From a virus: a stretch of DNA of 36,094 bases. The position numbers and the translations under genes were made by a program. The stretch is taken from positions 1 to 36,094 of the IMG/VR virus record IMGVR_UViG_3300035698_019470. One strand, given 5' to 3'. This document shows, piece after piece, positions 1 through 36,094 of this stretch (positions within the stretch are counted from its first letter, which is position 1; the number at the start of each line of letters is the position of its first letter). Below the pieces are notes generated by a model. The model did no database searches. It was not told the DNA's origin and saw only the letters and a program-made list of their open reading frames with translations.

Positions 1-92
1 ATCCTTAACCGCACGGCAGCATTTTTGCGGGGAAGGACCCAAAGTACATTTATCTCGCAAAAATGAATACCGACAAGAAACATCCCGTTCAT
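1..92 (-). pseudogene. Cys-rich small protein, 5' part, probably broken start
   Basis: The minus frame with a codon boundary at base 60 reads DKCTLGPSPQKCCRAVKD and runs off the window at base 1. The last 93 bases of the window continue the same frame (KCENFWEKKACP and a stop at 36002) if the two window ends, which share nine bases, are joined. The Cys pattern resembles a small zinc-binding phage protein. An ATG at 92-90 has AAAGGA four bases upstream, but it is one base out of frame; one extra base near 85-88 would join them. Whether this is decay or a sequence error cannot be told from here. TTG at 60 is the only in-frame start and has no ribosome site. Confidence 0.35.
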
Positions 93-99
93 AAGTCCT

Positions 100-224
100 T
101 TATTTACGTTGTTTTTTGGGGTTGAAATTAAAAACAACAATGTCACCCTCTTTAAAATGTCATAAGTGCTTATGTTCGCTTGGGATAGACTACGACATAA
201 TATATCTTTAATACTTTTCATCAT
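100..224 (-). pseudogene. Short coding remnant ending KEGDIVVFNFNPKKQRK
   Basis: Two frames together look like one small gene. ATG ATG at 224-219 opens MKSIKDILCRSLSQANISTY, and the adjoining frame ends in GDIVVFNFNPKKQRK with TAA at 102-100. Switching between them needs a one-base change in the TTTTAAA run near 150-156. The stop is followed directly by AAAGGACTTATG, the possible start of the Cys-rich gene that crosses the window ends. The family is not recognised. This may be a decayed gene or an uncorrected homopolymer error. Confidence 0.25.
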
Positions 225-294
225 TGCAAAAAAGCAGACATTTCCACTGAAAATAACGAAAGAGGACAAAATAAGTCTGTTAAAATCGCCATTT

Positions 295-477
295 TTAAGT
301 CCTAATCAACGTGTCACTGTATATTGGCCTTGCCGCTACCAAAAACGGCGATTCCTTACCTATAAACCGTGCTACTGAGCCCAGAACGTTGATATTATAA
401 AAAATAACCATGTCCACTCGTTTTTTTTCACCACTTTCGACCGTGATTCCCGTATGTTGTAATCCTTCATACAACAA
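295..477 (-). pseudogene. Coding-like fragment downstream of the integrase
   Basis: The frame reads LLYEGLQHTGITVESGEKKR followed by a mixed hydrophobic stretch and stops at 295. The composition is protein-like, but there is no ribosome site at the ATG, and the sequence between the integrase stop and this frame (478-562) has no continuous frame leading into it. It could be the 3' part of a decayed gene, or chance. Bases 1-562 otherwise hold nothing I can support, apart from a 14-base palindrome at 161-174. A phage attachment site could lie here next to the integrase, but none can be identified without the host junctions. Confidence 0.2.
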
Positions 478-562
478 GGTCTTACGTAAACTTTTCTATA
501 AAAAAGCAACAAAACCCTAACAAGAATTGCCCTTTTCAAGATTTTAACCTCTAAATTCGTGT

Positions 563-1300
563 TCAAAATACTCTGTCTAATTTTTCTCCAAGCCCTTCAA
601 GTTGGGCGTTGACGATGTGTAAATATTTAGCTGTAACTCCAATATCCGAATGTCCCATTAATTCTTTTAGCATATAAATATCCACACCATTTAGTAATGC
701 ATTTGTTGCAAAAGAGTGCCTAAGCATGTGAGGGTGTAATCGTTTGGTAATACCGGCATGTTTACCTAACCTTCGAATCTTTCTGTACAGTGCCGTCGAA
801 GCACGTGTCCTGGTTTCCACCTCACCGGTCTTTTTATTTACGTATTTAAACTGCTGAGTGTATGGGTGACCTCTTTTATTATAAAACAACGGCTTGGAAA
901 TATCGCTTCGTTTGATATGCCGGGGTATTGTCTTAGGCCGTACGTTTTTGATATAACTTTCGATTTCATCGACAATTCGTTGACTGACTGGAATGGTACG
1001 GTCTTTATCATATTTACCTCGATATACCTCAATCATGTTTACGCCTAATACGGACGGTGTATCCTGAACCCGCAATTGCGCTAATTCCGTCCCCCTTAAA
1101 CCCGTACATAAGAAAATTTCATATATCAATAACATGCGCCGAGCATTAACCAAATTAGGATTGATAAATTTTTTATTGATAGCATCACAAAGCCCGCCTT
1201 GCAAATAACTAAAAATCAGTTGCTGCTCGGAAGAAGTGAGCAACTTACTCCAAGTAATTACATCTTTGCGTTTTCGTTTTCCTGTTGGCGGCCGTCTCAT
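563..1300 (-). CDS. int: Tyrosine recombinase (phage integrase)
   Basis: Site-specific recombinase of the XerC/XerD and lambda Int superfamily, which would insert and excise the phage by breaking DNA with a tyrosine. The catalytic set is visible in 245 residues: Arg69 (CTGLRGTELAQL), Lys96, HMLRH with His191 and Arg194, His217 (LMGHSDIGVTAKYLH) and nucleophile Tyr226. The N-terminal arm or core-binding region is short, about 60 residues, so this is a minimal integrase. The ATG has GGGGGGAAA upstream and overlaps the end of the PnuC-like gene by four bases, suggesting coupled translation. Its presence argues for a temperate lifestyle. Confidence 0.92.
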   Translation of the reverse strand: MRRPPTGKRKRKDVITWSKLLTSSEQQLIFSYLQGGLCDAINKKFINPNLVNARRMLLIYEIFLCTGLRGTELAQLRVQDTPSVLGVNMIEVYRGKYDKDRTIPVSQRIVDEIESYIKNVRPKTIPRHIKRSDISKPLFYNKRGHPYTQQFKYVNKKTGEVETRTRASTALYRKIRRLGKHAGITKRLHPHMLRHSFATNALLNGVDIYMLKELMGHSDIGVTAKYLHIVNAQLEGLGEKLDRVF

Positions 1301-1737
1301 TTTCCCCCCTTGACCAAATCATAGATTCTTTCCGCTTCTCCGAACAGCCAGTTAATCTTTCTTTTATCACCAGATGGTAGTGATTTTAATTTGACTATTC
1401 TCTGGCAGAAAAAGACAACTTGCTTTCTCTCTTTTTGCAATCGCCCAATGTTACTACCTATAATTTCAATGGCAATATCTGCCGCTCGCAAGCGATTTTT
1501 CATCCAGCCAATACTGCCAATTTGTGCAATTGAAGTTTGTTTTAGCCACCGCCAAATTCCATACAGTGACATCATCCAGAAAACGCCAAACAGGGAGGCC
1601 TGTGCGTATTCGCCAACTTGAATATTATGCCAGCACCAGTAAGTGTTGGATACCAGCCAACAGCAGAATCCCTGCCACTTGCCCCTGGCATTTAGAAACA
1701 CACCCGCCAACGTAATTACCGTAATAAACCAGGTCAT
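1297..1737 (-). CDS. Small membrane protein with PnuC-like N-terminal half
   Basis: 146 residues. The first 65 are hydrophobic and Trp-rich, with LNARGKWQGFCCWLVSN, a Trp/Asn-rich turn, GEYAQASLFGVF and LYGIWRW. This order of motifs is like the nicotinamide mononucleotide transporter family PnuC, but only two or three membrane segments fit, so it is shorter than a full transporter. The C-terminal 75 residues are charged and soluble-looking. The stop overlaps the integrase ATG; the start directly follows the stop of the 52-residue Cys-rich gene. The role is unknown. It could be a superinfection or membrane protein rather than a vitamin transporter. Confidence 0.7.
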   Translation of the reverse strand: MTWFITVITLAGVFLNARGKWQGFCCWLVSNTYWCWHNIQVGEYAQASLFGVFWMMSLYGIWRWLKQTSIAQIGSIGWMKNRLRAADIAIEIIGSNIGRLQKERKQVVFFCQRIVKLKSLPSGDKRKINWLFGEAERIYDLVKGGK

Positions 1738-1896
1738 TTATTCCTCGCTATAAATACACAGGTCAGTTTGACAACCATTCTCCCAACAACCGCACTCTAT
1801 TTCTCTATAGGGACACCATTTGTCGGATTTGACAACAAACTTGCATATCTGCTTTCGCTCTCCCCAAACCTGCTCGTATGTCAATGGCACTTGCAT
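1738..1896 (-). CDS. Small Cys-rich protein (52 aa)
   Basis: ATG at 1896-1894 is preceded by AAGGGGAATT, a good ribosome site, and the stop TAA at 1740-1738 abuts the ATG of the PnuC-like gene. The product has six cysteines: one in QICKFV, and the rest in WCPY, ECGCW, GCQTD and LCIY. This suggests a small zinc- or iron-binding fold. It lies in the gap between the radical SAM gene and the PnuC-like gene in tight operon spacing, so I believe it is translated. No family is recognised. Confidence 0.6.
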   Translation of the reverse strand: MQVPLTYEQVWGERKQICKFVVKSDKWCPYREIECGCWENGCQTDLCIYSEE

Positions 1897-1907
1897 AATT
1901 CCCCTTA

Positions 1908-2987
1908 TTAATAAAACAGCATTCCCTCTGCTACCTGTACCTTAGTTGCGTGGGCGGGTTTTTTACTGTCAAGGTACTCATTTACTATAGTATCCAACTC
2001 GATTTGTAACCGCTTGCCTTTAGGAGAATTCCATTTGCCCTTTTCGTCCAAGACCCGTAACTTGTCCTCTATGTCTGTAAATTTATCCACAACGTTCTCA
2101 GGTATATGCACATCACCTTCTGCTATTGCGATAAGCGTCTCCTCCCATTTCAGCTCACCATATTTCTTGTATGATTCATTGCGAAATCTGGCAGGTTCAA
2201 CCGTTGCATACTTTTTCTCAATGTTAGGTTTCTTAATTTTCCGTGTATCGATGCTGCAAAACGAAATACCATCAAGATACTTTGCCAGGTCATTTTTAAT
2301 ATAATAATCCGTCTCGTATTCCCTGCAGAGTCGGATGGCCTCAATGCCAAATTTTCGCCACTGCCCGGCCGGGAGGTCGTTGTCAGAATGATTCACTTTG
2401 CCGATTTTATAATGGTCAACAATGTGATGAGTCTGTCTGATTATTTCGAGCGATTGTTCAGGGTCAATTACCGGCTCCAAACTAACCCATGTCTGAATGC
2501 CGTTTTTCTTGGCGGTTTCAATGGCGAGAATTCTATGACGGGGTGATGCTGCAAGTGGCTCAAATTCTTGCGATTTACTTCCATCTAAGAAAGTGAGTGT
2601 TGTTGCAAAGGCATCGGTAGGACCGTATAAATCGAAATCACAAACCGCTCGCAGCCCGCCCTTAGTCAAAACCTGAAACGGTATATCATTGGCTTTGAGT
2701 ATTTTGATTACTTCCCTTGTGACGTGTTCTTTCGTATCGAGGGGTTGATATGGGTCGCAACTAAAACAGAGTAGCACTCTTTCGTCTGTCCCCGCAAAAT
2801 TCGGGGCCTCTCTGCGAAGCTGCCAAAGCACATCTTTGCGGACGGATTGCTTCGTAAAAAATTCGTCATTTCGGGTGATAGCCGGAACGTAGCAATAATT
2901 ACAACCGTGACTGCATCCGACGTAATGATTTATCGCCAGACGCGAATATTCGGCGGCTCTACCCTTCGGCCTGTAAATAATCGACAT
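1908..2987 (-). CDS. Radical SAM protein, SplB-like (COG1533)
   Basis: 359 residues. The iron-sulfur motif CX3CX2C is at Cys25, Cys29 and Cys32 (YVGCSHGCNYCYVPAITRN), followed by a Ser/Asp-rich strand (CFSCDPYQPLD) and an LTKGG element, typical of the family that includes spore photoproduct lyase and many uncharacterised SplB-like proteins. It should bind a 4Fe-4S cluster and cleave S-adenosylmethionine. The substrate is unknown; DNA repair or modification is a family-based guess. ATG with AAGGGATTAAAA upstream. It sits in the operon that ends with the integrase, which is an unusual place for this enzyme. Confidence 0.85.
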   Translation of the reverse strand: MSIIYRPKGRAAEYSRLAINHYVGCSHGCNYCYVPAITRNDEFFTKQSVRKDVLWQLRREAPNFAGTDERVLLCFSCDPYQPLDTKEHVTREVIKILKANDIPFQVLTKGGLRAVCDFDLYGPTDAFATTLTFLDGSKSQEFEPLAASPRHRILAIETAKKNGIQTWVSLEPVIDPEQSLEIIRQTHHIVDHYKIGKVNHSDNDLPAGQWRKFGIEAIRLCREYETDYYIKNDLAKYLDGISFCSIDTRKIKKPNIEKKYATVEPARFRNESYKKYGELKWEETLIAIAEGDVHIPENVVDKFTDIEDKLRVLDEKGKWNSPKGKRLQIELDTIVNEYLDSKKPAHATKVQVAEGMLFY

Positions 2988-3122
2988 TTTTAATCCCTTA
3001 AAATATACCGGCGGACAGGATTTTCGCAGCTATGTGTCAAGTGCCGCTTGACAGGTCGGCTTCCTTAATAGCACCCTGCATTTGCCAATCGACTTTCGCC
3101 GCCGCCGGTCTGTTCATTCTTA

Positions 3123-3647
3123 TCACGCACCCAATTTTGTCCGGGCATCACCAACATTTTTATAAAGTTCCGCTGCCTTACTGGTGTTTTCAAGTCGAAA
3201 CAAATCCATCCCTTGGTTTGCCGCTTTGTATTTTTTGTCTGTGCCAATTTCTTTTCGGCGATAATACAAAGCAAGTAAGGAAGCTAATACGGCGCCGCCA
3301 TACCCACCCACGGCCTCCGGGTTAGTCCAGTCAGTCTTTGTGCCCTCAGTAATAAGTCTCGCCGCTATTTGAGCGTCCTGCAGCGTCTCTATTGTTTTTT
3401 CAAGAGCTTTAATCTTTGCGGCCAATGCGGCTTTCTCAACTTCGTCCGTTGCGTTAGCCAATCTTTCCAGTGCCGCCTGCTGTTCTGTAATCTTTGCCTG
3501 TTTTGCTCTTTCCAAATCCTGCTCTGCACCTGAAAGAGTCCCGCTTAATGCCCCGCCAGCAACAGCACCAGCTCCAAAGCCCATCAGAGGTGACCCACAA
3601 CCAGCCAACAGTAAAATCAAACACATTGTCATTCCCATTCGTTTCAT
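3123..3647 (-). CDS. Lipoprotein with coiled coil and membrane segment
   Basis: 174 residues. A signal peptide with lipobox LLAGC (Cys17) predicts a lipid anchor. A small Gly/Ala-rich stretch (GFGAGAVAGGALSGTLSG) follows, then a charged coiled coil at about 42-95, and a second hydrophobic segment near 116-130 (GGAVLASLLALYYRR). Such two-anchor envelope proteins are sometimes phage lysis accessories such as spanins, but the match is too weak to name it. ATG preceded by AAAGGGT. Next genes upstream are replication-like, so it does not sit in a recognisable lysis cassette. Confidence 0.6.
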   Translation of the reverse strand: MKRMGMTMCLILLLAGCGSPLMGFGAGAVAGGALSGTLSGAEQDLERAKQAKITEQQAALERLANATDEVEKAALAAKIKALEKTIETLQDAQIAARLITEGTKTDWTNPEAVGGYGGAVLASLLALYYRRKEIGTDKKYKAANQGMDLFRLENTSKAAELYKNVGDARTKLGA

Positions 3648-3670
3648 AATTTTTACCCTTTCAAAAAAAG

Positions 3671-4603
3671 TTAATATTTACTAAATCTCGAACCAATTAC
3701 TCGTTTGCGGACCGGCATATACCCGAACCGCTCCTCTTTCATCGCGTTAACGAATGCTCCAATTCGGCCGTTGCCGTATCTGCGGCAATCTATCGCCGTC
3801 TCAATCATCACATCGAATATCTTGACGGTAAGTTCGCCATCAATAATCCGCTTTTCGACTTGGTCAAAAATATGTTGAAATGTGGTGATGTCTGATTGAT
3901 TTCCGGGGCTGACCTGTAAAATCTGGACTATTCGTTTAACCGTTGCTGCTCTTGCTTCACGAATTGCTAATCGTCTTTGAGCGTCTGAAACCGAATCCGA
4001 AACATCAGGAGAAAAATCCGAAGCCGAAGTTTTTCCCGTTTCGGTTTCAGTTGTGTTGTGTTGTGTTACTGTTTCAGTTTCAGTTGTTTCGGGTGAGAGG
4101 CTCTGGGGCTTTCCAGCCCCTCGTCCCGTGAGGCTCTGGGGCTTCCCAGACTCTCTGCTGGGACATTCCAGGATTTTATGGGAATTGTCGGGAAAGTCGG
4201 ATAGTTCAAGCCATCCTATCTCCGGGTCACACAATAATTCCATGCATCTTTTGACAACATCAATATCGCCAGTCATCAATAATTGTTGTATTTGCTCCGC
4301 GTCAATTGGCTGTTGTTTGTGGTCAAGGATCCAACCCCTGTATTCTCGCTCTTGGTCTGCCGCTAATTCCAGGAGCTTTTGAAACAGTCCAAATGTAGCC
4401 AAATCAATACCATATCCATGACGGAATGCCTTTTTCATTAATAATCGATATGCTGGCCCGAGTACGTGTCCCCAAACTCGCGAACGGACAAATCGCAGAG
4501 GTCCCTTTCTTAAATTTTCAATTGGAGTATTTGCTTTCGCTTCGGCCGACTTATCAGTTACTTCATAACGGATCTTCCAATCTACAATCCGATAGGCCTG
4601 CAT
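3671..4603 (-). CDS. Probable phage replication protein, DnaD or replisome-organiser type
   Basis: About 310 residues. The start at 4603 is chosen because AAGGAGGT lies exactly upstream; an upstream GTG in frame would add eight residues. The N-terminal half looks like a winged-helix DNA-binding region (FGLFQKLLELAADQ, IDVVKRCMELLCDPEIGWL). A low-complexity linker (TETETVTQHNTTETETGKT) follows, then a C-terminal helical domain (about 205-300) with GRIGAFVNAMKE. This two-domain layout fits replication initiator or helicase-loader proteins of temperate phages. The linker also has a near-repeat of GKPQSL. Function is inferred from architecture only. Confidence 0.5.
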   Translation of the reverse strand: MQAYRIVDWKIRYEVTDKSAEAKANTPIENLRKGPLRFVRSRVWGHVLGPAYRLLMKKAFRHGYGIDLATFGLFQKLLELAADQEREYRGWILDHKQQPIDAEQIQQLLMTGDIDVVKRCMELLCDPEIGWLELSDFPDNSHKILECPSRESGKPQSLTGRGAGKPQSLSPETTETETVTQHNTTETETGKTSASDFSPDVSDSVSDAQRRLAIREARAATVKRIVQILQVSPGNQSDITTFQHIFDQVEKRIIDGELTVKIFDVMIETAIDCRRYGNGRIGAFVNAMKEERFGYMPVRKRVIGSRFSKY

Positions 4604-4623
4604 AATTTGTACCTCCTTGATTT

Positions 4624-5157
4624 TCACGCAAACAATAACATCTGTCTTGTTTTTGCCGTTTGCTTTCGCCGTTCGCCGTAGCGATATTGAACTAAGGCCC
4701 TGCCGGCTTCACTCGCGGCTAATTTTTGCAGTATGGGCTTTTCTGCCTGATGTTTGATTCGTTCGATATTTTGTTTGGCCTGGACAGGGTCCGGCGCTGG
4801 TGATGGCAAGTCTTTTTTAGGTACCGGAATCCATCCTGTTGGTTTGCGTTCATTGCCGGCGACTGCCCAGATGTGGTATGTTTTATTCCTGCCGTGCCAG
4901 AGCCCTTTGTGCGGGCCTAAATCCCTTACGATATATATACTGACAAGGGAGTTCCGCCGGCCGGTAACACTATTGATTTCCCATTTCCTTTTTAGTTTTG
5001 CGGGTTTGAGGCTGGCTTGTTCTTTTTGGTTCAGGGCTTCGAGTATGCGCCTATCGTGTGCCGGCCCGATTTCCAGCAGTATCTGAAAAACGGCCTGCTC
5101 GTCAGGCTCAAGCCTGATTTTCTCTAATGCTATTAAACTGGTGTCACGAATAGACAC
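4624..5157 (-). CDS. Hypothetical protein, possible winged-helix DNA binder
   Basis: 177 residues. GTG start with AAGGAGG nine bases upstream. Residues 15-50 (EPDEQAVFQILLEIGPAHD and a following helix) look like a winged-helix fold; the middle contains VTGRRNSLVSIYIVRDLG, and the C-terminus is basic and helical. It ends 20 bases before the selected start of the replication-like gene, so both are likely one operon. It may be a partner of that protein. No named family. Confidence 0.5.
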   Translation of the reverse strand: MSIRDTSLIALEKIRLEPDEQAVFQILLEIGPAHDRRILEALNQKEQASLKPAKLKRKWEINSVTGRRNSLVSIYIVRDLGPHKGLWHGRNKTYHIWAVAGNERKPTGWIPVPKKDLPSPAPDPVQAKQNIERIKHQAEKPILQKLAASEAGRALVQYRYGERRKQTAKTRQMLLFA

Positions 5158-5181
5158 TGATGTAAGCCTCCTTGCAAGAGG

Positions 5182-5257
5182 TTCAATCCGTTATTTGAAT
5201 CAGTCTTTTGTATTATCAGGGTTGACTACTTGGCCATCGTCGGTACACAAAACGCCC
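5182..5257. repeat. 76-bp direct repeat, copy 1 (with 6530-6605)
   Basis: Identical to 6530-6605 except one base (GTACAC against GTGCAC). It encodes the last 18 residues (GVLCTDDGQVVNPDNTKD) plus the stop and some downstream bases of the 129-residue gene. The two copies flank the DUF2303 gene and the 129-residue gene, so recombination between them would remove 1,348 bp. Confidence 0.95.
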
Positions 5258-5589
5258 TGTTTGGGATTACCTGATGTGGTTCCCGCCGCCTGAGCGAAAA
5301 GTTGCATTTTCCCAGTTTGCGACTGGTTAATAAAAGCAGTACTTACCCCGATATGGCTCTTTTTTGGTCTTCGGCGTTCAATTTCAGTCAGGATTCGATA
5401 CCCCTTGTTCTCATATTGTATCGCCACCTTCATAACAAGTATCCCGGCTGCTTTACCGTCCTTATTGTCCATTTTCTCTACGTGGGTGATAACCTCTCCC
5501 TGTAAGGTTGCGAATTGCTCTTCGCAACGCTCCAGAAATCTACCCTGTTCGAGGCCGTCGATTTCTACTTCTGAAAATTGAGTTGCCAT
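5200..5589 (-). CDS. Hypothetical early phage protein (129 aa)
   Basis: Acidic-start protein MATQFSEVEIDGLEQGRFLE followed by alternating strands (GILVMKVAIQYENKGYRILT) and a Lys/Arg patch (IERRRPKKSH). ATG has AAAGGAAG upstream. The family is not recognised. Its C-terminal 18 residues are identical to those of the 122-residue zinc-ribbon protein at 6548-6916, while the rest of the two proteins is unrelated. It is followed in the operon by the winged-helix-like gene. Confidence 0.6.
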   Translation of the reverse strand: MATQFSEVEIDGLEQGRFLERCEEQFATLQGEVITHVEKMDNKDGKAAGILVMKVAIQYENKGYRILTEIERRRPKKSHIGVSTAFINQSQTGKMQLFAQAAGTTSGNPKQGVLCTDDGQVVNPDNTKD

Positions 5590-5635
5590 AGCAGTATCTT
5601 CCTTTCGTATAAACTTTAGTTAGTTGGATTTAATA

Positions 5636-6463
5636 TTAATCGTTATACTTCCAGTTGACCGTTTGCAGTTTCCCGTATGACACGCATACATTTTTAAGCT
5701 GTTTGATAGGGTCAAGTATCTCTTCAAATACCTCAAACTTTTTAACCTTCAATTCAGGACAATCCACATCTACCACAATCTCTTCTCGAATCGTCGAGAC
5801 GGTAATATCAACTCCGAATTGCTTATCTTTTGTGTTCAGATAGATAGGCACCTCAACCCCAAATGAATCCGGCAATTCGATTTTTTCCTCAGCCGTCCCT
5901 GCCGAAATCTTTGTTTTACACACAACCCCGTTGACAGCGATTTTGCCTGTGCCTATCGATTGTGTGGTTTCAGAGGCAACTGTTATCTGCTGCATTGCCA
6001 TCGCAAGGTCTTTGGCTGACATTAAAGCGGTGTCTTTAATAATGGCTCGGTTTCGCATAACAGCCCTGGCGAATTCTGTTATAGGCATCTTTTTATTGAG
6101 TAGGGTCTCTTCAAGCAGAGCAAATTTCGGATGTAGTGGGGGACAGAGGTTTATTGTTTCAAAGCCGGTTTTCGCTTTATCATCAAGCACTGCACACACC
6201 CGGACATTATCAATATCTGCCAAAACAAGGGTGGTTTGTGTCCTGTTGTCCTTGAGGTACTTAATAAAGCCTTCCGCATCATGGAATATATGGGCCCTTG
6301 CAGGGCTTTCTATCCGCTCCGGCATCACCTTTGTTTGCTGAAGGTTGATAGTCACATCTTCTTTGCCGTTTTCCAATACCTTTTTGGCCACGTTGATGGC
6401 ATTGTTTTCATTCTCACCAACAGCTTTAACAAACCGATCCAATACATTTTTTTCTTGTTCCAT
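5636..6463 (-). CDS. DUF2303 (YfdQ-like) phage protein
   Basis: 275 residues. It carries the typical DUF2303 order: FHDAEGFIKYLKDNRTQTT, VLADIDNVRVCAVLDDK, a long helical middle (ITEFARAVMRN, SAKDLAMAMQQITVASE) and a strand-rich C-terminal part with FGVEVPIYLN. The family is common in early regions of temperate phages near recombination or replication genes; its biochemical role is not established. ATG follows AAAAAGGAGTC. The first eight residues, MEQEKNVL, are shared with the gene at 6548-6916 through a 95-bp direct repeat. Confidence 0.7.
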   Translation of the reverse strand: MEQEKNVLDRFVKAVGENENNAINVAKKVLENGKEDVTINLQQTKVMPERIESPARAHIFHDAEGFIKYLKDNRTQTTLVLADIDNVRVCAVLDDKAKTGFETINLCPPLHPKFALLEETLLNKKMPITEFARAVMRNRAIIKDTALMSAKDLAMAMQQITVASETTQSIGTGKIAVNGVVCKTKISAGTAEEKIELPDSFGVEVPIYLNTKDKQFGVDITVSTIREEIVVDVDCPELKVKKFEVFEEILDPIKQLKNVCVSYGKLQTVNWKYND

Positions 6464-6532
6464 AATAATGACTCCTTTTTAATTTTTGAATTTTTCTACT
6501 TTCAGATACTGAACTCCCCAATTTAGAGCTTC
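6438..6532. repeat. 95-bp direct repeat, copy 1 (with 6891-6985)
   Basis: Two mismatches against 6891-6985. On the minus strand it contains a copy of the end of the 3D-domain gene (ALNWGVQYLKVEKFKN), its stop, a gap, the ribosome site AAGGAG, ATG and eight codons. Here the copied 3' end is vestigial because no 3D gene precedes it. The copies flank the zinc-ribbon gene, and recombination would remove exactly 453 bp. Confidence 0.95.
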
Positions 6533-6605
6533 AATCCGTTATTTGAATCAGTCTTTTGTATTATCAGGGTTGACTACTTGGCCATCGTCGGTGCACAAAA
6601 CGCCC
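6530..6605. repeat. 76-bp direct repeat, copy 2 (with 5182-5257)
   Basis: Encodes the same last 18 residues and stop as in the gene at 5200-5589, here closing the zinc-ribbon gene. It abuts and overlaps by three bases the 95-bp repeat at 6438-6532, so two different repeat boundaries meet at this point. Confidence 0.95.
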
Positions 6606-6916
6606 ATCGAAGGAATTATTATTTTTGTATGGTATTCGTGGGCGATTTCTCCCCATACCCTTACAGTATGGATTTGGCCGTTTGCATTAACTTTTACTTC
6701 AACCTCTTCTCCTTGCAGAAGTTCGTGTTCGTCTTCGTCGGACATTATTGCTATTTTTTCGGCAGCATCTTCAACACAATCGGCGTATATTTTTACCCAC
6801 TCCGGGGCGTTCCAATCTTCAATTTGGGTAAAATAAAGTTTGCACTTACAGGGAGGAGCAAATACCTGTCGCTTACATTTGGGGCACAATTCCAATACAT
6901 TTTTTTCCTGTTCCAT
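6548..6916 (-). CDS. Mosaic zinc-ribbon protein (122 aa)
   Basis: Residues 1-8 (MEQEKNVL) match the DUF2303 protein start; residues 105-122 match the end of the 129-residue protein. The unique middle has a zinc-ribbon-like cluster (Cys11, Cys14, Cys23, Cys25 in CPKCKRQVFAPPCKCKLYF), an acidic stretch (SDEDEHELLQGEEVEV) and strands. ATG follows GAAAGGAGTC. It reads as a gene assembled from a unique 285-bp core and borrowed ends. Function unknown; the cluster suggests zinc and perhaps nucleic-acid or protein contact. Confidence 0.65.
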   Translation of the reverse strand: MEQEKNVLELCPKCKRQVFAPPCKCKLYFTQIEDWNAPEWVKIYADCVEDAAEKIAIMSDEDEHELLQGEEVEVKVNANGQIHTVRVWGEIAHEYHTKIIIPSMGVLCTDDGQVVNPDNTKD

Positions 6917-6985
6917 AATAATGACTCCTTTCTAATTTTTGAATTTTTCTACTTTCAGATACTGAACTCCCCAATTTAGAGCTTC
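6891..6985. repeat. 95-bp direct repeat, copy 2 (with 6438-6532)
   Basis: Overlaps the true 3' end of the 3D-domain gene, the gene gap, and the start of the zinc-ribbon gene. Differs from copy 1 at two positions, both T to C on the plus strand. This copy is in the functional 3D context and so is the likelier original for the 3D tail. Confidence 0.95.
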
Positions 6986-7321
6986 CTGGTGACTGTCGAA
7001 AAATACATCCAACATATTGCCGTTGATTGCCCCGCCACGGTCCAGAACCGGTACGGGTTTACTATTGTTGTACCCCGGCACAATAAACTTTGCCCCAAAT
7101 AGGATGTTTTTGGGTGCCGCAACAAAGCGGGCGTTTTTTTGAATTCTATGTCCGCTTGCAGTGATTCCGTTTGCCCATCTGCCGCAACATTTTTCACAGG
7201 GACAGTAGGCCGTAACTCGCATAATACCGCCGACCTGAACTTGCACCGCACTATCGCAGCATTCTTCTGTGGGCAATACAATCACAGCGAACATCCAGAA
7301 TATGGCTTTTAGAATCTTCAT
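6932..7321 (-). CDS. Exported 3D-domain protein (cell-wall acting)
   Basis: 129 residues with an N-terminal hydrophobic signal (ILKAIFWMFAVIVLP) and a 3D (Asp-Asp-Asp) domain: MRVTAYCPCEKCCGRW, ITASGHRIQKNARFVAA, FGAKFIVPGY, VLDRGGAI with Asp94, and LDVFFDSHQEALNWG with Asp105. 3D domains occur in the double-psi barrel of MltA and in phage or spore cell-wall enzymes, so peptidoglycan cleavage or binding is likely. A role in lysis is an inference; no other endolysin is evident in the window. ATG with AGGGAAC, and it overlaps a seven-residue ORF by ATGA. Confidence 0.75.
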   Translation of the reverse strand: MKILKAIFWMFAVIVLPTEECCDSAVQVQVGGIMRVTAYCPCEKCCGRWANGITASGHRIQKNARFVAAPKNILFGAKFIVPGYNNSKPVPVLDRGGAINGNMLDVFFDSHQEALNWGVQYLKVEKFKN

Positions 7322-7341
7322 TTTTTGTTCCCTATTTTCAT
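7318..7341 (-). CDS. Vestigial seven-residue ORF coupled to the 3D gene
   Basis: AAGGAAGGATAGAATAATG gives MKIGNKK then TGA, and the TGA overlaps the ATG of the 3D gene. It exists because the 48-bp repeat copied a ribosome site and start codon here. It may help translate the 3D gene by coupling, or be a harmless leftover. Confidence 0.3.
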   Translation of the reverse strand: MKIGNKK

Positions 7342-7381
7342 TATTCTATCCTTCCTTGCGAGGATGGGGCTGGGTTATTGC
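7334..7381. repeat. 48-bp direct repeat, copy 1 (with 7682-7729)
   Basis: One mismatch to 7682-7729. It contains the ribosome site AAGGAAGG and ATGAAAAT. The two copies flank the pentapeptide-repeat gene, 348 bp apart. Confidence 0.95.
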
Positions 7382-7689
7382 ACCTCTGTAAAGCTTACCT
7401 CTACCGCTTTCCCCCGATAACTTATTTTTGTTTTTTCGAACTTTGCATCACAAAGAATTGTGCGGGATAAGTTCGCAGCGTATAAGTCCGCACCGGATAA
7501 GTTCGCACCGGATAAGTCCGCACCGAATAAGTCCGCACCGGATAAGTTCGCAGCGGATAAGTCCGCACCGGATAAGTTCGCACCGGATAAGTCCGCACCG
7601 GATTCAACCGCAGCGACAACTGTTTTCTTCATTGTTTTGTGTTTTGACTCGAAGACGACTTCTTCAGTAAGTCTATTTAGGATTTTCAT
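7375..7689 (-). CDS. Pentapeptide-repeat protein (104 aa)
   Basis: After a 31-residue lead (MKILNRLTEEVVFESKHKTM), residues about 32-83 are tandem A(D/N)LSG-type pentapeptides (GADLSGANLSGADLSAANL) expected to form a right-handed square beta-helix. Some such proteins mimic DNA and bind gyrase, but most are uncharacterised, and with roughly ten units this one is short. The repeats are also near-identical at DNA level in 15-base steps, so copy number may vary by slippage. ATG has AAGGAAGG upstream. The gene lies between two copies of a 48-bp direct repeat. Confidence 0.85.
   Translation of the reverse strand: MKILNRLTEEVVFESKHKTMKKTVVAAVESGADLSGANLSGADLSAANLSGADLFGADLSGANLSGADLYAANLSRTILCDAKFEKTKISYRGKAVEVSFTEVQ
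7468..7602. repeat. 15-bp tandem repeat inside the pentapeptide gene
   Basis: Plus-strand units such as GATAAGTCCGCACCG follow each other without spacers, about nine times, with single-base variants (TTCG, CAGCG, AATAAG). Each unit encodes one pentapeptide. Contiguous coding units without spacers exclude a CRISPR array. Confidence 0.9.
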
Positions 7690-7729
7690 TATTCTATCCT
7701 TCCTTGCGAGGATGGGGCTGGATTATTGC
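7682..7729. repeat. 48-bp direct repeat, copy 2 (with 7334-7381)
   Basis: On the minus strand it covers the last codons of the 119-residue gene (AIIQPHPRKEG, stop), the ribosome site and the first codons of the pentapeptide gene. This is the likely original copy since it is coding on both sides. Confidence 0.95.
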
Positions 7730-8053
7730 TACCGTACTCGTACTACCATCATTGCGTATTTCCTGAGTTTTAATTTTATCTACCCCGTGGTGGACACTCT
7801 GAGAGCAAGAACCGGCCTTGTAAGGTCGATATGGATGGAGTGTGCAAGTAACGAGAGGACAATCTTTCACCTCCGCCTGCTGCCAACAGGTGCAATCGAG
7901 ACATTTACTATTTACCGCCTCCCGTAAGCTATGACCCTTCATTGCCTTACGGTAAGACCTTCGGTAAGAACCGTGAAACAAATCGGGGATATGGCGGCAG
8001 TATTTATCCCTTTCCTCATCCATCGTTTGTGGCTCCCTGTCTATAATTGCCAT
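7694..8053 (-). CDS. Phage protein with zinc-like C-x2-C ... C-x5-C cluster (119 aa)
   Basis: Central motif REAVNSKCLDCTCWQQAEVK followed by DCPLVTCTLHPYRPYK. This Cys pattern with CxLxPYR is a widely seen small phage protein type, often next to replication or recombination genes, with unknown function and probable zinc binding. ATG has GAGGTGAAAGA upstream. The last 11 residues lie in the 48-bp direct repeat, so the end of the protein may have been changed or duplicated by the cassette event. Confidence 0.65.
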   Translation of the reverse strand: MAIIDREPQTMDEERDKYCRHIPDLFHGSYRRSYRKAMKGHSLREAVNSKCLDCTCWQQAEVKDCPLVTCTLHPYRPYKAGSCSQSVHHGVDKIKTQEIRNDGSTSTVAIIQPHPRKEG

Positions 8054-8062
8054 TCTTTCACC

Positions 8063-8425
8063 TCAAATAATTCTTTTACGCTTTAGATTCTGAGTAACGA
8101 TTTGCCTAGCATATTTGGCAGGCGTAATATGCTTACCTTGCTTCTGCGACTCTTTTCCTGCCACCTTTGCCAACAACTCCCATAGAGTTTCGCCGAATTG
8201 GATTGGATGTCTTTGTCCCATATTCTCTGGGTTTTGAAGTTCTTTATTGGCACAATGCTCTATCTTGTGGTAAGAATAGCACAACCACGTTATCTCAAGT
8301 GGTTTATCATAATTTCGATGATGTCTAATAAGTGTTTTTTCTTTACCACAAGTTTCACAAAAAAGTGGTCTTATTAACTCACCACGATATTCTGCTTGTT
8401 CTGCAAGATATTGAATACCCATCAT
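8063..8425 (-). CDS. HNH-like zinc protein with an incomplete Cys pair (120 aa)
   Basis: Residues 22-57 read LFCETCGKEKTLIRHHRNYD, KPLEITWLC and YSYHKIEH. Phage relatives usually have C-x2-C ... HH-x-(N/D)Y-x-KPL ... WLC-x2-CH; here the last Cys is Tyr (LCYSYH). The fold may be kept with altered metal binding. The C-terminus is basic (KYARQIVTQNLKRKR). CAGGGAAAGA precedes two consecutive ATGs; the first is used here. HNH nuclease activity is not assured because the family includes non-catalytic zinc proteins. Confidence 0.55.
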   Translation of the reverse strand: MMGIQYLAEQAEYRGELIRPLFCETCGKEKTLIRHHRNYDKPLEITWLCYSYHKIEHCANKELQNPENMGQRHPIQFGETLWELLAKVAGKESQKQGKHITPAKYARQIVTQNLKRKRII

Positions 8426-8444
8426 TCTTTCCCTGTGTAATTTT

Positions 8445-8603
8445 TCACCTTAATTTTCGCCTCGAATGTTTTTCCACAATGCCTAAAATCCATTCCTGCA
8501 TAGAAATAACTTTGCCGATTTTTTTAATGTGTTCGAGGTGCGCTTGAACAAAGAGTTCATATTGCGTTAGTTTCGGAACTAGATTTATTTGCTTTTTTCT
8601 CAT
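8445..8603 (-). CDS. Small basic protein, possible ribbon-helix-helix (52 aa)
   Basis: ATG at 8603-8601 opens MRKKQINLVPKLTQYELFVQ, then two helices, stop at 8447-8445. The order (short strand, helix, helix, basic tail) resembles ribbon-helix-helix DNA-binding proteins. There is no ribosome site, and a promoter-like pair ends just upstream so that transcription could start at the ATG (leaderless). It could regulate this region. Confidence 0.5.
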   Translation of the reverse strand: MRKKQINLVPKLTQYELFVQAHLEHIKKIGKVISMQEWILGIVEKHSRRKLR

Positions 8604-8609
8604 ACTATA

Positions 8610-8638
8610 AATCTACATTACTATTTCGGCTTTGTCCA
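8610..8638 (-). promoter_or_regulatory. Possible sigma70-type promoter, leaderless
   Basis: Minus-strand TGGACA (8638-8633), 17 bases, TAGATT (8615-8610). The predicted start of the transcript is at or within a few bases of the ATG at 8603. It lies downstream of the terminator copy at 8761, so it would restart transcription for the 8.6 to 3.1 kb genes. Confidence 0.4.
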
Positions 8639-8688
8639 GAAAAATCTTTAATGTTTTTTCGCCATCGCTCATAACCTTTTATCCCATA

Positions 8689-8846
8689 AAGGATTAAAAT
8701 TTTTCACGTTCACAAGATTTATTCTGGCGGGTTTCTGGCAATTTTAGGTTTGTAATAAATGAGGCCGTCAAGCACAAGCCTAACGGCCTCGGAGGAGGAG
8801 GATGAAAATGCTAATGAATTGTAACTAATCCGTGCCTGAATGCAAG
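8689..8846. repeat. 158-bp direct repeat, copy 1 (with 9509-9666)
   Basis: About 96% identical (seven differences) to 9509-9666. It contains a terminator hairpin and the GGAGGAGGAGGATG stretch on the plus strand. The copies are 820 bp apart and flank the helix-turn-helix regulator, its 46-residue neighbour and their promoter. Confidence 0.95.
8761..8790 (-). terminator. Terminator hairpin, weaker copy
   Basis: Thirteen-base arms around a four-base loop, lying about 70 bases after the stop of the helix-turn-helix gene. On the minus strand its two differences from copy 2 are G-U pairs; the T tract is broken (ATTTATTAC), so it should be leaky. Confidence 0.6.
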
Positions 8847-8858
8847 GATAAGATGGCG

Positions 8859-9074
8859 TTATTTGTATAAATCGGCGTTTTTAGTTTTTTGAAGTTCGGC
8901 CAGAGTATTGATAATTAGCTCGAGATTCGCTGCCGTCATTTCCGACTTCCCCTTTAGGTAGTTGTCAACAGCCACATTTGTTATTTTGTGGCCTATTATT
9001 TTAGTGAGGGCGTAGCCGGAGTTTATACCGAGTTCCGCCATTTTCGCTTTTATTTGTTCTCGAAAGTTTATCAT
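8859..9074 (-). CDS. Small helix-turn-helix regulator (71 aa)
   Basis: Start at 9074 chosen because AGGAAGGAG lies seven bases upstream; a longer frame would begin in the previous gene. The sequence INFREQIKAKMAELGINSGY, LTKIIGHKITNVAVDNYLKG, KSEMTAANLELIINTLAELQ fits a Cro/C1-type fold. It is a candidate phase-switch or copy-control regulator, driven with the 46-residue gene from the strong promoter at 9341-9368. It is bounded by the 158-bp direct repeats. No plus-strand partner repressor is seen. Confidence 0.7.
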   Translation of the reverse strand: MINFREQIKAKMAELGINSGYALTKIIGHKITNVAVDNYLKGKSEMTAANLELIINTLAELQKTKNADLYK

Positions 9075-9150
9075 TTGACCGCTCCTTCCTGTTTTGCTCG
9101 CTCCGGCACTATTGAGGCCAAAAGATGTGTTTTGTAGCAACATCATAAAG

Positions 9151-9291
9151 TCACTTAAATTCTTTTGCTTCGGCCTTTTTTGCGAATACGCAATTGAGGC
9201 CATACATCCTGACTGCAAATGCTCGCCGTTCATCAGATTGTGTTGTTTCGTACATCTCGGCTTTTAATTCGTTCAGTGTGGTCGTGTCCAT
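9151..9291 (-). CDS. Small protein of unknown function (46 aa)
   Basis: ATG at 9291-9289 follows AAAGGGATGAA; MDTTTLNELKAEMYETTQSD, a basic helix and AKKAEAKEFK, stop at 9153-9151. The composition is that of a short helical charged protein. It is first in the transcript from the promoter at 9341-9368 and is followed by the helix-turn-helix gene. It may be an antirepressor or a regulatory partner; there is no direct evidence. Confidence 0.5.
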   Translation of the reverse strand: MDTTTLNELKAEMYETTQSDERRAFAVRMYGLNCVFAKKAEAKEFK

Positions 9292-9508
9292 TTTTCATCC
9301 CTTTCTAATAAGTGGTTAAAGTTCTTTTCGCTTCTACTATATTATATACGTAAAATTGCAGAAGTCAAGCACAATAATTATAATAATACACAAAGCAGCG
9401 TTATTGAGCCGGAAACGGCGAAAAAAGGTATAAAAAAAATATAAGGAAAATTGATTGGACATTTGGTTATTAGGAAGTTTTTTTTATAATTTCCCTCGAC
9501 AAGTTCAG
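9292..9508. other. AT-rich non-coding control region
   Basis: No supported gene. Contains the minus-strand promoter at 9341-9368, an AT-rich stretch with runs of A and T at 9370-9500, and a TATAAT at 9485-9490 on the plus strand whose upstream partner TTGGTT is a weak match. Likely binding sites for the small regulator would be here, but I could not identify a clear palindromic operator. Confidence 0.4.
9341..9368 (-). promoter_or_regulatory. Strong sigma70-type promoter
   Basis: Minus-strand TTGACT (9368-9363), 16 bases, TATAAT (9346-9341). Only the last base of the -35 box departs from consensus. It is about 50 bases upstream of the 46-residue gene and drives the regulator pair. Confidence 0.75.
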
Positions 9509-9666
9509 AAGGATTAAAATTTTTCACGTTCACAAGATTTATTCTGGCGGGTTTCTGGTAGGTTTAGGTTTGTAAAAAAAGAGGCCGTTAGGCACAAGCC
9601 TAACGGCCTCGGAGGAGGAGGATGAAAATGCTAATGAATTGTAACTAATCCGTGCCTGAATGCAAG
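9509..9666. repeat. 158-bp direct repeat, copy 2 (with 8689-8846)
   Basis: Holds the perfect form of the terminator hairpin with its complete T tract, just past the end of the late tail genes. This looks like the original copy, with the one at 8689 derived and weakened. Confidence 0.95.
9574..9610 (-). terminator. Strong Rho-independent terminator of the late genes
   Basis: Minus strand: GAGGCCGTTAGGC, loop TTGT, GCCTAACGGCCTC, then seven Ts (9580-9574). A perfect 13-base stem. It lies about 175 bases after the stop of the last tail-region gene (9786). Confidence 0.85.
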
Positions 9667-9785
9667 CCACAACGAATACAAGCCACAACAACTAAGGTTG
9701 ATCATAATTTATCCCAATTTCAGAACCACTATCAGTTATCAGCTCGCCACCAAAATTCCAAAGTTGACTGCCATAATTTATCTCC

Positions 9786-10178
9786 TTACCATTTTCCTTT
9801 TGTACAATGTGAAGTAGCCCATCGGGCTTTAAGTGTTGTGCAGCAACCACATAATTTGCAGCGGGAACCGATTTTTGTCTCCTCAATATAATATTCACAC
9901 GCTTTACAAATCATTTGACACTTTTGCTGTTCTTTTTCAGTTCGTTTCTTTAAGCCGGACATAACGTGCCTGCCTGCTGCTTTGGCAAATCCCATTCCCA
10001 TCTTCGGCAGAGACGGGTACTTAATCCTTTTGTCGGGAACGAGTATTTTACCACTTTCAATGAGACATACACCGAACAGACAACACCAAACTTTTTTACC
10101 GCTTGCATGTTTACATTGTTTACACTCATCAATTTGCTGTTTTGTAAATTCAGGTGGTGTTATTTTATTGCAGCTCAT
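9786..10178 (-). CDS. Cys-rich protein at end of tail operon (130 aa)
   Basis: Thirteen cysteines in three groups: DECKQCKHASGKKVWCCLFG; CQMICKACEYYIEE; SRCKLCGCCTTLKARW and SHC. The C-terminal pattern C-x2-C ... G-x2-CKLCGC-x(3)-K ... C-x3-KW resembles a small zinc-ribbon protein common at the ends of phage structural operons (DUF6171-like, not verified). The ATG overlaps the stop of the preceding gene by ATGA. Role unknown. Confidence 0.6.
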   Translation of the reverse strand: MSCNKITPPEFTKQQIDECKQCKHASGKKVWCCLFGVCLIESGKILVPDKRIKYPSLPKMGMGFAKAAGRHVMSGLKKRTEKEQQKCQMICKACEYYIEETKIGSRCKLCGCCTTLKARWATSHCTKGKW

Positions 10179-10957
10179 GTAAAAACACCCTCCACATCAA
10201 CCTGTCCACCATAAGTAGCGACAGTTTCGTCACAGACAAGTTCATTATCTATATTGCTTTTCGTTGCACAAGGGTCCTCTCCTAACATAGGAGCAGAAGC
10301 TTTAAATATACTCGCCCCTGTATCCCAGCCTCCTATAAAGACATATAATTCAAATTCTTTCCTTTCAACAAGCAAATAAAGTGTGTATTCATAGGAAGTT
10401 CCATAAGGGACGCCCGCACAATCATATCCAGTGTAAGATCTTCTACACCCTACCCCGCCTGGATGGATTTCGGGCTCTATCCATTTGCACCAATCTATTG
10501 CTTCCGAACCCTGAGGGAGAGTATATACGCCATTGAAACTTGCATAATCCGAATAGCTAATGCTCCATGGATAGCCATTGGCATCGTAACTAAAACAACC
10601 GCAATCGGTAAGGCCGGTAAGAGTTAATTCTACTTCTGGAGGGGTATAATGGGTGTATGGAGGGTCATCTTCTTTACAGAAATTACATGGGTCTCCAAGC
10701 TGACAACAGGTATCTGGAATTGTTATTCGGAATTTCCCTGTTGTCCAATCAACACACCCATAGTAAGTATCATTACAAGCCTCAAGAGTGGCTAAAGAAA
10801 TTATTACTTTTACCTGGCCTGCGTGCACCCCAGTCCATTCAATACATCCTTCTAAATCTTCATAGATACATCGCACCCTTGTATCGCAAGGTGGCTCACC
10901 AAATTTTATTTTGCCGCCATCTGTCCAGTCAACTTTGCCATAGATATATCGACTCAT
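10175..10957 (-). CDS. Cys-rich hypothetical structural protein (260 aa)
   Basis: Rich in Cys, Tyr and Gly. Two similar short segments, YIYGKVDWTDGGKIKFGEPP (residues about 4-23) and YYGCVDWTTGKFRI near 66-78, suggest an internal duplication. Paired cysteines (DTCCQLGDPCNFC, CAGVPY) would allow disulfide bonds or metal sites in an extracellular part of the tail tip. Downstream of the tape measure and baseplate-like genes, so a tail-tip or receptor-contact role is plausible. Not recognised as a known family. Starts directly after the previous stop. Confidence 0.5.
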   Translation of the reverse strand: MSRYIYGKVDWTDGGKIKFGEPPCDTRVRCIYEDLEGCIEWTGVHAGQVKVIISLATLEACNDTYYGCVDWTTGKFRITIPDTCCQLGDPCNFCKEDDPPYTHYTPPEVELTLTGLTDCGCFSYDANGYPWSISYSDYASFNGVYTLPQGSEAIDWCKWIEPEIHPGGVGCRRSYTGYDCAGVPYGTSYEYTLYLLVERKEFELYVFIGGWDTGASIFKASAPMLGEDPCATKSNIDNELVCDETVATYGGQVDVEGVFT

Positions 10958-11368
10958 TTAACACTCACTTAATTTGGTAGATAATATGCCGCTCTCAAAT
11001 TGCAGTTCAGTAGTGTCAATGGCCTGAAACGGATACAAACACCACCACACATCATCAATTTTTTCTACCAAAATTATATGACTAATCACAAGAAGTGGTA
11101 TTGCTTCATCAAGTTTTGTTCCACCTGTTATAAGACATTTAACAGTGATTTCCTCGCCCGTCACATCTGTATTAAGATAACAAACAATTTCATCAGAAGC
11201 CGGAGCCGCTGTTTTGCAGTAAGCCTTTTTAATATTCCCGCCGCCGCCGCCGATTGTTACATTGCGCCTGCGAAGTAATTCATGGGGATTCTTATTGCGC
11301 TCATACCAGCGCAATGCATTCTGCATACGTTGATAGTCCCTCTCAGATAGGACATATTCTCTTGCCAT
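10958..11368 (-). CDS. Hypothetical tail-region protein (136 aa)
   Basis: A charged helical N-terminus (YVLSERDYQRMQNALRWYER, RRRN) is followed by a poly-glycine spacer (TIGGGGGNIKKAY) and a strand-rich C-terminal domain (EIVCYLNTDVTGEEITVKC, VWWCLYPFQAIDT). Such a helix, glycine hinge and small beta domain is common in tail-associated linker proteins. Adjacent to the Cys-rich tail protein with one base between stop and start. Function unknown. Confidence 0.5.
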   Translation of the reverse strand: MAREYVLSERDYQRMQNALRWYERNKNPHELLRRRNVTIGGGGGNIKKAYCKTAAPASDEIVCYLNTDVTGEEITVKCLITGGTKLDEAIPLLVISHIILVEKIDDVWWCLYPFQAIDTTELQFESGILSTKLSEC

Positions 11369-11373
11369 TATGC

Positions 11374-12255
11374 TTACGCCGCCGTTAGAGTAATCTGACC
11401 GGTTGTAGAATAGGGTTGTATTTTATTTGTCAAAGTTACGACTGAGGGGTCATACTTCAATACACCGCTTGGGTCAATTTTAAGCGTCGTTACCGTTCTC
11501 GCCGCCGCTGACTTTGTAAAGTCAGCCGTGCCGCCGGTTATATTGCAGGCTGTTATCGTGCCGGTAGAATTTGATTCTACCGTCCCGCCCTTGACGTTCA
11601 TTGTCGTTACGGCGCCGCTGCCGGTTGTAATTAGAGTGCCTGCTTCGGTCGTAACGGTAGTCGCTCCGCATTCCTGTATCACATCACCGCCGATTTGGTT
11701 CAATGTGGTTAGCGTAACGCCTGAGCCGATAAATACATCGGCATCGGAATTGACCTGGCTGACGTAGCTGGCCGTGATAGTGCCGACAGTCGATGTTTCA
11801 CCCGTCTCAAAGGCAATACCAACCTTGCCCTTGCGAACTTCTATCGTTGTGTCGGCATTATTACACTCCAATCGCACCGGCGGCTTGTTATCGTCCGCCG
11901 ATGTGCCGGTATTCTGAATTACAACCGCTGCGGCAGTAGTAGTGCCTAAATCCAGCTTTATCCTGCCGCTGCCGCCCGGGGAGCCGGGACCGTGATGCTG
12001 GCCGATATTGACGGCGCTTGCCCCGATTTGCAGATAACTACTGCTATCGCCGATTTTACCGGTATAGCTCTGGGCGATATTCAAGCTGCTCAGTGCAACT
12101 GCCGATTGGTCAAATCCCGCCGTTACATCTTGGCTGGAATTTTCAAGATATACATCATCGCCATTGGCCGGCACGCCGGAAGCCAACCAGTTCGCAGCAA
12201 CGCTCCAGTCGCCTTCGTTTCCGGTATCCGTTCCAACCCATATTTTAGTAGCCAT
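11374..12255 (-). CDS. Repetitive beta-rich tail fibre or adhesin-like protein (293 aa)
   Basis: The start KIWVGTDTGNEGDWSVAANW (layer WxxAANWxxGVP, GDDVYL) is seen in secreted and phage surface proteins. The body is Thr/Gly/Val-rich with recurrent T-x-T and G-x-V patterns and no long helix, fitting a beta-solenoid. A host-contact or structural decoration role is likely. It lies downstream of the tape measure and before Cys-rich tail proteins. No enzymatic motif is seen. Confidence 0.55.
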   Translation of the reverse strand: MATKIWVGTDTGNEGDWSVAANWLASGVPANGDDVYLENSSQDVTAGFDQSAVALSSLNIAQSYTGKIGDSSSYLQIGASAVNIGQHHGPGSPGGSGRIKLDLGTTTAAAVVIQNTGTSADDNKPPVRLECNNADTTIEVRKGKVGIAFETGETSTVGTITASYVSQVNSDADVFIGSGVTLTTLNQIGGDVIQECGATTVTTEAGTLITTGSGAVTTMNVKGGTVESNSTGTITACNITGGTADFTKSAAARTVTTLKIDPSGVLKYDPSVVTLTNKIQPYSTTGQITLTAA

Positions 12256-12258
12256 AAT

Positions 12259-13149
12259 TTATAGTCCTAAAAGTGTAAAATCTTTTTCGGGATACATTTT
12301 GAACGTATGAATATAATAGTTAGCAGGGTCCGCTGTTTCTGCCGGAGTTAAAGCAACGCCATTACCATTTAGTGGCCACGGCTCCGCAACCTGCATGCTA
12401 ACACCTTCGACATTATTGGTAATAGCTTGAGGTTCACCATCAACTATTTCTCGAAAGCCCTCATCAATTAGTCGTAAATTCCATCCCTCGAAAACTCCCT
12501 GATATTCAGCCGTCATAATCTTGAATTCATAAGAAACTTTCCAATAAGTCAAGTTTGATTTACGTGCTTTTGTGCCATTTATCATACTGCATCGAACCAG
12601 ACCTGTACCAAAGCCCCAGAAAGGATATAGATTGACCGAATCAAGAAATGTCGCAGCCAAAACAGAATTATAACCCGCTTCGTTGCGGTCAATTCGCAGA
12701 ACTAAAACATAAACATCTTTCATTATAGGCGGGTCGAATGAAGCACCGGCTGAATTACAAAGGGGCTTGCCATTTACATCTCTATCTATTTTTTTCTGAA
12801 TAATTTCAAATGTCCATGATACTTCCCATTCTTCGTCGAGTGGATGTAAAAACGGGTCCGAATCATTGCCTCGGTCTATACTCGACCGAACATCATAATT
12901 GACCGTTACTTCATAAACGCAGGTGCTGATAGTATTAACCGTTTTGTTTCTGACATAAAGCCAGGCATTATACGGATGCACCTGGTATCGGCGGGGGATA
13001 CCGGTGGCATAGAGCGCCATAAGCGGTCTTTTCGCAACATCGTCCGCTTCATCGAACTCAACCGTATATACGCGAGTGGCTGAAGCACCGTCTGTGCTTT
13101 CTTCGGCGGTTCTTCGCTGCCAGTCTTCCTTTACGTTGAGAACGGCCAT
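12259..13149 (-). CDS. Tail-tip or baseplate-like structural protein (296 aa)
   Basis: Begins AVLNVKEDWQRRTAEESTDG and reads VYTVEFDEADD, then strand-rich sequence with WEVSWTFEIIQKKI and YWKVSYEFKIMTAEYQGVFE, and a C-terminus ALTPAETADPANYYIHTFKM. Strand-heavy and free of membrane segments. Its place directly after the tape measure gene is where distal tail proteins are found. The family is not firmly recognised. ATG preceded by AAGGATT. Confidence 0.55.
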   Translation of the reverse strand: MAVLNVKEDWQRRTAEESTDGASATRVYTVEFDEADDVAKRPLMALYATGIPRRYQVHPYNAWLYVRNKTVNTISTCVYEVTVNYDVRSSIDRGNDSDPFLHPLDEEWEVSWTFEIIQKKIDRDVNGKPLCNSAGASFDPPIMKDVYVLVLRIDRNEAGYNSVLAATFLDSVNLYPFWGFGTGLVRCSMINGTKARKSNLTYWKVSYEFKIMTAEYQGVFEGWNLRLIDEGFREIVDGEPQAITNNVEGVSMQVAEPWPLNGNGVALTPAETADPANYYIHTFKMYPEKDFTLLGL

Positions 13150-13161
13150 AATCTAAAATCC

Positions 13162-14790
13162 TTACTTAAAGTTAGTCTGTATCAGTTCTACCGCCGATTG
13201 CGTAATTACCTGTTTTGATTTGCTTAAATTATTCAACAAGATAACGGCCTTTTTGAACAGGGGCACTAATTGATTAACGGCCTTGGCCGTCTTGGCAGTA
13301 TTATGTTCTGTTGTGTCAAATACTGCACCCGGTGAAAATGCCCAGGTTAGAAATCCTGCCTCTCTTGCCTGAAAACTCTTTTTCATATCAGCGGCTAATC
13401 CACCTTTCGCGCCAGCAACACCCTGTGTTCCCCAGACGTCGAGCAATTGTTTCTTCAAAACATTCCACCATCTCTCCCTGTATTCTTTTGGCCTTCCCCC
13501 TAATGCTTCTAATCTTTCTTCGTGTTTTGCCCACGATTCATCTACTTTTTTTCGTAAATCGGCAGGCATATCCTCGAGAATTGCCTTGAAAGCATCACTA
13601 AAAGTTTCAGCAGCGACAGTAAAACTACTTCCAATAATTTTTTCGGCTTGTCCCTTTGTAATCTGCTCTTTTGCCTCCTCACGGAGTTTCCAATAAGTTC
13701 TTGTCCGGTGCATTGGTGGTCCAAGACCTTCAAAAATAGTTCCTGCCTCAGCTCCCACCATTGATTTTCGATATAATGTTTCAGTCCGGCTTTCTATCGC
13801 TCGCCCTTCTTCTCCCAATAGTCCTTCTTTGACACCCTTCCAGATTCCCTTACCACCTGCAACTGCCAGAATGACAGCAGAATGAAAAGTTGCTTTAAGC
13901 AGTTTCAGAAAAGAATCAAATGCAAAACCCAACGCCGCTCGCCAGTCTTCTTTCATAAATTTTGCGAAATCCAGAAACACGTCTTTTATAAGCGTTACAT
14001 AAGAATAAGTTTTATTCGCCCACCACGTTATCGTTGCTTCATTTTCAGTTGCCCATCTCTTAATCGCATTAGCCGAACTTTGTATAGCAGGTAAAAACGG
14101 TCGAGCAATTGCTTCGGCAATATCGCCCAATTTGTTCTTCATTTGTTTCAATGCACCGGTGGCGGAATCGGCTTTTGATTTAGCAACCTCCCAGCTTTTG
14201 TTTACTGCTTCTTGCAGAATAGCCAGTTCTTCTTGCTCGGTTTTCGCTTTCTTCATTTCGACTACGTAACTTGCAAGCGAAGAACCTGTCCCCTGAAGTG
14301 CATCGATATAATAACGCAGAAAAACTTCCGGCTTGCCGCGTCCGCCGCCGTATCCTGCGTGAAGTGCAATGGCGGCTTTGGCTGCATCCGCCGATTTGTC
14401 CGCCGTTACACCGAGTGTCATCGCTATTCTCATCAAAGACAATACGTATTCATCGCCGTAAGTTGTTACATCCTGTATTGCGGCGGCTTGCGCCTTCAAT
14501 TTTCGCATAGTATCTTCACTGTAGTTACCGGCCATTTTCAAAGCGCTGGCTAATTCAATCTCCGCCGCTTCCTGTTTTAGAGCTGCGTAAGTGCAGTAAG
14601 CAAAGGCGACGGCAAGACCTATAGCCGCCTGCTTAACGACTCTAAATGCAACTGCAAGGGTCGCTCTTGCTATACTGGCGGCGCTTTTGAATGCCGCACC
14701 CATAAGCTTGGCGCTCGCACCTATTACGGCGAACTTTCTCGATGCCAAATCTTTGGCTTTAACAATTACATTTACACTATGTTTCGCCAT
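13162..14790 (-). CDS. Tail tape measure protein
   Basis: About 542 residues; ATG at 14790 chosen over an upstream GTG because GGTGGAG lies eight bases before it. Helical and Ala/Lys-rich with hydrophobic segments near 30-75 (SAASIARATLAVAFRVVKQA, IGLAVAFAYCTYAALKQ) and again near 300-325. It follows the frameshifted tail chaperone pair, as in many siphophages. Its length implies a tail of roughly 80 nm if about 0.15 nm per residue applies. The central part (about 80-190) resembles the prophage tape measure type with short conserved helical units. It sets tail length and exits on infection. Confidence 0.85.
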   Translation of the reverse strand: MAKHSVNVIVKAKDLASRKFAVIGASAKLMGAAFKSAASIARATLAVAFRVVKQAAIGLAVAFAYCTYAALKQEAAEIELASALKMAGNYSEDTMRKLKAQAAAIQDVTTYGDEYVLSLMRIAMTLGVTADKSADAAKAAIALHAGYGGGRGKPEVFLRYYIDALQGTGSSLASYVVEMKKAKTEQEELAILQEAVNKSWEVAKSKADSATGALKQMKNKLGDIAEAIARPFLPAIQSSANAIKRWATENEATITWWANKTYSYVTLIKDVFLDFAKFMKEDWRAALGFAFDSFLKLLKATFHSAVILAVAGGKGIWKGVKEGLLGEEGRAIESRTETLYRKSMVGAEAGTIFEGLGPPMHRTRTYWKLREEAKEQITKGQAEKIIGSSFTVAAETFSDAFKAILEDMPADLRKKVDESWAKHEERLEALGGRPKEYRERWWNVLKKQLLDVWGTQGVAGAKGGLAADMKKSFQAREAGFLTWAFSPGAVFDTTEHNTAKTAKAVNQLVPLFKKAVILLNNLSKSKQVITQSAVELIQTNFK

Positions 14791-14821
14791 TTTATCAGCT
14801 CCACCCTGAACCACTTCTGGC

Positions 14822-15157
14822 TCAGCTCAATATCCCCATTTTTTGTTTCCAATATGCCTTTTCACGAAAGATAAATTTCGCCGTTTCTACGAAAGTTTTC
14901 GCCTGTTCCAAAACACCGCCTGCAACCGGCGGCAAGCCCTTCTCGAATAATTCAGCTAACGTAATAATTTCCCATACATCGCCGCTTATAAGCTCCAGAG
15001 GACAGCGGGCTATCTTGAGTATGCCGCTGTCATCACATTCCAAACAGCCGTTACCGCCGCAGCCGACACATTCCATTTCCAGCGGTTCAACAGCAGTCGG
15101 CTTATCTTTGCATTTAATCGGTCCCGGGCAATTCTTACACACGCCGCCGAACTGCAA
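14822..15157 (-). CDS. Tail chaperone extension (GT-like), reached by -1 frameshift
   Basis: 111 codons, in the -1 frame relative to the preceding chaperone. There is no credible start: the first possible codon is TTG at 15157 without a ribosome site. The frame is open back through GCC GTT AGA TTA to the A9 slip site at 15183-15175, so it is expected as the C-terminal part of a fusion of about 237 residues. It carries a Cys-rich zinc-like part (CKNCPGPIKCKDK, ECVGCGGNGCLECDD) that resembles rubredoxin or DnaJ-type CxxC units. It would assist tail tube and tape measure assembly. Confidence 0.75.
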   Translation of the reverse strand: MQFGGVCKNCPGPIKCKDKPTAVEPLEMECVGCGGNGCLECDDSGILKIARCPLELISGDVWEIITLAELFEKGLPPVAGGVLEQAKTFVETAKFIFREKAYWKQKMGILS

Positions 15158-15165
15158 AGCAACGG

Positions 15166-15531
15166 CTAATCTAATTTTTTTTTATCCTCCAAAGAAGGCG
15201 CTTGTGAAACCGCCGCCTGCATCAGGTCCGTAGCTTCCTGCAGAGTTACCATTGATTTAAGTTTTTTAGGTTTATAGGGAATTTCTTTACCCGAAGCCGT
15301 TTTCATATTTTGCCAGCCGCACAAGGTCTTTTCGATAACCTGAAAAGCCAGATTTATCATCTCGACACCGCTGCCGGCTTCCTCGAATTTGTCGTTGAGC
15401 TGAGCAATTCCTTCCCACTCTAAAATACTTAAATACCGAAAGACAAAGACCGGCTGTTTCTCTTTTGGCAAGTCCCTATCAGTGCTAAGGACTATTTTGT
15501 AAGTTGCGTTTGGTCGTGTCGCTAACGGCAT
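15166..15531 (-). CDS. Tail assembly chaperone (lambda gpG-like)
   Basis: 121 residues. Begins PLATRPNATYKIVLSTDRDL, has a conserved-looking core FVFRYLSILEWEGIAQLNDK, and ends SLEDKKKLD after a slippery run. Its position between tail tube and tape measure genes is that of gpG. ATG follows AAGGAAGGGCAAAA. Normally translated alone; a fraction of ribosomes would shift into the GT-like frame. The neighbouring small gene at 15485-15682 overlaps its start by 47 bases. Confidence 0.75.
   Translation of the reverse strand: MPLATRPNATYKIVLSTDRDLPKEKQPVFVFRYLSILEWEGIAQLNDKFEEAGSGVEMINLAFQVIEKTLCGWQNMKTASGKEIPYKPKKLKSMVTLQEATDLMQAAVSQAPSLEDKKKLD
15175..15183 (-). promoter_or_regulatory. Slippery site for -1 programmed frameshift
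   Basis: Minus-strand GAT AAAAAAAAA TTA GAT TAG: nine A residues, codon phased so that the last seven form A AAA AAA, five codons before the zero-frame stop. A shift of -1 enters the open downstream frame with no stop. The arrangement is that of lambda G/GT. Confidence 0.8.
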
Positions 15532-15682
15532 TTTTGCCCTTCCTTTCTCTTATATTTTGCAGATACTGTTCCTTCATCTGTTCATCGAGCGAGTTCCATA
15601 TAATCATAAGCTCGCTATCGGTTGCTTTTTGGAGTCCGCCTCGATGCTTCAGAATCGCCTGCCTAATAATATCCATACTCAT
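15485..15682 (-). CDS. Small tail-region protein (65 aa)
   Basis: SMDIIRQAILKHRGGLQKAT then DSELMIIWNSLDEQMKEQYL, a helical protein ending in a basic tail. AAGGAG lies 13 bases before the ATG. It overlaps the start of the tail chaperone by 47 bases, which supports translational coupling. It sits after the tail tube gene. Family not recognised. Confidence 0.5.
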   Translation of the reverse strand: MSMDIIRQAILKHRGGLQKATDSELMIIWNSLDEQMKEQYLQNIRERKGKNAVSDTTKRNLQNSP

Positions 15683-15697
15683 GCCTTGTAAATCTCC

Positions 15698-16630
15698 TTA
15701 TGCAGTTGCCACGGCGATGGCAACGGCGTCATTGCCGGTGCTGTGATTACACTGGCCGGTTATATCGTAAATCTGGATACCTTCTCTGTCGGCTTCTTTG
15801 ATTTCCCGATATTGAACTTTCGGGATAGTAAAGGTAATCTGCTTTCCTGCCCCGCTGCCTAAAACAAGCGATACCGCCGCTTCGGTCCCGGCTAACCATA
15901 TTCCGAAGAAATCGTAACCGGCCACGAGGTCGGCTTCCGGGTCGATACTCAAAACAGGGTCGTAATCGGTTATCATGTAATACGCAATCCCGCCGACACC
16001 ATCCACGTCGGCCCGCATTACAACATTGTTGCCGAGGTCAAGTCCGAACTTGGAAATCTGGATGGATAAAGTAGCCAAAGTAAATGTCCCGCTTGCGAGC
16101 CGGGGCGGTGTCTCAGTGCCCGGGGTATAAGCCGGCAGCGCTACATCGGTCGGAGCATTCCAGATACCGGAGAAATCAAAGTTGCACATTATTCGCCCAC
16201 CCGCTACACCTTCGAAACTGACGTTGCCCATACAGCCGTGCAGTATTTTCTTGACGCCATCCTCGAAGACGTGGATTGTGCAGGTCTCAAAGCTGGCGAA
16301 AGTTGAGTGTAATTGATAGGTCTCTGCCGTATTTGCCAGCCCGCAAGCTTGCAGAAGTATCGAAAGCCCCGCATCCATTGCGCCAGTGCCGTTACCGCGA
16401 AGCTCGGCGCTGAACGTGCAGTTACCGCTTAGCTCGGCGAGAATACCCTTTTCCTTATGGCCTAAATAAAGGCCTGAACCCTTGCGTTCCTCGAATGGAC
16501 TGGTAGGGTTGATTTCCAAATCGAAAACCAGGACATCGGCAAAATCGGTGGTCTCGGCCGTTCCTTTGTCCGCCTCGATTTTCACCTGTATTACTCTTTT
16601 TCGCGTTAATAGTGGCGCTGATAGTGCCAT
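15698..16630 (-). CDS. Major tail tube protein
   Basis: 310 residues. Strand-rich with an N-terminal segment MALSAPLLTRKRVIQVKIEA, TDFADVLVFDLEINPTSPFE and conserved GxxGAMDAGLSILLQACGL. The middle and the C-terminus (IQIYDITGQCNHSTGND) fit tail tube proteins that form stacked hexameric rings. Good ribosome site AAGGAGAAA. It lies directly after the tail terminator-like gene and before the chaperone, the canonical order. The length is somewhat long for a tube protein and allows an extra surface domain. Confidence 0.75.
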   Translation of the reverse strand: MALSAPLLTRKRVIQVKIEADKGTAETTDFADVLVFDLEINPTSPFEERKGSGLYLGHKEKGILAELSGNCTFSAELRGNGTGAMDAGLSILLQACGLANTAETYQLHSTFASFETCTIHVFEDGVKKILHGCMGNVSFEGVAGGRIMCNFDFSGIWNAPTDVALPAYTPGTETPPRLASGTFTLATLSIQISKFGLDLGNNVVMRADVDGVGGIAYYMITDYDPVLSIDPEADLVAGYDFFGIWLAGTEAAVSLVLGSGAGKQITFTIPKVQYREIKEADREGIQIYDITGQCNHSTGNDAVAIAVATA

Positions 16631-16648
16631 AATATTTCTCCTTAAAAT

Positions 16649-17110
16649 TTATGCTTTCGTATAAGGGTCGTCCTCATTTGTGCGGTATTGAACCGCAATT
16701 CTTACGGCTATTCCGGTAAAGCCCTTACCGTCATCGAATTCGACAGACGGCAGGATAATTGTGTCGATTGCGTAGCCTCCTCGTGTATGGTCTTCAAGCA
16801 GTTTTTTTTGAATATCTGCTCTGACCTTATTGCGGCGGGTATCGATGGATTCGGTTGCGTTGTCGCTATCGATTACAATTGCCATGAGCGCAAACGGCTG
16901 CAGCCATTCTTTTGTGCTGATTGCCGATTGCGATTCTTCCTCGTCCGCCTGTTTTATCAGGACCGTAAGGTCGTCCGGAGATACATCACTAAAGTCGTTA
17001 CGTCTCGGCCTTATGGCGGTAAGTGTCTGTTCGAAGCCATTACCGGTAGTAATGGCGTTAATCACATCCTTGATATTTTCAGCAATATTTTCAATTAACG
17101 GAGTGCTCAT
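16649..17110 (-). CDS. Tail terminator or minor tail protein (gpU-like position)
   Basis: 153 residues. STPLIENIAENIKDVINAIT, then PRRNDFSDVSPDDLTVLIKQ and a strand IDTIILPSVEFDDGKGFTGI, AVRIAVQYRTNEDDPY. The last segment has the look of tail terminator or tail completion proteins, which are in this position between GPZ-like and tube genes. Overlaps the start codon of nothing but abuts the GPZ-like stop by one base. Function inferred from synteny and the C-terminal segment. Confidence 0.6.
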   Translation of the reverse strand: MSTPLIENIAENIKDVINAITTGNGFEQTLTAIRPRRNDFSDVSPDDLTVLIKQADEEESQSAISTKEWLQPFALMAIVIDSDNATESIDTRRNKVRADIQKKLLEDHTRGGYAIDTIILPSVEFDDGKGFTGIAVRIAVQYRTNEDDPYTKA

Positions 17111-17682
17111 TAAGCCACTGCCTTTCTCTTAGTAAGCACGTATTTAATCTGGTCATCGATATTACGCTCTAATTTTTTGTGTGTGGACTCTACCACCTCT
17201 TTTGCGATACCGACGGCACCCTCGAATACCTCGCCGAGCGAGGGGCCTCTGAGCCAGGCCAATGGATACCTGCTCTCCGTCATTCGTTTAAGAACACCTT
17301 TAACGCCCGTGCGCCGTGGGGCCTCTATAAATGCCGATGGCACTAATTTACGAGCTCCGCTGGTATCTATCTTGTATCTAACACCCTTTTTCGTCTGACT
17401 GGTACCTTTGAAACTAATCAGCGATATTCGTTTTTTCGATATTCCCAAAACCGCCTGCCAGCGAGTATAAGTTGCCTTGTCTTTTGTGATTTTAGTTTTT
17501 ATTGAACCTTGCTTAATGTTCACTTTACTTCCAATTCTGCGTGCAATTTCTACCTTCCCCGAAGTCGCCGTCTTATTGATAGCCCTGCCCATAACCTTCG
17601 GCATCTCCTTCGGAATATCACGAAGGAGCTTTTGTACCCCTTGCAATTTTTTCTCATCGAATTTTACTTCAACGTCCGTAAT
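17110..17682 (-). CDS. Minor tail protein Z (GPZ)-like, non-standard start
   Basis: The conserved part reads LQGVQKLLRDIPKEMPKVMG, RAINKTATSGKVEIARRI and GARKLVPSAFIEAPRRTGVK, typical of prophage minor tail protein Z. The first canonical start in frame is TTG at 17646 with poor spacing. The strong site AAAGGTGAG instead points at ATA ATT (17685-17680), and the extra residues (DVEVKFDEKK) fit the family's usual N-terminus. I place the start at ATT 17682, overlapping the previous stop by one base. The exact codon used is not proven. Confidence 0.6.
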   Translation of the reverse strand: MTDVEVKFDEKKLQGVQKLLRDIPKEMPKVMGRAINKTATSGKVEIARRIGSKVNIKQGSIKTKITKDKATYTRWQAVLGISKKRISLISFKGTSQTKKGVRYKIDTSGARKLVPSAFIEAPRRTGVKGVLKRMTESRYPLAWLRGPSLGEVFEGAVGIAKEVVESTHKKLERNIDDQIKYVLTKRKAVA

Positions 17683-18104
17683 TATCTCACCTTTAATTCG
17701 AGCATCGCCGCATCCTGATTAAGTATCTCTGTTATTCTTCTTTGCTGGGCTGTCTCGCCTAACCTCACGGCCAATTCAACTTTATCTCCCCCCGTATTTA
17801 CTTCTGTGCTTGATATTCCGTTGTCGGAATTGTTCGACATCGAAATTACCAACCTCGGGCTATGGCCGTAAGGAGCGCCATCCAGATTATCTATTTGCTC
17901 CCTGTCCACGATTGCAACGATTTCCCTGCTCGCTCCGACCTTCGGGTAATAGGTAATCGTTTCACCGAAAGTCGCCAAAAACTCTTCATTTGCCGCTATC
18001 AAACTATCATCGAAATCAGTCGTTACAGTTACGGCAGCACCTGCAGAACCGACTCTGAACAGGCCAAAAGTAACCACCGAAATTATATCGCTCGCACTTA
18101 TCAT
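17682..18104 (-). CDS. Head-tail joining or neck protein (140 aa)
   Basis: Core sequence EFLATFGETITYYPKVGASR, EIVAIVDREQ and SPRLVISMSNN, with C-terminal LAVRLGETAQQRRITEILNQ. This is the layout of small head-tail joining proteins (FII-like, or neck attachment). It sits between the 292-residue structural gene and GPZ. The start overlaps the previous stop as ATGA. Family assignment from motif order, not verified. Confidence 0.55.
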   Translation of the reverse strand: MISASDIISVVTFGLFRVGSAGAAVTVTTDFDDSLIAANEEFLATFGETITYYPKVGASREIVAIVDREQIDNLDGAPYGHSPRLVISMSNNSDNGISSTEVNTGGDKVELAVRLGETAQQRRITEILNQDAAMLELKVR

Positions 18105-18979
18105 AAAACGCTAATCGCCCTGTACGGCGAACTCTCCGATAATGTAAATTCCGCGATTACCGTTGTACCATCGTCGGGGTCGAGGAATTCATAAACCGAA
18201 TTTTGTCCGCTTTTCAATTGAACTTTTCCTGCGAGCATAGCGACCATGACCTTAATCGCCTTCTCGAACGTCCAAACTCCGCCAGCCGTAATTCCGGTAT
18301 CAGCCATCAAAGCCGTCACTACGTCCGCCGCTGCTATATCATTTAAGGCAGCTATCGCCGCAATAATCTCTGCAATTTCTGTATCAAAATAAGCTGCGAC
18401 AATATCAATTTTTGTTTCGTTTGCATTTACTTCTGTAATTATCGAATCTTTATCTGTTGTCAATTCCGCCCTTGTTGGTGGGTCATTAACACCAGCATCA
18501 CTCAAAGCCAAATCAGCTTGAGTGTTCACATCTGCTGAAGTCATAGGTACAAGACCATTTATCTTTTTAGCGTCTGTCTGAACAAACTGAGATGTCAAAT
18601 TCAAAGGAGCAACTCCAAGCCATTTCCCAATATCCACTCTTCCATCAGTGCTGATAACATATACTTCCGCCGAACCATTCCAAACTATATCTTGATTTGC
18701 AATACAAATATCACTATCAGCAATAACACCACCCGCTTGCAAAAATATCTGAATCAAATACCGACCAGCTGCATTAAGATTGACATTAAAATTGCCAACA
18801 TAATGCCCGCCTCCATCACCGTTTTCAGTTAAGGCAATATCATAGTTGGCTATATTTGCCGCAGTGTATGCCTCGAATGTAGCACCAGCTACGATGTTTA
18901 CATTACCAGCGTCATTACGAATCATAGCGTATAAGGTGTAGCCAGATAGGTAATTAACTTTGATTTCATTTCCAGCCAT
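18101..18979 (-). CDS. Structural protein with N-terminal beta domain (292 aa)
   Basis: First about 110 residues are strand-rich (YTLYAMIRNDAGNVNIVAGA, GHYVGNFNVNLNAAGRYLIQ), as in phage receptor-binding or tail-collar N-termini. A helical middle follows (DSIITEVNANETKIDIVAAY) with repeated Ile/Ala positions, suggesting a trimeric coiled shaft, then a C-terminal beta part. This fits a fibre or spike adaptor and it is next to the tailspike gene. Genuine function unknown. Confidence 0.5.
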   Translation of the reverse strand: MAGNEIKVNYLSGYTLYAMIRNDAGNVNIVAGATFEAYTAANIANYDIALTENGDGGGHYVGNFNVNLNAAGRYLIQIFLQAGGVIADSDICIANQDIVWNGSAEVYVISTDGRVDIGKWLGVAPLNLTSQFVQTDAKKINGLVPMTSADVNTQADLALSDAGVNDPPTRAELTTDKDSIITEVNANETKIDIVAAYFDTEIAEIIAAIAALNDIAAADVVTALMADTGITAGGVWTFEKAIKVMVAMLAGKVQLKSGQNSVYEFLDPDDGTTVIAEFTLSESSPYRAISVL

Positions 18980-18981
18980 AT

Positions 18982-20718
18982 CTAAAACCCTTTGTAATAA
19001 ATCACAAAGTCGTCATTCGCATTTATCGCCGCAGTCGGCAATACAGTTCCGTAAGCAGCATTGAGCGTATAATCAGTTAGAGCATCATCAGCGTTATTGA
19101 AAACGATTTTATAGACGTCGCCAGTCGCTAAAATCACATTAGAAAGCCCTAACTTATCGCCCCAACCAATAGTTATGACCCCTGCTATTGGAATAGAAGT
19201 ATCGATGGGAATAGTGATTTTCGTAATCTTTGACCAGGCGATATTACCTTGAACTGTATTACCAGCAGAAACAGTTATATGCTCATCACATAAAGTCGCA
19301 TCGAATACCTTACCATCAGCGGTAACACCCTGAATAAGAACAGTTCCCTCGGCTTTTCGATCGCCGGTTACCGTTACGTTCCGTGGAACTGCCGGATTCG
19401 TAATGCCGGTAGTAATCGATTGTGCAGCATCGGTCTGCGTTATTGCTGCGTGAACACCATCTGTATCTAAGGCAGCAACATCGGTGAAAACATCCTGAAA
19501 GTGTCGGCCAGTGGATTGTTGCGTCCCACCAAAATAACGCCATTCACTGACGTGGCTGTTTGCCGTCTGGTCAAATCTGACATCAATCTTGCATTGCACA
19601 GCAGTAGCGTCCATCGACACTCCATAAGCATTCCCAGAACTATAACAACCAATCATCTGATTCCGTGGCCCACCAATGTAAAAACCGCAACCACTTGCAG
19701 TAGGTGGTGAAGCCGGTGTTGCACCATCATTTTGAATACTCAAACAACTCGTCAAAATACAATCGTAAATTGTCAAACCACCTATTCTAAAACCCGCCCT
19801 ACCCCAAACTTCAGAATGGTTATTTTTATAAGCAAGACAATTCGTAAATAATGCCTTTGATCCCTGACCTACATAAAAACCACAGCCCCAGTTATCTACC
19901 GCAGAACAATTAACAATAAAAGTCCTGTTGAGTGAAGCGTGGTTCAAATAAAGGCCGTCTGAAGCATCCCCCGCATCACCATTATCATCAAAGCTACAAT
20001 TAACAAAACTATTACCATTTCCTGCCCCAGCCAAATAACAACCGTGTCCTACGTTGTGTGCAAAATAACAACCGTTAAAAAAGCTCCCAACAGGGCCGTC
20101 CGATTGAAAGCCAGGGCCATCACCGCCGCCAGTTTCAAAAGTGCAATTATCGTAATGAGAAGCCCATTCCTTTCCTACATACATCCCACCAGTTTTGGCA
20201 GCACCACAATAAACATTATCGAATATACAGTCGTAAATATATTCCGTGCCGTCATTATCGATGTAGATGCCCCAGCTTGCAGCAGATTGAGTAAGCGATA
20301 GATTGATAACCATATTGGCTATCTTGAACTGCCCTCGTTCATCAGCACCAATACTGCTGTTGGCAGCATCCCACGCCTTGAAGTAAATACCGTTGCCACA
20401 GTTATCACCGCCGTTTATGCGAACACTCTGTAAATTACCGTGTCCGATTAGACTTACTCTTGTGAGCATACCAATCGGAGCTGCGATGTAATAAGAACCG
20501 GCCAACAAGTGAACTTCACCCCCCGTGCCTACTATCCCATTAGCTCTGTTACCGGCTGCCGCACACGCTACAATCGCAGCATTGATTTGAACCTCATCAG
20601 CAGTGCCATCGCAGACATAATCTGCCATTCGTTTCTGCTCTGCCGTAGCTCCTGTGGGAGCAACAACCATTGTGGCTGTGCCTTTTGGTTTATGGATAGG
20701 AATATGTTTCGCTATCAT
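18982..20718 (-). CDS. Tailspike with right-handed beta-helix
   Basis: 578 residues. Residues about 30-90 contain MADYVCDGTADEVQINAAIV and GGEVHLLAGSYYI, the head of a pectate-lyase-like fold. The body has recurrent turns such as FNGCYFAHNVGHGCYLAG, NSFVNCSFDDNG and FIVNCSAVDNWGCGFYVG, one per coil. The last 160 residues are a separate beta domain. Such spikes bind and often cut host polysaccharide. No catalytic residues can be assigned from sequence. It is placed between decoration and neck genes, not after the tape measure. Confidence 0.75.
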   Translation of the reverse strand: MIAKHIPIHKPKGTATMVVAPTGATAEQKRMADYVCDGTADEVQINAAIVACAAAGNRANGIVGTGGEVHLLAGSYYIAAPIGMLTRVSLIGHGNLQSVRINGGDNCGNGIYFKAWDAANSSIGADERGQFKIANMVINLSLTQSAASWGIYIDNDGTEYIYDCIFDNVYCGAAKTGGMYVGKEWASHYDNCTFETGGGDGPGFQSDGPVGSFFNGCYFAHNVGHGCYLAGAGNGNSFVNCSFDDNGDAGDASDGLYLNHASLNRTFIVNCSAVDNWGCGFYVGQGSKALFTNCLAYKNNHSEVWGRAGFRIGGLTIYDCILTSCLSIQNDGATPASPPTASGCGFYIGGPRNQMIGCYSSGNAYGVSMDATAVQCKIDVRFDQTANSHVSEWRYFGGTQQSTGRHFQDVFTDVAALDTDGVHAAITQTDAAQSITTGITNPAVPRNVTVTGDRKAEGTVLIQGVTADGKVFDATLCDEHITVSAGNTVQGNIAWSKITKITIPIDTSIPIAGVITIGWGDKLGLSNVILATGDVYKIVFNNADDALTDYTLNAAYGTVLPTAAINANDDFVIYYKGF

Positions 20719-20726
20719 AATTTTTC

Positions 20727-20792
20727 CTATATAGAAATCGATCCTAAAATGTTTAACGAATCAACCAAAAATGCTATTAAAATCTTTTTCAT
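20727..20792 (-). CDS. Very small hydrophobic ORF (21 aa)
   Basis: MKKILIAFLVDSLNILGSIS in the gap between the 140-residue protein and the spike. A weak AGG lies upstream of the ATG. It may be a real micropeptide, but could be chance. Confidence 0.2.
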   Translation of the reverse strand: MKKILIAFLVDSLNILGSISI

Positions 20793-20795
20793 TTC

Positions 20796-21218
20796 TTAAA
20801 CCTCTTGTCCTGCTGCAAAACCTTTCTCAACTTCCCAAAAATCAACTTCGTGTAATTTCGCTACATTATTTGTACTACCGCTATTATAAAATTCAAATTG
20901 TATTCCTGCAACGTTTTGCGATGGACTGAGGGGTATCTCATGCCAATATAATTCACTCCAAGCACCTTCATAGAAATCATGCCAAGCATCGCTATATAGC
21001 AACCTAATCCTTACAGGCGTTAACTTACCACCGGCAGAATCAGCCCAAAACCTTATCTTATCACAGAGTATTACATCGCAAAAATACTGTATAGTATCTG
21101 ACCATCCCTCAGGCCAAATAGCGGATGACTCAGCATAAGTATCTGTATCTTCGTCATAAGCCAATGCCTCATCATTCCAATGGTCTCCAGAATGTCGGGC
21201 TGGTGAAATCCAGGGCAT
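20796..21218 (-). CDS. Probable carbohydrate-binding-like structural protein (140 aa)
   Basis: Aromatic-rich, strand-rich sequence: WISPARHSGDHWNDEALAYD, then IQYFCDVILCDKIRFWADSA, RIRLLYSDAWHDFYEG, LYWHEIPL and VAGIQFEFYNSGSTNNVAKL. The pattern of a start with SPxxHSG and a jelly-roll with strand F-x-F-Y-N resembles discoidin or F5/8-type galactose-binding domains. Located directly next to the spike, so a host-contact accessory is plausible. Assignment is tentative. Confidence 0.45.
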   Translation of the reverse strand: MPWISPARHSGDHWNDEALAYDEDTDTYAESSAIWPEGWSDTIQYFCDVILCDKIRFWADSAGGKLTPVRIRLLYSDAWHDFYEGAWSELYWHEIPLSPSQNVAGIQFEFYNSGSTNNVAKLHEVDFWEVEKGFAAGQEV

Positions 21219-21220
21219 AA

Positions 21221-21481
21221 TTATACCTCAATGTTAAAGCTTACAACTTCATTTAGTTGACTACGAATAATTTCATCCCGCTTCATTTGTGCTTTAGCTT
21301 TCAACGCTACTATCCTTATGGCATCAATAACCTTCTCTTTGGTGATAGGGAAATCAACTCGTAATCCGTATGTCGGTAAATTAGGATACTCGGGAAACCG
21401 GACACCGAATTGAAGAATGTCTTTACCGTCTTCAATAAAATGATGGATTTGTTTACGGTCTATTTTTACTTCTATCTTCAT
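21221..21481 (-). CDS. Small hypothetical protein (86 aa)
   Basis: Start at 21481 (ATG with GGAG six bases upstream); an upstream TTG would add four residues. Sequence KIEVKIDRKQIHHFIEDGKD, LQFGVRFPEYPNLPTYGLRV, then a charged helix. It looks cytoplasmic and not repetitive. Lies in a chain of small genes between spike and decoration genes. Unknown family. Confidence 0.5.
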   Translation of the reverse strand: MKIEVKIDRKQIHHFIEDGKDILQFGVRFPEYPNLPTYGLRVDFPITKEKVIDAIRIVALKAKAQMKRDEIIRSQLNEVVSFNIEV

Positions 21482-21642
21482 TGTTTTCTCCAATCAAGAA
21501 TAAACTGATAGGTAATAGCCAGGCCGGCGATAATAACGACCGCGACCACCGCCTGCAGCGAATCTTTTGTTACGGCCATCGCCGTTATGGCCGCGATGGC
21601 AACGTTCGTTTTCTTGCTTAATCCAAACTTGTTATCAGACAT
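21478..21642 (-). CDS. Small single-pass membrane protein (54 aa)
   Basis: ATG at 21642 overlaps the stop of the preceding gene by eight bases. MSDNKFGLSKKTN, an Ala-rich hydrophobic stretch broken by a Lys-Asp pair, and a clear membrane segment (AVVAVVIIAGLAITYQFIL) followed by DWRKQ. Not listed by common ORF length cut-offs. The location next to the coiled-coil and holin-like genes hints at a role in lysis timing, unproven. Confidence 0.55.
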   Translation of the reverse strand: MSDNKFGLSKKTNVAIAAITAMAVTKDSLQAVVAVVIIAGLAITYQFILDWRKQ

Positions 21643-21799
21643 CCTTTTTCATCCGCTCGAAAACCTTCCTGACCTCGTGAATAGCTATTTCAAGGTCAGA
21701 GATAACTATGAACTCATCGGCTTCTGTTACGTGACCTTCTATGTTCAACTGATGTATCTGCCGCTCAATCTCTGCCAGATGTTCAGCTATAGTTGACAT
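21635..21799 (-). CDS. Small helical protein (54 aa)
   Basis: MSTIAEHLAEIERQIHQLNI, then EADEFIVISDLEIAIHEVRK and ERMKKDV: two amphipathic helices, probably a small coiled coil. Starts one base after the stop of the holin-like gene and overlaps the next gene by eight bases. Family not recognised; the operon position suggests a joint function with its membrane neighbours. Confidence 0.55.
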   Translation of the reverse strand: MSTIAEHLAEIERQIHQLNIEGHVTEADEFIVISDLEIAIHEVRKVFERMKKDV

Positions 21800-21800
21800 T

Positions 21801-22010
21801 TTATTTGCCCGCTAATTTAACTGCCGTGGATGCGTATTGCAGCGACCAGCCGAGAGCGCCCGACAGACCGGCGATTACAAACACCGCCCAGTTCGGCAGC
21901 CGATTCTGTAATTTGTTGATGGCTTCCCACTGCTTTCGGTCGCTGCCTTTGAGTGTCGTAATGTCCGACTCGTTTATACCGATACGTTCTTCCGGCGTTT
22001 TATCGCTCAT
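21801..22010 (-). CDS. Holin or XhlA-like membrane protein (69 aa)
   Basis: Start at 22010 with GGAG upstream; a longer frame to 22076 is possible but its head is not protein-like. A coiled-coil half (IGINESDITTLKGSDRKQWE, AINKLQNRLPN) leads to a single membrane helix (WAVFVIAGLSGALGWSLQYA). This helix-then-membrane design matches XhlA-type hemolysin or holin accessory proteins. It could disturb the inner membrane at lysis. The neighbour genes are two further small helical or membrane proteins. Confidence 0.6.
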   Translation of the reverse strand: MSDKTPEERIGINESDITTLKGSDRKQWEAINKLQNRLPNWAVFVIAGLSGALGWSLQYASTAVKLAGK

Positions 22011-22095
22011 TTGCATATCTCCGTAATCAACCCTGCACCGAAGCGAAGTGCCCGGTGCAGGGTCAGTTCGTTTCATCTTTCGTTATCTCTGAAGA

Positions 22096-22890
22096 TTAGC
22101 TCAATTCGCACTTATTGACCACGCAGGTCGTTTTGAATGTAAAGACGGTATCACCGGTTGCGTTACCGGTATAATCTGTGCCATTGTTATCGAGCACCAC
22201 CGCTTTATTGACCATTGTTGTCACCGCCGCACCGGCAATATCCTTAATTTGCGGCTGGGCTATGGCATCGGCGCTGCCTATAACGAAATCACCGATGATG
22301 GCAGCTATCGACGTGCCGCCGGCGGCATCGTAAACAACTTCCAGGTCATCAGGAGCGCTGGGCTCGGCCAATACCTCTGAACCGTAATCCAGAATCCCCT
22401 GGATACCGAGTACCTGAACGACCTTATCTGCGCCTGGGGCAGGTACTAATGTTATCTGCGTTGTCGCCAGCAGCAGCATTTGCGCAGCCGTTAGCCGGGC
22501 CGTATAAACCACCGGGCCGGACTGGCCGATTTCGTTGAGGTCCACCTTGGCCGTCTTGGTTGTGGCCGTGGTAGTTGTCTGCACTTTACCGACTATAAAG
22601 TCGGCATCGGCCAGATACTGGGTAACGGCTCCCGTCCCCGCCGTACCTCCGTACGGGTCGCCATCCTCGTCCCAGCCGACTATTGTACCGGCTGCAATTA
22701 TCTCGGCCTTCTGTTTGATTTCGACTATCCCTTTGACCTGCGCAGCGCCTTTTACGTTTGCCACAATGGCGTCAACACAAATTCCGGCACGGCCATCATT
22801 GATTTGCACTACCTGCCCGGCCGTACGCACCGCCGTCGGCGTATAATCGACCGCCTCGCCGGCTTGTGAATATTTAGCTTCTGCATCCAT
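22096..22890 (-). CDS. DUF2190 family capsid decoration protein
   Basis: The N-terminal 90 residues have the family order: AKYSQAGEAVDYTPTAVRTA, GQVVQINDGRAGICVDAIVA and VKGAAQVKGIVEIKQKAEII, the beta-tulip type fold of capsid stabilisers such as lambda gpD-like proteins. The remaining 170 residues form a second strand-rich part (VVYTARLTAAQMLLLATTQI, VVYDAAGGTSIAAIIGDFVI), perhaps a surface domain. It is located after the capsid gene as expected, separated only by the zinc/SAP gene. ATG with AAAGGAT. Confidence 0.75.
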   Translation of the reverse strand: MDAEAKYSQAGEAVDYTPTAVRTAGQVVQINDGRAGICVDAIVANVKGAAQVKGIVEIKQKAEIIAAGTIVGWDEDGDPYGGTAGTGAVTQYLADADFIVGKVQTTTTATTKTAKVDLNEIGQSGPVVYTARLTAAQMLLLATTQITLVPAPGADKVVQVLGIQGILDYGSEVLAEPSAPDDLEVVYDAAGGTSIAAIIGDFVIGSADAIAQPQIKDIAGAAVTTMVNKAVVLDNNGTDYTGNATGDTVFTFKTTCVVNKCELS

Positions 22891-22961
22891 AATTTTATCC
22901 TTTCGAAAAAACTGATTAACACTAATTTCTTAAATACTTACTACACTAACGGGAACACTGT

Positions 22962-23327
22962 TCAGTCCGTATTTACGTCTGTGTCCATCCGCGTTTCTGC
23001 CGCATTAGCCGCCTGAAACTCCTCAATCCGCTTGATGAGCTTTTTCTTGCCAAGCGTATCAGGCACATCGATTCCATATCCGACAGCAAGCTCGTACAGC
23101 TCTTCTTTGCTCATCTTTTCAAGTTCGACCGTATCATCATCGGTAACTTCATCGACAACCTGAGTTTCCTTGACTATAAGCTCGGCCAGGGGCTTTTGGC
23201 AGTTAAAGCAGAGTCCATTGCACGGTTCTCCGTTGCCGTGCGGTTCAACTTTGTACCGCAAACCCTCATCTGACAAGACCAGATGATTGTCCTGTCCACA
23301 GGGACATTTGATAATTTGTTCTTCCAT
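22962..23327 (-). CDS. Zinc-ribbon and SAP/Rho-N-like protein (121 aa)
   Basis: N-terminal Cys pattern CPCGQDN and CNGLCFNCQKPL gives a zinc ribbon; a helical C-terminal part DTVELEKMSKEELYELAVGY, GIDVPDTLGKKKLIKRIEEF is like SAP or Rho-N nucleic-acid-binding helices. Proteins of this architecture sit next to capsid genes in several phages. May act in head maturation or DNA contact. AAAGGTAAG ribosome site. Confidence 0.55.
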   Translation of the reverse strand: MEEQIIKCPCGQDNHLVLSDEGLRYKVEPHGNGEPCNGLCFNCQKPLAELIVKETQVVDEVTDDDTVELEKMSKEELYELAVGYGIDVPDTLGKKKLIKRIEEFQAANAAETRMDTDVNTD

Positions 23328-23395
23328 TATCTTACCTTTCAGTATTTGTTGTTCTTAGTCTATGAGCTATGAACCATAAACAATAAACTCTGTTT

Positions 23396-25585
23396 TTACG
23401 CCGTATTTTTCTGCATCGTCCTGTGGTCAAGCGGCTTAACGCCTGCATCATGATAAACCCTGCTGACAAGTCCCATCCTGTCCGGACCGGGGTTGAACCG
23501 TTCAAGCGTTGGCGTTTGCTTCCCGTTAAGGAACGCCACTTCGAGCGTATCTGTCACTCTCGGGTCGGCCGTCAGATACCAGGTCGTAGTCGAATAACCA
23601 GTATAGGTGCTGTTCGACATTCTCGGGTCGCTTACCACCTCGAGCATCAAATCGGCCAATACATTATGCGCCCCGCGTTCGGTTATAGCCGCTGCTGTAC
23701 CTGCAATAATAATCGCAGCCGACTTGGTGAGCTCCATTGCGAACAGCATCAAATCGGGTGGCACAACCAGGTACTTAGGTGCTATTCCGATGGGCTTGCC
23801 GTCCTTGTCGGTCTGTTTGTAGAAAGCCGTTATCGCAGCCCGAAGGGTTGCAGCAGCCAGAGCAGCCGTGGTATTGAGGTTGCTGTGAGTAGCATGGAAC
23901 AGTGCAACGGTGTCCTGCATAGCGCTGTTTGCTAAAAGACTCGTATATACCAGGTCGGCCACTTTCTGGTTGGCTCTTATACCCATATTCCGCGGCTGCC
24001 GGGTCAATGCTCCGAGGTCATCGTTGATAATCTGCTGACGGGTAACGGCGAAGTTCTTCGCATACGTTGAGATGTTGTACTGCTCGTATTCTTCTTCGGC
24101 ACCACCGTAGTGAACCTCGCCGCCGGAACCGACTTCTTCGAGCGAGCCGGTATCGGTCAGGCGGGCCCGCGTAATGGTCTTGAAGTCAGGAGCCGAGCCG
24201 ATATTACACCATTTTATCCACGTCTGCGGAACATCGTTATAGCCCTTTAACAAGCTCTTATTGACGATAGCACCGAGGATAATGGCGAGTGAGCTTGTCG
24301 AAAATGCGGCCCTGATAGTATCTTCACGACCGGCTGGTATCGTTTGTCCTTCGAGCATGATTGCATGGCGGCAGACGTCCAGCAGGTTTATGTCCTGCAT
24401 CTTATCTGCAATCTCGGCCCTTTTGGCGCCTTCTGCCTTGTCGGCCAGGACAACGTCATCAAAGCCCGCCCGAAGCAGTATCGCATCTTCGATAGTTTGT
24501 CTGGTCATCTGGCTGTTATTAACAATTCCAGCCGGTGCGCCGACCTTCGGCCTGTTCTTGCGAACGGCTTCCAGCACCTGGGCACGGACCTCATCGATAC
24601 CCGTCCCTTCCGAGATACATCTTTCGATTAGCTCGGCAGGCACATCGTCACCGGCTAATGTCCGGATAGTATTTACTCTTTCACGTTCGGCCTTAACGGC
24701 GGCCTCGGCGGCCTGGGCCGCTATCTCATCGGCTGAACGTTTTTCATCGCTCGTCTTTGCAGGCGACCCATCCGCTGCCGTTCTTTTTGCGGCCGGAGTA
24801 GCGGCGGCCTTTTTCTTCGCCGCTTCCTCATCGGTTGCTCGTTTCTGCTCGGCCTCGAAATCGGCCTGCAATTTCGTTCTCTGCTCTTCGCTCAGGTCGT
24901 TATAAACCAGGCTTCGAGCTTCTAACCATTTTTTGAAATCCATATTGAGTTCCTTTCGATTAAAATTGATATTTTCATTTCTGTTTTTCGCCGCCTCATC
25001 GGCCCCGACCGAGCAGACGCTGTTCTCTTTGAGCTCCCAGTCGCTAACGATTCTCAGGCTGCGGTCGATAGGCGCTGTAAATTGCTTGCCCATGACCTCG
25101 AAACTTTTACCTTTTTCTATCGTTGTTGACTGATAGACCCTGTAGCCGATAGAGTTGTCCGTTAAATGACCTTCTCTAACCAGGGTCCACGGATGCTCGG
25201 CTACGGATGAGCTTGAAAAAAAATTTCGCCCAACGAGCTGCTCTCCTTCGATTTTGAGATTACGACAGGACCCTAACTGTTTCTGCACCGTCGTTCTGTC
25301 GTGACTGTCCTGCAAGGGGACCTGCCCGTTTGCAGGCAGCCGACATCCCGACATCAGCAGTACCTCTGTTATTATTTCCCACCGCGACCAGTCGAAGACT
25401 TCGACCTGTGCTTCGGTCGCTAATATAGCTTCAATAGACCTGTTCTTTTCGTCCATCGTTTCAACGCGGACGGTATAACTCCGTGTCACTAATTCGCGTT
25501 TGTGCCGGGCGTTCGGCACATTGGGCATGCCGCCGCTGCGGGAACCATTGCCGTTCAATTGCCGTTGTTTTTTATTTTTATTCAT
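23396..25585 (-). CDS. Prohead protease / major capsid protein fusion
   Basis: 729 residues. N-terminal HK97-type prohead protease: VPLQDSHDRTTV with His95, NSIGYRVYQS with Ser145, and SDWELKENSVCSVGADEA. A charged, Ala/Lys-rich linker (about 215-330) follows, like the delta/scaffold domain, and then a capsid domain with TWIKWCNIGSAPDFKTITRA, YAKNFAVTRQQIINDDLGAL and LVYTSLLANS. Such protease-capsid fusions are known as a minority arrangement in phages. Cleavage should free the shell protein during maturation. ATG with GAGGAAAC upstream. Confidence 0.85.
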   Translation of the reverse strand: MNKNKKQRQLNGNGSRSGGMPNVPNARHKRELVTRSYTVRVETMDEKNRSIEAILATEAQVEVFDWSRWEIITEVLLMSGCRLPANGQVPLQDSHDRTTVQKQLGSCRNLKIEGEQLVGRNFFSSSSVAEHPWTLVREGHLTDNSIGYRVYQSTTIEKGKSFEVMGKQFTAPIDRSLRIVSDWELKENSVCSVGADEAAKNRNENINFNRKELNMDFKKWLEARSLVYNDLSEEQRTKLQADFEAEQKRATDEEAAKKKAAATPAAKRTAADGSPAKTSDEKRSADEIAAQAAEAAVKAERERVNTIRTLAGDDVPAELIERCISEGTGIDEVRAQVLEAVRKNRPKVGAPAGIVNNSQMTRQTIEDAILLRAGFDDVVLADKAEGAKRAEIADKMQDINLLDVCRHAIMLEGQTIPAGREDTIRAAFSTSSLAIILGAIVNKSLLKGYNDVPQTWIKWCNIGSAPDFKTITRARLTDTGSLEEVGSGGEVHYGGAEEEYEQYNISTYAKNFAVTRQQIINDDLGALTRQPRNMGIRANQKVADLVYTSLLANSAMQDTVALFHATHSNLNTTAALAAATLRAAITAFYKQTDKDGKPIGIAPKYLVVPPDLMLFAMELTKSAAIIIAGTAAAITERGAHNVLADLMLEVVSDPRMSNSTYTGYSTTTWYLTADPRVTDTLEVAFLNGKQTPTLERFNPGPDRMGLVSRVYHDAGVKPLDHRTMQKNTA

Positions 25586-25603
25586 TTTCCGTTTCCTCTT
25601 TTG

Positions 25604-25694
25604 AAGTGCCTAAAATGTAAAGTGCCTAAAGTTATGGATTGTTTTTAACTTTTAACTTTAGCTCACTTTAGTTCACTTTAGCTCACTTTTAACT
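25604..25694. repeat. Composite intergenic repeat (9-mer and decamer modules)
   Basis: Between portal and capsid genes. Module 1 (plus GTGCCTAAAATGTAAAGTGC), a TATGGATTG box, then tandem decamers of the type CTTTAGCTCA. The decamers extend into the 3' end of the portal gene and give its last codons and stop. Confidence 0.85.
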
Positions 25695-27458
25695 TTAGTT
25701 CCCATTTCCATTATCATTATCTTCTTCATCATCTTTTTCTTGGTCTTTGCCAATACTTACCAAGTTGACACCGTTTTTCCGTACAGCCACATTACCCCAC
25801 TTAACTGCATCTAATCCAAGCACCGCTCTAACCTCGTTTATTGTAAGAATTCCCGATTCGATATGGTACTGCAGCACATCCTGGTCGTTGAATCGCAGTT
25901 GTTTCCCTTCCGGCGGCTCTTCTGAGAATCCCAGCGCCGCCCTCGCTTCCGTCACCGCTATGGGCACTCCTGTGCGGACCGCACGGGCGATATTTTCCAT
26001 TTCATTTTTATGCTCACCTTCATCGATAACCCCCAGCTCCTTCATTAAATCCAGTTCTTTTTTCGACTGGCGGATTTCGCGTTCCCAGTCTTTGCCCTGC
26101 GATGCGAATTCGGATGCGAGCGTTGTCGTATGGTTTGCCAGTCGGATTTTCTGTGCAGCCGCCTCTTTTTTCGGGTCCACGTGCTCGAAACCCGGCCAGA
26201 ACCATTCTAACCGGATTTGCTTTTTCGCCCTGCCCTTGAAAAAATCCGGCAGCAGTATTGCCTCTTTATACCAGGCAAAAAATACTCTATTGAGCACTTT
26301 ACGTGTTATCCAGCCGCGGGCATTTTTAATTGATTTGAAGTAGCTCTGATGGTCTAATCTGCCCGAGGCATAGTTATACCCGGAGCTGTTGGCCGCTGCG
26401 ATGTTGAACGGCATACTTATACATCGTGCCGCCTCATTGAGCAGCTCTCTCTTAAATTCCTTATAGGTCCCCGCCGGATGTTCGGCCTTTAATTGTGCCA
26501 TTTTCGTACCGGCAGGCAGGCCGAGCAGTGAGTTGCGAGGTATTTCAATCTCATCACCCACCGTGGTAACATCTTCTTCCTCGCCGCTCATCTCCGATTC
26601 CATTACCCCGGCCATATTGGCCGCCTGCTCGGCGGCATCGAGTGTCGCCAATGTGAACCTTCGCAGTTGTGCGAATATCGCCAATGCCGGCGTGAACAGG
26701 GGCACACCGCGCGTCTGGCCCGCCCGCCTGGGCCGATAGAGGTGTATAACGTAGGCCGCAGGCACTTTATCATATTCGCCGAACCCGCCGATGGCATAAG
26801 ATGAGCCGGGATGTTTTTTTAATACGTAATAGAAAAGCCGCCTGCCGTTTTCATCGACCTCGATACCATCCCTGATTTTATCGTTGATGAACACCTGACC
26901 GAACAAATCGCCGGGCGTCGCTATTCTATCGGACTCGACAAGCTGCAATCGCAGCGTTACTTCTTTTTTGTTTACCGCCGGCCATTTTGTTTCTGCGCTC
27001 TGTGCCGACTGCAAAACGATAAAGGCCTCTCCCGACTGGCACTGCTCAATCCCGCACATTTGCCATAGCATTTCCTGCAAAGACTCCTGACCGCTAATAT
27101 CACAGTCCTCACGCCAGCCCGCGAATCTATCCTCCAGCTCTTTATCGAAATCAATATCTCCTGAATCGAGCTGCGGTATAGGTCCCGTGCCCACCAAATC
27201 ATCCGAGAGTGTATCTGCGATTCCCGAGGCATAACAGTTGTTACGCATTTCATAGCGGCATCTGTTTCGCAGTGTCGCAAGGTCCGCGAAGATGATACTG
27301 TCGGCATCGCGTGCATCGGCATAAAGCCAGTGGTTTGCGTTATGGCGATTGGTCGCGGCGGCGTCGTAGCTTCTCGTATTGCGTGTCGGCCTATCCAGAC
27401 GGGGCCTCGCCACGGTTGGTCGCCTACTACGTATTATATTGAATCCCAGTATCTTCAT
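25695..27458 (-). CDS. Portal protein, lambda gpB type
   Basis: 587 residues. N-terminal MKILGFNIIRSRRPTVARPR, then LYADARDADSIIFADLATLR, NCYASGIADTLSDDLVGTGP and QLVESDRIATPGDL are typical of lambda-family portals. The dodecameric portal forms the DNA entry pore. A basic helical part (about 430-530) and an acidic tail (EKDDEEDNDNGNGN) follow. The ribosome site is weak, so its start at 27458 is tentative; gpW-like stop lies 15 bases upstream. Confidence 0.85.
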   Translation of the reverse strand: MKILGFNIIRSRRPTVARPRLDRPTRNTRSYDAAATNRHNANHWLYADARDADSIIFADLATLRNRCRYEMRNNCYASGIADTLSDDLVGTGPIPQLDSGDIDFDKELEDRFAGWREDCDISGQESLQEMLWQMCGIEQCQSGEAFIVLQSAQSAETKWPAVNKKEVTLRLQLVESDRIATPGDLFGQVFINDKIRDGIEVDENGRRLFYYVLKKHPGSSYAIGGFGEYDKVPAAYVIHLYRPRRAGQTRGVPLFTPALAIFAQLRRFTLATLDAAEQAANMAGVMESEMSGEEEDVTTVGDEIEIPRNSLLGLPAGTKMAQLKAEHPAGTYKEFKRELLNEAARCISMPFNIAAANSSGYNYASGRLDHQSYFKSIKNARGWITRKVLNRVFFAWYKEAILLPDFFKGRAKKQIRLEWFWPGFEHVDPKKEAAAQKIRLANHTTTLASEFASQGKDWEREIRQSKKELDLMKELGVIDEGEHKNEMENIARAVRTGVPIAVTEARAALGFSEEPPEGKQLRFNDQDVLQYHIESGILTINEVRAVLGLDAVKWGNVAVRKNGVNLVSIGKDQEKDDEEDNDNGNGN

Positions 27459-27473
27459 TATTCAAATAGGCAA

Positions 27474-27698
27474 TTAACTCCGTGCTCCGCCTGATTTCAA
27501 ATGTGTTATCGTAAAGCCCTTTGCGTTATTCGATTTGGCCGCCAGGTGTGCGTAATGCTTTCTCGCATCGAGCAGTTCCTTCAAACTTCGATACGTTATC
27601 GACCGGCCGGACGCCGAGGTTATTTGCACCGGTTTTCCCGCCCAGTCATTTATCGCATCATCAATCGTCGCTATGATTGTCGTATAGCTGGCACTCAT
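27474..27698 (-). CDS. gpW-like head-tail joining protein (74 aa)
   Basis: Start at 27698 chosen over a longer frame to 27845 because the longer form runs through the terminator hairpin. SASYTTIIATIDDAINDWAG, PVQITSASGRSITYRSLKEL and LDARKHYAHLAAKS is the short helix, strand, strand, helix plan of gpW. It sits directly before the portal gene. No clear ribosome site; its upstream sequence is a phrase-like ATACGAGATACG string. Confidence 0.65.
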   Translation of the reverse strand: MSASYTTIIATIDDAINDWAGKPVQITSASGRSITYRSLKELLDARKHYAHLAAKSNNAKGFTITHLKSGGARS

Positions 27699-27738
27699 AA
27701 TTCGTATCTCGTATCGCGTATTGCGTTTTTCGGGCAAC

Positions 27739-27780
27739 AAAAAAAGCGACAAGTAAGTGAGTAGGCACCTACTTGCCGCT
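27739..27780 (-). terminator. Strong Rho-independent terminator
   Basis: Minus-strand arms AGCGGCAAGTAGGTG (27780-27766) and CACTTACTTGTCGCT (27759-27745), with two G-U pairs, a six-base loop and a T run. It separates the terminase operon from gpW and portal, so a promoter must lie after it or readthrough is required. Confidence 0.8.
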
Positions 27781-28000
27781 TTAATTGTTCTTACGTCAAC
27801 TGCCCACCCGCCGACAGGCAATTGAACCCAGTATTCAATTTTCAATTTACGTTCAAACCATATATCAAGTATCTAACAAGTACTCAGAAGTGGTCAACAC
27901 AAAAATGGTGAAATTTGCTGATTTTGAAGCATTTGGGCTACATCTGTACCAAAATATTCATTTTTAACATATTTTTCTCGCAATATGCCGGTGGCTGCCA
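27781..28000. other. Non-coding gap between zinc finger gene and gpW
   Basis: No gene is supported. It holds low-complexity AT-rich sequence with a near-palindrome (GGTTCAATTGCC on the minus strand) and no tRNA fold. I see no clear promoter. The adjacent block 28001-28063 is the composite repeat. Confidence 0.4.
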
Positions 28001-28063
28001 GTTATAGTTTTAGAGTGCCTAAAGTGCCTAAAATGTAAAGTGCCTAAAGTTGTGGATTATTTT
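28001..28063. repeat. Composite intergenic repeat with DnaA-box-like motif
   Basis: Contains ATAGTTTTAGAGTGCC and the 9-mer module. TGTGGATTA at 28051-28059 differs from the TGTGGATAA DnaA-box consensus by one base. Confidence 0.8.
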
Positions 28064-28240
28064 TCATTTCTCTATCGTCTCTTTCGTCCTCACCCTTTTG
28101 CCGCAGTACCGGCATATTTTATACCTGCGCACCGCTCCCGGGATATTCACCGTTTTCACCGTATCCCAGGGATGACCTCCTTCCGTGCGAAAATCAGTGC
28201 ATCCACACCTGGGACATTTTATTCCTTGTTTTTTACTCAT
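28064..28240 (-). CDS. Ogr/Delta-like zinc finger (58 aa)
   Basis: MSKKQGIKCPRCGCTDFRTE, then a basic middle with TVNIPGAVRRYKICRYCGKR: C-x2-C ... C-x2-C, as in Ogr/Delta transcription activators and related small phage zinc ribbons, which activate late promoters in P2-like phages. The ATG at 28240 lies inside the repeat sequence (TATAACTATGAG), and there is no ribosome site. Placed between gpW and the large terminase. Role likely regulatory, unproven. Confidence 0.6.
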   Translation of the reverse strand: MSKKQGIKCPRCGCTDFRTEGGHPWDTVKTVNIPGAVRRYKICRYCGKRVRTKETIEK

Positions 28241-28351
28241 AGTTATAGTTTTAGAGTGCCTAAAGTGCCTAAAATGTAAAGTGCCTAAAGTTATGGATTG
28301 TTTTTAACTTTTAACTTTAGTTCACTTTAGCTCACTTTAGCTCACTTTTAC
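28241..28351. repeat. Composite intergenic repeat
   Basis: Full form: TTATAGTTTTAGAGTGCC, the 9-mer module, TATGGATTG, two AACTTTTAAC-like steps and decamers CTTTAGTTCA and CTTTAGCTCA, ending at the terminase stop. Confidence 0.9.
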
Positions 28352-30298
28352 CTATCTCATTCTTCTTCTTCTCTGCAGTTCGGACAATGTGATTTTTTTC
28401 TTCTTTGCCGCAGCCGGTTTTATTCTTTTTTCTCCGGGCCTTTTCAGATAATGCACACCCTTATAGAATCCGGCTGCTGCGCAAAGGACAGCCGTATCAA
28501 GTGAGTGCGTAGGTACTCCGGTACCGACTAGCTTCCAGAGCCAGCGTGCATTGCCCCTCGTATCGCGGACTTTAATCTTCTGCTCGTTCGTAAATTCGGT
28601 GAAGTAGTAATACGGTATCTCATCGTAGAACGATGTAAGGGTTTTTGCGATAATTTTGTCGTTTTCGTCCCTTCGTCCCTCGACCCAGCTTGTCACCTGG
28701 TTCTTGAAGTAGAATGTATCTACAATCATAAGCTGCATCCCCCTATACCTTACCTTTTTATGCCTCAGCCGGTACTCGGTGGCCGTTTCCAGGTCCGAGG
28801 GCTGTAGTGGTTTCAATCGCGGCCCGGGCTCCCCTTTCGTCGGTATGGTAAATCCCGGCCTCTGCCGGCAGTATTCGTAAACATCGTCCGGCTCGTAGCC
28901 GGAATCGATGAACATTACCATCACCGCTAAGTACGGTTTTTCTTCATTGCTCATACCATCCGCCCAGGGGAACGGGCTTAGCAGTATTTCTTCATCGAGT
29001 TTATCGAAGCTCGGCACCGAGCCGGTGGTTATAACCCAGTTTCGCATCCCGTACCCGAACCCCCGCACCTCGTAATCGATTCGCACAATGCCCCGCGCCT
29101 TCGATTTATGGTAGTCGCAGCCGGCGACCAGAACGAGCGTCTCCGGCGGCACGGTGGCCTTATTGAATCCGCCCTTTAATTTATGAAGCTGGCTCGACTT
29201 GATTTTCCTTCCCGTCTCCTCGAACGGTTCGGCTAATATGGCGTTTTTGAAGTCCATTAACTTCCCGATAGCGATACCTTCTTCGGTATTGGCCTCGAAC
29301 CATTGCGCCATAATCTCGGACCAACTGACCCACGGACTTATATGGGCTGAATAACTAAAGCCACTGCGTCTCTTCGAGCGTTTCGCCAAACCGTGAACAT
29401 TGCCATCGGGAGCGATCGTCTGTCCTTCAGGCAGCCATATACCCGCTGCAACGAGCTTCTCTTTAACCTCCTCTCGGAACTTATAGCCGCAAACCTCGCA
29501 TTCGTACCACACATCCTGTTTTTCGCGTATTTCGTCCGGGTCCCGAAGTGTTTTGGGAACCTTCAACTGAACGTGTTTCCAAGTCCGATACTCTCCGCAG
29601 TGAATACACGGTAAATAATACCGCTGCATATTGGAGCGTTTGTACGAGATGGTTATATGACCGGTGGCTGTAGTTGGCGTCGATATTTTAACGATTTTCC
29701 TGTCCCAGAACGTAATGGTCCTCTTTGTCGCCAAATCGATTGGGTTCGCCTCTTTGCCTGCGAATGGCGGGTATTTATCAGTTTCATCGAGGAACAGGTA
29801 ACGTATCGGCTTCGTACCTAATCCCGCCGGTGAATTACTGCCGGCGAAGTAGAGCGTCATTCTATCGAAAAAGAATTCCCGCTTACTCAAGTCCCAGCTC
29901 CTGCCGGTCGTATGGCTTGATAGCTCACTGCTTGCCTGGACCATCGGCCTCAGCCGGTTCTCCACCGCATAATCGCAATCTTCATCGCGGGGCATTACCA
30001 ATAGCGCCGGCGATGGGTCTTCGGAAATGCAATTGCCCAACATATTATAGAGCGATTCTGTCCCACCCGATTGCGGGGGCTTTACAACGGTGATTTCTTC
30101 TACTTCCGGGTCGGTAAAGCAATCCATAATCCCCCGCAGGTAGGGCGTTCTGTCCGTTCGCCAGGGCCCGGGCTCTGCCGAGGTCCGACTATCGAGGACG
30201 CGGTGCCTGTCCGCCCACTGGCTGACGGTTATTTTTTCCGGCAGCCGCCAGGCGGCCTTTTCTGACTCCGTCCAGATTTTCGTAAGCGTCCGTACCAT
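28352..30298 (-). CDS. terL: Terminase large subunit, GpA family
   Basis: 648 residues. Walker A-like VVKPPQSGGTES (71-82), Walker B YLFLDETD with Asp171-Glu172, and a zinc-type pair Cys231/Cys234 and Cys267/Cys270. The nuclease domain has acidic residues in VAGCDYHKSKARG and MFIDSGYEPDD, and HSLDTAVLCAAAGFYKG. It packages DNA into the prohead with ATP. GpA-type terminases usually cut at cos sites. The ATG lies at the edge of an intergenic repeat with no ribosome site. The first 12 bases recur at 32007-32018. Confidence 0.92.
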   Translation of the reverse strand: MVRTLTKIWTESEKAAWRLPEKITVSQWADRHRVLDSRTSAEPGPWRTDRTPYLRGIMDCFTDPEVEEITVVKPPQSGGTESLYNMLGNCISEDPSPALLVMPRDEDCDYAVENRLRPMVQASSELSSHTTGRSWDLSKREFFFDRMTLYFAGSNSPAGLGTKPIRYLFLDETDKYPPFAGKEANPIDLATKRTITFWDRKIVKISTPTTATGHITISYKRSNMQRYYLPCIHCGEYRTWKHVQLKVPKTLRDPDEIREKQDVWYECEVCGYKFREEVKEKLVAAGIWLPEGQTIAPDGNVHGLAKRSKRRSGFSYSAHISPWVSWSEIMAQWFEANTEEGIAIGKLMDFKNAILAEPFEETGRKIKSSQLHKLKGGFNKATVPPETLVLVAGCDYHKSKARGIVRIDYEVRGFGYGMRNWVITTGSVPSFDKLDEEILLSPFPWADGMSNEEKPYLAVMVMFIDSGYEPDDVYEYCRQRPGFTIPTKGEPGPRLKPLQPSDLETATEYRLRHKKVRYRGMQLMIVDTFYFKNQVTSWVEGRRDENDKIIAKTLTSFYDEIPYYYFTEFTNEQKIKVRDTRGNARWLWKLVGTGVPTHSLDTAVLCAAAGFYKGVHYLKRPGEKRIKPAAAKKKKITLSELQRRRRMR

Positions 30299-30405
30299 AG
30301 TTATAGTTTTAGAGTGCCTTTGTGCCTTTACGGCTCTGCATCTTTTTTTTATTTTTAGCCACAGATTTCACTGATTAACACTGATTTTTAACTTTTAACT
30401 TTAGC
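30299..30405. repeat. Composite intergenic repeat, third family included
   Basis: Begins with TTATAGTTTTAGAGTGCC, then TGCCTTTGTGCCTTTACGG, GCCACAGATTTCACTGATT and decamers. The GCCACAGATTTCACTGATT family resembles phrase-like repeats seen in many environmental genomes. Confidence 0.85.
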
Positions 30406-30915
30406 TCACTTTAGCTCACTTTTCGTGTTCCCGGTGAAGCCGGTAATAATCATCCGATTCTCGTCATCGAGCAGTGCCTGTATCTTCCGCGGGTCTTTAA
30501 GGGCTGCCAATCGTTTCGCAAGTTTCCTGCCCTGGCCGAGCCAGGCGCGTTTGACCGCTAATATTCTTGCGATTCGGGCTTTCTCGATTGCCTCAAGGGG
30601 CAGTAACTGCCCCTGCTTGATTTTCAATTCGATTTCCAGTAGTTTCGCCTTCGTCTCTTTGTAATTTGCCTCAGCGCTTTGCAGCCGGGCTTTATCTTCG
30701 GTAATTTGGCTGCCCTTATTGGCTTTGAATATATCGAGCATGCTTCTAATATAGAAATCATCTTCGGTCTTCGGCATGCCCTCATCTTCCCACCGCCGGA
30801 TTGTCCGGGTATTGACGCCGGCGTATTCGGCGGCCTCTTTCTGGGTCTCGATGAGCTGCGAAGCGGCAATCACTGCCTTATTGCTTTGTGCCTTTGTGCC
30901 TTTGCGCCTCTGCAT
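30406..30915 (-). CDS. terS: Terminase small subunit, Nu1-like
   Basis: Helix-turn-helix core LIETQKEAAEYAGVNTRTIR and RWEDEGMPK, then a long coiled coil (AEANYKETKAKLLEIELKIK) and a C-terminal basic tail. It would bind the cos or pac site and recruit TerL. The start is unclear: ATG 30915 has no ribosome site, and the first codons lie in a phrase-like repeat; GTG 30867 with AAGG next to it is an alternative. The last residues KSELK and the stop are also written by the decamer repeat. Confidence 0.75.
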   Translation of the reverse strand: MQRRKGTKAQSNKAVIAASQLIETQKEAAEYAGVNTRTIRRWEDEGMPKTEDDFYIRSMLDIFKANKGSQITEDKARLQSAEANYKETKAKLLEIELKIKQGQLLPLEAIEKARIARILAVKRAWLGQGRKLAKRLAALKDPRKIQALLDDENRMIITGFTGNTKSELK

Positions 30916-30958
30916 CTTTTTTTTATTTTTAGCCACAGATTTCACTGATTAACACTGA
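30886..30958. repeat. Phrase-like intergenic repeat
   Basis: TGCCTTTGTGCCTTTGCGCC then a T run and GCCACAGATTTCACTGATTA. It overlaps the small terminase N-terminus. Confidence 0.85.
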
Positions 30959-31180
30959 TTATGTTTTCACTTCTTCAATAGTTATTTTAATGTGTTTGCT
31001 TTCGCCAGGGGCAAGTTTTATACCATAGAAACGTAAAAAAGGACGATAACATATATATTTTGCTACGCACCTACCATTAAGAAAACTAAGGACAAGAAAC
31101 CTACGGACTACTTTTTTTCGACCTGGCCGATTAGAAATAAATCTCCATCGCCGAACGATAAATTCTTTACTTTTTTTCAT
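30959..31180 (-). CDS. Small basic protein (73 aa)
   Basis: Start at ATG 31180, nine bases after AAAGGA. MKKSKEFIVRRWRFISNRPG, RKKVVRRFLVLSFLNGRCVA and an acidic C-terminal segment (GESKHIKITIEEVKT). Highly basic, perhaps nucleic-acid binding. First gene after the terminator at 31198 and before the small terminase. Unknown family. Confidence 0.45.
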   Translation of the reverse strand: MKKSKEFIVRRWRFISNRPGRKKVVRRFLVLSFLNGRCVAKYICYRPFLRFYGIKLAPGESKHIKITIEEVKT

Positions 31181-31197
31181 TTTCAATGTCCTTTCAT

Positions 31198-31224
31198 AAA
31201 AAGGGCGGACAGCATCATCCGCCC
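31198..31224 (-). terminator. Rho-independent terminator
   Basis: Minus-strand GGGCGGA (31224-31218), eight-base loop, TCCGCCC (31209-31203) and TTTTT. It follows the hairpin-rich 3' region of the 190-residue gene and ends its transcript. Confidence 0.75.
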
Positions 31225-31333
31225 CTTCGCCTTTGCTTTGCTAAGCCATGCCGCGCTTAGCCTTTGCCTTGCTTTGCCAAGCTCTGCCTTTGCTGTGCCA
31301 AGCAGTGTCCCGCCGCGCTTGGCGCCGCCATTG
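31225..31333 (-). ncRNA. Hairpin-rich untranslated region, possible small RNA
   Basis: Two short stem-loops: GCCAAGC/GCTTGGC at 31297-31323 and GCTAAGC/GCTTAGC at 31240-31261, with a further GCCAAGC at 31276-31282, then the terminator. The sequence is a low-complexity string of GCTTTGCC-like steps. A processed 3' small RNA of about 120 bases is possible; an alternative is slippage-prone junk. Confidence 0.35.
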
Positions 31334-31906
31334 CTATGTTATTTCTCGCCAGATAAAACGTCCTTTCCCACTGTTACGCCACTGACCAAGACCACGTAAG
31401 GCCCCGTAATCAAGCCATTTTTTGAGAAAGGGTGCTAAATCTTTATTCAATACAAGAATTTCAATCTGGATTTTAGTCCCTACCGGCGCGGTTTCCGACC
31501 TTGCCAAAGCAGCCCGCTCACCTCGTGCTGTCTGCGCCCGTAACGGACGTTCGCAAAAAGAAAGTTCACCATCTTTAGGTAATTCAAGCGGAATCCGTCT
31601 CGGCGTTACGAAAATCAGGCCATCAATCGCCTTCTTATGGGCTTTCAGTCCATGTTTTTTCGTGCGATTCAGCATACTGCAGGAATCCTTGAAAAAGCCC
31701 TTGACCTGATAATCCCATAATATGGGTAAATCATCGCCGTTTCTCGAAAAGTATGTCGTGGCCTTTTTAATTTGTTCAGGTATGGCATCTATTTCGTCAT
31801 CCTGAATACCATCAGGGTGATTGCTTGTGATAAACTCCTCTACCAATTCTTTATCACCAGGCAGTGTTCCCAACAATTCTTCCGTAAATTCGATTTCGAT
31901 TTTCAT
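31334..31906 (-). CDS. Conserved phage protein with glycine-rich loop (190 aa)
   Basis: MKIEIEFTEELLGTLPGDKE starts a pattern I recognise from uncharacterised phage proteins (DYQVKGFFKDSCSMLN, KAIDGLIFVTPRRIPLELP, ERPLRAQTARGERAALARSE). The end DYGALRGLGQWRNSGKGRF has a Gly-rich turn like those in RAMP or ferredoxin-like nucleic-acid proteins, but catalytic residues are not evident. Function unknown. Ribosome site GAGGAGT upstream. The stop is followed by hairpins and a terminator. Confidence 0.65.
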   Translation of the reverse strand: MKIEIEFTEELLGTLPGDKELVEEFITSNHPDGIQDDEIDAIPEQIKKATTYFSRNGDDLPILWDYQVKGFFKDSCSMLNRTKKHGLKAHKKAIDGLIFVTPRRIPLELPKDGELSFCERPLRAQTARGERAALARSETAPVGTKIQIEILVLNKDLAPFLKKWLDYGALRGLGQWRNSGKGRFIWREIT

Positions 31907-31980
31907 AATTACTCCTCGTTAAAAAACTTATCTTGCGTTATGTCACGTTACTACACTTTTTTTCACAATTCACCCCTCAC

Positions 31981-32061
31981 TTTTCGTGTCCTTTCGTGTT
32001 GTAAGCGTCTGTACCATGGTTATAGTTTTAGAGTGCCTAAAGTGCCTAAAATGTAAAGTGC
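31981..32061. repeat. Composite intergenic repeat with a copy of the terminase start
   Basis: TTTTCGTGTCCTTTCGTGTT, then 32001-32037 matches 30282-30318 with two differences, including GTAAGCGTC-GTACCAT, which is the terminase start codon region. The 9-mer module follows to 32061. Confidence 0.85.
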
Positions 32062-32322
32062 CTAAAGTTTTTGTTTCGCCTTGAATTCGCCACACCAGCC
32101 ATCAAGCCAAATTCGTTGGGGCTGAGGAACATCTATCTTCTCACTATCATCATTTGGTGGATACCTGTGGCAAAAACCATAAACACATTCTTCGTCAATC
32201 TTGTTTTGTATAGCTTCTATAGACCATCCTTCGGCTTTGAGTTTATCCCACTCCTCTTTTGCAAGGTACGATACGTAATTTTCCTTCTCATACCATTCGC
32301 AGTATTCACATCTTCTTTCCAT
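32062..32322 (-). CDS. Small Cys-rich protein (86 aa)
   Basis: ATG 32322 with AGGAG upstream. MERRCEYCEWYEKENYVSYL, a helical middle, EECVYGFCHRYPPN and WLDGWCGEFKAKQKL: C-x2-C-W, C-x3-C and a last Cys give a likely zinc site. This resembles the small Cys-rich proteins of mobile elements that read CEYCxxY ... CxxxP ... WCGEF. No known function. Confidence 0.55.
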   Translation of the reverse strand: MERRCEYCEWYEKENYVSYLAKEEWDKLKAEGWSIEAIQNKIDEECVYGFCHRYPPNDDSEKIDVPQPQRIWLDGWCGEFKAKQKL

Positions 32323-32337
32323 TTTCAAATCTCCTTT

Positions 32338-32402
32338 TTTTAGCCACAGATTTCACTGATTAACACTGATTTTTAACTTTTAACTTTAGCTCACTATAGT
32401 TC
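32338..32402. repeat. Intergenic repeat (GCCACAGATTTCACTGATT plus decamers)
   Basis: The decamer part overlaps the 3' end of the 106-residue gene; its last codons and TAG derive from it. Confidence 0.85.
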
Positions 32403-32714
32403 AATATAATCAGCCGCACCATCTTCGTCCCAAACGGCATCACCACGAAGAACATCTATCATCTCAATCACATAGCCCTCAACCGTTTTGTCATAAACCT
32501 CGTCAATAACTTTCTTGTGTTCTTCAAGCTCGGCTTGGAGCTCTATATATTCCTGTGCTGAAACATCTCTGTTTGTTTCTAAAACTTCCTTCTCGGCCTG
32601 GAGTTCCCGTATGTCGGCTATCATTTTGTATTGCCTTGAGATCGACTGCTTATTTGAAGCTTCATTGGCCTTGACTAAATTATCATACTCAAATTCGTAT
32701 TCTTCAGAACTCAT
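32394..32714 (-). CDS. Coiled-coil protein (106 aa)
   Basis: MSSEEYEFEYDNLVKANEAS, then a long Glu/Leu-rich helix (IRELQAEKEVLETN, EYIELQAELEEHKKVIDEVY) and an acidic end. Unknown function. AAGGAGAAACAAA ribosome site. It lies between the DnaA-like gene and the small Cys-rich gene. The stop is written by the repeat. Confidence 0.5.
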   Translation of the reverse strand: MSSEEYEFEYDNLVKANEASNKQSISRQYKMIADIRELQAEKEVLETNRDVSAQEYIELQAELEEHKKVIDEVYDKTVEGYVIEMIDVLRGDAVWDEDGAADYIEL

Positions 32715-32790
32715 TTTGTTTCTCCTTTCCCAAAAAACCGGCGGGCAGGATTCTTACCTGCTCAGCACAAGGACATAACTTGCATTTCTG

Positions 32791-32965
32791 CAACTTTAGT
32801 GCATTTGCCCATTTGCCCCTTTTTTTTATTTTTCGCCACAGATTTCACTGATTAACACTGATTTTTAACTTTTAACTTTAGCTCACTTTAGCTCACTTTA
32901 ACTCACTTTTAACTTTAGTTCACTTTTAACTTTAGCTCACTTTAGTTCACTTTAGTTCACTTTAC
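32791..32965. repeat. Longest decamer array, next to the DnaA-like gene
   Basis: GCCACAGATTTCACTGATT, two AACTTTTAAC steps, then about seven decamers (CTTTAGCTCA, CTTTAACTCA, CTTTAGTTCA) interleaved with TTTTAACTTT. It reaches into the 3' end of the DnaA-like gene. The iteron-like appearance next to an initiator-like gene suggests a possible origin, unproven. Confidence 0.8.
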
Positions 32966-33596
32966 ACTTTGTTTGCTTATACCTTTTCTTCGCATCCATA
33001 TAGCATTTTCTCATCTCCGCTCGTTCATAGAATTCATAAGATATTCGCTCGGTACTAAACTTTCTGAGTGCCAATAAAGGCGTTGCATGTGATTTGGCAT
33101 TGATTATTCGTGCGATGGCCTGTATTTTTAGTCCATATCGCAGGTGGAGTATAAAGCAGCAAACCGCCCTGGCTTCGACTATCGGCGGCTTCTTGCACCC
33201 GCAGCTCTTGAGCTGAGCGGCCGTAACGCCCGTATCATCTTCGATAAGCTCATAAAGTCCTTCGAGTCCTTCCAACGCACGTTCAACGGCGTTTAATTTT
33301 CTGGCAGCGCTATGTGATAATACCGCTTTACCCTTATCGTTTTTCAGCTGAGCTATCAATTGTTGTTTTTTGATTTTGCAATCGAATCCTTTGAACATTC
33401 GTGTCTTCAGCCATTTGTCGAATTCGTCAGCCGTTTCCGGCGGCAGCAGGATCGCTGCGGATTCATTTCTGTAGTTCAGTTCGATTTTGATACCATCATC
33501 GGTCAAATCGAAGCACCGCAGCGTATAGCCGCTGGTAAACTCAAACGGCGATAAAACGGCACTTTCAACAGATATAGTTCGTAGTTCATTATTCAT
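32952..33596 (-). CDS. Protein with DnaA-domain-IV-like C-terminus (214 aa)
   Basis: Residues about 150-190 read VEARAVCCFILHLRYGLKIQ and IARIINAKSHATPLLALRKF, resembling the helix-turn-helix and SHxT signature of DnaA domain IV, which binds DnaA boxes. The AAA+ ATPase part is missing. The N-terminal 120 residues are unrelated (FDLTDDGIKIELNY, KGFDCKIKKQQ). An origin-binding or repressor role is plausible. Start and stop lie in repeats. This is one of the more surprising genes here. Confidence 0.5.
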   Translation of the reverse strand: MNNELRTISVESAVLSPFEFTSGYTLRCFDLTDDGIKIELNYRNESAAILLPPETADEFDKWLKTRMFKGFDCKIKKQQLIAQLKNDKGKAVLSHSAARKLNAVERALEGLEGLYELIEDDTGVTAAQLKSCGCKKPPIVEARAVCCFILHLRYGLKIQAIARIINAKSHATPLLALRKFSTERISYEFYERAEMRKCYMDAKKRYKQTKCKVN

Positions 33597-33601
33597 AGTT
33601 C

Positions 33602-33720
33602 ATCCATAATAAAAGAGTGCCTAAAGTGCCTAAAATATAAAGTGCCTAAAGTTGTGGATTATTTTTAACTTTCAACTTTAGTTCACTTTAGCTCACTTTA
33701 GTCATTTTAATTCACTTTTC
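33602..33720. repeat. Composite intergenic repeat with DnaA-box-like motif
   Basis: 9-mer module, TGTGGATTA at 33653-33661 (one base from TGTGGATAA), then decamers CTTTAGTTCA and CTTTAGCTCA and a TTTTCGTATTCTTCGTG phrase. Confidence 0.85.
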
Positions 33721-33747
33721 GTATTCTTCGTGTTTAATTTACCTTTC

Positions 33748-33826
33748 AAAAAACCGGCGGCGACTGGGACCACACAGCCCCTGTAGCAGGAAAGGAGTTT
33801 AACAGGTTTTTTATTTAGCCGCCGCC
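33748..33826 (-). terminator. Terminator-like structure with long loop
   Basis: Minus-strand GGCGGCGGC (33826-33818) can pair with GTCGCCGCC (33764-33756), followed by GG and six Ts. The loop is long, about 53 bases, which lowers confidence. The 5' arm is inside a nine-residue ORF. Confidence 0.45.
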
Positions 33827-33840
33827 AGCGTTTTCCTCAA
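33811..33840 (-). CDS. Nine-residue ORF, possible attenuator leader
   Basis: TTG start at 33840, seven bases after a perfect AAAGGAGGT. It encodes MRKTLAAAK and TAA. Its codons CTG-GCG-GCG-GCT form the 5' arm of the terminator-like stem downstream of the adenine methyltransferase. Confidence 0.5.
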   Translation of the reverse strand: MRKTLAAAK

Positions 33841-33888
33841 TTTCTTTACCTCCTTTCAAAAAGTCCGTAGTTATCTCTGGCGCTCAGC

Positions 33889-34770
33889 TCAATCAAACAA
33901 AGCCATATGGCCTGTTCTCTGATTTACCAATAATACTTCCTTGACCCTCATATCGTTTTGTCCACGCCTGCCTTGATGCGCAAGGCTTTTGGAAATCACA
34001 ATTTCATGACGTTGCCAGTTAGGATAGAGTTCGTTAAGCTTGGGATGGTCGTAGTAGCTGACAACTACGCGGGCCTTACGAAAACGATACAGCATTTCTG
34101 CAAGTCGCGCATAGTCGTCCGGCTCAATCTTATTGACGTAATCTTTTTCATGTTCGATATATGGCGGGTCGATATATAACACCGTCTTTGGCTCATCTTC
34201 AATACGCGGTATAATTTCAAACGCATCCCGCTGCAGGATGGTCACCTGTCGCAGGCGGCGCCGCCAGGCCGGTATGGATTCTACAACCGATTTCCACCTT
34301 GTTGCCGCATGTCCGCCCCTTGATGTGAACCGCAAACAGTAACCCTGATTATATCCTGATGTGCCGGCAACTCCATTTCGCCCCATCCAAGAACAAACGA
34401 AGTAATCATAAGCCCGGTTCAAGTCGGGCTCGCCGGCATCAAAGCAATGACCTCTTTGGCGGCATCGTTCGGCCGCTTCAATAAATATCTGTTCGTGCAT
34501 CAGTGTCCGCCGCAACTTGCGGTAAAGTTTCGGTGCGAGCCGCTCATCCCGGACCACAAAAGCCAAGTTAATCAAATCTCCGTGCAGGTCATTGACGGTC
34601 TCCATCACACAGGGGGGCTTGGCCATAAGGACGGCCATTGAACCGCAAAACGGCTCCCAGTAAGCTCGATGAGCGCCGAGCAGCTCGACAATCCTCGGCG
34701 CCAGATTCCGCTTCGCTCCAAACCAGGGGGCAATCGCCTTAATTTTCATTACTTCAGCTTCCTTGCTCAT
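33889..34770 (-). CDS. N6-adenine DNA methyltransferase (D12/Dam class)
   Basis: 293 residues. Motif I region IAPWFGAKRNLAPRIVELLG and WEPFCGSMAVLM binds S-adenosylmethionine; motif IV is VLYIDPPYIEHEKD with DPPY at 201-204; ends KARVVVSYYDHPKLNELYPN. It would methylate adenine in a short sequence I cannot predict. The first ATG overlaps the cytosine enzyme's stop by TAAATG, so they are coupled. No restriction enzyme is found next to them, which fits an anti-restriction role. Confidence 0.9.
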   Translation of the reverse strand: MSKEAEVMKIKAIAPWFGAKRNLAPRIVELLGAHRAYWEPFCGSMAVLMAKPPCVMETVNDLHGDLINLAFVVRDERLAPKLYRKLRRTLMHEQIFIEAAERCRQRGHCFDAGEPDLNRAYDYFVCSWMGRNGVAGTSGYNQGYCLRFTSRGGHAATRWKSVVESIPAWRRRLRQVTILQRDAFEIIPRIEDEPKTVLYIDPPYIEHEKDYVNKIEPDDYARLAEMLYRFRKARVVVSYYDHPKLNELYPNWQRHEIVISKSLAHQGRRGQNDMRVKEVLLVNQRTGHMALFD

Positions 34771-35606
34771 TTATTCGCCTCAAAAACTGCCTCTAAAATA
34801 ATTTCCCGGACAGCTTGCTCGACTTGAGCAGCAGCTGTTTTCCGGTTCATCATAATTTCCAGCTTGGGGTTAAACCATACATCATCTACTTCTTTCCTGG
34901 TAAAGCCGTGTGTTGCAAAACACTTCACAGCGACAAGCGAACCAGGGATAAAGTTTCCTTTGGCTTTCTTATCACGGCCAAGTTGGGTTGGCGAAAAATG
35001 CGTAGGGACAGGATATTCAGGGATGCGGTTCAGGTCGCAACGTGCACCCTCTATCAATACCCTTACCCTTCGCTGCGGCACTCCGTAGCTGGCACAATCC
35101 AACAGATTAAACCTTACCACATATCCGCACTTCTCAAGGTTTTTCAATAATAGCCGGAAGAAGTCTTTGAAACTCATTAGTCCCCTGACGTTCTCGATAA
35201 CAAAATATCGTGGCTGTATTTCTTTCACCATCCGGACAAACTGCCACATCAGTTTCGAGCGGGGGTCTTTTGCAGAGCGGGTTGAGCTGGCTGTTGAGAA
35301 TCCCTGGCAAGGCGGTCCGCCGCTCAGCACGTCAAGCTGGCCTTTAGCCAGGCCAACTTGTTTCAAAAGGTCTTTTCCACTCAATGAGCAAATATCGGCC
35401 TGGATTATTTTCATTTTCGGAAATGACCTGGCTTTGTTCGCTTCCAACGTCGAGATACACCACTTGTCAATTTCAACAGCCGCCACCACATCAAGTCCGG
35501 CCTGTTGAAGACCCAATGCCATTCCGCCAGCACCGGCGAATAATTCTATCGCTTTTAATTTTCGTTTTTTCATACTTACGGGGGTTCGCTTTGCGCTCAA
35601 TTTCAT
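34767..35606 (-). CDS. C5-cytosine DNA methyltransferase, lacking motifs IX and X
   Basis: 279 residues. Motif I IELFAGAGGMALGLQQAGLD; motif IV GGPPCQGFSTASS with catalytic Cys100; motif VI FVIENVRGLMSF (138-140 ENV); motif VIII YGVPQRRVRVLIEG. After these only about 85 residues remain, with THGFTRKEVDDVWFNPKLEI, and neither RExxxxQxFP nor GNAV is visible. The target-recognition part is therefore short or missing. AAGGTGG precedes ATG 35606. It may be inactive, or need another subunit. Confidence 0.8.
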   Translation of the reverse strand: MKLSAKRTPVSMKKRKLKAIELFAGAGGMALGLQQAGLDVVAAVEIDKWCISTLEANKARSFPKMKIIQADICSLSGKDLLKQVGLAKGQLDVLSGGPPCQGFSTASSTRSAKDPRSKLMWQFVRMVKEIQPRYFVIENVRGLMSFKDFFRLLLKNLEKCGYVVRFNLLDCASYGVPQRRVRVLIEGARCDLNRIPEYPVPTHFSPTQLGRDKKAKGNFIPGSLVAVKCFATHGFTRKEVDDVWFNPKLEIMMNRKTAAAQVEQAVREIILEAVFEANK

Positions 35607-35616
35607 TTAGCCACCT

Positions 35617-35949
35617 TCACTTTGCTTGTCCTTTTATGAAGTCACGGATTGTTTCTTTTTCTGTTTCAATATCAGCTTCCCATTTATCTTTGTAAACACT
35701 GGTATAATCTACCTCTGGGATTGGCTGAGAGTATGTTTGCTGTTATCAAAGTCTATTAACCGGCGGCGGGTTCGTAAAGGGATACGGTGTATAATCTCCC
35801 CACTATATAATCGCACTTCTCCGCCAAAAGACCTGTAAGCTATGACTTTTTTTGCAAGTTAGATTTTCGGCGGCCATAAAAGCCAAAACTGTCTGCTTAA
35901 AACTCACCGAGCACTTACATAAAATCCGACCAGCGGTATAATCTTTCAT
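35617..35949 (-). pseudogene. Probable broken gene upstream of the methyltransferases
   Basis: ATG 35949 with GGAG five bases before it opens MKDYTAGRILCKCSVSFKQT. The frame meets a stop near 35803, but coding-like sequence continues in the +1 frame after an A7 run (VIAYRSFGGEVRLYSGEIIH) and then in a third frame (YSQPIPEVDYTSVYKDKWEA, DIETEKETIRDFIKGQAK), ending with TGA at 35617 just before the methyltransferase ribosome site. Two frameshifts are needed, so it is decayed or contains sequence errors. The last part looks the most coding-like. Family unknown. Confidence 0.4.
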
Positions 35950-36001
35950 TTCAACTCCGAACCCTGATTTTTTTTACACATCTAATTCCTGAAATCACCG
36001 A

Positions 36002-36094
36002 CTACTTTTCTTGCACATCTGAACCCTTGGAATTCTCATCAACCGGACACGCCTTTTTCTCCCAAAAATTCTCGCATTTCCCGCCATCCTTAAC
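36002..36094 (-). CDS. Cys-rich small protein, 3' part, cut by window end
   Basis: Enters at the window end with VKDGGKCENFWEKKACPVDE, ends at TAG 36004-36002. In frame with the fragment at bases 1-60 when the window ends are joined. Spacing of C-E-N-F-W and ACP fits a small zinc-binding domain. The name of the family is not known. Confidence 0.4.
   Translation of the reverse strand, partial: VKDGGKCENFWEKKACPVDENSKGSDVQEK

Follow-up and report, generated by a model that had tools for sequence, protein, structure and literature searches.

Why should almost every gene gap in one part of a phage genome be filled with the same few short repeats? The question is raised by the viral record IMGVR_UViG_3300035698_019470, all 36,094 nucleotides of which were analysed (the window), and where a first-pass annotation had reported composite repeats in at least nine gaps of the packaging and accessory region and none outside it. 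Both points hold. The units lie at the places reported, and they occur in nine of the 11 gaps of at least 10 nt within positions 25604-33720, under our own gene selection; the 8-mer CTAAAGTG/CACTTTAG is present 14 times in the window, each time within that block. The unit-free gaps are 27459-27473 and 31187-31333, the second of which holds a different, GC-rich AGCAAAGGC repeat. A reversed control pattern gave no matches, which, together with composites that fold better than their shuffles (see below), argues that the repeats did not arise by chance.

The 9-mer and the decamers prove to be one word, CTAAAGTG plus a spacer of 1-2 nt, in opposite orientations. The initial description of the units as oriented alike therefore stands only in part. 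Strand counts are nearly uniform: all 16 matches to AAAGTGA[AG]CTAAAG and all four TCAGTGAAATC phrases lie on the minus (coding) strand, as do nine copies of GGCACTTTA against one on the plus strand (26761, within the portal gene). Yet reverse-complementing the decamer core gives GGCACTTTA, so that complete composites are inverted repeats. Nor are the units placed strictly between stop and start codons, since some overlap the ends or starts of open reading frames (ORFs): the ORFs that end at 30406 and 32394 have stop codons formed or touched by decamers, and the CAGTGAAATCTGTGGC phrase extends into the ORF starting at 30945. The features are as follows.

25604-25694, minus strand: complete hairpin element 1 (decamer 5' arm, linker, 9-mer 3' arm; family D2), between the portal stop and the head-protease start; z -4.07, 1 of 500 shuffles as stable.
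28014-28063, minus strand: right half only, linker and 3' arm.
28249-28353, minus strand: complete hairpin element 2, between the stop of the terminase large subunit gene and a 58-aa ORF start; 97% identity to element 1 over 91 nt; z -3.48, 2 of 500 shuffles as stable.
30314-30422, minus strand: chimera of left arm, CAGTGAAATCTGTGGC phrase, GGCACAAA phrase and common end (family D3), the common end adjoining the terminase large subunit start; it does not fold into a strong hairpin (z -1.05).
30884-30961, minus strand: CAGTGAAATCTGTGGC and GGCACAAA phrases but no CTAAAGTG words, extending into the beginning of the ORF for the terminase small subunit.
32001-32068, minus strand: right half plus a 38-nt tract (32001-32038; family D8), 95% identical to 30282-30319, in which the opening 17 nt of the terminase large subunit gene are duplicated.
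32346-32397, minus strand: left half plus CAGTGAAATCTGTGGC phrase.
32830-32970, minus strand: longest left-arm array (period 10, 32875-32964) plus CAGTGAAATCTGTGGC phrase, downstream of the ORF at 32952-33596; whole-gap fold z -1.32.
33613-33718, minus strand: complete hairpin element 3 (families D2 and D4); z -4.84, 0 of 500 shuffles as stable.

Three copies are complete, and all three fold into hairpins, with z between -3.5 and -4.8; each was compared with 500 dinucleotide shuffles, and elements 1, 2 and 3 folded better than 499, 498 and 500 of them, respectively. The remaining repeat-bearing gaps hold half or chimeric copies. Near-identical composites in several gaps, the copied 17-nt terminase tract, and a near-identical virus (L009) that differs by exactly one 10-nt unit, missing at 32346-32397, all support the early suggestion that the units were spread by recombination.

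The repeats are not a phage-only feature, an idea that had to be rejected once the word was found in many bacterial genomes. It occurs in 117 stretches from Desulfobacterota, Planctomycetota, Bacteroidota, Nitrospirae and others, with hundreds of copies in gene gaps across several bacterial phyla. Word pairs were present in all of 14 genomes at 2-231 per genome (control, 0), and word-bearing genomes made up 20 of 22 and 31 of 161 in two other sets. At least one carrier, Desulfonema magnum, has been isolated and its genome closed; this, and the availability of several genomes within one family, makes the origin of the repeats directly testable. The D. magnum copies are confined to a single stretch of about 30 kb. 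Related phages that share the packaging genes lack the word, and a megablast search with the block found no match in the phage collection. The notion of gap elements conserved among related phages was likewise rejected, the relatives carrying different words or none. Two of the related phages or prophages (L013 and L167) carry heptamers in the style of the STRR of cyanobacteria, which are intergenic heptanucleotide arrays whose definition is not known to include inverted pairing; the units of the window are not heptamers.

The phage copies have the arm spacing of planctomycetes. Relatives of its terminase occur in 11 of 148 genomes of the planctomycete order, and 14 of the best 25 host alignments are to Planctomycetota; two more of these 25 (L060 and L122) belong to one isolate, whose genome is listed in that same order. 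The host group is thus probably planctomycete, within the Phycisphaerae, though none of the host genomes was found to carry this exact prophage. Elsewhere (G127), an independent prophage likewise uses the word of its host genome.

Of 115 host clusters, 66 are inverted, with one fixed order in 66 of 66, and 48 are one-armed arrays; 34 of 39 lone arms are directed inward from gene edges. The inverted elements are 57-329 nt long, built of repeated words in units of 9 or 10 nt. The arms are not mirror copies of each other (0 of 18). Across the stem, a 10-nt unit stands opposite a 9-nt unit in 86 of 123 host pairs, a frequency reached in none of 20,000 permutations. The rule recurs in 17 further elements and vanishes when the register is slid, and is therefore register-specific. 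Because the opposing units are unequal, the stem becomes a series of short helices with 2x1 internal loops between them. Such an unexpected mismatch rule between the halves of a hairpin suggests that the folded shape matters, and the link from arm to arm demonstrates constraint on the folded hairpin itself. Selection for a cellular function could also account for the rule.

Position is not conserved. Between sister species whose flanking genes are mostly 97-98% identical, the same gap holds different hairpins or none, and orthologous gaps show differing hairpins, sites that are exactly empty and, in one case, the clean deletion of a hairpin; the content of gaps is replaced more quickly than the genes on either side diverge, and arms change by gain or loss of whole units. 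Three exact or near-exact junctions show no target-site duplication, with overlaps of only 1, 1 and 2 nt. The single readable nested insertion (39 nt, G176 versus G172) is found at the foot of the apical stem and not in the loop, and gives no support to insertion exactly at the loop tip. Since the units are scattered through host gaps and their position is not conserved in relatives, a pattern that the first-pass annotation had named as a refutation, a gene-specific role is largely refuted and must be considered unlikely.

The reading we favor, with a rough probability of 0.6, is that the repeats are phage-borne, host-derived copies of widespread mobile or selfish intergenic hairpins that have been copied between phage gaps. 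The phage would have acquired these hairpins from a Phycisphaerae host and then increased their number by copying tracts of DNA from gap to gap. Within hosts, the elements may move as hairpin-forming DNA, inserting where they do least harm, between stop and start codons and often beside or within older hairpins, and may disappear through hairpin deletion. The 10-against-9 rule would be kept either because the copying factor recognises the folded form or because perfect palindromes are destroyed. No mobilising gene could be tied to the elements. Y1_Tnp is present in 20 of 22 genomes, but the number of Y1 matches does not follow copy number (Spearman 0.27, p 0.22), and one genome (G160) lacks any Y1 match despite its 70 word pairs, so that Y1/RAYT is not supported as the driver.

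The alternative that survives best, though we judge it unlikely, is that these are functional RNA hairpins (terminators, processing sites or stabilisers of operon 3' ends) for which the presence of a hairpin is conserved and its sequence is not. Word-bearing gaps do fold strongly (39 of 58 at z < -3), there is constraint across the stem, and divergent gaps are under-used (odds ratio 0.43, p 0.02). The sense strand of whole tandem gaps folds slightly better (34 versus 19, p 0.03; 25 versus 11 in the strong subset, p 0.0095), both p values being uncorrected for multiple tests. That said, orthologous gaps are often empty or filled differently, and stemless half elements are common in hosts and in the window. 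When the elements alone are considered, support for a strand-specific RNA function disappears: arm orientation in 44 host elements has no preference relative to transcription, and folding energies differ between strands only at p 0.09. None of 18 terminator-like sites, from a scan limited to loops of 3-8 nt, coincides with the three hairpins, and there is no Rfam match. The proposal of RNA-processing sites is accordingly not borne out by position or orientation.

Plain tandem repeats, expanded by slippage and shuffled by recombination with hairpins as a by-product, seem more doubtful still. One-unit differences between near-identical viruses and the abundance of one-armed arrays are what slippage would produce, and Calditrichaceae L110 carries long arrays of one word; but independent slippage predicts neither the fixed inverted order nor the register-specific link between arms, and whole elements are present or absent between sister species. 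It is most improbable that the arrays are iterons for a phage replication or partition protein, perhaps the product of the ORF at 32952-33596. In favor of iterons, the longest array adjoins that ORF, which has a weak Bac_DnaA_C match (24.6 bits, below the 31.5 cut-off). Against them, the word is scattered over hundreds of gaps in unrelated bacteria, varies in copy number and place, and is missing, as noted, from the related phages. All told, spread by recombination is the one early interpretation that the evidence supports.

More tentatively, at somewhat less than even odds, the mobile hairpins may form a previously undescribed, cross-phylum 'zipper' class, defined by paired word cores, spacers kept unpaired by the register-specific length code, nesting, gap turnover faster than species divergence, and carriage between bacteria by phages that use the host's word; the length code would then point to a dedicated process or factor able to read the hairpin in its folded form. 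Mobile hairpins of the favored kind would account for much puzzling phrase-like intergenic DNA of sediment bacteria and their phages. The 10-against-9 rule gives a putative mobile noncoding element a structural definition that is exact and can be tested; the phage is shown to carry such elements, and its repeat words can serve to mark the host group.

Searches of open-licence PubMed Central text turned up nothing relevant on the words or such elements other than the papers cited here. Among the closest parallels are the REP/BIME/REPIN palindromes and their RAYT transposases (PMC3733652; PMC2817692, PMC3116915), likewise hairpin-forming, intergenic and many per genome in several phyla including Planctomycetes, sometimes within or beside other palindromes, and thought to be miniature mobile DNA (PMC3733652). 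As described there, however, a REP is a single palindrome of 20-40 bp, well below the 57-329 nt seen here, and the present elements differ in their tandem-word arms, the 10-against-9 rule and the apparent lack of a link to Y1 counts. The REP tags GTAG (within 22 nt of element ends, 8 of 120 versus 9 in control windows) and CGTC (3 of 120 versus 14) were not enriched at element ends. The TAACTGA repeats of Beggiatoaceae, Cyanobacteria and Bacteroidetes (PMC4679880) are also short tandem gap words near start codons (arrays adjoin start codons in the window and in host loci too), patchy across phyla, mixed with other words and variable by whole units; as reported, they are heptamers and almost wholly direct repeats, unlike the phage-carried 9/10-nt units with inverted arms and a pairing rule. 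MITEs, among them those of Thiomargarita (PMC4853749), and the Rickettsia palindromic elements (PMC3733652), some within or beside genes, share the noncoding, dispersed, inverted-repeat character. Terminal inverted repeats are indeed present here, but ends and length vary, unlike in a classical MITE, and the junctions read have no target-site duplication. Finally, the intrastrand triplex motifs of E. coli (PMC4666352), G/C-run motifs of about 37 nt in the published description, are unlike the present repeats in sequence and structure, yet they too are intergenic, structure-forming and associated with raised local sequence variability.

The 9-mer and the decamers of the repeat block, listed as separate modules in the first-pass annotation, are a single word, CTAAAGTG, with either C or AG/AA after it: GGCACTTTA has TAAAGTGCC as its reverse complement, and shifting the reading frame of the decamer gives TAAAGTGAGC or TAAAGTGAAC. 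In the virus record analysed, 36,094 bases long, the genes around the block all lie on the minus strand:

23396-25585, minus strand, head protease/capsid gene
25695-27458, minus strand, lambda-type portal gene
28352-30298, minus strand, gpA-type terminase large subunit gene
30406-30945, minus strand, terminase small subunit gene
33889-35606, minus strand, two DNA methyltransferase genes

The claim that such units occupy almost every gap in this region held up, as they were found in 9 of the 11 gaps of at least 10 nt between 25.6 and 33.9 kb, a count that rests on our own choice of genes. The gaps contain complete inverted repeats or their halves:

25604-25694, complete inverted repeat, coding-strand fold z -4.07 (1 of 500 shuffles as stable)
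28249-28353, complete inverted repeat, coding-strand fold z -3.48 (2 of 500 shuffles as stable)
33613-33718, complete inverted repeat, coding-strand fold z -4.84 (0 of 500 shuffles as stable)
28014-28063 and 32018-32068, right halves only

In the other repeat-bearing gaps, left halves are joined to a further two phrases, or such phrases occur without any half.

The CTAAAGTG word is not specific to phages. At least 117 stretches matching AAAGTGARCTAAAGTGARCTAAAG came up in a single scan of species genomes from bacteria and archaea; as read from record names, the matches listed include 24 from Planctomycetota, 9 from Bacteroidota, 4 from Nitrospirae, 4 from Calditrichaceae, 4 from one further isolate and a single match outside these groups that we take to belong to the phylum Omnitrophota, while the remaining 71 are nearly all from Deltaproteobacteria or Desulfobacterota. 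The word pair was found in all 14 genomes checked, at 2-231 copies each (reversed control, 0), in 20 of 22 genomes of the family of bacterial genome G007, and in 31 of 161 genomes of the Phycisphaerae order that includes genome G001, where the control matched in 2. The closed Desulfonema magnum genome also carries the word pair, so the word is not a binning artefact; all 8 of its pairs lie within about 25-30 kb of the 8-Mb chromosome (4034701-4064814; records L147 and L148), clustered as if brought in by an acquired island. Word pairs are rare in IMG/VR, with 14 stretches, among them the near-identical virus L009.

With host ORFs called by a simple longest-first script, 115 clusters of at least three words comprised 66 inverted, 48 one-armed and 1 mixed, and the arm order in the inverted clusters was TAAAGTG first and CACTTTA second in 66 of 66. 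Where a one-armed cluster had a gene on either side, it ran inward from the nearer one in 34 of 39 cases (p 2e-6). Clusters lay in tandem (75), convergent (11) and divergent (9) gaps, the last being under-used (p 0.02); a flanking gene was missing for 18, and a further 2 overlapped coding sequence. Fold z fell below -3 in 39 of 58 gaps with words and 49 of 190 without, in 4 of 19 gaps with one or two words, and in 4 of 120 coding pieces.

Units (the word plus its spacer) are 9 or 10 nt long, and their lengths are coordinated across the stem. Opposing units were paired from the loop outward in 66 elements (63 host, 3 window), detected more strictly than in the 115-cluster survey and not the same as its 66 inverted clusters, the equal number being coincidental. 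Of 126 pairs, 89 set a 10-nt unit against a 9-nt one, where permuting the arms predicts 49%; none of 20,000 trials reached the observed value. Thus 8-bp helices alternate with 1-against-2 internal loops. The counts were 86/123 for hosts alone, 14/16 for planctomycete loci plus those of the one further isolate (P 0.0002), 72/107 for all remaining loci (P 0.0003) and 56/83 for distinct code pairs only (P 0.00045). Seventeen further elements at loci new to the analysis, some of them in genomes already sampled or in sister genomes, gave 30 of 41 (P 0.0009). The effect vanished when the register was shifted by one or two units (P 0.10, 0.39, 0.88, 0.62). The elements share descent, which makes these P values optimistic; nevertheless, since the effect depends on register, either selection or the copying process must have seen the folded pairing. 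The rule showed no preferred orientation to transcription in 44 tandem elements (longer units in the 5' arm in 18, in the 3' arm in 21), which favours a cause at the DNA level, or a symmetric one.

A gene-specific role for the elements is unlikely, because orthologous gaps differ in what they hold. Across 17 distinct versions of a single orthologous gap, genomes G007 and G174 have a CTAAAGTG shell enclosing a GGAATTG-type inner hairpin; the shell encloses a GATTGGTT-type hairpin in G172 and, with an extra 39-nt palindrome, in G176; G008 and G170 have other fillings and keep a right-arm remnant; and 7 versions are 56 nt or less. The close pair G007/G170 has flank identity of mostly 97-98% (a low of 93% at one site), yet one gap is 327 nt versus 0 nt, with TAA directly abutting ATG, a second is 262 versus 4 nt, and a third holds a 153-nt CTAAAGTG hairpin versus a 146-nt hairpin of a different word. 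In G174 one hairpin has been cleanly deleted, its right end left behind. The G170 word in orthologous gaps is TGGAGTAC opposite ACTCCATC-type units, the cores pairing and the spacers unpaired (gaps orthologous to L064:2167-2319, L064:3216-3251 and L048:2651-2681).

The simplest account treats the elements as one class of intergenic hairpin, selfish or mobile, that the phage may have acquired from its host group and that would then have multiplied within it by recombination. Of 148 genomes in G001's order, 11 carry terminase relatives, strong ones in four cases (49-64% identity). The arm-to-arm distance in the window, 39 nt, agrees with that of planctomycete copies (median 32.5, n=18), not with the 79.5 of Desulfobacterota (n=42), and by record name 14 of the best 25 host loci aligning to the window are planctomycete. 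An independent test of phage-host word sharing comes from genome G127, whose prophage contig carries the GATTATTG heptamer: G127 has 60 matches (57 outside that contig), G141 has 2 and six other genomes have 0. Within the phage, a 38-nt tract that takes in the opening 17 nt of the terminase gene has been copied into another gap. L009 is 99.9% identical to the window over 11,981 bases, the differences being two substitutions and a single 10-nt unit.

In kind the hairpins are akin to REP/BIME palindromes, MITEs and TAACTGA repeats, such relatives being treated in the available portions of PMC4679880, PMC3733652, PMC4853749 and PMC4666352; the portion of PMC6390638 has nothing on such repeats, and the rule between arms is not described in the portions of any of the five. 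As candidate movers, Y1 transposases are common, yet copy number does not clearly track them; REP tags are absent, and element junctions overlap by 1-2 nt at most.

A GTGAAATCTGTGGCTAAAAA phrase, or a variant, extends into the first codons of differing phage genes, the terminase small subunit in the window (30945) and the large subunit in relatives (L013, L014, L015 and L168), as though a new gene start came from the repeat. The GC-rich gap 31187-31333 has an imperfect repeat of another kind, AGCAAAGGC, as well as a terminator-like stem (31224-31207). Beside the longest array, ORF 32952-33596 matches the Bac_DnaA_C helix-turn-helix weakly, at 24.6 bits against a cut-off of 31.5. The window also has duplicated tracts, 96-98% identical and unrelated to the CTAAAGTG word:

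8689-8846 and 9509-9666, duplicated tracts
6438-6532 and 6891-6985, duplicated tracts
5177-5257 and 6525-6605, duplicated tracts
7334-7381 and 7682-7729, duplicated tracts

A pentapeptide-repeat-like ORF (SGADLSGANL) lies at 7375-7689; its DNA at 7465-7603 is a tandem repeat of 15-nt units.
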